A stretch of DNA of 64,000 bases from positions 1-64,000 of the forward strand of contig JANWLE010000100.1 in NCBI GenBank assembly GCA_025451035.1, in the 5' to 3' direction. Both the position numbers and the translations under genes were made by a program. How positions within the stretch are numbered: position 1 is the first letter of the stretch; each line of letters begins with the position of its first letter. The notes beneath the pieces are model-generated. The model did no database searches, was not told the origin of the DNA, and worked only from the letters and a program-made list of their open reading frames with translations. The DNA comes from Solirubrobacteraceae bacterium (GTDB taxonomy: Bacteria > Actinomycetota > Thermoleophilia > Solirubrobacterales > Solirubrobacteraceae). This document shows positions 1 to 64,000 of the stretch, one piece after another.

Positions 1-58
1 CCTGAGCGGCAAGCAGCGCGGCAGGCACAAGCCCAAACGCCTGCGCTTTAGCTCGTCG

Positions 59-1141
59 TCACCGACGCCCAACAAGAACTGTTGCACGATCCCTTGCAAC
101 GCGCCCAGAGGATTTGACTTTCATCCGCAGCGTCGCGGCGCCAGCCGAACTACACCTAGGTGAGATCGCATCTGCCATCTCGGTGTCGCGTTGGTGCACG
201 ATTTCCAGCCTCGGGGTCAGTGAGAACAGGGCCGTGATTGCGAGCCAGGTGAGCGAGCCGAGCGAGGAGTGCGCCACATCCAGCGCCGTGTTCTCGCCCA
301 GTCCGACGACGGCGATGCCCAGACCAGCCTGAGCGAGGTATAGGAGGGCCACCGTCGCTGCGGCGCGTCTGATCGCGGGTTTGCCCATCTGCTCGCGGCG
401 GCTGCGTATGAGAACCCACAGGGCGAGCATGAGCATGATCCCTGCCCATGCGCGGTGGGTCATGTTGAGCAAGACGTGATGGTCGAGGTTGGGAAGCAGG
501 GAGCCATTGCACAACGGAAAGCCTTGGCCGCAGGCGATATGCGAGTCGGTATTGGCGACGGTCGAGCCGAGCACCAGCAGGCCAAAGCTGAGCCCGGCAA
601 ACCAGCTGACCAGTCGTGAGAAAGAGTCGTGCATGGCTGGCCGTGCTGGGAGCGCAAGCCGTACGGCAACCGATGTGATCGATGCCACGAAGAGCGCGGC
701 TGTGCCGTAGTGGGCGACGACGGTCCAGGAGACGTTGCGCAGGATGACTGTCACGCCGCCGAGCGCAGCCTGGAGTGCTAGCAGCGCAAGAACCAGGATG
801 ATCGAGCGCCGCAAGCGACGGTCCGCTCGATGAAAGCGGAATATCGCCACTGCCAAGCCAATCGTGCCGAGAATCACCGCTGCTGCCAGCCAGCGGTGAA
901 GCTCCTCGATCATGGCATGGTGGCCGCTGCTAACGAGCTTGCCGTGACATGCCGGCCAGTCTGGGCAGCCGAGTCCCGATTCGGAGGCCCGCACGAAGGC
1001 GCCGAGGCTCATTAGCGCCCACCCAAGCAGCGCGATCGCCCCCGCCCAGGCGGCGAGCGGCCTGCTCAGAGCATTTGAGTCCTCTGCGGGCGCTGCAGCG
1101 GGCCTGTGTCCGAGGGCGGGCGCGGTGGTTGGAGTACTCAT
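59..1141 (-). CDS. ctaA: Heme A synthase (COX15/CtaA family)
   Basis: Multi-TM protein with LGAFVRASESGLGCPDWPACHGK, typical of COX15/CtaA, plus later HYGTAALF and THRAWAGI segments. Confidence 0.93.
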   Translation of the reverse strand: MSTPTTAPALGHRPAAAPAEDSNALSRPLAAWAGAIALLGWALMSLGAFVRASESGLGCPDWPACHGKLVSSGHHAMIEELHRWLAAAVILGTIGLAVAIFRFHRADRRLRRSIILVLALLALQAALGGVTVILRNVSWTVVAHYGTAALFVASITSVAVRLALPARPAMHDSFSRLVSWFAGLSFGLLVLGSTVANTDSHIACGQGFPLCNGSLLPNLDHHVLLNMTHRAWAGIMLMLALWVLIRSRREQMGKPAIRRAAATVALLYLAQAGLGIAVVGLGENTALDVAHSSLGSLTWLAITALFSLTPRLEIVHQRDTEMADAISPRCSSAGAATLRMKVKSSGRVARDRATVLVGRR

Positions 1142-1257
1142 GCCCCGGGCAGAGGGGAGGGGACATGGTTGCTGCAGGTGGGTGTACGACTTCGCTCTGT
1201 CAAAGCCTCGATCCCAAGGCCTCTATCACTTGTGACATCCCACGCTCTCCATGTGTA

Positions 1258-1271
1258 TTAGGGCACCCTAA
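1258..1271. promoter_or_regulatory. Iron-box-like palindrome TTAGGGCACCCTAA about 117 bp upstream of ctaA
   Basis: TTAGG-N4-CCTAA read directly; resembles half sites of the DtxR/IdeR consensus TTAGGTTAGSCTAACCTAA; a matched site lies upstream of fbpA. Confidence 0.55.
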
Positions 1272-1487
1272 CACCTTGTTGGCGTATTGCGATTCCCCCA
1301 GTATGGCTCGCGGTGGCTCCGTATCCAGGGCGCTAGGCACTGCTCCCAGTTCACCGCCTGTCGCGAGGATCACGCAGCCCGCTCACCTACCTCTCAGACA
1401 AACAGTCAAGCTGAACCTGAGCTTCATCTCAGCCTGAACTGCAGGTTCATAGACACGGCAACTTGCGGCTTTGGCCGCACGCGGCGC

Positions 1488-2699
1488 TCAGCCTGTGATG
1501 TAGACGATGTCGCCTATCGCGAGCATGCGAAAAACGGTTGCGGCCGTGGAGATCGGGAGCTCCACGCACCCGTTCGATTGAGGCGACCCGTAGGAGGCGC
1601 GAGGAAAGCCGTGGACAGCGTCACCGCCGTTGAAGTAATTGACCCAAGGGACGCCCGGATCGTTGTATTTCGTCCCGTCGGGATTGGTCCCAACCATCGT
1701 GGTGGAGACGAAGCGGCTGTAGATAGGGAAGACGCCCTGAGGCGTTTCGGCGCCTCGCACGCCGGTGTTGGTGGGCGAGGAGACCACGACATGGGTGCCT
1801 CGGTGAAGCTCGAGTGTCTCTGGGATCGACTCGGACACCGTCACCCACGTGTAGGGCTGGGGATTGCGGTGGTTGAGCGTCAATGCCGCCAGCAGCGACA
1901 CCCAAGTGCGGCCTTCCGGCGTTTCGCTCGGCGGTATGCCGTGATCCTCTTGGAAGACGGTCAGGCCACCACGGGTGGTCGCGTCGAGTCTGCCGCTTTG
2001 CAGGGGCGGAGCGCTCGCGGGATATGACTTGAGCCTTCCGTGTGGAGGGTCATACAACAGGCGCGCGGCCAGCCTGCGCGTCTGATGCCCATACTTCACC
2101 TTCACGCCGCGGCTCGGATAGAACCTAGCGCCCAGATAGCCAAGCCGGGCGAGGCTCTGCTGGAGCGCGAGAATCGACGGGCACTGAACGCGCAGCGTGA
2201 TTCTGCGGCGCTTGCCAAGCGGGGCCTGCCCCACGGCCGTGGTGTTCGCCCACACCGTCAGCTGATAGGTCGCGCAGGGCTCAAGGGTCGAGGCAGGCCT
2301 GAAGACCTCAGTGTCGGCTGCTGATATCCACGTGCCAGCCACCCGGGGGCTCAACGTCGGCCAGGGAGAGCCCGGGGCCGGGGGTCCCGAGAGCCTTATG
2401 GTGAGCGCGGCGGTTGGGTCGTGCACCACCTCGGAGGGCAGCCCTGTCAGGCGCGTGGGCCTCACCGGCGCGGGCGGTGGCGGCGCCGGCGCGCTAGGCG
2501 ACGGAGCGGGGGGAGTTGGCTGCGTGCTCGTCGGGGTTTCGCCAAGACCAAACGCGCTGGGAGCGAACGCTGCGAAGATCGCCGCCAGCGAGCCCAGCAG
2601 GAGCACGGGCCCAAGACGTTTGCTCGAGCGACGAGGCCTCTCGAGAAGACGCCCGCGTGGAGCGCCACACGGCAACTGCTGGTCGCGCTCCACCCCCAT
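1488..2699 (-). CDS. L,D-transpeptidase (YkuD) with N-terminal signal anchor and peptidoglycan-binding-like domain
   Basis: C-terminal HGFPRASYGSPQSNGCVELP matches the YkuD active-site pattern HG..S.G.CVR/E; start at 2699 chosen because MGVERDQQ precedes the signal anchor. Confidence 0.85.
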   Translation of the reverse strand: MGVERDQQLPCGAPRGRLLERPRRSSKRLGPVLLLGSLAAIFAAFAPSAFGLGETPTSTQPTPPAPSPSAPAPPPPAPVRPTRLTGLPSEVVHDPTAALTIRLSGPPAPGSPWPTLSPRVAGTWISAADTEVFRPASTLEPCATYQLTVWANTTAVGQAPLGKRRRITLRVQCPSILALQQSLARLGYLGARFYPSRGVKVKYGHQTRRLAARLLYDPPHGRLKSYPASAPPLQSGRLDATTRGGLTVFQEDHGIPPSETPEGRTWVSLLAALTLNHRNPQPYTWVTVSESIPETLELHRGTHVVVSSPTNTGVRGAETPQGVFPIYSRFVSTTMVGTNPDGTKYNDPGVPWVNYFNGGDAVHGFPRASYGSPQSNGCVELPISTAATVFRMLAIGDIVYITG

Positions 2700-2800
2700 C
2701 AAACGAAGGATATCTGGCTTCGCCGACGCGGCGTGGCGGTCGTCTGCGTGCTCGCGCTTGTTCGTAGCCAGGGGGCGAGAACATCTCTCACCAGGTCTGC

Positions 2801-3856
2801 TCAGGGCAGTGGGAACACCGGCCCGTGGGCGGTGACGCTCACGTGGGTGCCCGCCGGCAGCGCTCCTTCGCCGGGCACGCGGGCGATCAAGACGCCCTGG
2901 CCGACGGGCTCGGCGGGGCGGATATACAGCAGCGCGTCGTGGCCGTAGTAGCGGCACTGGGTGACCTCGCCACGCAGCCCGCCGGACTTCGGTCTGGCTG
3001 AGACGCTGATCTGCTCAGGGCGAACCATCACGATCCCGCCGCTGCCGAGAGACACCGCCGGATTCGCCCGCAGGGTCAGCCTTCCCAGCGGCGTGTCGGC
3101 CGCTCCGTCGTGGAAGCTAGCGGTGACCATGTTCACCGCGCCGAGAAAGCCGGCGAGAGCGGCGTCAGATGGATGGCGGTAGAGCTCAGCGGGCGTCCCA
3201 CTCTGGACGATCACGCCGTCACGCAAGATGGCGACGCTGTCCGCCAGTGACAGCGCCTCCTCCTGGTCGTGGGTCACGAGCATGGTTGTCGCCCCCTGCG
3301 AGCGCAGCAGCGTGCTGACTTCCTCGCGTACGGCGGCGCGTAGGGAGGCGTCGAGTGAGGAGAACGGCTCATCCAACAGCAGCACCTGTGGTTTGCGGGC
3401 CAGCGAGCGAGCTAGCGCCACACGCTGTTGCTCTCCGCCCGAGAGCTGGTGGGGGTAGCGCTTGGCCAGGTGTGTCAGCGAGACCATTTGGAGCAGCTCT
3501 TCGACCGTGTCAGAGCGCCGCTCGTGCCGCGAGAGGCCAAACGCGATGTTGCCCTGTACGGTCAAATGCGGGAACAGCGCCCCCTCCTGGGGCACGTAGC
3601 CGATGCCGCGCCGCTCAGGCCGGACATATGTGTGGCCGTCATCGAGGACACGGTCTCCCAGGTAGATGCTGCCCATCCCGGCCCGCTCGAAGCCCGCGAT
3701 CACGCGCAGCAGAGTCGTCTTGCCGCACCCGGAGAGGCCGAGCACAGCCGTCAGTGTGCCCGGCTTGACCTCCAGGTTCACGCCTCGCAGGACGGGCTGT
3801 CCGGACGCGAAGCTCTTCCACAGGTCGGCAACCCGCAGCGCGCTTGAGTGACTCAT
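2801..3856 (-). CDS. fbpC: ABC transporter ATP-binding protein, iron(III)/spermidine type
   Basis: Walker A GLSGCGKTT, signature LSGGEQQRVALARSLA, Walker B LLLDEPFSSLD; start MSHSSALRV overlaps the upstream permease stop. Confidence 0.9.
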   Translation of the reverse strand: MSHSSALRVADLWKSFASGQPVLRGVNLEVKPGTLTAVLGLSGCGKTTLLRVIAGFERAGMGSIYLGDRVLDDGHTYVRPERRGIGYVPQEGALFPHLTVQGNIAFGLSRHERRSDTVEELLQMVSLTHLAKRYPHQLSGGEQQRVALARSLARKPQVLLLDEPFSSLDASLRAAVREEVSTLLRSQGATTMLVTHDQEEALSLADSVAILRDGVIVQSGTPAELYRHPSDAALAGFLGAVNMVTASFHDGAADTPLGRLTLRANPAVSLGSGGIVMVRPEQISVSARPKSGGLRGEVTQCRYYGHDALLYIRPAEPVGQGVLIARVPGEGALPAGTHVSVTAHGPVFPLP

Positions 3857-5451
3857 GCCTGGTTTCCCCCGTCGCTCACTGTCGCCAAACGGCGGCTCAG
3901 CAGATACGCAGGCACGGCGGAGACAGCGACCATCAAGGCGGCGTATGGGGCGGCGGCGCCGTAAGAGAAATTGCTTGTGTAAGTCCAGAACTGGGTCGCG
4001 AGCGTGTCCACGCCGGTGGGCCGCAGCAGCAGCGTCGCCGTCAGCTCTGTGGCCGAGGATATGAACACCAGCGCGAACGCGGCACCGAGACCGGGCACAA
4101 GCAGCGGCAACGTGACCCTCAGCCAAACCATGACCGGCCGCTGGCCGAGTGCGCGCGCGGCATCCTCGAGCTGGGGTGTTGCGTGCGCGACAGCAGTCCG
4201 CATTCCAACCACAGCCAGCGGCAAGAACAGGACCGCGTAGGCGATGATCAGCTCGAGCGTGCTCTGGTATAGCTGCAGCGCGTAGCGAACCGAGAAGGAC
4301 ACAAGTCCCAGTGCGACGACCAGCCCGGGGAGGGCCTGGGGCAGGTACGCCAAGCGCTCGATCAGGATTGTCAGGCGGTTGCGGTGGCGCGCCGCGGCGA
4401 ACGTGACGGGTATCGCCAGTGCGGTCGCAAGGGCGCCAGCGGCGCCACTGAACTCCCCCGTGTGAAGGACGTCGGTGAGGATCGACGCCGACGGCAGCGT
4501 GGTCGAGCCGCTATGGATGAGCCAGTAGACCAACGAGCCGACCGGTACGCCCAGAGCCAGAGCGCACAGCACGGCGAGAGTGGCCAGAGCGGGGAGCGTA
4601 ACGCGCCCGAGATGCACCTTTGAAGGAGGGTGCGGCGACCCGGGCCCGACCCGCGTCTGGCGGCCGCGGCCGCTTAGGCTCAGCTCGCCGACGAGCACGG
4701 CGATGCTCAGGGCGACGAGCACCAGCGACAGCGCGCAAGCCGCGGCGGTGTCGAAGCCGAGCTTGAACTCGGTGAAGATCGCCACGGTAAACGTCTGGTA
4801 TTGGACGATCTCATACGCTCCGTACTCGGCCAGCAAGCCGAGCGTGACCAGCAGGCAGCCGCCCAGCACCGCCGGCCAAACCTGACGCAGCGTCACTCGC
4901 CAAAAGACCTTCCACGGGCCCATGCCGAGGCTGCGCGCGACCTCCTCGAGTGCTGGGTCGGCGTTCATCAATCCGGCGAGCACAGGCAGATAGACGAGTG
5001 GGTAGAGCGATAGCGTCATGATCAGCACGGCGGCCAGATACCCGTGCAGGCTGTGGTCGAGCGAAACCCAGCCGAAGCCGATGACGAAGTCCGGGATTCC
5101 GAGCGGCAGCACCAGCAGGAACCCCCACACACTCAGCCATGGCAGCGTGCTGCGGGCGATGAGCCACGCCGAGGCGACGCCGATGAGCGCGCACAGTGCC
5201 GTGCACAGCAACGCGAGCTTGACCGTGTTGGCGAGCAGCACCACCGTCTCGTGACGAAGCAGCACACGGCTGACGGTGGACCAGCCGGTCCCCTGGGCTT
5301 CGACCACCAAAAAGACGAGCGGCACCAGCACGAGCACGCCGGCGAGGAGCGCCCCGCCGAGGGTGAGCACTGGCCAGCGAGCTCTGCCCGACCAGGCACG
5401 TGACCATCTGCTGGTATTCAGGGAGCTCTCCGGTGAAGCGGGTGTGTTCAT
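3853..5451 (-). CDS. fbpB: ABC transporter permease, duplicated iron(III) type
   Basis: Two homologous multi-TM halves, each with an EAA-like loop (LEEVARSLGMGPWKVFWRVTLRQVWP and LEDAARALGQRPVMVWLRVTLPLLVPG). Confidence 0.9.
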   Translation of the reverse strand: MNTPASPESSLNTSRWSRAWSGRARWPVLTLGGALLAGVLVLVPLVFLVVEAQGTGWSTVSRVLLRHETVVLLANTVKLALLCTALCALIGVASAWLIARSTLPWLSVWGFLLVLPLGIPDFVIGFGWVSLDHSLHGYLAAVLIMTLSLYPLVYLPVLAGLMNADPALEEVARSLGMGPWKVFWRVTLRQVWPAVLGGCLLVTLGLLAEYGAYEIVQYQTFTVAIFTEFKLGFDTAAACALSLVLVALSIAVLVGELSLSGRGRQTRVGPGSPHPPSKVHLGRVTLPALATLAVLCALALGVPVGSLVYWLIHSGSTTLPSASILTDVLHTGEFSGAAGALATALAIPVTFAAARHRNRLTILIERLAYLPQALPGLVVALGLVSFSVRYALQLYQSTLELIIAYAVLFLPLAVVGMRTAVAHATPQLEDAARALGQRPVMVWLRVTLPLLVPGLGAAFALVFISSATELTATLLLRPTGVDTLATQFWTYTSNFSYGAAAPYAALMVAVSAVPAYLLSRRLATVSDGGNQA

Positions 5452-5494
5452 CTTGAGCAGGCTTGGTATCGGCGCGATGCTTTCTAAGCGAGCC

Positions 5495-6526
5495 CTAGAA
5501 CAGGCCGAGCTTCTGCTCGAGTTCGAGCGGGAAGCGGCCGTCCCCAAGGTCGGCGGGCGTGACCGCAGCCGGCTTGAGTTGTGCGAACGGGCGCAGGGCG
5601 GTCGCTGCGCTCACGCCGGGTCGCAGTGGGTACTCGTAGCTGTGGCTGTGAGCGATCGCGTCCTGGCCTGCGCGGCTGGCCAGGAAGGCGACGAATGCCT
5701 GCGCGGCGGCCTGATGGGAGCTTGACTTCAGCACTCCCGCTCCCGAGACGTTCAGCAGATCCCCGGGGTCGCGCGGGGCGTAGTAGTGCAGCGCCGAGTG
5801 AAGGCTGCCGTGGGGAATCTCGTCCCGTAGCCTGAACCAGTAGTAGTGATTGATCAGGCCCACCGTGCTCTCGCCGTTATTGACCTGCGAGACGACCGTC
5901 TCGTTGTCGGGATATAGCTTGCTGTTGGCCTTCACGGCAGCGAGCCACTTTTCCGCGGCCCCACGCCCGTCGAGCTTGGCAATCGAGGTGAGCAGGGGCT
6001 GAAAGTCCGTCTCTGACGGGGAGATCGCAAGCTTGCCTCGCCATCTGGGTTCAGCCAGGGCGAGGATCGAGCTGGGCAACTGCGTCGGGGAGATCTGCTG
6101 CGCGTTGTAGACGAGCGCCGATATGCGGGCGGACAGGCCAACCCAGTCTCCCTGTGGGGAGTGGTACTCACGTGGGATCGCGGCGAGCGTCGAGGGGTAC
6201 AGGCGGGCGAGCATGCCGCGCTCCTGTAGGTACTCGAGCACCGGTGTGTTCTCTGTATAGAAGACATCGGCCGGCGAATTGGCGCCCTCCTGTGAAATCT
6301 GGTTGCCGAGGACTGCCTCGTCGTCGCTGCGGATGCTGACTTTGACGCCCGTTTGCTTTTCAAAGGCCTCGACGACTGCCGCCGCAGTCTGTTCGTGCTG
6401 GCCGCTGTAGAGGGTGATCGACTGCCCGCGCAACGGGCCGCTGGGGGATGACCCGCCGGGTGACCCGCCACAGCCCACCAGCACAAGCGCCATGAATGCG
6501 GCGGTGAGTGACAGCTTGATGTTCAT
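5495..6526 (-). CDS. fbpA: Iron(III) ABC transporter substrate-binding lipoprotein
   Basis: Lipobox LVGCGG, then ITLYSGQHEQTAAAVVEAFEKQTGVKV typical of FbpA/FutA. Confidence 0.9.
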   Translation of the reverse strand: MNIKLSLTAAFMALVLVGCGGSPGGSSPSGPLRGQSITLYSGQHEQTAAAVVEAFEKQTGVKVSIRSDDEAVLGNQISQEGANSPADVFYTENTPVLEYLQERGMLARLYPSTLAAIPREYHSPQGDWVGLSARISALVYNAQQISPTQLPSSILALAEPRWRGKLAISPSETDFQPLLTSIAKLDGRGAAEKWLAAVKANSKLYPDNETVVSQVNNGESTVGLINHYYWFRLRDEIPHGSLHSALHYYAPRDPGDLLNVSGAGVLKSSSHQAAAQAFVAFLASRAGQDAIAHSHSYEYPLRPGVSAATALRPFAQLKPAAVTPADLGDGRFPLELEQKLGLF

Positions 6527-6637
6527 GGCAGCTTGATGTTCAGCACTGGGAAGACGTGAGCACGAGATTCTCGGCTGGCGGCAAGCAATATCCGAGTGAT
6601 CCTGTCGGGTATTTCTGCGGGGAGCCTAGCACAGGCA

Positions 6638-6651
6638 TTAGGGGCACCTAA
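6638..6651. promoter_or_regulatory. Iron-box-like palindrome TTAGGGGCACCTAA about 112 bp upstream of fbpA
   Basis: TTAGG-N4-CCTAA; the 19-mer TTAGGGGCACCTAACCTAT matches about 14 of 19 positions of the DtxR/IdeR consensus by hand count. Confidence 0.6.
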
Positions 6652-6739
6652 CCTATGCTGCCTGCTCGATCTGGGCAGCGGCGGTGAGCGCTCGCGGCGC
6701 TGTCCCCGACAGCCTCGCCAGGTCGGACCAGGCAGCGAG

Positions 6740-9700
6740 GTGTTTGCTCGCTTCATCTTCTGGCGACTAATGGGATTGGTCGCGGCGCTGTTCAGCCTGT
6801 CGCTGAGCACCTGGATCCTGAACAAGGGCATCGGCGGCCTACTTCCGGGGATCGGCAAGACGCCCGTGCTGAGCAAGGCTCAACAGGCTCTGCAGGTACC
6901 TTTGGCCACCGGGCACGCGCCAGCGCTCAACCTGCCAAAAGTGCCCCTGCCAAAGGTGCAGGTACCCGCAACCCCCTCCACGAGCGGGCTGCTGGGAGAC
7001 ACCGAGACAGGTGCGCACATGCTCTGGAGTGGGCTCGTGGTGTTCGGCGTGCCGTTGCTGCAGGCCGTCGTCTGGGGAGGCCTCACCATCCTCACGCTGC
7101 TCGTCTGCATCCGTCTGGCGGTTCGCCGCCAACGACGCTACGCGCGTCTGCGCGTGAGCCCCTACCGCACCGATCGGGCGACTGTGGAGGGCATCGTCTC
7201 CATGTTCGAGGCTCTTCACAAGCGTCTCTTGCGGCGCTGGTGGCGCAGGCTTTTCTTGGGCCAGCCGTCAATCGCGATGGAAGTGCACATGATGCCCAGG
7301 TTCGGGTCCAGCGCATCATTCGGCCAGGTGGCGGGCAGCCTGACGGGCCTCGATGAGAACGGCACGTTCGCCCAGCGCGGCTACCAGGCGTGGCTGATGA
7401 TCAGCTGCCCTGAGGGGCTCGAGCAGATGGTTCAGGCGTCGCTGCGCACCGCCTACCCGAACTGTCGTGTGGAGCGGATGAACATGCCGCTGCGCTCACC
7501 GCCGTCGCTGCTGCGCCTGAAGAAGCATGCCGAGTTCATCAAGCGCGTGAAGGTGCTCGACCGCTACGAGCACGAACGGGATCCGCCCATGAACCGGCTG
7601 CTCACGGTGATGGGCGCTTGTGAAGAGCCGAGTTACGTGCAGATTGCGCTCACGCCAACGCCGATGCTGTTCGAGCGGCACGCCAAGCACGCATACAAGC
7701 ACCACGAGCGCCATGTGACACACCACGGTCCGGGGCCTCACAGGCACCCACAGCGATCCGTGTTTGAGGAGAGCGAGCTGAGGGGGGCGCTCGAGGTTCA
7801 GCACCGGCCGCTCTTCTTCGTCGATCTGCGGGTAATCGCCTCCACCCGCGCCGTCGGTGAACGCATTGCCTCGGAGTTGCGCGCGGAGGGCGCCGAGAAT
7901 CGTCTAGTAGAACGCTCCACGCGGGTCCGCCAGGGCCTGCTCAAGCTGTACGACAGGCGCGTGGACCGCGGCGAGGGCAACCCGCTGCCGAACCTGCACC
8001 GCGGCGTTTTTGCCTCCACTGAGCTCGCGGCGCTTTGGCACCTGCCGTCGATCGACTACATGACGGTTCCGTTCACCCGCTCGTCGATGCCGGTCGCGCC
8101 CGCCTCGCCCGCGATCTTCCGTCCCGCAAGCGGGCCAGGCACTTTGCACGACGCGCTCGGGCCAGTATCGATACATCCAGAGCTGCGCCGCCAGAACATC
8201 GCCGTGCCGGGTACGGTCGAGCAGGGCAAGTCGAGCTATCTGGTCGCGACTATCGCCGAGGACCTGCGCCGCGAGCGTTGCGCCGTGATCGTGCTGGACC
8301 CGAAGGGTGACGCCGCCGAGGCCGCCGTCAGCGCCGTGCCCGACGACCGCACCTGCACGCTGCTGGACTTCTCCCACCCCACGTGCGGCTTTAACCCGCT
8401 CGCCGCCAATGCTCCTGCCGATGTTGTGGCCGACTACGTCGTCGGGGCGCTGCGCAACCTCTTCACCGACGCGGACATCAGAGCCTCCTCAGATCGCTAC
8501 CTGCGCAATGCGATCATCGCGGTCCTGGCGCACGACGAGCGCGCGACCCTGTGGGACGCGGCCCGCATCCTCTCGGTCGGAGAGGAGGGCTACGTATACA
8601 GGGCAAGGGTTGGGGCGAGCGTTCGCGGCATACCCGAGTTCAAGGAGATCTCCGAGTTCTTCACCGCGGAGCTCTCCGCTCAGCTATCGGATGCGCGCAG
8701 CATGACCACCGCCAAGCTCGACGCGCCCGTGAACAAGCTGGCGCGGCTTTTGAACTCCCCCTCGATCAAGCGGGTGCTCCTCAACGAGTCGCTGCAGGTC
8801 GATTTCGACAAAGTGATCTCGGGCTGCGAGGTGCTCGTCGTCAAGGGTGCGATGGGCGCGATGGGTGCCGGCAACACCTCGGTGCTGATGCAGATGCTCG
8901 TGGGGATGCTCGATGCGTCGCTGGCGCGCCAGCAGGACCACGCCACCGCGGATGATCGCGTAGCGGTCGCGCTGAAGATCGACGAGGCGCCGCTGGTTGT
9001 CAACCGTGGCTTCGCGGAGACCATGGCGCTCAAGCGCTCCGCCGGCCTAGAGACGGTCGCCTGCTGGCAGACCGACTCGCAATGGACCGAACGCGAGATC
9101 CGCGAACAGCTGGACGCTCTGTTCGCGCACCGCGTCTATTTCGCGACCGCCTCGACACAGGACGCACGCAACGCCGCAAGCCTGATGATGGCCGAATTCT
9201 CGGACATGGTGCGCCCCGATTTGCGCAACATCTCCGCGCTGGGGCACCCCGACGCACGGCTGCACCTGCCGAAGTACCACGCGATCGTCAGCTGGACCAC
9301 GCCCCAAGGCCGACAAGGCCCCTTCATGGCCAAAACGATTCCGATGCACGCCGACCAACGGCGGATCGAGCTACACCTCGAACGCCAGGCAGAACGGGGT
9401 GGAAGCTACCGTGCCGACTTGCGCCAGCCACACTGGGAACGCGAGCGCTTGACGATCTCAGGGCAGCGGACGGTCAGCCGCAAAGAGTGGACGGCGAGCG
9501 TGGGCAGTGTCGAGCGGGCGCGGCCCGTCCCGGCGTCGCTAGGAGAGCCCGAGGATGAGGTGAGAGACCGCGCTCTCGGCCTAGCCGAGCATGCAGGCAC
9601 AGAAGGCGCCCTGACCACGGCTGCTGTAGTGGTTAGCGCCAGCGACGGGCCTGCCCCGCCGGTTCAGGCGAATGCGACCGTCGTCGTTGACGAGGGACCG

Positions 9701-11059
9701 GAGCAAAAGCCAGCGACGCCAAGGGCTGACACAGAGGAGCCTGGCGCCGAGCCAGATACCGACCAACCTCCACCGTCCGGCGATCACGAGCACAAACCAG
9801 AAAGCACATCTGAGTCCGACCCCGACGCAGAAAGCGAGCTTCTCGCCAGCCCATTCCCCGCGCTCGAAGGCCCACCGGCCGAGAAGGCATCAACCCCGGC
9901 AGACACCTACCGGGAGCTCGTAGAACTCGACGGCGCGCACCGCCTGCGGTGGGCCAAGCAAGTCGAGTCCCTGCGCAAGCTGAAACCGGACGAGCTCGAT
10001 CTCGAGATCATGGCGCTGCTAGCGCGTCTAGAGCACGTTCTCTCGAGCCAGATCCATCGCCGTTTCAACATCGGTCGCGCCGCCACCACCACGCAGCGGC
10101 GCCTGAAGCGTCTCTCCGAGGCCGGCCTGGTGCATCGCTTCCAGTTTCACCGCCGCGATGGGGGAGGCATACCGATGTGCTACGTCATCACCGAGGCGGG
10201 GCTTGAGCAGCTGCACAGCTCGGGGCTGATCGACTCCGCAGAGCTCGAGCGCGTGAGCTCGGAGCGCTCCCGTAGGCCACGGCACGCGCGCGTTGAGGAC
10301 GAGCACATGCTCGAACAGGCTCGCCACGACATCCATGTGTCCGGCTGGGTGCTGGCGCTCGAGCGCACGCTCGGAGGTCCACCATTCCCGATCCGTGGCC
10401 CTCGAGAGTCGGTGCTCTCGCCGCCAATGCGCTCGACGCCGGCGGGAAAGGTTGCGTTCGGACCGGGGGATCTGCGGCTGCCCGGCGGTCGCACTCCCCA
10501 CGATTTCTGGCGTACCGACAACGACGGTAAGCGGACGGACGTAAAGCACTTCGAGACCGTCAGGCCCGACGCGACTGTCGAGGTTCCCCTGACAACAGGC
10601 GAGAGCGGCAAGCCGCCCTGCGCGGATCTGATCGTCGAGCTGGACGATCGGCTCCCGATCGGCAGGCACGCCGCCAAGCTCGAGCGCTACGACCACCTCG
10701 TCTCCGGGTGGGCGCTTGAGCGGACCCGCTACGGCAAGCGTCTTGGATGCCCGCCCCTGGTGGTGTTCGTCTGCCGTGATCGCTCCCGCGCGAGAGAGTG
10801 CGCGCGCCGCGCCGACCCCGTGCTTGTCGCCTGCCGCGCCTACCCCGGCGAGTACCCGTCAGAGTGGGAGTACCCCGGACGGGAACGCATCTTCTTCGTC
10901 GCCGAGCGTGACATCCACGAGGGTCTGACGCGCGCCTACGGCGTCACGCCGTTGCCACCGACCGTGAGGGTCGCCCTAGCTGACGGGGATCCCGCCGCGC
11001 GATCGACAGAGCCGCAGCAAAGAGAGTTGGTGCCGGCGCGCACCACACGGCTCTGCTGA
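6740..11059 (+). CDS. VirD4/TraG-like conjugation ATPase fused to a C-terminal replication-relaxation-like (wHTH + nuclease-fold) domain
   Basis: N-terminal TM helices; Walker A GTVEQGKSS; VIVLDPKGD; a low-complexity linker at about aa 950-1100; then LEHVLSSQIHRRFNIGRAATTTQRRLKRLSEAGLVHRF and CADLIVELDD...KLERYDHLVSGW. GTG at 6740 preferred over the 6596 start. Confidence 0.75.
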   Translation: MFARFIFWRLMGLVAALFSLSLSTWILNKGIGGLLPGIGKTPVLSKAQQALQVPLATGHAPALNLPKVPLPKVQVPATPSTSGLLGDTETGAHMLWSGLVVFGVPLLQAVVWGGLTILTLLVCIRLAVRRQRRYARLRVSPYRTDRATVEGIVSMFEALHKRLLRRWWRRLFLGQPSIAMEVHMMPRFGSSASFGQVAGSLTGLDENGTFAQRGYQAWLMISCPEGLEQMVQASLRTAYPNCRVERMNMPLRSPPSLLRLKKHAEFIKRVKVLDRYEHERDPPMNRLLTVMGACEEPSYVQIALTPTPMLFERHAKHAYKHHERHVTHHGPGPHRHPQRSVFEESELRGALEVQHRPLFFVDLRVIASTRAVGERIASELRAEGAENRLVERSTRVRQGLLKLYDRRVDRGEGNPLPNLHRGVFASTELAALWHLPSIDYMTVPFTRSSMPVAPASPAIFRPASGPGTLHDALGPVSIHPELRRQNIAVPGTVEQGKSSYLVATIAEDLRRERCAVIVLDPKGDAAEAAVSAVPDDRTCTLLDFSHPTCGFNPLAANAPADVVADYVVGALRNLFTDADIRASSDRYLRNAIIAVLAHDERATLWDAARILSVGEEGYVYRARVGASVRGIPEFKEISEFFTAELSAQLSDARSMTTAKLDAPVNKLARLLNSPSIKRVLLNESLQVDFDKVISGCEVLVVKGAMGAMGAGNTSVLMQMLVGMLDASLARQQDHATADDRVAVALKIDEAPLVVNRGFAETMALKRSAGLETVACWQTDSQWTEREIREQLDALFAHRVYFATASTQDARNAASLMMAEFSDMVRPDLRNISALGHPDARLHLPKYHAIVSWTTPQGRQGPFMAKTIPMHADQRRIELHLERQAERGGSYRADLRQPHWERERLTISGQRTVSRKEWTASVGSVERARPVPASLGEPEDEVRDRALGLAEHAGTEGALTTAAVVVSASDGPAPPVQANATVVVDEGPEQKPATPRADTEEPGAEPDTDQPPPSGDHEHKPESTSESDPDAESELLASPFPALEGPPAEKASTPADTYRELVELDGAHRLRWAKQVESLRKLKPDELDLEIMALLARLEHVLSSQIHRRFNIGRAATTTQRRLKRLSEAGLVHRFQFHRRDGGGIPMCYVITEAGLEQLHSSGLIDSAELERVSSERSRRPRHARVEDEHMLEQARHDIHVSGWVLALERTLGGPPFPIRGPRESVLSPPMRSTPAGKVAFGPGDLRLPGGRTPHDFWRTDNDGKRTDVKHFETVRPDATVEVPLTTGESGKPPCADLIVELDDRLPIGRHAAKLERYDHLVSGWALERTRYGKRLGCPPLVVFVCRDRSRARECARRADPVLVACRAYPGEYPSEWEYPGRERIFFVAERDIHEGLTRAYGVTPLPPTVRVALADGDPAARSTEPQQRELVPARTTRLC

Positions 11060-11098
11060 GAGAAGGCGAGGTGAGACGGTGACGAGGAGGGATGGCAC

Positions 11099-12196
11099 GT
11101 GAGCACTAGGCCAGATCCACAAGCCACGACGGACCTCGTAGGCGCTGGCGTCCGCGTCGCACTGGTCGCCGGATTTCTAGCGGTGATCGGCGCGGTAGCG
11201 GTAGGGATGGTGGTGACGACGATGCTCAGCGGGTCTTTTGGCAAGACCGCGAGCTGCGAAAGCGGCGCGTCGACCATGTTCCCGGCAGGAGGCGGAGTCG
11301 TGATCGCCGCAACCGTCTATGAAGGCGAAGGCCCGGGCGCGTACGGATACGGGCTTGCGGGATCCCTTCCCTATGCGGAGCTCGGCCTGCACTCAGAAAC
11401 AGACAGCGTGCGTCTGCACGCAAACCGGATCGGCCTTGCGTTTGGGTTGGGTGCGCCGCTCGCGCCGCGCACACAGCTCACGATCCTCGCCCCGAACGGC
11501 CGCTCGGTCGTAGCCGAAAAGCGGGATATCGGTATGGGGGGCGCACCGATCGAAGGACATCTCCGGGCGATCGACCTTTGGACATCTACTCGGCAGGCAC
11601 TTGGGCTTGGCTCCAACTGGTCGGGGCTCGTGCATGTCTATCCCGGGCCCAGCGGCAAGCTGGCAACCGAAACCGGCCTGCTCAGCGAAAGCTTCGAAGC
11701 GCCCGCGGAAACCACCGGAGCTTGCGGCGAAGGCTCAGTGGAAGTGTCGGCGATCAATCAGCGAATCGTTCAGATCGCGGAACGTGAAGTCAACTACACC
11801 CATGACGCAGAAGGGTGGTACTGCACGAAGTTCGGACCCTGCGAGCAATGGTGCGCGCTATTTGTGACATGGGTGTGGCGGCAGGCGGGTGTCAAGATAC
11901 CCTCAGAAGGATTCAGCGGCTACCTCTACACGTGGGCGAGTGAACACACGCACGTCTACGGGCCCACCGCCCACCCGCAGCCAGGCTGGGCGGTCCTTTT
12001 CGGAACCGGGCCGCAGAGCACCGAAACCTCGCTACATGTCGGGATCGTCGCCCGGGTCGATCCAGATGGAACGATTACCATCATCAACGGCGATTTCGCG
12101 GGCAAGGTAATGCGTACCGGTCCGTGCGCCCCGTCCAACGCGCAAGGCGGCTGTGAAGAGCCCGCCCCGATCTACGGTTATGCCTCGCCGACATGA
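11099..12196 (+). CDS. Membrane-anchored CHAP-domain putative peptidoglycan amidase
   Basis: N-terminal TM; C-terminal KFGPCEQWCALFVTWVWRQAG...GWAVLFG...HVGIVARVDPDGTITIINGDF is CHAP-like. Confidence 0.75.
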   Translation: MSTRPDPQATTDLVGAGVRVALVAGFLAVIGAVAVGMVVTTMLSGSFGKTASCESGASTMFPAGGGVVIAATVYEGEGPGAYGYGLAGSLPYAELGLHSETDSVRLHANRIGLAFGLGAPLAPRTQLTILAPNGRSVVAEKRDIGMGGAPIEGHLRAIDLWTSTRQALGLGSNWSGLVHVYPGPSGKLATETGLLSESFEAPAETTGACGEGSVEVSAINQRIVQIAEREVNYTHDAEGWYCTKFGPCEQWCALFVTWVWRQAGVKIPSEGFSGYLYTWASEHTHVYGPTAHPQPGWAVLFGTGPQSTETSLHVGIVARVDPDGTITIINGDFAGKVMRTGPCAPSNAQGGCEEPAPIYGYASPT

Positions 12197-12657
12197 GCAG
12201 AGAGGCAAGCAAGACCATCTTTGTGGCGGCGCTGGGCCTGACGGTATCTGTCCTAGTGCTACTCGCTTTCATCTTCAAACCACAGGCGCCGCAGTCCCTT
12301 GTCGCCGATAGAAAGCCAAGACAACTCATCATCGATACGGGTAGGGCCGCTAGACGCACGTTGCCGGTTGCGCCGAAGAAGCCCGAGCTCAACTTGGATC
12401 CGGAGAGGCTCGATTCCGCCTTGCGCCTCGAGCACGAAAGGTTCCTAAGAAGCCGGCCGCTCGAGCAGCACCTGCCCTACCGTGACCACGAAATCGGGGT
12501 GGATATCGTCGGCCTCGCAAGAAGTGGAAAGCCCGTTCTGCTGGTCACCTATCTACACAGCCGGGCTTCAGCACAACTGCACTTCCAGAGGCTGCTGGCT
12601 CGCTACCGCGATCCCGGACATATCTACGCAGTTCGCTACCAGCCGGTGTTCAAATGA
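12193..12657 (+). CDS. Small single-TM protein of unknown function
   Basis: Start overlaps the preceding stop (ATGA); N-terminal hydrophobic helix. Confidence 0.55.
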   Translation: MSREASKTIFVAALGLTVSVLVLLAFIFKPQAPQSLVADRKPRQLIIDTGRAARRTLPVAPKKPELNLDPERLDSALRLEHERFLRSRPLEQHLPYRDHEIGVDIVGLARSGKPVLLVTYLHSRASAQLHFQRLLARYRDPGHIYAVRYQPVFK

Positions 12658-13202
12658 GAGTCGTATAGGTCGTCGAGCCGCTCCCGAGCCCACTCCTCGA
12701 TCGGGTCTGGGCCATGCCAGGGATCGTCCTCGAGATCGAGACTGTCAAGTGAGCTAGAGGACGGGATGTGAAAGACAGCGACCGTGTTCTGCTCTGACTC
12801 TTCATCCGCCCTGGACATGTCGCACTCCCAGACCTCGATGGCTCGGGCGAGGCCTGGGAGGCGGTCGAGCGTCTCGATCGGGTGGCCGCTCCCAGCCAAC
12901 GGTGTCCAGGGAGCGAGTGTTTCACGCCGATCGAGGGACTCGCTCATCGCAGGCCGGGAGGTGGTCGATTCGGCCTGGCTATCTTGACGAGCGAGGAACA
13001 CACCCACAAAGCTAAAAACGCCTTGGGACACTTTGATGGCGTCAGGCTCCCCCGGCCACCATCGCACCAGCTCGAGGTGAAGCGGGGTCCTCAGATTATT
13101 GGGCGCTTGCCTCAACCGGTCTGATGGCGCAAGACCGGCGGCGAGAAGATCAACCTCGCGGAGATGCCGCCTGTTGAAGTGCTCTTGGACGGCGGCGAGC
13201 AA
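12636..13202 (-). CDS. Hypothetical protein; the reading frame continues upstream of the listed TTG
   Basis: Open frame with protein-like composition (VRWWPGEPDAIKVSQGVFSFVGVF, DPIEEWARERLDDLYDSH). Confidence 0.4.
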   Translation of the reverse strand: MLAAVQEHFNRRHLREVDLLAAGLAPSDRLRQAPNNLRTPLHLELVRWWPGEPDAIKVSQGVFSFVGVFLARQDSQAESTTSRPAMSESLDRRETLAPWTPLAGSGHPIETLDRLPGLARAIEVWECDMSRADEESEQNTVAVFHIPSSSSLDSLDLEDDPWHGPDPIEEWARERLDDLYDSHLNTGW

Positions 13203-13980
13203 CAGGCCCGCGGGGGCATCGGCTGCAAGGCCCGCTTGGCCGTCTGGATGTGGGCACGGTACTGGTCTGTCACATGCCGGGGCCTGCCGGACGAGACCTT
13301 GGGTGACTGGCGCAACGTCTTTCTATCGGTGTAGATCGTTGTCCTCATCGACATGCTCCTCCTGCGGCTCTAAGCCGGCTGACGGGTCTTGGCGGGGCGA
13401 ATATGAGCTCGATCGGAGCAAGCGGAGCTCGGCGGCGCAGCAGCCGGCGTGGCCCACCCCAGTCCTTGAAGATCGACATCAGCGTCGCGAGCATGCTCGC
13501 GCGCGCGTTAAACATCTCGACACAGCACGGGCCGTCTGCGTCATTGCCGTTTGTGCAGCGTGCCTCGCCGGCCACGCCAGAACATAGGTAGTACACGTTC
13601 AACCTCCGGTTGTGATCAGGCGCTACTCGATGGTTAGTGCTGAATGGCATCGCTTTCGACACGCGATTGGTTGTGAGTTGGCTCTCTGCGAGCAGCCTAC
13701 GGCTCACTTGGGAGAGTTCTCTCGCGCGCGCGTAACGCACTTGAGAGTCTTGCCACTCTTTCGGCACACCAAACCAACATCCGGTGAATGCGCGGTCTTG
13801 TGCGTCCGGCGGCAATCACGACCGTCATCCTTGTTAGGATCACCCGAAACCGCTGAATCCTTGCCTGTGGGTGAGGAGCGGGGGACCCAGAGGTGGGGCG
13901 AATCGCTTCGTTGCGTAGCGCGACTCTTTCAGCGCGAGCCCGTCAGCTAACCCCGTAAGCCGACACGAAAGAGATTGCCA

Positions 13981-14316
13981 ATGTCACGATCCAATGCGCA
14001 GGCTTGGTGGGCCGACGTCGAAGATGTGAGGGAGCGCATCGAGAGCCGCCGCGCGTCAGAGAAGTTGCGCGCACAACGCAGGGAGTTCTCGGGTCGGCGC
14101 ACCGTCAGCATCACCGGGCACCCTGCTAGGGCGGCAACCAGGATGCATCTCGTCGCGGACGCAAGCGAGGCGCGCCCTGTGCCGGCGTCTTCACGTCGCA
14201 GACCTCCACGAAGCGTCGCCGAGCGGATCGGTGGGCGGCCAGACAGGATCGCCGGGTGGGCCGTTCTGCTCGGGTTCGCGCTCGTGCTCGTAACGATCTT
14301 GACGGCGCACAGCTAG
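13981..14316 (+). CDS. Small membrane protein of unknown function
   Basis: MSRSNAQAWWADVEDVRERIESRR... with C-terminal TM GWAVLLGFALVLVTIL. Confidence 0.6.
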   Translation: MSRSNAQAWWADVEDVRERIESRRASEKLRAQRREFSGRRTVSITGHPARAATRMHLVADASEARPVPASSRRRPPRSVAERIGGRPDRIAGWAVLLGFALVLVTILTAHS

Positions 14317-14532
14317 ACCTCCTGAGTGAGTCAGGCGCCAGGCGACCGAAGTCGAGGTGCCGCGCCACGCACTCCGACTGCCGAGGCTCGCTGTGATGAG
14401 CCTTGCAGTCCTCGCCGGAGGAACTGCTCGCGCGGCGTGAGGCTATTCCGCTCGCCCGCCGTGAGATCCTCGGGTTCTCTCGCCGCCAGTTGCTTTGATC
14501 TGTCGATGTGTATTGATGCTTCGCTCGAGCGG

Positions 14533-15081
14533 ATGGGGACAAAGCCCAAGCTTGAACGTGTATACCTAAACGTTCCGTTCGCCGAGAAGGATTTGGTCAA
14601 GTCACTGGGCGCAAAGTGGGACTCGGACACGGGTTGCTGGTATGTCGCAGCCGGGTCTGACCCGACGCCGTTTGTGCACTGGCGGCCCATCTGGCCACAC
14701 TATGCTGATCCGGTCGTAAAGGTTCTTGGGCTGCCGATCCAGTGCTGGAAGTGCCACACCGCGACACTGGCGGTAATCGCCTGTCAAGGCGGTGACCAGG
14801 TTGCCTTCGCCCACAAGGCGGTGCTCCAGGTTTTGGCCAGCCAGCTGACGCACGAGGAGTTGGCCGACGTGGGCGCGGGCCCGCTGCGACCGAGGTTCGC
14901 GAACACCACCGGTCAGAGCATCTGGTCAAACGGGTGCGTGGACTGTGACGCGCTGCAGGGAGGGATTTTCCTGAGGGAAAACTTCCTGGCTTCCATCTCG
15001 CAAGGACAGGCTGACCTTCCGACGATCACGTTCGCGAAGGTGCCGGTTGACGTCCTGCGAGGACGCTCAGAGCTCGCCTGA
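14533..15081 (+). CDS. DUF5710-like protein with a Cys-rich central region
   Basis: YLNVPFAEKDLVKSLGAKWDSDTGCWYVAAG is DUF5710-like; CWKC and CVDC pairs downstream. Confidence 0.65.
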   Translation: MGTKPKLERVYLNVPFAEKDLVKSLGAKWDSDTGCWYVAAGSDPTPFVHWRPIWPHYADPVVKVLGLPIQCWKCHTATLAVIACQGGDQVAFAHKAVLQVLASQLTHEELADVGAGPLRPRFANTTGQSIWSNGCVDCDALQGGIFLRENFLASISQGQADLPTITFAKVPVDVLRGRSELA

Positions 15082-15183
15082 GTTGGCGAGCAGCAAGCGG
15101 ATGCTTGGTGTGTCCGAGGCGGCTCGATTGCGTGCGTAAGGCTCAGCCTGTGGCGGGCAGCCACCTGAGCTCGGCCCGCGCCT

Positions 15184-15417
15184 CTAGGTGCGTTTTGCGT
15201 CGTTGAGGAAGATGACGCTAGCAGTGCTCTCCTCCGCTTGGGCGAACCCCTCGGAAAGCTCCGCAGCGGTCGCAGTGGAGAACGGCTCCGGAGGTACTTC
15301 GTGTAGCAGATTTGCAAAGCCGTTCTCTTGTTGCCACGTGATGTACTGCAGTGCCTCGTCGACATCGGGCTCCGATAGCTCATCAACCAGGTTATGAAGC
15401 TTTTCGCGATTGGTCAT
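15184..15417 (-). CDS. Small acidic protein, possibly antitoxin-like
   Basis: MTNREKLHNLVDELSEPDVDEALQYI...; no adjacent toxin recognised. Confidence 0.45.
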   Translation of the reverse strand: MTNREKLHNLVDELSEPDVDEALQYITWQQENGFANLLHEVPPEPFSTATAAELSEGFAQAEESTASVIFLNDAKRT

Positions 15418-15737
15418 GCCGGTTGACTTTACAGTCGGCCTGCGTCGATCGAGCGGGCACTGAAGGCTCCTCCTCTCACGCCAATGACAATAAGCGCGTC
15501 AAGTTCGTTACGTCGCTGCCGACGAACTGCTCCCTGGCTCTGAGTGCAGCGCAGACGCCGGCCAAGCTGGCGGTCCCGCTCGCCTTGCGCTTGTTGATGC
15601 CAAAGCGCTGCACAAGGCTTGACGACGCGTTGGCAGCTCCTGATAAGGTCATGATTGGCGCGACACCCATAGCGCTGTGTCAGCGAGGCCACACGCTCGG
15701 GGCACTGGAGAGGAATGGGGATCACGGAGGGGTTCAT

Positions 15738-17093
15738 ATGTCTTTGTCGGAGCGTGCGGACTATGTGCCGATCACGCCTATCTACCCTCGGCTGCCTAGG
15801 GGGCCGCATCGGCTAGGTCGTGAGGAGGTTCTCCACAATCAGCGCAAGAGGATCTTCGGCGGCCTGCTCCACGCTGTCGACACCTACGGCTACCGCAACA
15901 CCACAGTCGCGAAAGTGATCGCCTTCGCCGGCGTCTCGAGGCGATCTTTCTACGAGCAGTTCGCTGGCAGGCAGGACTGTCTGCTAGCGGTGTTCGATGC
16001 GACGGTGGCTCGCTGCATAGCAGAGGTCCGCAACAGTGCCGCGAGCACTCGGGAGGCGGAGGATCTGCTGCGAGCTGTACTCGATGGTGTTCTGCGGTTC
16101 GCCCGCTCAAACGAGAAAGCTGCACGCATCACCTTGTGCGAAACGCCGAGTGCTGGCGGGGAGGGTATGAGCTCGATCCAGAAGCTCATCGCGCGCTGCG
16201 AGCGAAGCCTGCACGAGCGGCTCTACCCGGACGCTCCGCAGAGCCACTCCACGGTCGCGCTCACAAGAGGCGTGGTCGGCGGGCTCTACTGCACGATCTC
16301 ACGACTGCTGTCCGAGAGGACGCTCGAGGAGGTCTCCGTCGATGAGCTGCTGGGATGGATCGCCCTAGCCGACGGCTTTGCCGCCGAGCGGCTGCGGGCG
16401 CTCTCCCTCACTCGACGGATTGCCGTGACGGGAGCGGGACAGTCGATGGCCGAGCATCTGCGCCGGGAGATCGATCGGGCGGAAGATGACCGCACCCGGA
16501 TGCTTTTCGGTGCCCTCTATGCCGGCGTGAGTCAGCCGGAGGCAGAACGCACTCCGGGCGCAATAGCGCAAGCGTCGGGGGTGTCGGTCGACGACTTCCT
16601 CGAGTCGTTCGCCGACGGCGAGGAGTGCTACCAGGCCGCGACTGACATGCTCTCCCACGCACTCCAGCAGACACTCGAGGACTACTCGTCCTCCTCTGCC
16701 GAATGGGTCGTCTCGGTTCGTCGATCCCTGGATGGGCTCACCTCGCGACTGGCCGAGCGCCCAGCGTTGGCTCTCGTGCTCGGCCTCGAGCTGGACGTAT
16801 CTGAATCACTCGCGAGCGAGCGGGGTTTGCGTGAGGCATACCTGCTGGCGTCGAGCTTGCTCGACGGCGCGCCCGCCCGTGTAGGTGGCGAGCACGCGAC
16901 GCACCTGGTCGCCGGTGCCCTCTGGCGGATCGTTAACGTGCTCGTGGTCAACCGGCGGACGCATCTGCTTCCCGCGTTCTCCGAGCATCTCGCTTACCTC
17001 GTGCTCGCGTCCTGCGTGGGGCCAGTGGAGGCGCTTCGTGCTTTTGAGGAGACGCAGGACGCGCAGGCACAGATAGCCGCAGGCGTCTGCTAG
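15738..17093 (+). CDS. Tandem TetR-family regulator (two TetR-like halves)
   Basis: HTH TVAKVIAFAGVSRRSFYEQFAGRQDCLLAVFD; second half GAIAQASGVSVDDFLESFADGEECYQAATD. Confidence 0.8.
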   Translation: MSLSERADYVPITPIYPRLPRGPHRLGREEVLHNQRKRIFGGLLHAVDTYGYRNTTVAKVIAFAGVSRRSFYEQFAGRQDCLLAVFDATVARCIAEVRNSAASTREAEDLLRAVLDGVLRFARSNEKAARITLCETPSAGGEGMSSIQKLIARCERSLHERLYPDAPQSHSTVALTRGVVGGLYCTISRLLSERTLEEVSVDELLGWIALADGFAAERLRALSLTRRIAVTGAGQSMAEHLRREIDRAEDDRTRMLFGALYAGVSQPEAERTPGAIAQASGVSVDDFLESFADGEECYQAATDMLSHALQQTLEDYSSSSAEWVVSVRRSLDGLTSRLAERPALALVLGLELDVSESLASERGLREAYLLASSLLDGAPARVGGEHATHLVAGALWRIVNVLVVNRRTHLLPAFSEHLAYLVLASCVGPVEALRAFEETQDAQAQIAAGVC

Positions 17094-17159
17094 CCACCAC
17101 CAGGAGGTCGTTGGCGAGCGTTGCTGCGCGGAGGGTGTGGCAGGAGCGTTGGCGCGTTT

Positions 17160-17639
17160 CTGCTCGTGCGTTTACCCGTACACGAACGCAGTCACCCTCC
17201 CCACAGGCGCAGTCACCCCCGCCTGAAGGCACCCAAAAGCGCAGTTGCCCCTTCGTGCCCGAGCGCCCCAACTGCAAGCAGATATTGCTGCATTCTGGCT
17301 TTGCAAAGCCAAACGTCACGAGTAAGAGAGGGCATTGCCAGCGGTGGTTTACACACCCGCGGGATGGCGGACTTGCGGGCTCTACACGCGCGAGCTAAGT
17401 TCAAATCCTTCTTTTTTCCTTTCGCCTCGCGCTTTTCCCCACATATTTGGCTCTCCCCCTCAAAGCGAGTGTGAGCAAGACCTTCTCCAAACACGCAGAT
17501 CTCTCTGCATCGAGTTGGTCTCATCATTTTTCTTCCGGTCCTCTTCAGCACTCGACAGGGTGACTGCAACTCGATCACGACTTCGATCGCGCGGGGGAGC
17601 AAAGGAAGCACTCAAAACGATCAACGAAGGAGAGGTGTG
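17160..17639 (+). other. Structured leader A: CGCAGTYACCC-like repeats, hairpins and a pyrimidine-rich block, paralogous to leader B
   Basis: CGCAGTCACCC at 17187 and 17208, CGCAGTTGCCC at 17240; stem GCAGTTG 17241-17247 / CAACTGC 17269-17275; palindrome TGGCTTTGCAAAGCCA 17296-17311; TTCTTTTTTCCTTTCGCCTCGCGC from 17409. Confidence 0.65.
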
Positions 17640-18671
17640 ATGACCGCTTACGCGAGATCGCAGACGCGAGACCTGTCGGTGCGAACTATCAAAGCCTGGC
17701 TTGCCTGGCACATCGACCAAGGTTGCGCTGAGGAAGGCTATACAGACGCGCGTGGTCGGTTCGATGCGTTCGGCCAGATGCTGCTTGCCCAGGACAACCT
17801 GGACCAAACCCTCCATGCGGCCTTCGAGCTGCGCGAGCTTTGTGCTGAGCGAGCCGTTAGCGAGCGACATCGAACGGACGGGAACGCCAGCAAGACCTTG
17901 TCGCTTCTGGAGGACACCGAATGGCGAATCTCCTGCCTGCTCGGCGAGCTCGTCGAGCACGCGATCCGTCCTGCCGAAAACGTGTCGCCGATCGAACGTC
18001 TGCTTGACTTTTCGGTGTCGCAGATCAAGCGCCTGGGCGAGCAGATCACGCTCCGCGATCTCGCGCCGTATCTGGAATGCCGCAGCTCGGGCCCGTCGAC
18101 GTGGAGTGACTACTGGCGCTGCAAGCCACCCTTGCAAAGACTCTGCGAACGGAGCATCGCTCATCAGCTTGGTGAGATCGCGCCCGACTATGTCGAGTCG
18201 TCCTCGTCGACGAAGCTGAGGGCGATCATGGTGGCTCTGTGGGAATTCCGCGACGAGCATTGCGGTGCTCTAGTCGCCCCCACAGTGGAGGAGAACTGCG
18301 GGCGCCGCATCAGCGTCAAGCAACTGCTGGCTCGCCAGCGTGCAGCTCGTCTGCTGCGTGCCCTAAGCGCCGAGCAGTTCAAGTCGGTGAGGGCGGCGTT
18401 CAACCGACTGGATGAAGCAGACACTCTCGACCATCCCCAGGTTGGCTGTGCCGCTGGCAGCGCGAAGCTCAACCCAGTGGGGTTGCTACTTGCCAGCCAG
18501 CCGGCGGGAGCTGCTGAGCAAGCGCTCGCGGGCGGGGAATATGGCCGAGTCGCTCAAGCGTTGGCTTGGATCTTGTTTAGGGAGGACTGTCTGCGGTCGC
18601 CAAGAGAGACCCGTCTACGCCTGAGCGGCATAGACGGGCCCCAGCGCTTCAAGCGCCAGCCGATCAGCTAG
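17640..18671 (+). CDS. Hypothetical protein downstream of leader A
   Basis: Open frame with RBS-like AAGGAGAGG before the start; no family recognised. Confidence 0.65.
   Translation: MTAYARSQTRDLSVRTIKAWLAWHIDQGCAEEGYTDARGRFDAFGQMLLAQDNLDQTLHAAFELRELCAERAVSERHRTDGNASKTLSLLEDTEWRISCLLGELVEHAIRPAENVSPIERLLDFSVSQIKRLGEQITLRDLAPYLECRSSGPSTWSDYWRCKPPLQRLCERSIAHQLGEIAPDYVESSSSTKLRAIMVALWEFRDEHCGALVAPTVEENCGRRISVKQLLARQRAARLLRALSAEQFKSVRAAFNRLDEADTLDHPQVGCAAGSAKLNPVGLLLASQPAGAAEQALAGGEYGRVAQALAWILFREDCLRSPRETRLRLSGIDGPQRFKRQPIS
18603..18671 (-). repeat. Left copy of a REP-like inverted repeat, encoding the C-terminus of the preceding ORF
   Basis: Its reverse complement CTAGCTGATCGGCTGGCGCTTGAAGCGCTGGGGCCCGTCTATGCC... 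aligns with 19551-19619. Confidence 0.65.
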
Positions 18672-18738
18672 CGCCAGTTCATTACGACACCTGACTCTGT
18701 CTAGGACGTGTCAGTGCCTCTATGGAAGGAGAAGAGAG

Positions 18739-18786
18739 ATGCGAGCAATCGCTGTAACAGCACAACGAAAGGCCAAATGGAGATGA
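18739..18786 (+). CDS. Possible 15-aa upstream peptide MRAIAVTAQRKAKWR whose stop overlaps the next start (ATGA)
   Basis: RBS GGAAGGAGAAGAGAG precedes ATG 18739; TGA 18784-18786 overlaps ATG 18783-18785. Confidence 0.45.
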   Translation: MRAIAVTAQRKAKWR

Positions 18787-19502
18787 ACTGTCTGAAAGAT
18801 CTCTGTACCTGGGTGGGGTCTGTGTCCGAACAGAAATACCTGCTCCGCCATGCGACAGTAAGTACCGGACGCATTATCGCGCGGGCGATCTACATCGCAG
18901 GATGTCTCGCGATAGGCGTCTTTGTGACATCACTCTTGATCGGGACTGCTCAGACGGGCTTGCCCGGCTCAACCCGGCTCTTCTTTGGACTTCACGTTGG
19001 ACTCTTTGTCGCCGTCTGTTTGGTGATGTTTGTCACCGCTAAGCGTGCGGCCCGCGGGATATCGGTCGAGGTCTCAGAGCTAGGAGCAGTCCTGTACGAC
19101 GCGAAGTGGCCGAGGGTGAGAATCGATTCGCGGGCACAGTGGCACGCTGAAATATTCGATCGCCACGTAGTTCTGGTGCTGGAAGTCCTTGGGGAATCGA
19201 TTGCGCGCATGAAGACCCCAAGCGAGCACTTCAACCCTACGGCTTTGCTAGAGGAGCTGACCGAGCTATCGCGTGAACTGGATCCCGGCGAAAGACCGAT
19301 AGTCAAAGTTGCAATCGCCTATCTAGCTCGGTTGTTGGATGAGCCAGCCGGGATCTTCCTCGCTCACGGCGTGGGGCATGAGGTGTTCACGCCCGATCTA
19401 TTTGCAGCGATGGCCGAGGGCCGCGTTCGGCCATGGCCAACGGCCGCGTCCGTCGATGATCGGCGTCCAGTGAGGGCCCCTAACTGCCAACAGCGGGTGT
19501 AG
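18783..19502 (+). CDS. Two-TM membrane protein of unknown function
   Basis: Hydrophobic helices IIARAIYIAGCLAIGVFVTSLLIG and LFFGLHVGLFVAVCLVMFV; ORFan-like. Confidence 0.65.
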   Translation: MNCLKDLCTWVGSVSEQKYLLRHATVSTGRIIARAIYIAGCLAIGVFVTSLLIGTAQTGLPGSTRLFFGLHVGLFVAVCLVMFVTAKRAARGISVEVSELGAVLYDAKWPRVRIDSRAQWHAEIFDRHVVLVLEVLGESIARMKTPSEHFNPTALLEELTELSRELDPGERPIVKVAIAYLARLLDEPAGIFLAHGVGHEVFTPDLFAAMAEGRVRPWPTAASVDDRRPVRAPNCQQRV

Positions 19503-19550
19503 CTCCAGGTAACACACCGTCTTCCTGGAGATGTCGCAAATGAAGTGGTG

Positions 19551-19622
19551 CTAGCTCACTGGGCTGGCGCTTGAAGTGCCGAGGCCCGTCTACGCACAGT
19601 GCGTAGACGGGCCTCTCGTCGT
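19551..19622 (+). repeat. Right copy of the REP-like inverted repeat with hairpin GGCCCGTCTACGCA-CAG-TGCGTAGACGGGCC
   Basis: Perfect stem read directly; inverted relative to 18603-18671. Confidence 0.7.
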
Positions 19623-19633
19623 TAATCACAAAT

Positions 19634-19648
19634 CCAGCATGACGCTGG
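19634..19648 (+). promoter_or_regulatory. CCAGC-ATGAC-GCTGG hairpin immediately 5' of the RBS of the 19661 CDS
   Basis: Read directly; one of five such hairpins in the region. Confidence 0.6.
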
Positions 19649-19660
19649 AAGGAGGCAAAC

Positions 19661-20323
19661 ATGAACGCTCTCAATGAGTGGAGAACCCGTCTGACGCAAT
19701 ACATCCTCAGCTGCGTGAACTCTGCGCGGCTGCACCGGCTCGCGCCACCCGCCGCCTCAGGCTTTGCCTTGGTCGCCGTTATGGGTGCGAGCTCATCACT
19801 TCTGATGTTCGGGATGTTCCTTCACACCCTCTCACTGCTGTATCTACCGGGTGGCGGATTCCGCGTGGTCCTCTGCCTCGCGTGCCTTGCGCTCGCTGCA
19901 TGCAGCGTCATCGAGTTCGGCTTCTTTCTCTTCGGCTGTGCCAAGGTGCTTGAGCGCCTGTTTCCGATCAGGCTGCTTCCGATGAAGATGACCGGGAAGC
20001 AAGACATGCCGGCTAGCGTGAGCGCGTGCATCGAAGTCGCCGACGAGCAGCGGCAGATTGCCTTTGGCTACATACAGAAGGCGATCGAGGAACTGGTGAC
20101 GGACGGCGGCGAGCTCAAGCTCGCAGCCATCGGCGCTCGGACGGAACGGCTGCGTCGTTCGATCGAGTCAGATGATTGGGTCGTCGACGCCATGACCAAC
20201 ATGATCTATGCCTTGGCCTCAGGGCCCGCGGCATATCTGTTCGACCAAGCAATCGCCGAGGGGGAGTGTCCAGTCTGCTTGCTCTCGAGGCTGCTGCTCG
20301 GCGTGGCGCGGGGCGATGGTTGA
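19661..20323 (+). CDS. Two-TM membrane protein of unknown function
   Basis: Two hydrophobic helices, then a soluble domain; RBS GGAAGGAGG. Confidence 0.65.
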   Translation: MNALNEWRTRLTQYILSCVNSARLHRLAPPAASGFALVAVMGASSSLLMFGMFLHTLSLLYLPGGGFRVVLCLACLALAACSVIEFGFFLFGCAKVLERLFPIRLLPMKMTGKQDMPASVSACIEVADEQRQIAFGYIQKAIEELVTDGGELKLAAIGARTERLRRSIESDDWVVDAMTNMIYALASGPAAYLFDQAIAEGECPVCLLSRLLLGVARGDG

Positions 20324-20507
20324 GAAAGCCCGGCTCTAGCGCTGGGTGTCGTTAGGAGCGTGATCCGCGGGTTGCCTAAGCCAGGCTTCCTCTAATCACT
20401 GCGGCTGCCCGCTCGACCTCCTAAGAACCAGGTCCGAGCAGCCAGGGGCACGTTTCAGTGCTCCCATCATCCGCGATCAAGACATGACTTTGATCGCGCC
20501 TTGAGAG

Positions 20508-20548
20508 GCCCGTCACTCGTCACGGCGAGGACGGGCCTCTCGTCGTTC
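20508..20548 (+). repeat. Third REP-like hairpin GAGAGGCCCGTC...GACGGGCCTCTC-TCGTCGTT
   Basis: Shares AGGCCCGTC...GACGGGCCTCTCGTCGTT with 19590-19622. Confidence 0.65.
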
Positions 20549-20592
20549 ACCGATCAATCACTAACAGCGCAAGCTGGAAAGGAACCTACGCA

Positions 20593-20886
20593 ATGCAGCG
20601 TGGAAGCTCACCTCAACAACAAAGCAAAAGACACACAAAGCAACAACGCCGCCATACGTGCCCGCGATGCGGAAGGACGTGCGCACGGCTAGTTTGGGCC
20701 TACACCTCCGAAACGGAGGTGTCTCGCACCAAGACACAGGTGTGCGGCAAGTGCAAGAAGGAACTCGATGATGCGCAGGCCTCACGCGAAGCGGCCGTAA
20801 GGCTGCGGTGTGACGCTGTTGGCGCGCAGAGAGACCGGGATAGGGCTCGCCGAACACGCCAGGCGCTCCTACACGGCAGGTGGTAG
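20593..20886 (+). CDS. Small zinc-ribbon-like protein
   Basis: HTCPRCGRTC...TQVCGKCKKEL (CxxC...CxxC). Confidence 0.55.
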   Translation: MQRGSSPQQQSKRHTKQQRRHTCPRCGRTCARLVWAYTSETEVSRTKTQVCGKCKKELDDAQASREAAVRLRCDAVGAQRDRDRARRTRQALLHGRW

Positions 20887-21186
20887 ATCCCCTTGTCCGG
20901 AACCCAGCGTGCGGGGTCTACCTCCACGTTGGGTGCGGACAAGGACCAGTAGTCACCCAGACGTCGCGTGCCAGTTGGCCCAAGCCGCCACGGCAACCGC
21001 CGAGCTGATCCAGCGCGATTGGCCTAGCGGGGGAATCTAGCGCCGGAGTCTGCGCGCACTCGCCTCTCACCAGAGTGAGGCCTGCCTTTGCCAGAAGGAG
21101 GCGCGGGGGGTCGCTCCTCGCTGCGCGTCGTCCGTCACACGACGGTTTAGCCAAACCTGGTTTGAAAGAGAAAGGAGAACCCAGAA

Positions 21187-21879
21187 ATGACAACCACAAG
21201 CAAAGGTGCGCGTGGGAAGCCCATCCGGGCCACAAAAGGAGAAGAGGAGCTGATCGCGGCGGTCCTCGGTCATTTCGATATGACCCGGGACTGGATCAGG
21301 GAGTTGTTCGAGCCCTGCGTCCGGCACGTGGTGCGCGCCATGCGACTGGTCGGTCGAGGAGCCACCATCAAAAGCATCATCGTCCACATGACGCCCGATG
21401 CCCTCAGCGAACTCGTCGAGAAGTTGCGCACGGAGGAGGACCTCGGCGCTCAGAAGCGGGCGTTCGGGGTCCACCTAGAACGGTACCTGCAACACCTTGG
21501 CGAGCGTGAGAGGGAACTGCTCTCCACGGCCAAGGAGCTCTCGGATCTACCCGACCGAGATGACGTGGATCTCCTCAGGGGCCTTCTTGCGCAGTTCCGC
21601 CTCGACGGGGAGTGGGAGCGCGAGCTGTTCGGTCGTCATCTCCGGCGGGTCCTGTGTGCCCTGCGTCTCACTGGCGAAGAATGCACCATCGCTAACGCGA
21701 TCGCCAGCATGTCGCCCGTTTCGCTGCTGGCGCTCGCCGGGAGGATCATCGAGGACGGCTCCCACACGGAGAAGGGCCGGGAGCTGACCAGCTACGTCAG
21801 ATCTCTGACGATTGCCGAACGCAGGTGCGTGGAAAACCCAGAGGGCCTGCACGTGGGCGCACTGCAAGGCGCTTCGTAG
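21187..21879 (+). CDS. ORFan-like protein with two internally duplicated domains
   Basis: AVLGHFDMTRDWIRELFEPCVRHVVRAMRLVGRGATIKSIIVHMTPDALSEL aligns with GLLAQFRLDGEWERELFGRHLRRVLCALRLTGEECTIANAIASMSPVSLLAL. Confidence 0.7.
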   Translation: MTTTSKGARGKPIRATKGEEELIAAVLGHFDMTRDWIRELFEPCVRHVVRAMRLVGRGATIKSIIVHMTPDALSELVEKLRTEEDLGAQKRAFGVHLERYLQHLGERERELLSTAKELSDLPDRDDVDLLRGLLAQFRLDGEWERELFGRHLRRVLCALRLTGEECTIANAIASMSPVSLLALAGRIIEDGSHTEKGRELTSYVRSLTIAERRCVENPEGLHVGALQGAS

Positions 21880-21989
21880 GCTGAGCAGACCGCGGTCTAG
21901 CCGCCCAGACTTTCACAGCGGCAATTGGTCCCTAGGTCGTGCGGCCCTGGCGCGTAGACGCTCCTGTATTTGAGCAAGAAAAAGCGCCG

Positions 21990-22404
21990 TCACGTGTCGC
22001 GCGTCCGCAGTTACCCCCCGTTTGTGGGGGTTGAATCTCGCAGTTACCCGGCATCGCCGGATAGCCGTAACTGCATGGTCGTGCGTGCATAGTCTGGCTC
22101 TGCAGAGCCAGACTGCGCACGTCGTCCGTGCCCGGTGACGGCTGCAACACGGGCGTTAGCAAAAACGCGGGTTTGCCGGATGGCAAGGCCGCGCTAATTT
22201 ACAGGCTTCTTTTTCCTCTTCGCCTCGCGCAGTTCCTCACAGCATCAATCCAGTCACAGCTCTCTCTTGTCAGAGAGTGCTCGAGCAAGGCCCTCAGAAA
22301 GCACTCGACGCCTGTCGTCGCGATCGGCCTCTAAGTCTCAACTGGCCCTGTCATGCGGGCAGTGGAAAAGAAGAACGGAAGAGCAATCATGGAGGGAGTA
22401 CTAG
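21990..22404 (+). other. Structured leader B, paralogous to leader A
   Basis: CGCAGTTACCC at 22006 and 22039; stem GCAGTTAC 22040-22047 / GTAACTGC 22067-22074; 24-nt palindrome AGTCTGGCTCTGCAGAGCCAGACT 22091-22114; TTCTTTTTCCTCTTCGCCTCGCGC from 22207. Confidence 0.7.
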
Positions 22405-23298
22405 ATGAATGCTGTAGGTGACGGACCAACTGGTAGTGACTCAACCGAGGGATCTCGGCGGATCGTGGAGGACTGCGTTCTCAGGTTGACGCGTAGTCTG
22501 CTCGCGACCCTCATGAGGCTGTTCACGGAATTCGCCACGACCGACGGGCAGGATCCTGGGACGGCCGACAGAGCAAGACTTATCGCACGGGCGGCGGAGA
22601 TCATCAGCGATGCCTTCGCCGGCTGGATTCTCGAGCCCACACAGGACCATTCAGATGAAGGCGAAGACGTGGACCCAGAGGATGAGGTCCTCGACGGCTT
22701 TGGATACGAACCCAAAGACACCGACCCAAGGGACGGTGCTCAAGAGGGGGGACAGGCGCCGTTCCTCGATGAGGACGACTCACTGGTGTGGGCGGTCGTC
22801 GAGCCGCAAGAAGGGGAAATCATTCTTGCCGCCCTCGAACTCGTGCTCGTCGAACTCTTGCAGCGCGACCGCTCGCCGAACAGAGAGTCCATGGCCGCCG
22901 TCTGTGCGGCTACCTCGCAGCTCGCCGAGGCGGGTGATCTACTCGGAAGGGCAGCAAGCGACCAAGAGACCGTCGTCGTCCAATGGCTGATCCGTAGGAC
23001 GATGGATCTGATCAGAAGTTGCGGCGCGGCCGCGCCTCTTCAGACCTTGGTGTCGGCTGTGGTCGAGCCCGATCCCTTGCCGGGTGGGCTGGGTATCGCG
23101 GACCCGCTGATGCTCGTCCTGAGTCGCGCTGACCGAAGGAACCTCAGCACTGAGATCAGGCAGATGATCCACATGCCGGCGATCAAGAGACACAATGCGG
23201 TGCCGATCCTCCAAGGACTCCTAGCTGTCCTCGCCGAGCAGGATCTCGAGGTCCTGCTCGCACAGCGGCTACAGGCGCAGGCCTCTAGCCGTCTGTGA
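22405..23298 (+). CDS. Hypothetical protein downstream of leader B
   Basis: Long open frame with an acidic central segment DEGEDVDPEDEVLDGF; no family recognised. Confidence 0.65.
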   Translation: MNAVGDGPTGSDSTEGSRRIVEDCVLRLTRSLLATLMRLFTEFATTDGQDPGTADRARLIARAAEIISDAFAGWILEPTQDHSDEGEDVDPEDEVLDGFGYEPKDTDPRDGAQEGGQAPFLDEDDSLVWAVVEPQEGEIILAALELVLVELLQRDRSPNRESMAAVCAATSQLAEAGDLLGRAASDQETVVVQWLIRRTMDLIRSCGAAAPLQTLVSAVVEPDPLPGGLGIADPLMLVLSRADRRNLSTEIRQMIHMPAIKRHNAVPILQGLLAVLAEQDLEVLLAQRLQAQASSRL

Positions 23299-23432
23299 AG
23301 GACTACTTCCGCTGGTCGCCAACGCACCTAGGTGCCCGGCCCCAGCCCGAAGCACGACCGCATCCAAGCTGACCCGCTATTGCAGAGTCGGCTAGGGCGA
23401 GCGACAGCTGTAGCGGCGCTCGCCTTATCGCA

Positions 23433-23520
23433 AGCGACCTGGGTGGTCTCTGAAAGAGACCACCCAGGTCGCTGCGTGTGTAGGCGTCCACGACAGCGCG
23501 TGAACGTGCCTACACACGCA
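23433..23520 (+). other. Two adjacent long hairpins upstream of the second tandem-TetR gene
   Basis: Perfect 18-bp stem AGCGACCTGGGTGGTCTC-TGAAA-GAGACCACCCAGGTCGCT (23433-23473), then GCGTGTGTAGGC/GCCTACACACGC (23474-23519). Confidence 0.75.
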
Positions 23521-23571
23521 CATCACTGTTGCGCCCCAAGCGGCATCCAATACGCACAAGGAGGTGTAGAT

Positions 23572-24918
23572 ATGCGCCCGGTACACAACTCAACGGGAAG
23601 AGGAGAGGACAGTCAAGAGGAGCAACCAGAGGTCATGTTTGAGCGACTCCCGCATGGGCCTCACAAAATGAGTCGCGAAGAAGTACACCACAACCAATGG
23701 CTTCGAACGGTCGAAGGGATGATCGCGGCGGTGGCGCGAAACGGGTACTACGCGACTAGCGTCAAGCAGGTCATCGCCCTTGCCGGAGTCTCGCGACGGT
23801 CGTTCTACGAGCTGTTCACAAGCAAGGAAGACTGTTTCGCGCAGGCCTGCCAGATGATCTGCGACCGTCTGGCAGAGGGAGTCGTCAATGCCGCCGACCG
23901 GCGAGATGTAACCACTGATATCCGCATGCGCGAGGTCATCGCGTTCCTGGTAGCCGAGACTGAAGTTGATGCCGACAGCATGCAGCTGTTGCTGTTCGAC
24001 GCACCCAACATCGGCCCAGGCGGTCGCGCGCAACTGGACAACATGCTGAGGGTGCTCGAGCGGGTGATCGCGCGCGAGTTCGCGGCGCCCGGCGAGACTG
24101 CCGCACGCCCATCGCCTCTGGTGCGAGCGGTGGTTGGCGGTCTTGCCAGAAGCATGCTCGTGCTCGTGCGCGACGGGTCCACATGGCGCGAGGACTCTCT
24201 GATCGAGGGTCTGTGCCGTTGGGTGATGCTGCTCGAGCGTCCTGTTGCGCAGCGTCTGTCCGTTATGGCGATTACCCGTCAAAAACAGGAAGCCATGCAA
24301 GTCGCGGTGACCGCGGCGGAGCAAACCGATCAGCAACGTCTGCAGTTGGCAATGCTGGAGCTGCTGAACCGCTGCGAGTACGCCGAAGCGATCGCTCCGG
24401 CGCGCGTCGCGGATTTGGCTGGGCTCTCAATCAAACGCTACTTTGAGATATTCAAAGACGGCCACGATTGCCTGCTCGCCGCGTATGACTCGGTCAGGCG
24501 AGATTTGCTCACGATCGCAGCTCGTCCTCGAATCGAGGGAAGCGACTGGGCCACCTCGGTGATCCTGATGGTACGCGGGCTGATGGGTCACCTCGCGGAT
24601 AACCCACTGCATGCTCGAGCCTTCACATGCCTCATGTTCGAGCCCGAGTCTGAGCTCGTCGATCTCAGCGCTCGCCTCTTCCACGAGTTCGTGGCGCTGA
24701 TGATCGTTGGCGCGCCCGGTAGGCCAGATCCGGTGCTGGCCAGCGAATTGATCAAGGGCGCCATCTGGCACCTCCTCAGCACGTTTGTGGAATGTCGCAA
24801 ACCACAGATCCTGCCGCTTGTCGCCGACCACGTTGCCTACCTGGTGCTCGCGCTGTACCTCGGAGGAGAGACGGCGATGGAGGTAATTGAAGGAAACTCA
24901 TCGAGCTTCGAGCGATGA
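23572..24918 (+). CDS. Tandem TetR-family regulator, paralog of 15738-17093
   Basis: PHGPHKMSREEVHHNQWLRTVEGMIAAVARNGYYATSVKQVIALAGVSRRSFYELFTSKEDCF aligns with the first copy; second HTH-like segment RVADLAGLSIKRYFEIFKDGHDCLLAAYD. Confidence 0.8.
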   Translation: MRPVHNSTGRGEDSQEEQPEVMFERLPHGPHKMSREEVHHNQWLRTVEGMIAAVARNGYYATSVKQVIALAGVSRRSFYELFTSKEDCFAQACQMICDRLAEGVVNAADRRDVTTDIRMREVIAFLVAETEVDADSMQLLLFDAPNIGPGGRAQLDNMLRVLERVIAREFAAPGETAARPSPLVRAVVGGLARSMLVLVRDGSTWREDSLIEGLCRWVMLLERPVAQRLSVMAITRQKQEAMQVAVTAAEQTDQQRLQLAMLELLNRCEYAEAIAPARVADLAGLSIKRYFEIFKDGHDCLLAAYDSVRRDLLTIAARPRIEGSDWATSVILMVRGLMGHLADNPLHARAFTCLMFEPESELVDLSARLFHEFVALMIVGAPGRPDPVLASELIKGAIWHLLSTFVECRKPQILPLVADHVAYLVLALYLGGETAMEVIEGNSSSFER

Positions 24919-25129
24919 ATCTGATGTCGTATTAACGAGTTCACGCTCATCCTGTTCGTGCCGCTCATCGATCCAGGAACAGCGACGGTCCTACGACAGT
25001 AGGGCCAAGCGGTCTGGGTCAGCGAGCGCCGCGTATTTCACCTAGGCACGGCGAGGTGGTCGCTGCTTAGACGTCGCCTAACCACATGCGCTCGGACGCG
25101 AATCCGGTCGCCATAAGAAAGGAAGTCAG

Positions 25130-25453
25130 ATGATCGTCATTTCGATCATGGCAGTACTGCTTGTCGTTCTTGCCGTCTGTGCCCTCCGTGTGCGCCTGAC
25201 CACCGACGACGCCGTAGTCAGGACAAGCGAGCGGCCCGGTGTGCTGGTGGCGGCGTTCGGATCAAAAGCGCCTGGGGTTGCGCTCGACGGTTCGCTCGGC
25301 AGCGGGAAGGCAGATCCGCGAGCCAAGGCTCGACGCCGAGCGGTCAGAAGAGCCCGCCGAGTCAACCACAGAGGGAAGGACAGCCCGCGCAAGCGTCGGC
25401 GCAGGCGCTCTACGGGGTCCAAGCACAAGCACGGGCGCCCGCGTGGACGCTAG
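25130..25453 (+). CDS. Small protein with N-terminal TM and highly basic tail
   Basis: MIVISIMAVLLVVLAVCALRV then RRRAVRRARRVNHRGKDSPRKRRRRR. Confidence 0.5.
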   Translation: MIVISIMAVLLVVLAVCALRVRLTTDDAVVRTSERPGVLVAAFGSKAPGVALDGSLGSGKADPRAKARRRAVRRARRVNHRGKDSPRKRRRRRSTGSKHKHGRPRGR

Positions 25454-25544
25454 CCGGCGCGAGCGTGGTCGCCGAGCCCGGATGTCGACGCCAAGTAACA
25501 GAGCGATTGTGCCCGTCAAGGGGCACGGAAAGGAGGGTGAATAA

Positions 25545-25742
25545 ATGAAGAAGCACCTTGACCGACGCTGTCAAATCGAGGAGGCGCTGCGACCTATCGA
25601 CGTCACCGCCTACATGCGGGCGGTGAACAGCTCGCCGTCAGTCGTGTATGGGCTCGGCCGAGAGCACGGTCTGGTCAGCGACGGCGAGTACGCCCAGGCC
25701 AGGCGCGCATACGGCATCGACTGGAATCGCGCCGGCGACTAG
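25545..25742 (+). CDS. Small hypothetical protein
   Basis: Open frame with upstream AAAGGAGG. Confidence 0.5.
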   Translation: MKKHLDRRCQIEEALRPIDVTAYMRAVNSSPSVVYGLGREHGLVSDGEYAQARRAYGIDWNRAGD

Positions 25743-25835
25743 CCCTTCTGGGTGGGCGTGAAGACCTTGAGTCAGACCAGAGAAGTAACCCTAACTCATA
25801 CAAGCAAAGGCCTCGTGCCTAGAAAGGAGCGCAGA

Positions 25836-26459
25836 GTGTCACGAGTTATCTGTGGTTATCCAACCAACCACTTCGTGATTGGAGGACGGATCACCACTCT
25901 CTCAGAGATACAGGAGCGGGACGACGAGATCTTCCGCAGGGTGAAACTCCGCTGCGACTATGGAGGGTCAAGAGATAGCTTTCCGACCTTCCGGGTGTTC
26001 GGAGAGATAGCCGAGCGGCTCGCCCGCATGCCGCAAGCACATGCGGTATGCCTGGGTGGCCACGTGCACACATACAGGACGAAGGGCGTCAACGGCAAAG
26101 AGCGCGCGACTTGGAGTCTGGACGTCGACGCAGTCCTGACCGACGGCGCGTCTAGCACGCAGAAGGGCGCTGATACCGACAGCAACACGGTGTTGCTGTC
26201 GGGAAAGCCGCTTGGGTCTGTGAGAAGGCGAACGCGTGCCGGCGGGGACCCCAGGGTCATCGTGGAGGTGTGCTGCGTGGGTGATGATGCCCACATCGAT
26301 ACGCCGAAGGTGACGGGACTCGGCGACAGGGCCGAGGAACTGCTCAGGCTCTCAGAGGCTGATGACATGAAGATAGTCGCCACTCTCGTCACCTATCCGA
26401 TTCGCGGCAAGAAGTTTATGCCGATGAGCATCCGGATGCGCGGCGTGCCGCTGGACTGA
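25836..26459 (+). CDS. SSB-like (OB-fold) protein, divergent
   Basis: GTG start after AAAGGAGC; FRVFGEIAERLARMPQAHAVCLGGHVHTYRTKGVNGKERATWSLDVDAV resembles SSB strands 3-5. Confidence 0.45.
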   Translation: MSRVICGYPTNHFVIGGRITTLSEIQERDDEIFRRVKLRCDYGGSRDSFPTFRVFGEIAERLARMPQAHAVCLGGHVHTYRTKGVNGKERATWSLDVDAVLTDGASSTQKGADTDSNTVLLSGKPLGSVRRRTRAGGDPRVIVEVCCVGDDAHIDTPKVTGLGDRAEELLRLSEADDMKIVATLVTYPIRGKKFMPMSIRMRGVPLD

Positions 26460-26493
26460 CTTTAGTCCCACACGGTCCTCGCTCGTCCCCGTG

Positions 26494-26517
26494 CCTCGCC
26501 GCAAGGCGAGGTTTTTT
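26494..26517 (+). terminator. Rho-independent terminator CCTCGCC-GCAA-GGCGAGG-T6
   Basis: Stem, GCAA tetraloop and T-tract read directly. Confidence 0.9.
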
Positions 26518-26572
26518 GTTGCGGTTAGCGCGCTTTGGGCTAACCAGACGGGGGCGAGCGACAGGCGGCTAC

Positions 26573-26621
26573 GCCAATCGAGTACCGGGCGACCGACATG
26601 GTCGCCGGGTAGTCGCTTGGC
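26573..26621 (+). other. Conserved structured leader motif, copy 1: CGAGTACCGGGCGACC-GACAT-GGTCGCCGGGTAGTCG
   Basis: Stem with two symmetric G-G mismatches; nearly identical to 27316-27361. Confidence 0.7.
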
Positions 26622-26688
26622 CGAGTGGCCGAGGACTACCGGGTGGGCAGCCGCCTTACAAGCTGCCCACCCACCTGCGTAACCAAAC

Positions 26689-26703
26689 CCAGCGATTAGC
26701 TGG
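26689..26703 (+). promoter_or_regulatory. CCAGC-GATTA-GCTGG hairpin immediately 5' of the ssb RBS
   Basis: Read directly; see finding on the five-gene set. Confidence 0.6.
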
Positions 26704-26721
26704 AGAACAGGAGAAGTAACT

Positions 26722-27189
26722 ATGGCACACGTAAACATCAACCGTGTCGTGATGACCGCAAACCTCACCGCCGATGCGGAGCTCCGGAGCTTCCCGTCTG
26801 GGGCGCGCCTGGTGACCTTCCGGATCGCAAACAACGGACTCAGAGGCGAAGCCAACTTCTTCGACGTCGAGTTCTGGGGAGAGCGGGCCGAGAAGGTGGT
26901 CGAATACCTCACCAAGGGCCGCGCGATCGCGATCGACGGTCGTCTTCAGTCCAAAGAATGGGAGGCCGGCGACGGCACCAAGCGCTATGGGACGTGCATC
27001 GTCGCGGACAGCGTCGAGTTCCTCAGTGGCCCTCGCGAGGAGGCGAGCACCTCAAAGACGGCTCAGCGCGGGGGCAGAAGCGGCACCCGCTCGACGGGAC
27101 GCACGGCTGGCAAGGGAGGCTCAACTGCGAAGGGCCGCAAGGGCTCCACGGGGCGCACCACGCGCACCCGCGCTCGCAGCAAGGCCTAG
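26722..27189 (+). CDS. ssb: Single-stranded DNA-binding protein with basic Ser/Thr/Gly/Arg/Lys-rich tail
   Basis: INRVVMTANLTADAELR...FFDVEFWGERAEKVVEYLTKGRAIAIDGRLQSKEWE; tail lacks the acidic DDDIPF-type tip. Confidence 0.88.
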   Translation: MAHVNINRVVMTANLTADAELRSFPSGARLVTFRIANNGLRGEANFFDVEFWGERAEKVVEYLTKGRAIAIDGRLQSKEWEAGDGTKRYGTCIVADSVEFLSGPREEASTSKTAQRGGRSGTRSTGRTAGKGGSTAKGRKGSTGRTTRTRARSKA

Positions 27190-27238
27190 TCGGCTACAAG
27201 CACCCGGGTCGTAGTAGGCCTGGACTCTGACCCCACGG

Positions 27239-27261
27239 CCCCGCCATGTTGCGGGGTTTTT
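27239..27261 (+). terminator. Rho-independent terminator CCCCGC-CATGTT-GCGGGG-T5
   Basis: Read directly. Confidence 0.88.
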
Positions 27262-27315
27262 GTTGGCCCGGATCGTGAGCGCAAGCTCGCGATTCGGCCG
27301 ACGGGGGTCGCTCAG

Positions 27316-27361
27316 TCAGCCGAGTACCGGGCGACCTGAGGGTCCCCGGGTAGTCGGCTGA
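27316..27361 (+). other. Conserved structured leader motif, copy 2: CGAGTACCGGGCGACC-TGAG-GGTCCCCGGGTAGTCG
   Basis: 16/16 and 15/16 identity with copy 1; outer stem TCAGC/GCTGA differs from copy 1 but still pairs. Confidence 0.7.
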
Positions 27362-27434
27362 GTCCATCGACTCATCTGACGCAGAGCGTCGGCGAGCGTG
27401 CGCGCGAACCCTCTCTCGAAAAGCGCAACCAACA

Positions 27435-27447
27435 CCAGCTCAGCTGG
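27435..27447 (+). promoter_or_regulatory. CCAGC-TCA-GCTGG hairpin immediately 5' of the RBS of the 27465 CDS
   Basis: Read directly. Confidence 0.6.
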
Positions 27448-27464
27448 AGGAAGGAAGTAACTAC

Positions 27465-28022
27465 ATGACTACTACACAAGCGCCTCAGGCGCTCATCAGC
27501 GGCACGGTTCTGAGCGTTGGGCTTGAGCCCGACGACGTGCGCGGAAGACCGGTAAATGTCGTGATGCTCAGGCAGAGCAGCCCTGGGCGTGGGCGAACCG
27601 TCACGGTTCCGCTCACCTCCACCAACTCGAGCCTCCTCAAGGGGCTTAAGCCGAATGACCGCATTCTGGCGGGCTATCACATGGGCGCAGGCGACAGTTC
27701 ACACACCTCGCTCGAGATCGACTCCCTGGAGAAGGTCCCAGCCGGGGAGAAGATGGAGCTGGTGAATGCCGGCACGATCGAAGGCGAACGGAACTCCTGC
27801 GTGTACACGCCCTTCGCTAACAAACGCGGGGGGATGTGTGATCTAACGCTAGTCGTCGAAGGCGAGGACCGCTTCCTGAAGGTGTACAGCAAGCTCGTCG
27901 ACGAGGCGGAGGAGACCGACGACGGAGACACGCTGAAGGTGCTGTTCCGTGTCACCAGCCGTCCCGACGGCGATGGCGTCGTGACAACTGCGGTAGCGGT
28001 GGCCATTGAGGTGGTCTCCTAG
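27465..28022 (+). CDS. Hypothetical beta-rich protein of unknown function
   Basis: Start after GGAGGAAGG; protein-like composition; no family recognised. Confidence 0.6.
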   Translation: MTTTQAPQALISGTVLSVGLEPDDVRGRPVNVVMLRQSSPGRGRTVTVPLTSTNSSLLKGLKPNDRILAGYHMGAGDSSHTSLEIDSLEKVPAGEKMELVNAGTIEGERNSCVYTPFANKRGGMCDLTLVVEGEDRFLKVYSKLVDEAEETDDGDTLKVLFRVTSRPDGDGVVTTAVAVAIEVVS

Positions 28023-28254
28023 CTACGACAGAAGTGACCTAACTGTCACGAAAAAGCCGATGGCTGCGGCAGTTGGTCACGCTAGCTACCCACGCTGAGC
28101 ATATCTCGGCGTGGGTCTCCCTCGATGCCACCGCGCTTAGCGGAGGCAACCTAACAGTAACAACAAGTCACAAACTAGTGACAAGTTGCTGTTGGGCGCG
28201 AGGGCCTATTAACCACGGCCGTGAAGATAGCGGCCCTTCATCAGGAGGAAGAAG

Positions 28255-28725
28255 TTGTTCAACTACGGCATAGGTTCCCTACTCACCATGATGTGGGACT
28301 ACTCGATCGCCGGCATAGTCGGTTTCGGACTCGCGTGCGTGACGCTTCTGGTCTTGAGTCATACGCGGGCGACCTGGACCTGGGGTATCTTGGTACCCGT
28401 GGTCGCGGTTACGTGGCTCCCATCGGTGAACAGCCCAGGGGTGTTCCTGTTCGGAGCTCTCGTGGCGACGGTCGTTACGTTGCTCGGGATGGTGATCATG
28501 ACGCTCAACGGCAAAGCGACCCACGGAGACCGTGGCCTGCGTGCTGCCTGCAAAAACAAGCGGTTCAGGATCGCCGCGAGCCTGTATGTCGGCTACTGCA
28601 CGCTATGTGCCTTCGTCGACGGTCCGCCGGTGTCGTTCGTCGCTGCGTTGTCTGTGCTCGCCGTGATGTGGTGGAACGAGGGCCTGAAGACCTTCCTTTA
28701 CGCCCTGGTCAGCCAGGGCGACTAA
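28255..28725 (+). CDS. Multi-TM membrane protein of unknown function
   Basis: TTG start after AGGAGGAAG; about four to five hydrophobic helices. Confidence 0.6.
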   Translation: MFNYGIGSLLTMMWDYSIAGIVGFGLACVTLLVLSHTRATWTWGILVPVVAVTWLPSVNSPGVFLFGALVATVVTLLGMVIMTLNGKATHGDRGLRAACKNKRFRIAASLYVGYCTLCAFVDGPPVSFVAALSVLAVMWWNEGLKTFLYALVSQGD

Positions 28726-28986
28726 GGCATCACGGCGTCGCAGTGTGACGTCGTTCAGGCGCGGCTAGCCGAACGCTAGTCGCCATGACGGGGTGGTCTC
28801 AGTGACCAGACCGCCCTAGGACGCAGTGCGTATTCACAGCTCACTGCGCGAGCGGTCACTGATGTCAGGCATCTAGCCCGGCCGTCAGCGGCCTGAAGTG
28901 CCACTCGGGTCTGGCGATCCGAGTGCCAGCAAGCGGCGGGCGATACCCGCTGAGCATTCCATTAACGAAAGGCAGGACGTATAACC

Positions 28987-29547
28987 ATGGCAAGTAACCA
29001 AGAAATCGCTGGCAGGTTTGTTTCAACGGGGGGCCTCACGATCCCGGATACCGCACTGAGCGTGACGGGGGAGGAGATCCCTTTCAGCCAGCTCTTCCTA
29101 GAGTCGCTGAGCGCGACCAGGGAGTTGCACGAAGGTGAAGAGGCCGTCATGGCTGACGGTGGGCGCCGGTCGAAGAAGCGGTTCGCAGGTCTCCGTGAGG
29201 AGATCGAGAGCCTCGACGAGCCCATCAACCTGGGGGTCGAGGACGTCACTCTGACGTGCGAGATCCAGGTCACCGGAAGCAAAGAGATGCTGACGGTGAA
29301 GGTCCGCGGCTTCGCCGCACTGCTGATCCACCGCCGCGCGGTGGAGGGGCAGAGGGTCGAGCTGACCGGGACGACGAAGGGCGGGGTCCTAGAGGCCTCG
29401 ACAATCGTCCTTTTGCGTGTCGAAGGGTCCACGGCGGGACAGACCGGAAAGCCCGCGACTGTCTCTGACGCCAACGGCAGCGAGCAGGTTCCCGAGCAGG
29501 ACGACGCCGGCCTCTCCGAAGAGGCGGCTGCCGGCTCGGGGGAGTAG
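28987..29547 (+). CDS. Hypothetical protein with acidic C-terminus
   Basis: ATG after GAAAGGCAGG; tail GSEQVPEQDDAGLSEEAAAGSGE. Confidence 0.55.
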   Translation: MASNQEIAGRFVSTGGLTIPDTALSVTGEEIPFSQLFLESLSATRELHEGEEAVMADGGRRSKKRFAGLREEIESLDEPINLGVEDVTLTCEIQVTGSKEMLTVKVRGFAALLIHRRAVEGQRVELTGTTKGGVLEASTIVLLRVEGSTAGQTGKPATVSDANGSEQVPEQDDAGLSEEAAAGSGE

Positions 29548-29707
29548 GTCGGAAAGCCAAAGGGCTTTCCCGCAGCACCGAGGCACGACGGGTCTCGGGG
29601 ATGCGCCTGACGGCGTATCCCCGATGACGCCGTTTCAAGCATGGGGACCGAGTGGATTCCCCACAACCCGCGGCCAACCTGTCGACAAAACACCGTTGGT
29701 CGCCTGA

Positions 29708-29721
29708 GGAACAGGAGTTCC
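29708..29721 (+). promoter_or_regulatory. RBS-containing hairpin GGAAC-AGGA-GTTCC 5' of the 29726 CDS
   Basis: The AGGAG Shine-Dalgarno lies in the loop and 3' stem, 4 nt before the ATG. Confidence 0.45.
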
Positions 29722-29725
29722 AAAC

Positions 29726-30706
29726 ATGAAACGCGATAAGGACACACAGGTACGCACGTGCCTCAGTCCGGGCGCGATCGTTGCAATCATCGTCCGGCTT
29801 GGACGAGTGACCCCGACGATCTTCGCAGAGTGCCTGCGAATTCGTGACAAGGTCACAATTCTGAATGTGATCGCCCGTCTGGGCTACCTGACCGAGCGAC
29901 ACATCGAGGCGTGCACCGGCATCACCGAGGGTCTCTCGAAGTTGTTGCAGGAACTCTGCGACACTGATCACCTGATAAGGGTGCCGGTGGAGGGATTCCC
30001 AGTCGTGTACTGGATCAGGCCTCGTGGTCTCTCCGAAGTGGAGGACTTCGAGATACCGGGCATCGGCACGATCTCTCCGGCGCAGATGGGGTCAAGTCAG
30101 AGGACTACCTTCTGCTCTTGCCGGGTCAGTGACCCGATGGTGATGCCGCACGCACTCGCAGTGGCGGACATAGCTGTGGCGTTCTACCGCGCCTACAGTG
30201 GCGTCGTTCTCGGCGAGCGCATGCTGCGTCTGGCCGAGAAGCTCACCGGAAAGCAGATAGGCACTGCGTCGATCACACGGTCGCGTAGGCGCTGCCCAGA
30301 CGCAGTAGTGATCGCGCCAACTGGTGAAGTGACGGCCGTCGAGGTCGAATGTTCGCCGCACGCCGACACGGAAGTGATCTCTGCTGCGAAGGCATACATC
30401 CGGGCGGATCACATCGCCAGGGTGATCTACATCGCACACGGCAAGACGGTGGAGCAGGTGGTAAAGCGCTGCCTGAAGACCGTCGAGGCAGGGCAGAAGC
30501 TCGTTCTCGTTGCCCGCAACGGCAAGCGGCTGCCCCGACAGCAGGACATCCGTCCGGCTGGTGCGCGATTCAGGCATCGCCGGCCCGACCAGAGCCGCGC
30601 TCAGGTAGTGGCGCGCGGCAACGCAATCCACGGCGCTCGGCCGCATAACAGCGGACCCAACCGGACGAGCCGGCGCAGCGTCGAGCGGGAGCACGTGTGC
30701 TCCTGA
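29726..30706 (+). CDS. Replication-relaxation-like protein (wHTH + PD-(D/E)xK-like core)
   Basis: N-terminal HTH-like repeats; CPDAVVIAPTGEVTAVEVECS...AAKAYI resembles the core of replication-relaxation/MobC-like families. Confidence 0.6.
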   Translation: MKRDKDTQVRTCLSPGAIVAIIVRLGRVTPTIFAECLRIRDKVTILNVIARLGYLTERHIEACTGITEGLSKLLQELCDTDHLIRVPVEGFPVVYWIRPRGLSEVEDFEIPGIGTISPAQMGSSQRTTFCSCRVSDPMVMPHALAVADIAVAFYRAYSGVVLGERMLRLAEKLTGKQIGTASITRSRRRCPDAVVIAPTGEVTAVEVECSPHADTEVISAAKAYIRADHIARVIYIAHGKTVEQVVKRCLKTVEAGQKLVLVARNGKRLPRQQDIRPAGARFRHRRPDQSRAQVVARGNAIHGARPHNSGPNRTSRRSVEREHVCS

Positions 30707-30759
30707 TCGGCGCCCGCAAGTGATTGCCGCAGTCGGCCGGCTCTGCCAGTAGTACCGGA

Positions 30760-30848
30760 TGTGCCTCGGGGATTCGATCCCCGAGGCACGCCGGCTGGCG
30801 GTTGCAGTGTCAGCCACTCACTGTCAGTGAGCGGCTGACCGTGCAACC
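30760..30848 (+). other. Two strong hairpins between the 29726 and 30874 CDSs
   Basis: GTGCCTCGGGGAT-TCG-ATCCCCGAGGCAC, then GGTTGCA-gt-GTCAGCC-a-CTCAC-TGTCA-GTGAG-c-GGCTGAC-cg-TGCAACC. Confidence 0.75.
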
Positions 30849-30873
30849 AGATCAAAGACATGGAGGTATAACA

Positions 30874-31191
30874 GTGGCATCTAGTACAGGTACAGCGCAG
30901 AACACAGGCGAGCTCACCGGATCTGTCGTGCAGATCGGCAAGCTCGACATGGCCAGCGAGCGCATCGAGTTCGTTCTCGAGACGGATGCTGGATCACGGC
31001 AGGCGGTCTTGGCGGATGGCGATCTCGCGTACGCCGTATATGGGGTCCTGGGGCAGGAGTCGGCTGTCAAGGTACAGCTGGCCGACCAGGGCGATAGCGG
31101 TGAGGGCCAGGTTCTCGCCAAGGCGATCTCCTACGTCGCCGAGGGCAGGCTCGTGGATCTCCTTGATCCCGACGCGACGCGGGAGAACTAG
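30874..31191 (+). CDS. Small hypothetical protein
   Basis: GTG start after GGAGG. Confidence 0.55.
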   Translation: MASSTGTAQNTGELTGSVVQIGKLDMASERIEFVLETDAGSRQAVLADGDLAYAVYGVLGQESAVKVQLADQGDSGEGQVLAKAISYVAEGRLVDLLDPDATREN

Positions 31192-31308
31192 GGTGGACGG
31201 GCTTACCAGCCTTTCCACTAACGGTTAGTAGCTACTAGCGAAAAGGTAAAAGGCGACGGTGGCCCACGTGGTCGCCGCCGCCTTCTAACAGGATGAAAGG
31301 AGGTGGCC

Positions 31309-33576
31309 ATGTCACAGGAAAGACAATCGACCCAAGGATTGGGCGGACCCAGTGGTGACCAACAGACAGGCGATAACGACACGCTTTTCGAGATGCTGAT
31401 CAACTACGACCCGTATACCGATGACGTGGGTCCGATCCTGGATCTCCTGTTCGGTTCACGCTCAAGGGCCGCTGAAGTAAACGAGACATCGATCGGCATA
31501 GAGTGGCGCGTGCTCAAGCAAATCGCCAATTTCTGTGCCACGCGAGCAGATCTGCTGACTCTGTTCGGGCCGCTCACGGAGCGGGAGCTCGCTGCCGGCG
31601 CCACCGGTTTGTGTGACTTTCCGCCAATGTCAGAGGCCGAGCTCGACGCCCGCCTTGCCCAGTACTTGGCTGAAGGTCTGTGCAGAGTCGAGGAGGGAGA
31701 GGCTGATGAACACGACCTCTACATCCCGACTAGTCTGGGAATGAGGCATGCCGGCTTCATCGGCTGGAACGCCGGTATCAGCGAACGCCATGGTGGATGG
31801 CTGTTGGAACGTGGTGGCCTCCGGGGCCGGATGCTCGCCTCGGTCGCGGCGGCAGTGAGCCGCAACCTCCAGCTGGATCGGCGCTTTGAGAACTTCAGCG
31901 TATGGAGTTTGTGGGAGATGCGCCGTGCCGCACGTGGCCGCCGCCGACCCCGGGAACGCGGCAGGCGCCGCTACCTGGCGGAGGTTGCCGTCCCGCGGCG
32001 CGGGGAGCGTGTGGGACATCGTCACTATCCCGCAGCGCTCATCTGCCCAAAGCCGGGAGTCGATGCTTCGATAACGCTGATCGAGATCTTCGACGGCGTG
32101 TTCGATGACGAGGAAATGGAGATCATATGTCGCGGATGGACGGTCCGCCGCGATGTCCACCGCGTCAACTGTTACGTCACCGAGGAGGTGCTTCCGCGTA
32201 TCTGGGAGATCCTGCGGCGCCTGAGCGGGAGCGATAGGGTCGCGATCTACAAGCTCCCGCCGACGCCGCGCGCAACGGCCCTCGTGGGTCTTCAGCAGGA
32301 GCAGCCGCCGATGGCGCTCACGCCCAGATCCGAGCTAAGGCCGGATGATGAAGCTACACAGCAGCAGATCCTCGAGTGTATTGGCGAGGCTGGCAGCGCC
32401 AGCGTGAGCGCACTCGCGGAGTACCTGAATCTAGACGAAGCGTATGTGCAGGTTCTCGTCGAAATCGCAGAGCAGAGCGGACTGATCAGTCGTTCTAACC
32501 ATGTATGTGACGGAGCTCACCTGTTCTGGCTGACAAAGGAGGGCGTCGACAGAGTTAACCTCACCTTGCCGGCGCAGCCCTCGAGCTTCAGGCAGGCACG
32601 ATTCGACAATGACTGTCTGAGGATCGCGGCCCGTGTGCGGAGGCGTTTCCCGCGCCACGATGTGATGAACGCTCGTCAGCTGAGGCTCGTGGGCGAGTCG
32701 ATGCTGACCATCGGGGGCCCCGAGCTGGGCTTGATTCCAGGCCTTGTTGCCAGGCCGCGCACGCCAAAGGGGTCCTTGGCCGCGGTCATGGTTGCCCGTG
32801 AGCTCGGGACGATCACTGAACTCGAGCAGATGGTGAGCGCGTGCGCTGAGGATCAGCAGATGTCTCTGATCTTGATCTATGCAGCGCAAGCCTTCATCGG
32901 GCAGTTGAAGGGTCTCGTCCGGGCTCACGACGTGGGTGGGCGAATCGAGGTCAAACGGCTGCCCACGGCAGCGCGAGCGGCGAAGAAGAAGGATGAGCAG
33001 ACGCAGCACAGCGCTGCGACGGCTCTAGCACCGTGGTCGCGTCCAAGGCCAGCCAACAAGCAAACAAAGAAGGAGGTGGAGGCACCGAAGCCGCGGCGGT
33101 GCGATCAGCATGTGCCGCAGCTGCCTGGCCTCAAGCCCATAGGTGACGCGGCTTGGGAGGCCTTCGAGGACGCGCTGGTCCGGCGAGTGGGGCCGCCCAG
33201 CGGGAACAGTGTGAGCGTACGCCTGATCATCAATGTCGCGATCTGGTTGATTGAACACAACAGGTCTGTGACATATGTGAACACACATAGCCGCACCTGC
33301 CTGGTGAGCGGAACAGCTTTCACCTGCTGGCTGGCACGGCTTCACTATGCCGGCCTGTGGGGGGTCCTGCAATCGGTCATAGAGCGCTATGAACCGGAGC
33401 GGGGCCGGCTCAGGTGGGAGCACATTGATCCCGCGCGTTACAAACAGCACCTGTTCGGGCGCTGGGGCCGCTCAGCCCCTCGAGTGTCAGATAAGGCGTT
33501 CGAGGATGTCTGGGAGGAAGTAGAAGCGCTGAGAGAGGAGGACAAGCGCTTCCTATCTCAAGAAGAGGAGAACTGA
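31309..33576 (+). CDS. Large tandem wHTH/replication-relaxation-like protein with degenerate core motifs
   Basis: Two wHTH-rich halves; degenerate cores around YPAALICPKPGVDASITLIEIF and GLVARPRTPKGSLAAVMVARE. Confidence 0.5.
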   Translation: MSQERQSTQGLGGPSGDQQTGDNDTLFEMLINYDPYTDDVGPILDLLFGSRSRAAEVNETSIGIEWRVLKQIANFCATRADLLTLFGPLTERELAAGATGLCDFPPMSEAELDARLAQYLAEGLCRVEEGEADEHDLYIPTSLGMRHAGFIGWNAGISERHGGWLLERGGLRGRMLASVAAAVSRNLQLDRRFENFSVWSLWEMRRAARGRRRPRERGRRRYLAEVAVPRRGERVGHRHYPAALICPKPGVDASITLIEIFDGVFDDEEMEIICRGWTVRRDVHRVNCYVTEEVLPRIWEILRRLSGSDRVAIYKLPPTPRATALVGLQQEQPPMALTPRSELRPDDEATQQQILECIGEAGSASVSALAEYLNLDEAYVQVLVEIAEQSGLISRSNHVCDGAHLFWLTKEGVDRVNLTLPAQPSSFRQARFDNDCLRIAARVRRRFPRHDVMNARQLRLVGESMLTIGGPELGLIPGLVARPRTPKGSLAAVMVARELGTITELEQMVSACAEDQQMSLILIYAAQAFIGQLKGLVRAHDVGGRIEVKRLPTAARAAKKKDEQTQHSAATALAPWSRPRPANKQTKKEVEAPKPRRCDQHVPQLPGLKPIGDAAWEAFEDALVRRVGPPSGNSVSVRLIINVAIWLIEHNRSVTYVNTHSRTCLVSGTAFTCWLARLHYAGLWGVLQSVIERYEPERGRLRWEHIDPARYKQHLFGRWGRSAPRVSDKAFEDVWEEVEALREEDKRFLSQEEEN

Positions 33577-33602
33577 TTCCGGTCTAACGGGAATCAGTTC
33601 TC
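33563..33602 (+). terminator. Hairpin overlapping the 31309 CDS stop: GGAGAACTGATTCC-GGTCTAAC-GGGAATCAGTTCTCC
   Basis: 14-bp stem; no long T-tract, so terminator is inferred. Confidence 0.6.
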
Positions 33603-33642
33603 CTCGCGTGGTCACACAATAATTAGAGAAAGGAGGCGGGAC

Positions 33643-35463
33643 GTGCCCGCGAAGAGTAAGACAGCAAAGGCAAAGCTGCAGGAGAGAGAGGCGCAACTGA
33701 ACAGAGATGTGCTGAGTCTCCTTCTCCTGCTGGCGCCCGACGCGAGAATGACCAAGGAGCGGCTGTACGAGTTCTGTGTCAGAAGTCGCAGCAGGGTCGA
33801 CCAAGAGCTGAAATGGGCCACAAACGAAAACCTGCTGGTTAGGAGAAGCTTCGAGCTCACGCGCAAGGGCCGCATGCACGTGATCCTGAGTTTCATCGCC
33901 ATTCACGGCGGTGCGACGGTCGACAACCTGGAGCGGCGATTCAAGCTCAAACGCATCGCTCTCGCCCAGATATGCAACGAGATGCTGCAAGCGGATCTGG
34001 TGCGAATAGCGGGATCGCTCAACTTCGAGGCGCCGCTGTATCTCGCCACCAAGAAGGGCCTGGCGCTCGTTGGGCAGGACAAGCTGCACGTCGTTCGGCT
34101 GTCGGCTCGCGAGGAGGGCCATCTGCGGGCGTGCATCGAGAGGGCTATAGACCTCGAAGAGGAGTACGCGCCGCGGGGCGAGCACGGCTGTCGCTGGGAA
34201 GTGTGGAGCGAGCGCAGGATCGCCCGCCACAATCGCGGCAAGACCGAGGAAAAGCGTTTCGCCAGCCCAGCCTATTACGAGGGTGACGTACGCTTTTACA
34301 AGCGCCCGGACCTGCTCCTGGTGAGAAGGTTCCGCGACTCAGACGAGCTCGAGGTGAGGGCCGTCGAGGTGGAGTTGACGAACAAGGCCGAGACTGCGCT
34401 GGATGCGATCCTGTGGGCGTACTTCACCTGTCCCAGCGTGGACTCCCTCGACTACTACGTCTCCAGCTTGGTCAAGCAGGACATCGAGCGGGCGCACAGG
34501 CGCTTGGAGCGGAGGATCGAGCTGGAAGTAGCCGAAGGGAACCTGCCTGCCGGCACCAGCAGCAAAATGAGCGTGATCCCCTTGCAGCCCTGGGTCGTTC
34601 CGGCGGAGCGGCGCGCCCCGTTCTACGAGCCGGGAGAGCTCGCAGGTAGCCAAGCGCTCTTCCGGAGGATCTCGATGACGAGTGGGTGGCGGAGGGAGTT
34701 GCGTCTCAGCACGCTCAAGGTGGTCGAGTGGGTGACGCTGAATGGCGTGGTAGCGCCCGACGCCGTCGAGGTGTGGCTGGCAGGGCGCGACAAGCGCCCT
34801 GCGCATGAGCTGCTCGCGCTCGCGCATGGGGCGGGGTGGCTGTATTACTCAGACATCCTGCGGGGTGAGGGCCCGATCTTCTTCGCCACAAAAGCTGGGC
34901 GCGGCGAGGTTGGGCTTGATTTGCCCGAGTTCGAAATCGACTACAGCAAGGCATCTCACTATCTAACTACCACCGAGTTGTGTTGTTATTCGCGCGTGGC
35001 GGCTCACCTGGCCCGAGAGTTGCCAGGTATGCAGATCAAGAGCAGGTGGGAGCTGCGGGTCGATCAGCAGTTCAGCGGAGGCGCGCAAATCGAGGTCGCC
35101 GGGCCCGGCGAAGGATTGGGTTACTACCGACGGCCTCACCTTGTCGCGATCCCGCGTCTGGGCTCAGATGAACTTCCTACCGCGGTGGTGGTCTTCGCAA
35201 GCCACATGCAGGCCAGCAGGGTCGCGCCGATCATAAAGGCGTGGCTTGAGTCCGAGGAGTTTGGACACCTCTACCTGTACGTAGGTGACGCGACTGTGCT
35301 GGAGGCGGTGACCAAGGCCGTGGAGAAGCTGGGGGCAGGCTGCGAAGTCACGGTTCGCGAGCTCCCGCTCTCCCCCAGGGCACACGAGCCTATCGAGGAT
35401 GACGGGGCTCTGAGGGGCTGCAGTTTGCCTTCACAGAGCCGAACTGCATGGGTTAACACGTAA
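33643..35463 (+). CDS. Replication-relaxation-like protein, tandem cores (one canonical, one degenerate)
   Basis: YKRPDLLLVRRF...LEVRAVEVELTNKAETALDAILWAYF in the first half; YRRPHLVAIPRL...PTAVVVFASHMQASRVAPIIKAW in the second. Confidence 0.6.
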   Translation: MPAKSKTAKAKLQEREAQLNRDVLSLLLLLAPDARMTKERLYEFCVRSRSRVDQELKWATNENLLVRRSFELTRKGRMHVILSFIAIHGGATVDNLERRFKLKRIALAQICNEMLQADLVRIAGSLNFEAPLYLATKKGLALVGQDKLHVVRLSAREEGHLRACIERAIDLEEEYAPRGEHGCRWEVWSERRIARHNRGKTEEKRFASPAYYEGDVRFYKRPDLLLVRRFRDSDELEVRAVEVELTNKAETALDAILWAYFTCPSVDSLDYYVSSLVKQDIERAHRRLERRIELEVAEGNLPAGTSSKMSVIPLQPWVVPAERRAPFYEPGELAGSQALFRRISMTSGWRRELRLSTLKVVEWVTLNGVVAPDAVEVWLAGRDKRPAHELLALAHGAGWLYYSDILRGEGPIFFATKAGRGEVGLDLPEFEIDYSKASHYLTTTELCCYSRVAAHLARELPGMQIKSRWELRVDQQFSGGAQIEVAGPGEGLGYYRRPHLVAIPRLGSDELPTAVVVFASHMQASRVAPIIKAWLESEEFGHLYLYVGDATVLEAVTKAVEKLGAGCEVTVRELPLSPRAHEPIEDDGALRGCSLPSQSRTAWVNT

Positions 35464-35621
35464 TGGTGGTAGCCGTTAGTCAGCCCCACGGGTGAGTGCG
35501 TCCGCCGGACGTGCTTACCTGCGGGCACCCTCAGAAGTGTTGCGATCACGCTCGCCCGGGCGATACGTCATGAGCGATTTCGCGCCCAGTTCGCACGTGC
35601 GCCAAAGCCGCTGATCGCTAG

Positions 35622-35650
35622 TTCCGAGACCCCTTAAGGGGCTCTCGGAA
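35622..35650. terminator. Strong hairpin TTCCGAGA-CCCC-TTAA-GGGG-C-TCTCGGAA
   Basis: Read directly; terminator role inferred. Confidence 0.6.
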
Positions 35651-35755
35651 AAACATGCTGGTCATTTGCAGGACGTCCGTTGGCTGTTTGACCCTCTCGG
35701 TGGGGGCTCCTAAAAGACGCGTCAAGTTGTCGACACAGCTCTTAGGAGATCAGCC

Positions 35756-36721
35756 ATGACCGTAACCGCATCGCCTGCACTCGCGACACGTGTCGCCCCG
35801 CGTCGCGAGAAGCGCGCACCCGCCTTTTCCACGCATTCCACGAGCACAAATACAAATGGCAGGGAGGTGCTCGGACAGTACGTCGACAGGAGTGGGCGCC
35901 CGCACGAGATCGTGGCACGCCAAGGGGCGGGCGGCAGCGTTCTGGTCATCGACCGTGATTCGGTGACACTCGGCGATAGACGACTGATCGCTCACCTCGC
36001 CAGCGATGAGCCTGCGGAGAACGCGCGACTGATCTGCGAGCAGTACCTCGCCGACACAGGGGGACGCTGGTGCCGGAGTGTGACAACTGAGGATCTGGAC
36101 CTCGTTCCCTACGTCGCCGATGAGGACGTGTATGTGGAAGAGACCTCGGTTGCAGCGAACCTCGAGGCAGGCGCGCAGTCCACGCCGATCGTTGACCGGC
36201 ACTCGCGTCGCTTCAGCCTCGAGCTGGTGCCGACGCGGATGTCGATTCCCGAGATGCGTTGGCAGCAATACCCGCCCGAAGGCCAAGTCGGGCCTGCCCG
36301 TGTGATCAGCGTGCGTGACGTGATCGCGGCGCTCGAGAGCTACGAGCCGATTCGTGCGATCACCCAATCGGTCTTGGCTCGCTACAAGCGTGACCCGAAG
36401 GTTTCGGTGTCGGTGCTGCGGGGCGAGATGGACAGGGTGTGCGCAAGCCGCATAGTGCTCAACCGCGGGCTACGCGAGGCGGTGCTCGCCACGGCCGAGG
36501 CGAGGGGCCTGTCGATGAGTGAGATCGCGATGCGATGCGGGCGAGTGAAGTACGACTCGCGTGGCAACGTGAGCGGCGAGACCAGCTGGCTTTCGCGCAG
36601 GCTCGGGCTGGCGCCCGAGGGCGGCGAGGCGCATCCAACCCCCTGGGTGCACAGCGATGTCCTCGCGCTGATAGCCCGCCGCGGCCTGGGCATCAGCCCG
36701 CGGGAGGTAGAGCTCGGATGA
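35756..36721 (+). CDS. Hypothetical protein, overlaps the response regulator start
   Basis: Long open frame; ATGA overlap with the 36718 start suggests an operon. Confidence 0.6.
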   Translation: MTVTASPALATRVAPRREKRAPAFSTHSTSTNTNGREVLGQYVDRSGRPHEIVARQGAGGSVLVIDRDSVTLGDRRLIAHLASDEPAENARLICEQYLADTGGRWCRSVTTEDLDLVPYVADEDVYVEETSVAANLEAGAQSTPIVDRHSRRFSLELVPTRMSIPEMRWQQYPPEGQVGPARVISVRDVIAALESYEPIRAITQSVLARYKRDPKVSVSVLRGEMDRVCASRIVLNRGLREAVLATAEARGLSMSEIAMRCGRVKYDSRGNVSGETSWLSRRLGLAPEGGEAHPTPWVHSDVLALIARRGLGISPREVELG

Positions 36722-37452
36722 GCCGCCTCTCGCTTGCCGAAGATCACGTGCAAGGTGTCGCGCCTGAGACGATTCTTGTGATCGACACCGACGCCGATCT
36801 TGGGCAGGTGATTGTGGATCAGCTGCGCATGGATGGCTACAGGGCGATGCTCGCGCAAAGCGCTGGCCACGCCCGTGCGCTAGTCGCCCAGCGTCCGGTG
36901 AGGGCGATCGTGCTCGGCGACCTGGAGTCACCGCGCGGGGCGCTGGACATGCTGGCGGAGATCCGTCATTCCTCAGGAGAGAGCTCGCCCTGGGATGCGG
37001 CTACGCCCGTGATCATGGTCAGTGCCCGCGACGAGGAGCTCGATCTAGCTCGCGCGTTTGCCTCCGGCGCGGATGACTTCATGTCCCGTCCCGCTCGCTA
37101 CACCGAGCTGAGGGCGAGGCTGCAGGCTATCCTGCGCCGCGCCTATGGCGAGTCGACGCCGAGACTGCTCTGTGTTGGGCCGCTAGAGATCGACACCGCA
37201 TCTCATGCGGTGACGCTCTCCGGCCAGCGCATCGAGTTGTGTAGACGCGAGTACGAGCTGCTCGTGCACCTTGCCTCCGAGCCGGACAGAGTGTTCACAA
37301 AGACCGAGCTGTTGCGCTCAGTCTGGGGCTTTCAAAGTCCCGGCGCTACCCGGACGGTCGACAGTCACGCTTGCCGTCTGCGCCGCAAGCTCAGCGCCTG
37401 TGGCGGGCGCTGGGTAGTGAACGTTTGGGGTGTCGGCTACAGGCTCACCTAG
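36718..37452 (+). CDS. OmpR/PhoB-type response regulator (orphan, atypical receiver)
   Basis: Receiver ETILVIDTDADLG...; winged-helix CRREYELLVHLASEPDRVFTKTELLRSVWGF...RTVDSHACRLRRKL. Confidence 0.85.
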   Translation: MSRLSLAEDHVQGVAPETILVIDTDADLGQVIVDQLRMDGYRAMLAQSAGHARALVAQRPVRAIVLGDLESPRGALDMLAEIRHSSGESSPWDAATPVIMVSARDEELDLARAFASGADDFMSRPARYTELRARLQAILRRAYGESTPRLLCVGPLEIDTASHAVTLSGQRIELCRREYELLVHLASEPDRVFTKTELLRSVWGFQSPGATRTVDSHACRLRRKLSACGGRWVVNVWGVGYRLT

Positions 37453-37551
37453 AGGGCCTACAAAGCCGGCAGGCAGACATACCGCATTTCTCGTTAGCTG
37501 AGCGGCGCTTGTAACAGATAGCAACCGCGCCGTCTCAAGAACTTCTAAGAA

Positions 37552-37578
37552 GGCAAGCTCTCGGAGAGCTTGCCTTTC
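37552..37578 (+). terminator. Hairpin GGCAAGCTCT-CGG-AGAGCTTGCC followed by TTTCTGCGTT
   Basis: Read directly. Confidence 0.7.
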
Positions 37579-37587
37579 TGCGTTAAC

Positions 37588-37606
37588 GACCAGCTCGTCG
37601 CTGGTC
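37588..37606 (+). promoter_or_regulatory. GACCAGC-TCGTC-GCTGGTC hairpin 5' of the TraG-like ATPase RBS
   Basis: Read directly; contains CCAGC/GCTGG. Confidence 0.6.
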
Positions 37607-37625
37607 CAACTGAAAGGAGAACAAG

Positions 37626-38888
37626 GTGTCTTCAGAAGCCAACGCCAATAGCGGGGCAGCCCGTCTAGCTCGGAGCCTGCGCCAAGCCCTCGGGAGCCCA
37701 CGCAGCACCGAAGCAGAGGGGTTGCTCATAGGGTGTGACGATCAGGGCAGAGAGGTCCGAATTCCATGGCCTAATGTAGACGGCAAGCTGTATCTCGTGC
37801 CGGGAGCGCGCGGCACCGGGAAGACTGTGTTCCTGAGCCGGATGCAGAACGAGGCGATAGCCAGAGGTTGGGGAGTTCTGACCATCGACGCCAAGGGTGA
37901 CCCACTACTGCGTAGTCCATGCACCCTGCGCTGGACCTACAAGGGACCCACCCCCTGGAACCCATATGGTGGGAGTGGCTCAAGCCCGGAAATCAGCGAC
38001 AAGCTCCTGGCGGGCGAGCGATGGAGCGAGTCCCACTACCTGCGATTGGGGCAGCGTTACATAGGGGCGGAGGTCCGAACGCTGCGTGAGAAGGGGATCG
38101 AAATCAGTCTCGCGACGATCGTCACCTATCTGGAGCCGGGCAAGCTACTGAAGCTGGTCGAACAGGACCGCGACAACAAGACGCTCAAGTCCTATCTGCG
38201 AAACCTGACAGCTGAGCAAGAAAAGGGCTTGGCGGGCGTACGCGACCGCCTCGCGGTCGTCTCGGAGTCAGAGATCGGCCACTGGTGGGAGGGGGGACCG
38301 GACTCCATCAACCTGTGGGAGGCAACGCAGCGTGGTGAGCGTCTTCACTTCCTGTTGGACGCTGACGGCGTCCCGCTGCTAAGCGCAATGATCAACGCTG
38401 CGCTGATCCTCGATCTGAACACGCTCGTCTCACGTCGCAACGAGGTGCTGATGAATGGGGGTACGCTCGAGCACCTGTTCGTGGTGATCGACGAGTTCGG
38501 GGCGCTCGCGGCCGACCTCTCGAGCATCGCCGACCGTGGGCGAGCCGCGAAGATCACTCTGGTGCTGGCGACCCAGGACCTCTACTCCCACACAGCCAAG
38601 CCGGAGGGCCTGCGCGGCGGGCTGCTCGCCAACTTCGACGCAATGATCAGCCTGCGCCAGCAGTCACCGCCATCCGCGACGCTGGTCGCCGAAGTGAGCG
38701 GCGAGGAGGAGATCGTCAACACCTCCTGGAATGACCGAAAAGACAACCGCTACGCGATCGAGGAAGCCACCCGAGTTCGTGCCGGACAGATCATGCGGCT
38801 GCCGAACTATCACGCGACCGTGATCGTCCCCTCCTGTCCGGAGGACAGCAGCGTTACCATCGCGCGGCTGATCAACCCGGCCGCATAG
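37626..38888 (+). CDS. TraG/VirD4/HerA-like P-loop ATPase without obvious TM segments
   Basis: Walker A GARGTGKTV; VLTIDAKGDPLL; Walker B HLFVVIDEFGAL; VLATQDLY. Confidence 0.8.
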   Translation: MSSEANANSGAARLARSLRQALGSPRSTEAEGLLIGCDDQGREVRIPWPNVDGKLYLVPGARGTGKTVFLSRMQNEAIARGWGVLTIDAKGDPLLRSPCTLRWTYKGPTPWNPYGGSGSSPEISDKLLAGERWSESHYLRLGQRYIGAEVRTLREKGIEISLATIVTYLEPGKLLKLVEQDRDNKTLKSYLRNLTAEQEKGLAGVRDRLAVVSESEIGHWWEGGPDSINLWEATQRGERLHFLLDADGVPLLSAMINAALILDLNTLVSRRNEVLMNGGTLEHLFVVIDEFGALAADLSSIADRGRAAKITLVLATQDLYSHTAKPEGLRGGLLANFDAMISLRQQSPPSATLVAEVSGEEEIVNTSWNDRKDNRYAIEEATRVRAGQIMRLPNYHATVIVPSCPEDSSVTIARLINPAA

Positions 38889-39172
38889 TTACATAGAACC
38901 GCTGACCAGTCTGTGATCCAGGGTCATTGGCCCTGGATCACACTGGTTCGCTGCTCTCGCTCACTGGCCCGATAGGCCCTTTTCTATTTAAAGGTTGTTG
39001 GAGTCTGCTTGTAACCATCCCGCGAGAGCTGGCCACGTGGCTCTTTTTGCGTTTAACGGCCAATTTGGGCCTCTATAGAGGCACAGACCTCATTTTTGCC
39101 TCTACGCCACAGAACCGTCCCAAGCACCACCTAGCTTGCAGGCAGGCATCTATTCACCAAGGAGAAGACTCC

Positions 39173-39712
39173 ATGTCGTATACCAGCATCAATCGCGTCA
39201 CGCTCGTCGGTCATCTGACCGCGGATCCCGAATTGCGGACAATGCCCAGCGGTGGCAGCGTGTGTAGTCTGCGCTTGGCATGCAACAGCCGCCGGCGCAA
39301 CCCCGACGGCGGGTACGAATCAAAGCCACACTACTTCAGCGTCGCGGTGTATGGGCCACGCAGCGAGACCGTCAACCGTTACCTGGAGAAGGGTAGCCCG
39401 GTCGCCGTCGATGGTCGCCTGGAGTGGCGCGAGTGGGAAACCACTGAGCAGCAGAAACGCTCAACCGTCTCGATCGTCGCCACGAACGTTCAATTCCTCA
39501 ACTCATCTCGTCGCGACGATCGCGAAGGTACCGGCGACATCGACGCTGAAGGGCTGAACGTTGAAATCAGCGAGGCCGAGCTCGAGGGTGTCGAGGTAGA
39601 CGACATCGACGTCGAGATCGCTGATCACGTGGTCGACGAGGTGGAGGGCGATGAGAAGTCTGAGCTGGTGGCGGCAGCCGCCGGCGGCGAGGACGACGAC
39701 TTGCTGTTCTAG
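39173..39712 (+). CDS. ssb: Single-stranded DNA-binding protein with acidic DDDLLF tail
   Basis: INRVTLVGHLTADPELRTMPSGGSVCSLRLACNSRR...; C-terminus EDDDLLF. Confidence 0.92.
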   Translation: MSYTSINRVTLVGHLTADPELRTMPSGGSVCSLRLACNSRRRNPDGGYESKPHYFSVAVYGPRSETVNRYLEKGSPVAVDGRLEWREWETTEQQKRSTVSIVATNVQFLNSSRRDDREGTGDIDAEGLNVEISEAELEGVEVDDIDVEIADHVVDEVEGDEKSELVAAAAGGEDDDLLF

Positions 39713-39785
39713 TCAGGTCGCTTTGTTGCTTTCGCTGCGGAGGGCGTCCGGAGGGCGTCCTCCGTCGTCTTTGGGGAGCGTCGCG

Positions 39786-40700
39786 CTAAAGGCGCTTCGG
39801 TGCTATCCACTTCAGGCGCTCGTCGCTTGAGTGACCGTGAAAGCGCGGCGTGCCGCTTTCTCTCAGGGCTTGGCGCACGGTCAAGAACTCATGGGTCACA
39901 GCTACGTCGTGAACCCTCAAGATGTGAGCGCCAGCGTCAAGGCCGTGAGCCACTGCCGCCAGCGTGCCGCCCAGGCGGTCCTCGGGGTCTCTGCCAGAGA
40001 GCATGCCGATGAAGTACTTGCGGGAGACGGCCAGCAGCAGCGGCCGGCCGAAGGCCTGCAGCTCACTGATCCGCCTGAGAACCTCGATCGTCTCGCTCGG
40101 TGTCTTGGCGAAATCGGGTCCTGGATCTAGCACCAGCTGCGACTCCGCGACGCCGTGGCTGACCGCGAGCTCGAGCCTCTCTCTCAAGAACTCGAGGACA
40201 TCGGCGGTCACGTCCTCGTATACAGGGAAGTTAGCCTCCTTCGGCCGTGCACGTGTATGCATCAGGACCAGCCCTGCGCCGCTCTCGGCCGCGACCTGCG
40301 CCAGCTCGACATCGGCAAGGCCACTCGTGTCGTTGATCAGGTGAGCACCGGCTTCGACGGCGCCTCGGGCGACCGCTGCCCGCCAGGTGTCGACCGAGAC
40401 CAGCACCCCCCGTTCCGCGAGCGCTCTCACCAGCGGCACCATCCGCTCGAGCTCATCCTCGGCCGAGATCGGCGGCGTGTCGGTTCTACCTGACTGCACG
40501 CCGATGTCGATTATCTGCGCCCCCGCTTGCACTTGGCTGAGCGCGAACGGCAGCTGCTCGGCCAAACTTGGCAGCGACGTGCTGTCAGCGACCGAGTCGT
40601 TACCCACGTTGACGATCCCCATGATCAGCGCTCCGCCCGGCTCCAGTTCGAGCACGCGCTCGCGCAACTTGAGCTTCATTGCCGGTGCGCTGGTTGGCAT
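39786..40700 (-). CDS. folP: Dihydropteroate synthase family protein, divergent
   Basis: IMGIVNVGNDSVADS; AGAQIIDIGVQSGR; SVDTWRAAVARGAVEAGAHLINDTSG; LDPGPDFAKT; SRKYFIG; HDVAVTHEFL. Confidence 0.85.
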   Translation of the reverse strand: MPTSAPAMKLKLRERVLELEPGGALIMGIVNVGNDSVADSTSLPSLAEQLPFALSQVQAGAQIIDIGVQSGRTDTPPISAEDELERMVPLVRALAERGVLVSVDTWRAAVARGAVEAGAHLINDTSGLADVELAQVAAESGAGLVLMHTRARPKEANFPVYEDVTADVLEFLRERLELAVSHGVAESQLVLDPGPDFAKTPSETIEVLRRISELQAFGRPLLLAVSRKYFIGMLSGRDPEDRLGGTLAAVAHGLDAGAHILRVHDVAVTHEFLTVRQALRESGTPRFHGHSSDERLKWIAPKRL

Positions 40701-40872
40701 GTGGGCATCGTATGTGTTTGGCGGGAGGCGTCACGAGACACGCCCGACGGTCCCGATCGGGCCGCCCTCGTCGGTTATGTCATCAGTAAGCGATATCCGG
40801 AGCCCGCCGGCGACGGTGCCACGGCGCGGCGGCCGCCGATCTAAGCGTCTCGGTCCATCAGGAGGGTCAGCC

Positions 40873-41283
40873 ATGTACGAGGTCAACATCAACCGCGTCG
40901 TCGTGAGCGGATACCTCACTCGCGACCCGCAGCTGTACACGCTGCCGGGCGGAGAGGTGGTCTGCAACCTACGGGTGGCGTGCAATACGACAAACCACCG
41001 GGTCACCCAGGACGGCTGCAAAGACAAGGTCAACTACTTCGACATAAAGGTCTATGGCGCTGACGCCGAGAACATCGGCCACTGTGCCCACAAGGGCAAT
41101 GCGGTGATGGTCGAGGGGCGGCTCGACTGGCGTGAATGGGAAACGATCGAGGGGCGTCAGGCCCAGTCGGTGTGCATCCTCGCCGAGGCGCTTGAGCCGC
41201 TCGAGGCGGTCAGCAAAGACCACGACGTGCTCGACGTCGACTGGGATGCGCTGCTTGCCAGCATGAACGTGATCAGTGGTTGA
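40873..41283 (+). CDS. ssb: Single-stranded DNA-binding protein (third paralog)
   Basis: INRVVVSGYLTRDPQLYTLPGGEVVCNLRVACNTTN...YFDIKVYGADAENIGHCAHKGNAVMVEGRLDWREWE. Confidence 0.9.
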   Translation: MYEVNINRVVVSGYLTRDPQLYTLPGGEVVCNLRVACNTTNHRVTQDGCKDKVNYFDIKVYGADAENIGHCAHKGNAVMVEGRLDWREWETIEGRQAQSVCILAEALEPLEAVSKDHDVLDVDWDALLASMNVISG

Positions 41284-41307
41284 GACGCCAAAGGGCCTTC
41301 GGTGAGC

Positions 41308-42345
41308 TCACGCGGTGTTGGCGTTCAGCAGGGTGCTGCTGTCAAAAAGCGCCATCTGTGAGGTGCCGCTGAAGGTCAGGATCTCGTCGTCATTGATGCC
41401 GCTCGCGTCCTCCCGGATGATCACGCCACCGTTCACCAGGTCACGGATCGCCTTGCGGTACTCGGTGATCTGAAACTCACCGAATAGATCGGGGGACAGA
41501 CCCTGAACGATGCGGTTGGTGCTCGCGCCACCGAGACGCCCACCGAGCTCGTGGATACGGTCGCGTAGCTCTTTGATCTGCCTAGCCGGCGCCTGTGTGC
41601 GCTCGCGCCTGTAGCGGCACGCCAGATCGCTCATCAAGGCGACGCCGAGACGAGAGCGGCTTGCGAACACCAGCTGAGAGGTCGGTCGCTGGTCGTCGGG
41701 GGCGTGCAGCGGAAGCTGCCGTGCGAAGGCGTAGCCGCGGCGCTGAAGTGCAGCGCGATAAAGCACCGAAACGCGTGTCAGGCTCGACCATCTGCCGTTC
41801 TCGTCCCACAGCTTGCGCCACAGCGAGCTGCCGATGATCTCGTCGATCTTCTCTGCCGCGGAGTTGCTGCACATCTCCTCAAAAGAATGGAGGTCCAGGC
41901 TCACGAGCAACTCTGTCTTGCGGCCCCGGCGCGACAGCAGACGCTGCAGCGCGTCGATCCTCACCCCGTCGGCGGCGAACGGGTCGAGCAGCACAAACAC
42001 AGGTTCCCCCTCGATTTCGCCCATAACCTGCTCCAACGAGCTCTCCAGCGAGCCCGACAGCGTGCCGGTCACCGTCGCGTATGGGGACAGCTCGGTGTGC
42101 AGGTGCAGGAACGTCTCCTCGTCACCAGTGATGTTGAGCGTCCGCAGGATCTCCGCGCGATGCCCGATCTTCTGGTTTTGGGCCCACTCGGCGCTCGCTG
42201 CCGGAGCGCGGTCACCCGTGGCCACCGAGGCGTTGATCAGCCACGGCAGATGACCCTCGTTGCGCCACACAGCAGTGCGCGGCGCTATATACCTATTCAT
42301 GAGGTCCAGCTCGATCAATGGCTCGAGCGCCACAAGCTCGTTCAT
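41308..42345 (-). CDS. Possible three-Cys-motif partner (TcmP)-like protein
   Basis: VFVLLDPFAADGVRIDALQRLLSRRGRKTELLVSLDLHSFEEM resembles the TcmP DPFG...tEvLi region; N-terminus divergent. Confidence 0.45.
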   Translation of the reverse strand: MNELVALEPLIELDLMNRYIAPRTAVWRNEGHLPWLINASVATGDRAPAASAEWAQNQKIGHRAEILRTLNITGDEETFLHLHTELSPYATVTGTLSGSLESSLEQVMGEIEGEPVFVLLDPFAADGVRIDALQRLLSRRGRKTELLVSLDLHSFEEMCSNSAAEKIDEIIGSSLWRKLWDENGRWSSLTRVSVLYRAALQRRGYAFARQLPLHAPDDQRPTSQLVFASRSRLGVALMSDLACRYRRERTQAPARQIKELRDRIHELGGRLGGASTNRIVQGLSPDLFGEFQITEYRKAIRDLVNGGVIIREDASGINDDEILTFSGTSQMALFDSSTLLNANTA

Positions 42346-42651
42346 TGCGGCTAAAGCTAGCCGCCTCTTGGGATGTTTCTCGGTGCTTCGGGCCGCCGCT
42401 GCTCGGCGTCACGGGCACGACGCAAGCGAACCAATTCGCCGGGCGCATCGACGGCGTTTTGGCTGACGGTCAGATCCTCCCGCGGGGGCTACCGATACTC
42501 CCGTACCGAGGCAATGGCCCCGATCTTTGACATCTATAGGGTTCTTGCCTGGGCTTCGCAGGGCAGAGACCCCGGGCAGGTATAAACTGCGCCGCCGCAG
42601 TCACAGCCAGCAGCATCCAACCGATAGCTAACGCGCAAGGAGCCCTGCCAG

Positions 42652-43092
42652 GTGCCAGTCAATACCAAAGCGATCGGCAAGACCTTTGAGCCGACCCTCT
42701 ACGCCGTCGGGCGGGAGAAGATCAAGGAGTACGCCCGGGCGGTTGGCGAGACCAACCCAATCCATTTGGACGTGCAAGCTGCCCGCGAGGCCGGGTTCTC
42801 CGACGTAGTCGCACCGCCGATGTTCGCGGTGGTTTACAGCTCCCCGTCCGTCGCGCCGGCGATGTTCGACCAGGATGTCGAAATGAACTTCGCGATGATG
42901 GTCCACGGCGGTCAGCAGTTCGAGTGGGGTCCGCTCGTCGTGGCCGGCGACGAGATCACGACCACTACGTCCGTCAAGGACATCTCCGAAAAGGACGGCC
43001 GCGGCTATTACCTCTTCGAGTCCGTGTCGGTCAACCAGCGCGGCGAAGAGGTATGCCGCGGAACCTGGACAAACATCGTGCGAGGAGTGTGA
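42652..43092 (+). CDS. MaoC-like dehydratase, N-terminal FAS1-like/HadA type
   Basis: REKIKEYARAVGETNPIHLDVQAAREAGFSDVVAPPMFAVV. Confidence 0.85.
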   Translation: MPVNTKAIGKTFEPTLYAVGREKIKEYARAVGETNPIHLDVQAAREAGFSDVVAPPMFAVVYSSPSVAPAMFDQDVEMNFAMMVHGGQQFEWGPLVVAGDEITTTTSVKDISEKDGRGYYLFESVSVNQRGEEVCRGTWTNIVRGV

Positions 43093-43096
43093 GTTG

Positions 43097-43486
43097 ATGA
43101 CCGATTTCTCAGTCGGCGCTCAGATCCCCGAGGTCAGGGTCACGCCGGACAAGTACCTGACCAACCGTTATGCCGGAGCTTCCGGTGACTTCAACCCGAT
43201 TCACATCGACGAGGAGTTCGCCAAAGCGGTCGGCCTGCCCGGGCGCATCCTGCATGGTTTGTGGACGATGGCTCAGGTCGCGCGTGCACAGACAGACGCC
43301 GCGGGTGGTCCGCAGACGCTCAAGCGCCTGTCCGTCCAATTCCGTGGCATGGGCGTGCCCGAGCAGGAGGTCATAGTGCGCGGGACGGTGCTCGAGGCCG
43401 GTGACGGGCGCGTTCTCGTCGACACGGTCGCCGAGCAGGCGGACAAGCAGATCATCCGCAACGCCCAGGCGGAGCTGAAGCTCTAG
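43097..43486 (+). CDS. MaoC-like dehydratase, HadB type
   Basis: YAGASGDFNPIHIDEEFAKAVGLPGRILHGLWTMAQVAR. Confidence 0.88.
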   Translation: MTDFSVGAQIPEVRVTPDKYLTNRYAGASGDFNPIHIDEEFAKAVGLPGRILHGLWTMAQVARAQTDAAGGPQTLKRLSVQFRGMGVPEQEVIVRGTVLEAGDGRVLVDTVAEQADKQIIRNAQAELKL

Positions 43487-43544
43487 CGAGTGTGGGTGGG
43501 CTGGCGGCTCAACCGCCGTCGGCCCGCCTCCTACAATCTGGGTC

Positions 43545-44570
43545 ATGCTCACCCCTAGGCAGGAGTCGATCCTGTTCAAGGTCGTCGACGATTATCTGCG
43601 CGGCGGCCAGCCCGTCCCGTCTAAGGCGATCGCTGCTGATCCGGCGCTCGGCTGCAGCCCTTCGACGGTGCGCAACGAGCTAGCCCTGCTCGAGGAGCTC
43701 GGCCTGCTCGCGCATCCCCACACTTCCGCTGGGAGGATCCCGACCGATGCCGGCCACCGCTACGTCGTGGACCGCATGCTCAGCTCCGGCAAGGGCCTTG
43801 CGCCGGCTCCACGCATCGAGCTGTCGTTGATGCGCAGAGAGGTCGAGGAGGCGATGCGCTCGACGACCGAAACGCTCGCGCAGGTAACGAACCTGCTCGC
43901 GGTCGTCTCCGCGCCGTCGCTGAACACGGCGACGATCAGACACGTCGAGGTGCTCGCGCTGCAACCGCAGGTGGTGCTGGTGGTCCTCATCACCTCGACC
44001 GGCGGGGTCTGGAAGATGCTGAGCACGTTCCCGGGCGCCGTCGACCCCGGCCTGGTGGCGTGGGCTGGTGAGTATTTGAACGACCGTCTCGTGGGGCTCG
44101 GCCTCGGCGCCAGGATGCTGCGCCTACGGCTCGTGGACCCGACGCTGCCCGCGACCGAGAGGTCGTTTCTCGACAGGCTGGCGAGCGCGTTCACCGACCT
44201 CGCCTCCGAGGAACAGGACACGATCTACATGGAGGGCACCGCCCACCTCTTCTCGAGCGCGAACGTCCAGGACGTCGGTCAGATCAACCAGCTGATGGGG
44301 CTGTTGGAGCGGCGCGTCGCGTTGCTACGCATGCTGCGCGAGGCGCTCGGCGACTCGGGCGTGTATGTGCGCATCGGCGGCGAGAACGAGAACCCCGCGA
44401 TGCGTTCACTCACGATGGTCGCAGCGGGCTACGGCGTGACGCAGCGCAAGCTGGGCGCCGTCTCGGTGATCGGTCCCGTGAGAATGGACTACGCCAACGT
44501 GATCACCACCGTGCGCGAGGTCGCAAGCGAGCTCTCGCGTTTCGTCGAAGACGCCTACGCCGAGAACTGA
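43545..44570 (+). CDS. hrcA: Heat-inducible transcription repressor HrcA
   Basis: [29 protein letters not shown]...[40 protein letters not shown]. Confidence 0.96.
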
Positions 44571-44577
44571 CCAGAGC

Positions 44578-45696
44578 ATGCCTAGCGACCCATACGAAGT
44601 GCTCGGCGTCGCCCGCGACGCCTCCGAGCAACAGATCAAGAAGGCCTTCCGCAAGCTCGCGCGCGAGCTTCACCCCGACGTGAATGCACATGACCCGCAG
44701 GCCGAGGAGAAGTTCAAGCAGGCGGCTGAGGCCTACGAAATCCTGTCGGACGCCGAGCGCCGCGCCACGTATGACCGCTATGGCCACGAGGGCCTGCGCT
44801 CCGGTGGCTACGCACCGAACTTCGACTCGTTCGGCTCGATCGCGGACCTGTTCAACACATTCTTCGGCGGAGGGGCGTTCGGCGCTCGCGCGGGGCCAGC
44901 CACCGGCGGGGACCTGGCGGTCGCCGTCGAAATCGATCTGCTTGACGCGGCTGAAGGAACCACCGTCACTGTGTCCTATGAGGCGATCGGTGTGTGCGAG
45001 CACTGCCACGGCAACGGCGCAGAGCCCGGCACCCCGATAAACACGTGTGAGCGCTGCGGCGGCGCGGGGCAGCTACAGGCGGTCACGCGTACGCCGTTTG
45101 GGCAGGTTGTGCGAACAATGGAATGCGATGTCTGCTTCGGCGACGGGCGGGTCGCGAGCTCGCCGTGTGGCGAGTGCCGCGGCCGCGGGCGCGTGCCCAC
45201 GCAGCGGACGGTTGACGTCGCCATCCCGGTTGGGATCGCCGATGGACAACGCATCAGGATGTCCGGTCAGGGGCATGCCGGGGAGGCTGGGGCTCGCCCG
45301 GGAGATCTGTATGTGCTCGTCAACGTGCGCGAGGATGAGCGCTTCATACGCGAAGGGGATGACCTCATAACCGTGCTCGATTTGCCGCTACCGCTGGTCG
45401 CACTCGGCACGAGCGTGGAGGTGCCGACGCTCACAGGCTCGGCGAGCGTGGAGGTGCCGGCAGGGACCCAGCCCGGGGAGATGATCACGCTGAAGGGGCA
45501 GGGCATGCCGATGCTGCGTCGCGGCCGCCACGGTGATATGCGCATCCTTGTCAACGTCGTGACGCCGCGACGCCTCACGGACGAGCAGCGCGAGCTGCTC
45601 GAGCGGCTGAACGAGACTCTCACCGAGGAGAACCTTCACTCCGAGGAGTCGATGTTCGCCAAGCTGCGCCGCGTCCTGCGCCACCAAGCCGCGTGA
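44578..45696 (+). CDS. dnaJ: Chaperone DnaJ
   Basis: J-domain with HPDVN; four CxxCxGxG-type zinc motifs. Confidence 0.96.
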
Positions 45697-46613
45697 TCCG
45701 CCTGGCCCTGCGGGTCCGCCGCGCCCAATCGGAGCTTGTGCTCGCCGAGCTCCTGCAGCTTGCGCCCGCCGGCGTGGAAGAAACCGACCTGCAGGACGAC
45801 CTCGTCGAATACGCGATCTACGGTCCGCCGGGTGAGCTGCCGCTGCTGCCGGATCTGAAGGCGGCGGCCGCCGACGCGCTTGTCGAGATCTCAACGAGCG
45901 AGATCCCCGACGACTGGTCAGAGCGCTGGAAGGATTTCCACCGGCCGATAACGATCGCCTCACCCGTCCCCGAGCGCGTCGAGGCGCTGCGGGTGCGCGC
46001 ACCGTGGGAGCAGCCCGCTTTGGCGGCGGGCACGCGCGAGATCGTGATCGACCCCGGGCAGGCGTTCGGCACCGGGGCGCACGCGACGACGAGACTGTGC
46101 TTGGAGATCCTGCTCGAGATGGCCTGCGCCTCGGCAAGCCGCCCGGCGCTGCTCGACCTGGGGACCGGTTCCGGCGTACTGGCGATCGCCGCTGCCACGC
46201 TTGGCTACGGGCCTGTCCTCGCGGTCGACTACGACCCACTGAGCGTCGCGGCCGCCGCGCAGAACGCGGCTGTCAACGGCGTGCAGATAGAGGTCGAGCG
46301 CTTCGATCTGCGTAGCGACCCATGGCCTACCCCCCATGACGGCGGATACGAGGTGGTGCTCGCCAACCTGCTCGGCCCGCTGTTGCTCGAACTGGCGGGT
46401 AGGCTTGCTCGCCCCCCTACGCATCTCGTCGTAAGCGGGCTGCTCGCAGAGGAGGCCGAGAAGATCAGCCAGGCGTTTGCCGGCCGGCTCGGGATGACCG
46501 AGCGGCTGCGACTGGCCGGCGGCGAGTGGGCGGCGCTGTGGCTCTACTGCGCCGATGGCGAGCCGTCCAAGGAGAACGGGGTCTCCGTCGCTGCACGCAC
46601 CATCGAGCAGTAG
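45693..46613 (+). CDS. prmA: Ribosomal protein L11 methyltransferase
   Basis: [53 protein letters not shown]. Confidence 0.94.
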
Positions 46614-47698
46614 ACGAGGTTGAGCGCGGCCGGAACCCCGTCCGGGCTGCGCATGAGCTCGAGCGCCGCGCCCAGCGCGTGGCCGATCACCTCGAGCGCC
46701 TCACCGACCGAGTCGGGCTGCGGGTCGCGGCAGGCAGCAAGCGCCATTTCGAGCATCGCCTGCCCCTGCTCGAGGATCCCACCGAACAACGCTGGCCCGG
46801 TCAGGCTCGCATAGCCATATATACGCGCGAGGCGACCGGACAGCGTGATTTGCTCAGCCCCACGTGGGGCGGCGACCGGCGGCAGGTCGTGGCCGCTGTC
46901 GAGTTGCGCGACCGTCTCGCCCAAAACGCCCCGCAAGGCACGCTCATCCAGTCCCGCGTAGGCCGCGACCCGCAGCGTCAGATACAGGGCGCTCGCGGGG
47001 CGCCCATAGGGGGGATCTGAGGCGAACACGATCCGCTCCGCCGGGACGCGGGCGAACAGCTCGATCACGTCGAGCGGGAAGAAACATGAGACGTCATACA
47101 GCACGTTCGGGTGCTCGGCCAAGCGCGCGGTCAGGACTCCCTGGTCGCAGATAGCGCCGTGGGCGAGGATCAGAACGACGTGCGGGTAGCGCAGCGCGAG
47201 GCGCGCCAGCTCATCGGCGATGGGAGGCATGCCGCGACCGGCATGGATCAAGATCGGCACGTTCGCTTCACCAGCCAGCGCGAACACCCCCTCGAGCGCC
47301 GGCGCGTTGAACGTGAACGCCTGCGCACGAGGATGCAGCTTTATGCCGCGCGCCCCGCGCTCCAGGCAGCGTATGCCCTCGCCGACGGGGTCTTCGGCCG
47401 GGTCGAGGCGACAGAACGGGATCAGCCGTCCTTCGCTCTGCCGCGCCCAGCTGAGCACGCGATCGTTAGGGGTCGTGTAGGCGGGCTTGCGCTCCGGGTC
47501 ATGCAGCGCGAACACGCACGCCTTGGCAACGCCAGCCTCATCGAGCTGGGAGATCAGCGTCTGCAGATCGAGCGAGCGGCCGTCCTCGTCGCGGCCCAGA
47601 TGCGTGTGCGCGTCGATGAGGTATGCGTCGGCGGGCAGCAGCCGACGCGCCTCCTTCAGGAAAGGCGCTAGCGCATTGGTGTAGAGCTCTACGTTCAC
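46544..47698 (-). CDS. Amidohydrolase family (metal-dependent, TIM barrel)
   Basis: YLIDAHTHLGRDEDG; GIKLHPRAQAF; PILIHAGRGMPP; LILAHGAICDQGVL. Confidence 0.85.
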   Translation of the reverse strand: MNVELYTNALAPFLKEARRLLPADAYLIDAHTHLGRDEDGRSLDLQTLISQLDEAGVAKACVFALHDPERKPAYTTPNDRVLSWARQSEGRLIPFCRLDPAEDPVGEGIRCLERGARGIKLHPRAQAFTFNAPALEGVFALAGEANVPILIHAGRGMPPIADELARLALRYPHVVLILAHGAICDQGVLTARLAEHPNVLYDVSCFFPLDVIELFARVPAERIVFASDPPYGRPASALYLTLRVAAYAGLDERALRGVLGETVAQLDSGHDLPPVAAPRGAEQITLSGRLARIYGYASLTGPALFGGILEQGQAMLEMALAACRDPQPDSVGEALEVIGHALGAALELMRSPDGVPAALNLVYCSMVRAATETPFSLDGSPSAQ

Positions 47699-47817
47699 GC
47701 GTGCAAGCCTATTGCCCGCAAACGCTGCCTCACACCGGGACGGACTATCGGGCGAGACGACTTTGTAACAAGTTTGTGCGATTGGTCTCTTCGGCGGCGG
47801 CAGCGTACGTTGTCTGC

Positions 47818-49119
47818 ATGTCGTTTGACATCGTGATCGCCGGTGGCGGCTTCGGCGGCTTCTACGCGGCGCGTACGCTGGAGCGCGCGCTGCCGCGCCA
47901 CAGCGCGCGCGTCAAGCTCGTAAATGACGCGAACTTCATGCTCTACACGCCGCTGCTTCCAGGAGCCGCCGGTGCGACGCTCGACCCGCGTCACGTGATC
48001 GTTCCATTGCGCTCGCAACTGCACCAGACCGACCTGGTGATCGGCAGGGTGACCGGATGTGACCCAGCCACCCGCACCGTTGCGGCGTGCCGCATCGACG
48101 GGAAGGAGATCGAGCTCAAATACGACCAGCTGATCGTCGCGCTCGGATCGGTTTCGCGCACGCTGCCGATCCCCGGCCTGGCCGAACACGCGACCGGCTT
48201 CAAGTCGCTGTCGGACGCGACCGCGCTGCGCAACCGTGTCCTGAGCTGCCTTGATATCGCCGAGTCGCTGGAGGACTCTCTCGCGCGGCGCGAGTACCTC
48301 ACGTTCGTGTTCGTCGGTGCCGGCTACGCCGGGGTGGAGGGCCTGGCCGAGCTGCAGGACTTCGCCGCCGAGGTAATCCACCTGTACCCACGCTGCCACG
48401 CCGAGGGAATGCGCTGGCTACTGGTGGAGGCACGTGAGCAGATAATGCCGGAGATCCCGGGTGCCCTCGCGCACTTCGCCGCCCGTGAGCTGCGCAGCCG
48501 CGGCATCGAGCTGCGCCTCAAAACGACGCTGAGCCAGATAACACAGACGGGTGCCACGCTCTCCGGCGATGAGGTCATCCCGGCTCGGACGGTCGTTTGG
48601 ACGGCCGGCGTGAGGCCCGCGCCCGTCGTCTCGAGACTCGGCCTGCCGCTCGACTCGAGCGGGCGCATACGTGTCGACGCGACGATGCGTGTACTTGGCC
48701 ACCCGCAGGTTTGGGCGATCGGGGACTGCGCCGCCGTTCCGGACCCCTCCCGGCGTGGCCAGTCGTGCCCGCCGACGGCGCAGCACGCGATCCGTCAGGG
48801 CCGGCGTGTAGCCCACAATGTGGTCGCCAGCCACGGACGGGGTCGGCCGCAGCCGTTTCGCTACCGCACCCGCGGCATGGTCGCGGACCTCGGGCAGCGG
48901 CAGGCGGTCGCGATCACGATGGGGGTGCGCTGGCGCGGCCTCCCCGCATGGTTGATCGCACGCACCTACCACCTGCTGCTCATGCCGGGGTGGGGCCGAC
49001 GGCTACGCCTGCTGATCGACTGGAACATCGCGCTGCTGTTCGGCCGCGACGCCTCATCGCCGGGTCGCCTGGGAAGTCCCACCGCGCTTGAAGGTGAAGA
49101 ACTTGTGAGCAACCCCTGA
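47818..49119 (+). CDS. ndh: Type II NADH dehydrogenase-like FAD/NAD(P) oxidoreductase
   Basis: DIVIAGGGFGGFYAARTLE; NFMLYTPLLPGAAGATLDPRHVIVPLR; WAIGDCAAVPD. Confidence 0.87.
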   Translation: MSFDIVIAGGGFGGFYAARTLERALPRHSARVKLVNDANFMLYTPLLPGAAGATLDPRHVIVPLRSQLHQTDLVIGRVTGCDPATRTVAACRIDGKEIELKYDQLIVALGSVSRTLPIPGLAEHATGFKSLSDATALRNRVLSCLDIAESLEDSLARREYLTFVFVGAGYAGVEGLAELQDFAAEVIHLYPRCHAEGMRWLLVEAREQIMPEIPGALAHFAARELRSRGIELRLKTTLSQITQTGATLSGDEVIPARTVVWTAGVRPAPVVSRLGLPLDSSGRIRVDATMRVLGHPQVWAIGDCAAVPDPSRRGQSCPPTAQHAIRQGRRVAHNVVASHGRGRPQPFRYRTRGMVADLGQRQAVAITMGVRWRGLPAWLIARTYHLLLMPGWGRRLRLLIDWNIALLFGRDASSPGRLGSPTALEGEELVSNP

Positions 49120-49153
49120 AAAATTGCCTCGCCCCGGCGTATCCTGGTTGGCA

Positions 49154-49585
49154 ATGTCAATCATCGATCAGGTCAAGCAGGACGTACATGGCGCGATGCG
49201 CGCGGGCGAGAAGGACCGTGTGGCCGCGCTGCGGCTTTTGCTGAGCGAGCTTCAGAAGGCGGCGAAGGAGGGCTCAGACGACGAGCTCACCGTGCTGCGG
49301 CGCGAGCGCAAGCGCCGTCTTGAGGCAGCCCGCGCCTACTGCGACGGCGGCCGCGAGGACCTGGCGGCGGGCGAGGAAGCCGAGGCGCAGCTGATCGGCG
49401 GCTACCTCCCGGCGGAGCTATCGGACCAGGAGCTCTCCGAGATCGTCACACGGGTCGTGAGCGAGACCGGCGCCCAATCGCCGAAGGACATGGGCAACGT
49501 GATGAAGCAGGTCATGGCCCACGTCGATGGTCGTGCGGACGGCAAGCGCGTCTCGGGTCTCGTACGGGCGGCGCTCGGCGGATGA
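49154..49585 (+). CDS. yqeY: GatB/YqeY family protein
   Basis: IIDQVKQDVHGAMRAGEKDRVAALRLLLSELQKAAKEG...; DMGNVMKQVMAHVDGRADGKRVSGLVR. Confidence 0.93.
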   Translation: MSIIDQVKQDVHGAMRAGEKDRVAALRLLLSELQKAAKEGSDDELTVLRRERKRRLEAARAYCDGGREDLAAGEEAEAQLIGGYLPAELSDQELSEIVTRVVSETGAQSPKDMGNVMKQVMAHVDGRADGKRVSGLVRAALGG

Positions 49586-50574
49586 GGAGACAGGTCGAGC
49601 TCGCCAACGAGGTCGCAAGCGAGCTTGCAGGCAGCCACGACGCGGTGCTGCGCGCGCTCGAGCAGCAGCTGGAGTGCCGGGTGTTCCTGCGCGGGAACCT
49701 GCTCACGCTCGATGGGGAGGAGAACCGTACGCTCGTTGCCGAGCGGGTCGTGCGCGAGCTGTCGGATCTTGTCAGCCGTGGCCACGAGCTGGCGCCGGAA
49801 ACGGTCTCGACGGTGACGGGCGCGCTTGACGCGCAGGAGTCCCCGACGCGGGTGCTCGAGGATGTGCTGTGGCGACACCGGGGCCTGCAGGTCGCGCCCA
49901 AGACCGTTAACCAGAAGCGCTACGTCGACAGCATCAGGGCTCACACGATCACCTTCGGCATCGGTCCAGCCGGAACCGGCAAGACGTTCCTCGCCGTCGC
50001 GATGGCGGCGGCCGCGCTCTCGCGTCGCGAAGTGAACCGCATCATCCTGACGCGGCCAGCGGTCGAGGCGGGCGAGCGTCTCGGCTTTCTCCCCGGCGAT
50101 TTGATGGCCAAGGTCGACCCCTACCTGCGGCCCCTGTTCGACGCACTGCACGATCTGCTCGACCCGGAGAAGGTCTCCCAGCACCTGGAGCGCGGGGTGA
50201 TCGAGATCGCCCCGCTCGGTTTCATGCGGGGTCGTACCCTGAACGACTCGTTCGTGATCCTCGACGAGGCGCAAAACACCACGCCCGAGCAGATGAAGAT
50301 GTTCCTAACCCGCCTTGGGTTCGGCTCCAAGATGGTCGTCACAGGAGACGTCACGCAGGTCGATCTGCCACGCGAGCAGCATTCCGGCCTGGTCGCGGTC
50401 GGGGACGTTCTCTCAGCAATCGAGGGAATCGAGTTCGTCCGCTTCTCGGGCGAGGATGTGATCCGTCACAAGCTGGTGCGGTGGATCGTAGAGGCCTACG
50501 ACGAGCACGACCTGTCCGCCGCGAAGGGCCTGCGCTTCACCGATCGCAATCGCGGGCGCGCCGACCGCGCCTAG
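49582..50574 (+). CDS. phoH: PhoH family ATPase
   Basis: FGIGPAGTGKTFLAVAMA; ILTRPAVEAGERLGFLPGDL; SFVILDEAQNTTPEQMKMFLTRLGFGSKMVVTGD. Confidence 0.96.
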   Translation: MRRQVELANEVASELAGSHDAVLRALEQQLECRVFLRGNLLTLDGEENRTLVAERVVRELSDLVSRGHELAPETVSTVTGALDAQESPTRVLEDVLWRHRGLQVAPKTVNQKRYVDSIRAHTITFGIGPAGTGKTFLAVAMAAAALSRREVNRIILTRPAVEAGERLGFLPGDLMAKVDPYLRPLFDALHDLLDPEKVSQHLERGVIEIAPLGFMRGRTLNDSFVILDEAQNTTPEQMKMFLTRLGFGSKMVVTGDVTQVDLPREQHSGLVAVGDVLSAIEGIEFVRFSGEDVIRHKLVRWIVEAYDEHDLSAAKGLRFTDRNRGRADRA

Positions 50575-50576
50575 CG

Positions 50577-50978
50577 ATGATCGAGATCGAGGTCCTCGGC
50601 GCGGACGTCGCCTCAGCGGCTCCTTCCGGCGAGGAAGTCCAGCGGCTGTGCGCGCTCGCGCTCGCTGCGGCCGGGATCGAGCGTGGGCACCTGGCGATCG
50701 AATACGTCGATGCTGGTCGCATCGCGGCGCTGAACCTCGAGCACCGCGGGAAACGCGGGCCAACCGACGTGCTGTCCTTCCCGATTGACGGCACCGACGA
50801 TGTCGCCGATGGCGTGCCGGTGGAGCTCGGCGACATCGTCATCTGCCCGCAGCACACGGTGGATCTGCGCGAGGCGATCCTGCACGGGGTCCTTCACCTT
50901 GTCGGTATGGACCACGAGACCGACGAAGGTGAGATGCTCGCCCTGCAAGCCGAGCTGTTGGCCTGGGAGACCGCGTGA
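50577..50978 (+). CDS. ybeY: Endoribonuclease YbeY
   Basis: TDVLSFPID; ILHGVLHLVGMDHETDEGEM (H..H...H zinc site). Confidence 0.95.
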   Translation: MIEIEVLGADVASAAPSGEEVQRLCALALAAAGIERGHLAIEYVDAGRIAALNLEHRGKRGPTDVLSFPIDGTDDVADGVPVELGDIVICPQHTVDLREAILHGVLHLVGMDHETDEGEMLALQAELLAWETA

Positions 50979-51856
50979 GCAACGCCGGCTTCGTTGTGCT
51001 CGCAGGCAGACCGAACGTCGGCAAGTCGACGCTCATCAACGCGATTGTCGGCGGCAAGGTCGCGATCGTCTCGGATCGTCCCCAGACGACGCGCAGGGCG
51101 ATCCGCGGCGTATGCACCAACGGCGAAGTTCAGCTCGTACTCGTCGACCTGCCCGGCGTGCAGCGCCCCAGGGACGCGCTGACAGAGCGTATGGCGCGGC
51201 GCGTGCAGGCCGAGCTCGCCGGGTCCGACGCGGCGCTGCTCGTGCTCAACGGTGAACAGGGGGTCGGCCCGGGAGACCGCTTCATCGCCCAGGCACTCAG
51301 GGATTCACGGCTGCCAGTCGTGCTCGCAGTGAACAAGATCGACAGGCTCTCTCCCGCCGACACCGTCGCCGTGCTCGCGCAGGCCAATGAGCTCGACGTC
51401 GCACAGGAGATCTTCCCGATCTCGGCCCGTACTGGCCAGGGCGTCGCTACGCTTGTCGCCCACCTCGAGTCGCTGATGCCGGACGGGCCATTTCTATTCG
51501 GCATCGAGGAGCGCTCCGACCAGCCGCATGAGGTGCTGCTCGCCGAGCTCATACGCGAGGCGGTCATCAAACGCACCTTCCACGAGGTTCCGCATGCTGT
51601 CGAGGTCGTCATTGAGGAGGTCGATAGCGAAAGTGAGCAGCTGACGAGGGTCAGGGCGCTGATCTGGGTGGAGACGCCTTCACAGAAGGGCATCCTGATC
51701 GGCGCTCATGGCGCGATGATCAAGGCGATCGGGATCGCCGCGCGCAAGGAGCTTGAGCGAGAGCTCGGCTGCCGGGTGCACCTGGAACTATCGGTGCGTG
51801 TCAGGCGCGGCTGGCGCGCCGATGAGGGACTCCTGGATCGCCTCGGCATCACCTAA
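50975..51856 (+). CDS. era: GTPase Era
   Basis: GRPNVGKSTLINAIVGGKVAIVSDRPQTTRRAIRG; NKID; C-terminal KH domain GILIGAHGAMIKAIGIAARKELE. Confidence 0.97.
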   Translation: MSNAGFVVLAGRPNVGKSTLINAIVGGKVAIVSDRPQTTRRAIRGVCTNGEVQLVLVDLPGVQRPRDALTERMARRVQAELAGSDAALLVLNGEQGVGPGDRFIAQALRDSRLPVVLAVNKIDRLSPADTVAVLAQANELDVAQEIFPISARTGQGVATLVAHLESLMPDGPFLFGIEERSDQPHEVLLAELIREAVIKRTFHEVPHAVEVVIEEVDSESEQLTRVRALIWVETPSQKGILIGAHGAMIKAIGIAARKELERELGCRVHLELSVRVRRGWRADEGLLDRLGIT

Positions 51857-51994
51857 GAACGCCTCCAGCGCAAGCCGAGCTTCACCGCGACGACAGCGAT
51901 CCGCCAGAGCGAACTCGTCCGTCTGCGATCGACCTGCGCGCGGGCTTCAGGTGAGCCCACGCGCCCATGGGGCGAGGACACGCCCATCGACGCG

Positions 51995-52912
51995 CTAGAG
52001 CTTGCGCGCCAGGTGGTCTGCGACTCGCTCCAGCGCACGGCGCTCGAGCCGGTGCTCGAATATGAACGGAACGCTCACCACGGGCAGTTTCGCGCGGCGC
52101 AGGCGCGCGAGCTGGCGCGCCTGCAGGCGCGCGCGCTCATTGACGGTATGCGCTGCGCTGACCGCGTTGCGGACCGCGGGCAGCTCCCCGTCCAGCTGCC
52201 CCAGGCGCTCGAGCTCCGCTGCGCTGAAGCGTCGGCTGTATGCGCAGTTCACCGCAACGGCCTCCAGTTGACGTCCGGTCTTGGCCGACAGGCTCTGCGC
52301 CAGCTCAAGCGTCTCTGACACCGCCAGCTCGTTGCTTTGGCAAACCGCTAGATAGCCGCTGCGCTGCGGATCGTCCAGCAGAGCCTGCACCTCATGCGCC
52401 TTCGCCGCCATCGGGCCGCCGCGCACGATCGTGGTGAACGTCTGCGGCGAGGCGAGCATCGCCAGCGCGTGACCTGTCGCGGGCGCGTCGAGGATCACCA
52501 GGTCATAACCGCCGCGGCGGCCGGAGCGACGCGCGAGGTCAGCCACCTTGATCATGTTCAACAGCTCTCCGGCGCCCGGCGCTGCAGCCGCGAAGTACTG
52601 AAACGAGGTGCGTGATGTCAAAAAGCGAGCGGGCAGCCGTCCGGCTGCGCCCGCCAGCCAATCCGTAAGCGCGCGCTCGGGGTCCGCCGTCACCGTCCAC
52701 AGCCTGTCTGTGACCTCCACCTCGTTGCCGATCGGCGGCGGCTGGCCATGTCCGAGCAGCCTCGGCAGCTGTCGCTGGCCGCCGACCTCGACCAGGATCG
52801 TGCGCCTACCGCCGCGCGCGGCGAGGATCCCAAGCGCTGCCGCGATCGTGCTCTTGCCTACCCCGCCCTTGCCGGTGACAACTATCAGCTTGCGCTCGAG
52901 CAGGTCAGCCAT
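51995..52912 (-). CDS. ArsA/GET3-like anion-transporting ATPase
   Basis: [53 protein letters not shown]. Confidence 0.9.
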
Positions 52913-53004
52913 CCTCACAGACAGTCTTGCCGAAGGGCCGCTCGTTCGTCGCGTACCGGCCATCGGGACGGTCCGCGTCGTCTCCGGACACCTACAATCT
53001 TCCA

Positions 53005-53628
53005 ATGAGCCCAGGTGGGGACAGCCCGATCGACGCGCAGGTGAGATACGACGAGCAGGGGCTCGTGCCCTGCATGATCCAGGATTGGGTCAGCGGCGAG
53101 GTGCTGACGCTCGCGTACATGAACCAGGAGGCGCTCGAGCGCACACGTGCGACCGGGGAGCTTCACCTGTACAGCCGCTCACGCAAAGTGCAATGGCACA
53201 AGGGCGCCACGAGCGGCAACACCCAGGTCGTCAAGGCGCTGCGCCTAGACTGCGACGGCGACGCGCTGCTCGCCCTGGTGGAGCCCGCCGGCCCCGCCTG
53301 CCACACCGGCGAGCGCAGCTGCTTTCACCGCGGCGAACTGTCCGCGGCACCACACGAGGTGCTGCCGGCGCTCGAGCGTACGCTCGACTCTCGGGCGTCT
53401 GAGCGTCCCGCCGGCTCCTACACGGTGAGGCTGCTCGACGACCCCGCGCTCGCGGGCGAGAAGGTGATGGAGGAGGCCGAGGAGGTCGTGCGCGCGGCGC
53501 GCGAGGAAACCGACGAGCGCGTCGATGAAGAGGCTGCGGACGTTCTCTACCACATGCTCGTCTTGATGCGTGGCCGCGGACGGTCGCTCGCTGAGGCCAC
53601 GCGGGTGCTCGATGAACGCCGCCGGTAG
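53005..53628 (+). CDS. hisIE: Bifunctional phosphoribosyl-AMP cyclohydrolase / phosphoribosyl-ATP pyrophosphatase
   Basis: [43 protein letters not shown]; HisE region [37 protein letters not shown]. Confidence 0.95.
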
Positions 53629-55126
53629 CCCCGTCGCGGCCGGTGCGCCCGTCGCGCTCGATATCCGGCCTTCCCTGGATGAGGCGCGCGCAGTGTGCGC
53701 CTCGCCGGGACAGGCCGCCTATAACCTCATCCCGCTGCGCCACACCTTCATCTCGGACTGTGAGACGCCCGTCTCGGCTTTCCTGAAGCTGCGGGCGCTC
53801 GCGCCGGCGCAGCCAGCGTTTCTGCTCGAGTCAGCAGAACAGGGGCAGCGCATGGGCCGCTACTCCTTCATCGGCTTCAGTCCACGCTCGGTGCTGCGCT
53901 GGTCGCTGAAAGACGGAGGAGACCCATATGCGCTCGTGGCCGCCGAGGTCGCCCGCTGCCGCCAGGCGCCGCTTGCCGACCTGCCTCCGTTCGCGGGTGG
54001 GGCCGTCGGCTACTTCGGCTACGACCTGGTGCGAACAGTCGAGCCGCTATCCGAGCCGAACCCCGACCCGCTGGGGCTGCCCGACATGGCGCTGATGCTA
54101 ACCGACGCGCTGGTCGTCTTCGACCACCTCAAGCACACGGTCACGATTCTCGCCAACGCCTACCTGGACGGGGAGGCGGACGTCGAGCGCGCCTACGACG
54201 ACGCCGCTGCGCAGATCGCGCGTATCAAGGAGCATCTCGCCGGGCCCGTCCCGCAGGCCCAACTCAACGCACGCCGCGAACCGCCGCGCTTTGAGTCGAA
54301 CATAGCGCGCGAGCAGTTCGAAGCGATCGTCGCCCGCATCATCGAGTACGTGTACGCAGGGGATGCTTTCCAGGTCGTTCCCTCCCAGCGCTTCTCCGCG
54401 CGCGTACCGGTTGAGGCGTTCTCCATATACAGGGGCTTGCGCGCCGTGAACCCCAGCCCCTACATGTACTTCTTGGATTTCGGCGACTTCCAGGTCGCGG
54501 GCGCAAGCCCAGAGCCCCTGCTGACGGTGAGCGGCAGAGACGTGTCGACCAGGCCGATCGCCGGGACACGGCCGCGCGGGACGAGCCCCGAGGAGGACCG
54601 CCGCATCGAAGCCGAGTTGCTGGCTGACGAGAAGGAGCGCGCCGAGCACGTGATGCTGGTCGACTTGGGGCGCAACGATCTCGGGCGCGTCTGCGAGTAC
54701 GGCAGCGTCACTGTAGAGAGCCTGATGGAGATCGAGTCATACAGCCACGTCATGCACATCGTCTCCGCTGTCCGCGGGCGCTTGCGCGACGACGTAGGCG
54801 CGATGGACGCGCTGCGCTCGGTGCTTCCCGCCGGCACGCTCTCGGGCGCGCCGAAGGTGCGCGCGATGCAGATCATCGATGAGCTCGAGCCGATCAAGCG
54901 CGGCGGCTACGGGGGCGCGATCGGCTACCTCTCCTACGCCGGGGATCTCGACACCGCGATCCACATCCGCACTGTGGTGGTCAAGGACGGCGAAGCGCAT
55001 GTTCAGGCAGGCGGCGGCACCGTCGCGGACGCCAAGCCCGCCTACGAGTACCGCGAGTCGCTGGCCAAGGCAGGAGCGGTGATCCGCGCGGTCGAACTCG
55101 CCTGCGAGCAACCCGACTGGCCCTAG
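53612..55126 (+). CDS. trpE: Anthranilate synthase component I
   Basis: [74 protein letters not shown]. Confidence 0.97.
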
Positions 55127-55176
55127 CGGACCACCCGCGACCATCACGAGCAGCCGACCGCTAGGCTCGAATACTG

Positions 55177-55740
55177 ATGCGCGTACTTGTAATAGACAAC
55201 TACGACTCCTTCGCCTACAACCTCGTGCAGTACCTGGGCGAGCTCGGGGCCGAGGTAGAGGTTGTCCGCAACGACCGCGCGAGTGTGGCAGAGCTGCTGG
55301 CGCAGGGCTACGACCGCTGCCTGGTCTCACCCGGCCCCTGCACCCCCGACCAGGCCGGAATCTCGTTGGAGGCGGTCAGAAGCTTCCCCGAACAAGGGAT
55401 AAGCACGCTCGGCGTATGCCTCGGACACCAGTCGATCGTGCAGGCGTACGGCGGCCAAGTAACGACACACATCCCGGTTCACGGCAAGACCAGCGAGGTG
55501 CAGCACGACGGGCGCACGATCTTCGAGGGCTTGCCCTCGCCGCTGCTGGTCGGCCGCTACCACTCGTTGATCGCCGCGCCGGAGCTGCCCGACTGCCTGG
55601 AACGGTCCGCTACCGGCGGCGAGGGAGAGGTCATCATGGCCGTGCGTCATCGCGACCTGCCCGTCGAGGGCGTCCAATTTCACCCCGAGTCGGTGCTCAC
55701 CCCCGAAGGCAAGCGTCTGCTGGCTAACTTTCTGTCCTGA
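55177..55740 (+). CDS. trpG: Anthranilate synthase component II
   Basis: IDNYDSFAYNLVQYLGELGAEVEVVRND; SPGPCTPDQAG; GVCLGHQSI; GVQFHPESVLT. Confidence 0.96.
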   Translation: MRVLVIDNYDSFAYNLVQYLGELGAEVEVVRNDRASVAELLAQGYDRCLVSPGPCTPDQAGISLEAVRSFPEQGISTLGVCLGHQSIVQAYGGQVTTHIPVHGKTSEVQHDGRTIFEGLPSPLLVGRYHSLIAAPELPDCLERSATGGEGEVIMAVRHRDLPVEGVQFHPESVLTPEGKRLLANFLS

Positions 55741-56783
55741 TGCCGAACGCAACTCTCACGAACGCGATCGACGCGCTCGCCTCGCGGCGAGACCTGAGCT
55801 CCCAGGAGACAGCCCAGGTGCTCGCAGAGATCATGGCCGGTGAGGTCTCCGAGACCCAGATCGCCGGTTTCTTGATCGCGCTGCGCACGAAGGGAGAGAC
55901 TGTAGATGAGCTGACCGGCCTGGCGCAGACTATGCGCTCGCTGGCCGCGCACGTCACAAGCGACCACGACGACCTGTTGGACACCTCCGGTACCGGCGGC
56001 GGGCGGCGCACCTTCAACGTCTCCACGACCGCGGCGCTGATCGCGGCGGGGGCGGGCTGCGCGGTGGCCAAGCACGGCAACCGCTCCGCCACGAGCTCCT
56101 CAGGCTCAGCCGACCTGCTCGAGGCGCTCGGTGCCCGCATCGACCTCTCTCCCGAGGATGTCTCCCGTTGCATAACCCAGACCGGCTTCGGCTTCATGTT
56201 CGCTCCCGCCCACCATCAAGCGACGCGTTTTGTCATTCCGGTCAGGCGCGAGCTCGCGGTCCGCACCATCTTCAACCTGCTCGGCCCACTGACGAACCCC
56301 GCCGGCGCGAGCCGGCAGCTGATCGGCGTCTCGGACGCCGCGTTCCTCGACACGATCGCCGGCGCGCTCGCGCAGCTCGGCACCGTGCGCGCGCTCGTCG
56401 TCTCCAGCGAGGACGGGCTGGACGAGATATCGATCTGCGCCGCCACGCACGTCGCGGAAGTCAACGGCGCCAACATCACCCGCTACACGCTCGAGCCGCA
56501 ACAGGTCGGTATCGACCCCGCCCCTCCGGCTGCGCTCGAGGACGAGCTGCAGGGCGGCAGCCCACAGCAGAACGCGGCTGTCACGCGCGCGATCCTCCAG
56601 GGGGAGTCGGGGCGCGCCAGCGACCTCGCGGTGATCAACGCGGCCGGCGCTGTCTACGCAGCCGGCGCCGCCGAAGACCTGTCCGAAGGGGTCGAGCTCG
56701 CGCGCGCCGCGATCGCGCAGGGCGCGGCGTGGGACGCGCTCGAGCGCTACCTGCAGGCGAGCGTAACAACGGATGACGCATGA
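55740..56783 (+). CDS. trpD: Anthranilate phosphoribosyltransferase
   Basis: LLDTSGTGGGRRTFNVSTTAALIAAGAGCAVAKHGNRSATSSSGSADLLEALG. Confidence 0.97.
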   Translation: MPNATLTNAIDALASRRDLSSQETAQVLAEIMAGEVSETQIAGFLIALRTKGETVDELTGLAQTMRSLAAHVTSDHDDLLDTSGTGGGRRTFNVSTTAALIAAGAGCAVAKHGNRSATSSSGSADLLEALGARIDLSPEDVSRCITQTGFGFMFAPAHHQATRFVIPVRRELAVRTIFNLLGPLTNPAGASRQLIGVSDAAFLDTIAGALAQLGTVRALVVSSEDGLDEISICAATHVAEVNGANITRYTLEPQQVGIDPAPPAALEDELQGGSPQQNAAVTRAILQGESGRASDLAVINAAGAVYAAGAAEDLSEGVELARAAIAQGAAWDALERYLQASVTTDDA

Positions 56784-57619
56784 GCATGCCCGGTACGCAA
56801 GCTGATGGGGCCGCCCACCGCGCGCGGCCCTCGATCCTCGAGCGGATCCTCACGCGCACCCGCGAGGACCTCGTCGAGCGCAAGCGCCGGCGTCCGCTGA
56901 CCGCGCTTGCGCTCGAGACGCCGCAACACCAGCCGGGACTGTTCGCGGCCGCGATCGTCGAAGCGGGCATCGGCGTTATCGCGGAGTTCAAGCGACGTTC
57001 GCCATCCGCCGGGGAGCTGCGCGGAAACCCCGACCTAGAGTCGATCGTTCGTGCGTACGAGCAAGGGGGGGCGTGCGCGATCTCGGTGCTGACCGACGAG
57101 CCGCATTTCGGCGGCTCGCTCGACGATCTTCGCGCTGCCCGCGCGGCCTGCGCGCTGCCGATCCTGCGCAAGGACTTCATCGTCGACCCCTACCAGCTGC
57201 ATGAGGCGCTCGCCGCCGGGGCCGACGCCGTGCTGCTGATCGTCGCGGCACTCGACCAGCCAACGCTCACCTCGCTCCACAGCGACGCGCTCGAGCTCGG
57301 GCTCGACGCGCTCGTCGAGGTCCACGACAAGCACGAGTTGGACCGCGCGCTCGAGGCAGGTGCGCGGCTGGTCGGCATTAACAACCGCGACCTACGCGAC
57401 TTCAGCGTCGAGGTGGAGCGCACCTTCGAGCTGCTGGACTTCGTTCCCGACGGGGTGAACATCGTCTCGGAGTCCGGTATCTCCACACACGACCAGCTGC
57501 GTCGCATGCAACAGCACGGGGTGGCGGCCGTGCTCGTCGGCGAGACGCTCATGCGAGCAAACGACCCGCGCGCGGCGCTGCTGAGGCTGCGCGGAGAGCC
57601 AAATGCCGCCCGCGCCTAA
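56780..57619 (+). CDS. trpC: Indole-3-glycerol phosphate synthase
   Basis: GVIAEFKRRSPSAGEL; LRKDFIVDPYQLHEALAAGADAVLLI; VGINNRDLRDFSVE; VSESGISTHDQLRRM. Confidence 0.97.
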   Translation: MSMPGTQADGAAHRARPSILERILTRTREDLVERKRRRPLTALALETPQHQPGLFAAAIVEAGIGVIAEFKRRSPSAGELRGNPDLESIVRAYEQGGACAISVLTDEPHFGGSLDDLRAARAACALPILRKDFIVDPYQLHEALAAGADAVLLIVAALDQPTLTSLHSDALELGLDALVEVHDKHELDRALEAGARLVGINNRDLRDFSVEVERTFELLDFVPDGVNIVSESGISTHDQLRRMQQHGVAAVLVGETLMRANDPRAALLRLRGEPNAARA

Positions 57620-57700
57620 GGATTACCCTCACGGCCTTTTTAGCGCAGCGGATGCTCTGCTTTAGATCGCCTTCAGAAGCGCCGATCATCCTGTGAGCCA

Positions 57701-58915
57701 ATGAGACGCTTGTTCTTCCCCTTCGTATCGGGCTTGCTCGGCGGCGGCCTGGTCGTGGCTGCCCTAGCCGTCTTTGGCGGGCTGTCGAAATCCGAAAAGG
57801 TAGTGACCACGATTCAAGCCGCGCCCGTCGCTCCATCGAACGCGACGCTACACAGCGCCGGGCTGACACCCCACGACATCTATGTGCGCGACGCCCCCGG
57901 GGTGCTGTTCGTGACCTCGACGATCGTGCAGCAAACAGAACAGGAATCTCCCTTCGAATTCTTTAGAGGCGAAAGCCAGCGTCAGGGCACCGCGACCGGC
58001 TCGGGGATCCTGATCAACTCAAACGGCACCGTGCTTACGAACTACCACGTGGTCGAGAACGCGGTGAAGGTGACCGTTGCCTTCGAAGACCACAAGACGG
58101 TCGAAGCGAAGGTCATCGGCAAGGATCCCTCGCACGACCTCGCGGTGCTGAAGGTGCCGACCGAAGGGCTGACGCTGCATCCACTGGCGCTCGGTGACTC
58201 GAGCAAAGTACAGGTCGGCGACCCAGTGATGGCGATCGGTAACCCGTTCGGCTTGGACCGTACGCTCACGACCGGCGTGATCTCGGCGTTGCAACGGCGC
58301 ATAACCGCTCCCAACGGCTTTCAGATCGACAACGTGCTGCAGACAGACGCGCCGATCAACCCGGGGAACTCCGGCGGTCCGCTGCTGAACGCCAACGGCG
58401 AAGTGATCGGCATCAACTCGCAGATCGAGACCGGCGGCGGCGGCAACGGCAGTGTCGGCATCGGCTTTGCAGTGCCGATCAACACCGCCAAGACCGAGCT
58501 GCCGCAGCTCGAGAAAGGCGGCACGCTGCGCGGCGCGTACCTCGGCCTGGTGTCGCTCACGATCGACGGGTCGCTGTCCGGGCTCGACCTGCCCGTCAAG
58601 CAGGGGGCGCTCGTCCAGGAAGTGCAGTCGAACACGCCGGCTGAAAAAGCAGGGATCCGCGGCGGGGACATCTCCGCGAACGTGAACGGCCAGCCGATCC
58701 AGCTCGGCGGGGACATCATCATCGGAGTCGACGGCAAGCCGGTTGCCGGCGCGGAAGACCTCGGCAACGTGATCTCCTCGCACAAGCCTGGTGACGTCAT
58801 CAACGTCGAACTGCTTCGTTACAGCAACGGCTCTGCGCCGCAGCACAAGACTGTCAAAGTGACGCTCGGCGAACGCCCCAACTCCATCCCGAACCCCCAA
58901 ACGCCACGCGGCTGA
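57701..58915 (+). CDS. htrA: HtrA/DegP-like membrane-anchored serine protease with PDZ domain
   Basis: GSGILINSNGTVLTNYHVVENA; PSHDLAVLKV; QTDAPINPGNSGGPLLNANGEVIGINSQI; C-terminal PDZ. Confidence 0.95.
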   Translation: MRRLFFPFVSGLLGGGLVVAALAVFGGLSKSEKVVTTIQAAPVAPSNATLHSAGLTPHDIYVRDAPGVLFVTSTIVQQTEQESPFEFFRGESQRQGTATGSGILINSNGTVLTNYHVVENAVKVTVAFEDHKTVEAKVIGKDPSHDLAVLKVPTEGLTLHPLALGDSSKVQVGDPVMAIGNPFGLDRTLTTGVISALQRRITAPNGFQIDNVLQTDAPINPGNSGGPLLNANGEVIGINSQIETGGGGNGSVGIGFAVPINTAKTELPQLEKGGTLRGAYLGLVSLTIDGSLSGLDLPVKQGALVQEVQSNTPAEKAGIRGGDISANVNGQPIQLGGDIIIGVDGKPVAGAEDLGNVISSHKPGDVINVELLRYSNGSAPQHKTVKVTLGERPNSIPNPQTPRG

Positions 58916-58971
58916 CGCGGCGCGCCGGGCGCTAGCTGACCCAGCCACTGCGGGCGCGGTACCGTAGAGCG

Positions 58972-59643
58972 ATGAGCTCGAGCGCCGCGAAGGTCAAGAT
59001 CTGCGGGATAACCCGCCTAGAGGATGCCGAGCTCGCCGTGGAGCTCGGCGCCTGGGCGATAGGGATGGTGTTCTACGAGCCGAGCCCGCGGCGCTGCTCG
59101 CTGGAGCAGGCGCAGCGCATCGCCGCGACGTTGCGCCGGCGGGTCGAGCTGTGCGGCGTGTTCGTCAACTCCTCGCTCGAGCAGATCGTGCGGACCGCTG
59201 AAAATGTCGATTTGACGATGATCCAGCTGCACGGGGATGAGGGCCCGGCCTTCTGCGCTGAGGTGGCCAGGCGCACCGGTGCCCTGGTCGTGAAGGCCGC
59301 CCAGGTCTCAGGCGCCGGCGATGTGCGCGACGTCGGGCGCTACCACGTCGACTTTCATCTCCTGGACGCTTGTGCCCACGGGGCGGCAGCTGGTCTTCGC
59401 GGCGGCACGGGTGAGACGTTCGACTGGGGACTGCTCGAGGCCCGCCGTTCGTCGGTGCCGTTGATCCTCTCCGGCGGACTTCACGCCGGTAACGTGGCGC
59501 AGGCGATCACGCGGGTTCACCCTTTCGCGGTCGACTGCGCCAGTGGCACCGAGTCCTCGCCCGGGATCAAGGATCCCGCGCGCCTGCGCGCGTTCTTTGA
59601 CGCCGTGAGTGGGGTGGTCGTGCAGGTAGGCTCACCGGCGTGA
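58972..59643 (+). CDS. trpF: Phosphoribosylanthranilate isomerase
   Basis: [59 protein letters not shown]. Confidence 0.95.
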
Positions 59644-60806
59644 GCGAAAGCGCGATCGAGCACCGTTTCGGCCGCTACGGCGGCCAGTATGTCCCCGAGA
59701 CGCTGATGGCCGCCCTGGCAGAGCTCGAGCAGGCGTGGGTAGCCGCTCGCGCCGATGTGGCCTACCGCTCGGAGCTAGATGGGCTGCTGAAAGAGTTCGT
59801 CGGCCGCCCGACGCCGCTGTATCGCGCTAGGCGCCTCTCGCAGCAGCTCTTGAGGCCCGTCTACCTCAAGCGCGAGGATCTCAATCACACCGGCTCACAC
59901 AAGCTCAACAATGCGCTCGGCCAGGCGCTGCTAGCCAAGCGGATGGGCAAGCGGCGGGTGATAGCCGAGACCGGCGCCGGTCAGCACGGTGTGGCTACCG
60001 CGACCGCCTGCGCGCTGCTCGACCTGCAGTGCGTCGTCTACATGGGCAGCGAGGACACCCGCCGCCAGCGCCCGAACGTGCAGCGGATGGAACTGCTCGG
60101 CGCGACCGTCAAGCCGGTGCAGGCCGGCGCGTGCACGCTGAAGGAGGCGACCTCCGCGGCTATCCGCGACTGGGTGGAGAACGTTGGCAGCACCCATTAC
60201 ATCATCGGCTCGGTCGTCGGCCCGGCGCCATACCCCGCACTGGTGCGCGACCTGCAGAGCGTGATCGGGGTCGAGGCTCGCCAGCAGATACTCGAGCGGG
60301 AGGGACGGCTCCCCGCGCGCGTGATCGCGTGCGTCGGTGGCGGCTCCAACGCAATGGGCATCTTCAACGCGTTCCTCGGCGACGAGGATGTTCAGCTGAT
60401 CGGCGTGGAGGCCGGTGGGGAGGGAACCGACACTCCTCGCCACGGCGCTCCGCTCACCGTCGGCGGGCGCGCCGGGGTCCTGCACGGCTCGCTCTCGGCC
60501 ATCATGCAGGACGAGGAGGGGCAGATCATCGAGGCCCACTCGATCTCCGCCGGCCTGGACTATCCCGGCACAGGTCCACAGCATGCCTTCTTGCGCGACA
60601 GCGGCCGCGCGCGCTACGTTGCGGTCACGGACCGGCAGGCGCTCGACGCGTTCCGCGCCGTGACCCGCCTGGAGGGAATCATTCCGGCGCTCGAGACCGC
60701 GCACGCGCTGGCGTGGACGCTCGCGCAGAGCGACGGCGAGCTCGATTTGGTGTGCCTCTCCGGGCGCGGCGACAAGGATCTCGCCGAGGTTCTCGCGCTG
60801 ACATGA
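59640..60806 (+). CDS. trpB: Tryptophan synthase beta chain
   Basis: [59 protein letters not shown]. Confidence 0.98.
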
Positions 60807-61618
60807 GCGACACCGTGACCAGCGCATCGCCGCGCATCGCCACGGCGTTCGAGCGTGCCCACTCGGAGAGCCGAGGCGCCCTGATGCCCTATTTGATGGG
60901 CGGCTACCCGACGCTCGAGCGTTCGCTCGAGATTGGGCGGGCATACGCCCAGGTGGGCGCCGACATCATCGAGCTGGGGGTCCCGTACTCCGATCCGCTC
61001 GCGGACGGCGCTGTCATACACGAGGCGGCTACAGAGGCGCTCGCGGCCGGCGCCAGCGTCAGCGGCGTGCTGGAGCTCGCCCGTGCGCTGTCGCCGAGCG
61101 TTCCGGTCGTGCTGATGTGTTACGCCAACGTGGTGTTCGCGCCCGGCGTGGAGGCATTCGTCGAGCGTCTCGCGCACACCGGCGCCGCCGGTCTGATCGT
61201 CCCCGACCTGCCGCTCGAGGAGGCGACCCAGACACTCGCCGCCTGCGATGCCCACGGCATCGCACTGGTGCCGCTGATCGCGCCCACCACGCCGCCTGAG
61301 CGGCTCGCGGCGATCGGCGCGAGGGCGCGCGGGTTCCTCTACACGGTGTCGGTCGTCGGCACGACCGGCGAGCGCTCGGCGCTGCCGGAGCGCTTCACCG
61401 AGCTGGTCGCGAAAGCGAAGGCCGCGACTGACGTCCCGGTCGCGATCGGCTTCGGCATTTCAACCCCGGAGGACGTGCGTGCCGCCGTACGAGCGGGCGC
61501 CGACGGGGTCATCGTCGGCACGCGGCTGGTGCGCGCGGCGGGCGACTCAGCGGACTCCGCGGCGGCTGTGGCGGAGGTGCTGAGCGAACTGAAGTCGGGA
61601 TTGGGCACAGATCGCTAG
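60803..61618 (+). CDS. trpA: Tryptophan synthase alpha chain
   Basis: [45 protein letters not shown] overlaps the trpB stop. Confidence 0.97.
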
Positions 61619-61631
61619 GATTGCGCCCTCA

Positions 61632-61793
61632 ATGGGATTGGTTCTCACCATCACCGCCGGAGTGATCGTCTGGATCGTGCTCTGGGCTCTCGGCGCGAAG
61701 GGCTTTGACGCGTTCATGCTCGCGGCCGCGATCATGCTCGTCGGCGCTTCCCTGAAGATCCTCTCTGGCTATCTCCCCGGGCGCCGCAACTAG
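61632..61793 (+). CDS. 53-aa membrane protein (below the ORF-track cutoff)
   Basis: Hand translation MGLVLTITAGVIVWIVLWALGAKGFDAFMLAAAIMLVGASLKILSGYLPGRRN; two TM helices, ends in TAG. Confidence 0.75.
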   Translation: MGLVLTITAGVIVWIVLWALGAKGFDAFMLAAAIMLVGASLKILSGYLPGRRN

Positions 61794-61801
61794 CCGCGGT
61801 C

Positions 61802-63019
61802 GTGCGCGCGCGCTGGCTTTGCCTCGCAGCCGCAACGCTCGTGGCGCTGCTGGCGGGATGCGGGACCGTGGGGATCTCAAGTGACGCGGGCACCCAGCTG
61901 ACGATCTACTCGAGCTTGCCTCTACACGGCCCCTCGGCGGCTGTCGCCGAGCAGATCGTGGGCGGCGAGAAGCTCGCGCTCGCCCAGGTCCACGGCCAGG
62001 TCGGGCGCTTCAAGGTCTACTACTACTCCTTGAATGACGTCAACCCGACCACCGGCGAGGTCGACCCCGGCCTGACCGCGCAGGACGCGAAGGTCGCGGC
62101 GCAGGACCCGAGCACGATCGCGTATCTCGGCGACTACAACTCCGGGGCGACGGCGATCTCCCTGCCGCTGATCAACGCGGCAGGGATCCTCCAGGTCAGC
62201 CCCGCAAGCCCCTACGTCGGCCTGGTCTCCTCGCTCGATGCCGGGCAGGACGAGCCCGAACGGTTCTACCCGACCGGCAAGCGCACGTTCGCCCGGCTCG
62301 AGCCGGACGATGTCGTGGAGGCCGCCGCCCAGGTGCAGGAAATGCGCCGGCGCTCGATCAAGCGACTGTATGTGCTCTCCGACGAAGACCCGTTTCAGGT
62401 CCCGTTGTCGGAACTCGTCGCCTCCGACGCGCGCAATGCCGGGATCGAAGTGCTCGGCAGGGAAAGCCTGAACACAAAGACCGGCTTGGAATTCACTGGC
62501 GAGGCGGAAAAGATCGCCTCCAGCGGCGCGCGGGCGGTGTTCTTCTCCGGTTCTCCTAGCGCGGGCGCGGTCGCGCTCTGGCGGGCGTTGTATGCGAGCC
62601 AGCGCGGAATGCGGCTGTTCGGCTCAAGCGCGCTTGCGAACAGGTCTTTCACCTCGCAGATCGGCCCGGCCGAACAGAACACGCTGCTGTCCACGCCGAT
62701 CCTGCCGACCAGCAAGTACCCGGCGTCCGCGCAGCGGGTGCTGGCCGACTATGAGCGCCAGTTCGGCACACGTCCTGAGGCCTACGCGCTGTACGGGTAC
62801 GAGGCGATGAACTCTGTACTGGCGGCGCTGCGCGCCGCTGGACGGCACGCCAACAACCGCCAGGCTGTGATCGACGCGTTCTTCGCCGCCCACCAACGCG
62901 ACTCGGTGATCGGCAGCTACTCGATACAGCCAGACGGGCAGAGCACGCTCACCCGCTACGCGATGAACCGCGTTGTCGGCGGCGAGCCAGTGTTCTACCG
63001 CGTCCTCGACGTGCGCTGA
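61802..63019 (+). CDS. Branched-chain amino acid ABC transporter-type substrate-binding lipoprotein
   Basis: Lipobox LLAGCGT; periplasmic binding protein type 1 features (IAYLGDYNSGATAISLPLINAAGILQVSPASPY). Confidence 0.85.
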   Translation: MRARWLCLAAATLVALLAGCGTVGISSDAGTQLTIYSSLPLHGPSAAVAEQIVGGEKLALAQVHGQVGRFKVYYYSLNDVNPTTGEVDPGLTAQDAKVAAQDPSTIAYLGDYNSGATAISLPLINAAGILQVSPASPYVGLVSSLDAGQDEPERFYPTGKRTFARLEPDDVVEAAAQVQEMRRRSIKRLYVLSDEDPFQVPLSELVASDARNAGIEVLGRESLNTKTGLEFTGEAEKIASSGARAVFFSGSPSAGAVALWRALYASQRGMRLFGSSALANRSFTSQIGPAEQNTLLSTPILPTSKYPASAQRVLADYERQFGTRPEAYALYGYEAMNSVLAALRAAGRHANNRQAVIDAFFAAHQRDSVIGSYSIQPDGQSTLTRYAMNRVVGGEPVFYRVLDVR

Positions 63020-63023
63020 GCGT

Positions 63024-63935
63024 TCAGGCGGCCAGGGTGTCCGCGAGCGCCTCTTCCAGATGGGGGTGCTTGAAGCTGTAGCCGAGCATCAGCGCGCGCG
63101 CCGGCAGCACACGCGCTCCACTGGTCACGATCTGCGCCATCTCGCCGTACCGTGCCCGCAGCGCCAGTGCTGGCACCGGCAGCAGTGCCGGCCGCTTGAG
63201 GACGCGACCCAGCGCGCGTGAGAACTCACGGTTGCTGGCCGGCTCGGGCGCCGTGGCGTTCACCGGCCCCGACCAACGCTCGTCTGACAGCGCGGCGCTG
63301 ATCATGCCCGCCACGTCGTCTCGGTGGATCCACGGCATGTACTGCTTGCCGCCGCCCACGGGGCCGCCGACACCTAGACGAAAGGGGGGAAGCATCTTCG
63401 CGAGCGCGCCGCCGTGCGCATCGAGCACCACACCGGTGCGCAGCAGCACCACGCGCATGCCGAGCTGCGTCGCCGCCAGCGCCGACTGCTCCCAGGCGAC
63501 ACAGACGCCTGCCAAGAAGTCGCGGCCGCTCGGCGCCTCCTCATCAAGCGGCTCATCGCCGTGAGCGCCGTAGTAGCCGCTCGCCGACCCGCTCACCAGC
63601 ACTGTCGGCCGGCGCTCCGCCTCGATTGCGTGCAGGCCGGCCACCAGGTTCGCCGTGCCCTCCACGCGGCTTGCGCGGATCGCGTGCTTGGCGCTCTCGC
63701 TCCACCGCTGCGCGACGTTCTCGCCAGCGAGATTGATCACGGCGTCGCGTCCCTCGAGCGCGTCTGCCGGCGCCGGTTCGGTGCTCGGCTCCCAGCGTGC
63801 CGCCGGCACCCCGAGCTCTGTTGTGGCGCGCTGCGGGTCGCGCGAGAGGACTGTCAGCTCCGCGCCTTCGTCACGCAGGCGCGCTACGAGCGCCGAGCCG
63901 ATGAGACCGGTGGCTCCCGTGACAGTCAGGCGCAT
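63024..63935 (-). CDS. TIGR01777-family NAD-dependent epimerase/dehydratase
   Basis: VTGATGLIGSALVARLRDEG; DAVINLAGENVAQRWSESAKHAIRASRVEGT; SGSASGYYGAHGDEPLDE; PWIHRDDVAGMI. Confidence 0.92.
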   Translation of the reverse strand: MRLTVTGATGLIGSALVARLRDEGAELTVLSRDPQRATTELGVPAARWEPSTEPAPADALEGRDAVINLAGENVAQRWSESAKHAIRASRVEGTANLVAGLHAIEAERRPTVLVSGSASGYYGAHGDEPLDEEAPSGRDFLAGVCVAWEQSALAATQLGMRVVLLRTGVVLDAHGGALAKMLPPFRLGVGGPVGGGKQYMPWIHRDDVAGMISAALSDERWSGPVNATAPEPASNREFSRALGRVLKRPALLPVPALALRARYGEMAQIVTSGARVLPARALMLGYSFKHPHLEEALADTLAA

Positions 63936-64000
63936 CAGCCGCCACCTTTCAGCTCGGGTGCTTGAACCGGGGGCCGCTGTCGCCCTGGTTCGGAGCGACG

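Follow-up and report, generated by a model that had tools for sequence, protein, structure and literature searches.

The single-stranded DNA-binding protein gene ssb and the gene that follows it in a 64,000-nucleotide stretch from a Solirubrobacteraceae bacterium (contig JANWLE010000100.1, positions 1 to 64,000; hereafter the window) are each preceded by a copy of the same imperfect palindrome, P2. This raises the question of whether the two copies belong to one control element and, if so, whether it would act as RNA, as single-stranded DNA or as duplex DNA. The analysis presented here indicates that the twin leaders probably form one RNA control element common to ssb and the gene next to it. 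The two genes are as follows:

26722–27189, plus strand: ssb, single-stranded DNA-binding protein, 155 aa (Pfam PF00436, E 3.9e-24; NCBIfam TIGR00621)
27465–28022, plus strand: orphan gene, 185 aa, no family and no relative found

For the orphan product, no Pfam, PHROG, PDB, plasmid, viral or family-level relative was obtained, and its predicted structure (pLDDT 35) is uninformative. Three ssb-type genes lie within 14 kb (26722, 39173 and about 40873), besides a chromosomal copy elsewhere in the genome.

The P2 motif

P2 is a 16 + 16-nt imperfect palindrome present once in each leader, at 26579–26615 and 27321–27356. Both copies, reported in an earlier note made from the letters of this DNA, were confirmed by pattern search. 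The pattern GTACCGGG-N-CCGGGTAG gave two matches in the window against none expected from 100 shuffles, and a genome-wide search found only these two copies in the 2.87-Mb genome of the organism.

26574–26620, plus strand: leader 1, P2 motif hairpin (z −6.7)
26579–26594 / 26600–26615, plus strand: P2 copy 1, core arms (spacer 5)
27316–27361, plus strand: leader 2, P2 motif hairpin (z −5.0)
27321–27336 / 27341–27356, plus strand: P2 copy 2, core arms (spacer 4)

The primary sequence is identical at 31 of the 32 nucleotides, each copy folds better than all of its dinucleotide shuffles (0/300 in both cases), and about 105 nt separate the motif from the start codon downstream. P2 forms a stem of 19 bp in which the mismatches are symmetric. 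That of copy 1 comprises 3 + 4 + 7 bp with two G-G mismatches, plus a 4-bp outer stem. The two symmetric G-G mismatches that had been described for both copies hold for this one, whereas in copy 2 a G to C change in the 3' arm breaks one inner C-G pair or shifts the register; the inner stem is therefore not strictly conserved. The outer stems, CCAA/TTGG in copy 1 and TCAGC/GCTGA in copy 2, do differ in sequence and still pair, as had been claimed, with two pairs compensatorily changed. As it is drawn from two paralogous sequences, this compensation is suggestive but does not amount to proof.

In leader 1, the 3' arm of P2 can alternatively pair with a downstream GACTACC, which would set P2 in competition with the next hairpin, P3. 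Since leader 2 has no equivalent partner for this arm, such a P2/P3 switch is not conserved. Neither was any conserved pairing of P2 with the Shine–Dalgarno (SD) sequence or the start found in the two leaders.

Architecture and divergence of the two leaders

The complete spacers, 26460–26721 for leader 1 and 27190–27464 for leader 2, were folded and compared with dinucleotide shuffles. Both leaders present a common order: a P0 helix enclosing T and P1, then P2, one or two variable hairpins, P5, the SD sequence and ATG. T is a GC hairpin with a U-tract, terminator-like, and is located upstream of P2 in both cases. Besides P2, the features are:

26477–26561, plus strand: leader 1, 5' domain (z −6.15, 0/300 shuffles)
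26477–26492 with 26548–26561, plus strand: leader 1, P0 helix (folding)
26493–26512, plus strand: leader 1, terminator-like hairpin T (folding)
26512–26521, plus strand: leader 1, U-tract TTTTTTGTTG (sequence)
26523–26545, plus strand: leader 1, hairpin P1 (folding)
26616–26672, plus strand: leader 1, variable hairpins P3 and P4 (z −5.2)
26616–26633, plus strand: leader 1, P3 (folding)
26641–26672, plus strand: leader 1, P4, 11 bp, perfect (folding)
26689–26703, plus strand: leader 1, P5, CCAGC/GCTGG, adjoining the SD (sequence)
27228–27310, plus strand: leader 2, 5' domain (z −5.96, 0/300 shuffles)
27228–27234 with 27304–27310, plus strand: leader 2, P0 helix (folding)
27237–27258, plus strand: leader 2, hairpin T, followed by U-tract TTTTTGTTG (folding)
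27261–27303, plus strand: leader 2, hairpin P1 (folding)
27360–27391, plus strand: leader 2, variable hairpins P3 (27360–27373) and P4 (27379–27391), weak alone (z −0.9, not significant)
27435–27447, plus strand: leader 2, P5, CCAGC/GCTGG, adjoining the SD (sequence)

Both leaders thus contain the features that had been noted before: the T-tract hairpin and another hairpin upstream of P2, and the CCAGC/GCTGG hairpin downstream of it. The series T, U-tract, GACGGGGG, P2, AACCAA, P5 and SD is collinear in order and spacing. The 5' domains have little sequence in common beyond TTTTTGTTG and GACGGGGG, yet they adopt the same P0-T-P1 fold. Outside P2, similarity between the 3' parts of the leaders far exceeds that of shuffles (z 6.9, 0/1000), that between the 5' parts from T is weak (z 3.0, 13/1000 shuffles), and alignment of the coding starts of ssb and the 27465 gene gave no similarity. 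Because of this gradient, and of the same fold being built from diverged sequence, the leaders are probably old paralogues in which P2 was held nearly constant while structure elsewhere was kept by different bases. The paralogy proposed in the earlier note is borne out, on firmer grounds than were given there, and the case it had named as its own refutation, a merely recent copied DNA repeat, is disfavoured, as structure and element order were retained despite divergence of the flanks.

For the complete spacers, the sense strand gave z values of −8.5 (leader 1) and −4.8 (leader 2). Relative to shuffles it was more stable than the antisense strand, at −7.0 and −1.7, respectively. GT and AC oppositions in the island stems (13 vs 8, p 0.38) do not favour RNA over DNA.

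P5 and the structured island

P5, as CCAGC/GCTGG or its CAGC/GCTG core, is located directly upstream of the SD of five genes (19661, about 20591, 26722, 27465 and 37626), and P2 accompanies it in two of the five. The related leaders are:

19581–19648, plus strand: leader of gene 19661, hairpin 19581–19615, CTCTCGTCGTT, P5 19634–19648
20503–20576, plus strand: paralogue of the 19581 leader, hairpin 20503–20541, CTCTCGTCGTT, P5-like CAGC/GCTG 20565–20576
37550–37604, plus strand: leader of the TraD-like gene 37626, hairpin 37550–37576, GCGTTAACGA, P5 37590–37604, with counterparts in same-genus relatives

In several same-genus relatives, the leader of the TraD-like gene shows a long hairpin, a linker similar to CTCGTTAACCACC, a short hairpin and the SD. 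An alignment of the P5 counterpart in the TraD-like leaders of seven same-genus genomes, made by hand, keeps 48 of 49 pairs, a count that takes no account of genome relatedness, with two pairs changed on both sides. Since P5 stands before five island genes and has this counterpart in relatives, it is part of a wider start-associated module, over which P2 is an extra layer on two genes.

Some minor observations belong here. The segments 19581–19623 and 20505–20547 make a second paralogous leader pair, in which a GAGGCCCGTC...GACGGGCCTC hairpin is followed by CTCTCGTCGTT and the P5 hairpin; the outer hairpin stem is kept in this pair, while the inner stem is changed yet still paired. The order hairpin, CTCGTTAACCACC, hairpin, SD is exemplified at 10200–10283 of one relative's locus. 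Matches similar to CTCGTTAACCACC elsewhere in the organism's own genome (contigs 71 and 73) were judged coincidental.

Nearly all spacers from 19.5 to 39 kb are unusually structured, with very stable hairpins. In a sliding scan, every window with z below −5 fell inside this interval and none outside. This general structure of the spacers, the P0 helix of both leaders and the three further genes with P5 go beyond what the earlier note had described. Because neighbouring spacers lacking P2 are equally structured, structure alone is not specific to the two P2 genes. Long perfect or near-perfect hairpins among the spacers of 19460–39172 occur, for example, at 23433–23473 (19 bp), 30800–30848 (with symmetric mismatches) and 38912–38942.

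The region encodes TraD-like proteins (6596–11059 and 37626) and a MobC-like replication-relaxation protein (29726). The homologues of 6596–11059 and 35756–36721 adjoin each other beside hrcA-dnaJ in same-genus relatives, while about 24 kb separate them here. A scan of 25400–31400 for promoter-like sites, restricted to a sigma-70-type consensus, returned none.

Search for relatives of P2 and known RNA families

Rfam 15, which includes a STAXI family, was searched with 26450–27480. No family reached the gathering threshold, and only sub-threshold matches appeared at E ≤ 5, the best being Magnesium-II, which covers the T hairpin of leader 2 at 21.6 against 40 bits. This agrees with the earlier note, which knew of no riboswitch class with such a signature.

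Exact P2 patterns were absent from 150 relatives and from viral contigs. Among 85,000 species genomes there were 12 exact-pattern matches, which lack the extended inner stem and look like chance. A P2 covariance model run over the order gave eight matches of 27–32 bits, nearly all inside long ORFs, and these were set aside as chance GC-rich hairpins. With a relaxed pattern, 397 genomes of the phylum produced matches at about the rate of the reversed control. The leaders of the relatives' inspected ssb homologues, either chromosomal beside rpsR/rplI or in the hrcA-adjacent cluster, are without P2. In everything searched, P2 is thus known from two copies only, and its compensatory pairs are those between these two paralogues. 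In addition, P2 half-sites in the genome gave 44 matches against 48 with the reversed control, and no half-site regulon was found; since half-sites are not enriched, a wider operator regulon is disfavoured.

Interpretation of the twin leaders

The element order, the conserved P2, the structure retained over diverged sequence elsewhere and the position of P5 beside the SD can be read from the sequence itself. That the leaders are paralogous and structured is the firmest part of this account, and they are most naturally interpreted as sense-strand RNA. The leading explanation, to which we give slightly less than an even chance, is that the P2 motifs are parts of two paralogous structured mRNA leaders exerting a common post-transcriptional control on ssb and the next gene. 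The leaders would act as RNA in the sense strand, with P2 as the recognition site of one trans-acting protein. The simplest binder would be a nucleic-acid-binding protein encoded by the element, of SSB type or another, that regulates its own synthesis by feedback, and the bound and unbound leader may differ in access to the start region or in how far the hairpins are read through. Together with the long hairpins, P5 would constitute a general island leader module, probably marking and stabilising each cistron, and P2 would add a further layer on two genes. P2 is tied to SSB by position alone; autogenous control of an SSB through leader RNA structure has a precedent in gp32 of T4 and RB69 (PMC535899). 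If this is true, the leaders would represent a repeated element controlling ssb, a gene with little-known regulation outside phages and F-type plasmids. The island, where almost every gene has a folded spacer in front of it, would then offer a compact natural set in which to test how such leaders work.

The folded spacers could also be explained by processing and stability with no dedicated regulator: one long island transcript would be cleaved downstream of a stabilising 3' hairpin and upstream of a 5' hairpin, P2 being a candidate RNase III-like double-stranded site in two duplicated spacers. Long perfect or near-perfect hairpins in nearly all spacers of the 19.5–39-kb interval, the recurrent order of hairpin, single-stranded linker, P5 and SD, and the 19-bp P2 stem with its symmetric mismatches are consistent with this. 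However, RNase III-type sites would not need 31 of 32 bases conserved while the other leader hairpins diverge, and we regard processing as a rather doubtful explanation.

Another possibility is that the hairpins form on the entering strand during conjugative transfer and work as a single-strand promoter or initiation site, comparable to Frpo/ssi on F. In this way ssb and the adjacent gene would be the first to be expressed. The leader structures fold on the other strand too. TraD-like and replication-relaxation proteins are encoded nearby, the gene classically found behind Frpo is ssb (PMC11541004), and the structured motif STAXI, found near ssb genes, has been proposed to act as single-stranded DNA (PMC2864571). 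Nevertheless, the promoter scan revealed nothing resembling −35/−10 sequences, no relaxase or oriT was identified, and no Rfam match, STAXI included, was obtained. Mobility is also only putative, as the TraD-like cluster lies beside hrcA in other same-genus genomes and in one other genus. This explanation is considered unlikely. An oriT or relaxase site proper was given low weight, with two copies and no relaxase found.

P2 might instead be a palindromic duplex DNA operator for an island regulator, such as the TetR-family protein at 23332–24918, and the near-palindrome, the conservation of sequence rather than inner pairing between copies, and the TetR-domain gene 2 kb upstream would fit. Against it, the outer arms differ yet stay complementary, the spacing of the arms is not the same in the two copies, by one base, an operator has no need of the conserved folded context, and no sites were found in the genome beyond the control rate or beside the TetR gene. 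An operator appears quite unlikely. A metabolite riboswitch with P2 in the aptamer, at which the earlier note had hinted, would suit a complex leader with a terminator-like hairpin and no known class, but it is the weakest rival and very improbable, because the terminator precedes P2 in both leaders and no expression platform (terminator or SD switch) coupled to P2 is conserved downstream in either, the alternative P2/P3 pairing being confined to leader 1. Moreover, no homologues were found upstream of metabolic genes, and among the genomes searched the motif is restricted to one.

Beyond post-transcriptional control by the twin leaders, a broader proposal sees in them a cis-acting element of a new class, active as folded mRNA or, during transfer, as folded single-stranded DNA. 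It would link production of an ssb and of a partner protein to single-strand status in a lineage that appears actinobacterial, and would form a second layer on the start-associated hairpin module of many island genes. This is distinctly doubtful.

Comparison with known systems

In PyrR-type leaders, a conserved RNA hairpin is repeated in successive leaders of a cluster and co-regulates its genes, with the binding loop preceding the antiterminator and terminator. The twin leaders share the repetition of one conserved hairpin along a gene cluster but differ in that the terminator precedes P2.

By analogy, the closest parallel is the SAS/ESAS system of cluster K mycobacteriophages, where SAS is a start-associated element and ESAS an upstream imperfect inverted repeat on a subset of genes, with 17-bp arms and a spacer of mostly 4–13 bp (Pope et al. 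2011, PMC3203893). Its function was still unverified in 2025 (PMC12699233). As in that system, a short element stands beside the SD of several genes, all in one orientation, and an imperfect inverted repeat whose short spacer varies in length (arms of 16 bp and spacers of 4–5 in P2) is found on a subset of them. Unlike in the phages, P2 lies about 105 nt upstream instead of immediately beside the start element and is surrounded by a larger folded domain, and the sequences and host lineage differ. The SAS consensus GGGATAGGAGCCC is absent next to the starts, where the leaders read GGAGAACAGGAGAAGTAACT and GGAGGAAGGAAGTAACTAC before the ATGs. Since the sequence differs and this consensus is absent, P2 could at most work like ESAS and is not a member. 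If the likeness is true, the leaders would be a bacterial parallel to this still unexplained system.

The gene 32 operator of T4 and RB69 resembles the present leaders as a folded leader upstream of a single-stranded-DNA-binding protein gene, in both cases with less structure close to the SD (PMC535899). It is, however, a pseudoknot with UUAAA repeats adjacent to the start, whereas P2 is a plain imperfect hairpin, a putative binding site also present on a second gene. STAXI is likewise a repeated structured motif near ssb and other DNA-handling genes, possibly acting as single-stranded DNA (PMC2864571), but it consists of tandem pseudoknots and had no match in the window at the Rfam gathering score. 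Frpo/ssi shares a hairpin-forming region directly upstream of ssb in elements with transfer-like genes (PMC11541004); it differs from the leaders, in which no −10/−35-like sequence was found and transfer is putative.

Other features of the region

Compared with same-genus relatives, about 24 kb (11100–35750) is inserted within the TraD-like/ssb cluster beside hrcA. In the 1487-aa product of the gene at 6596–11059, a single chain combines a TraD-like ATPase stretch with a replication-relaxation domain at the C-terminus. An integron attC site, suggested by ACCTAAC...GTTGGGC in the spacer 28023–28254, was rejected, as it is not repeated in other spacers. A palindrome, CCGAG.CCCCTTAAGGGG..CTCGG at 35622–35650, is kept in sequence and place in three genomes, upstream of the 35756 homologue. 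Finally, an ordinary known c-di-AMP riboswitch (RF00379, 84.5 bits) is located at 13841–13976.
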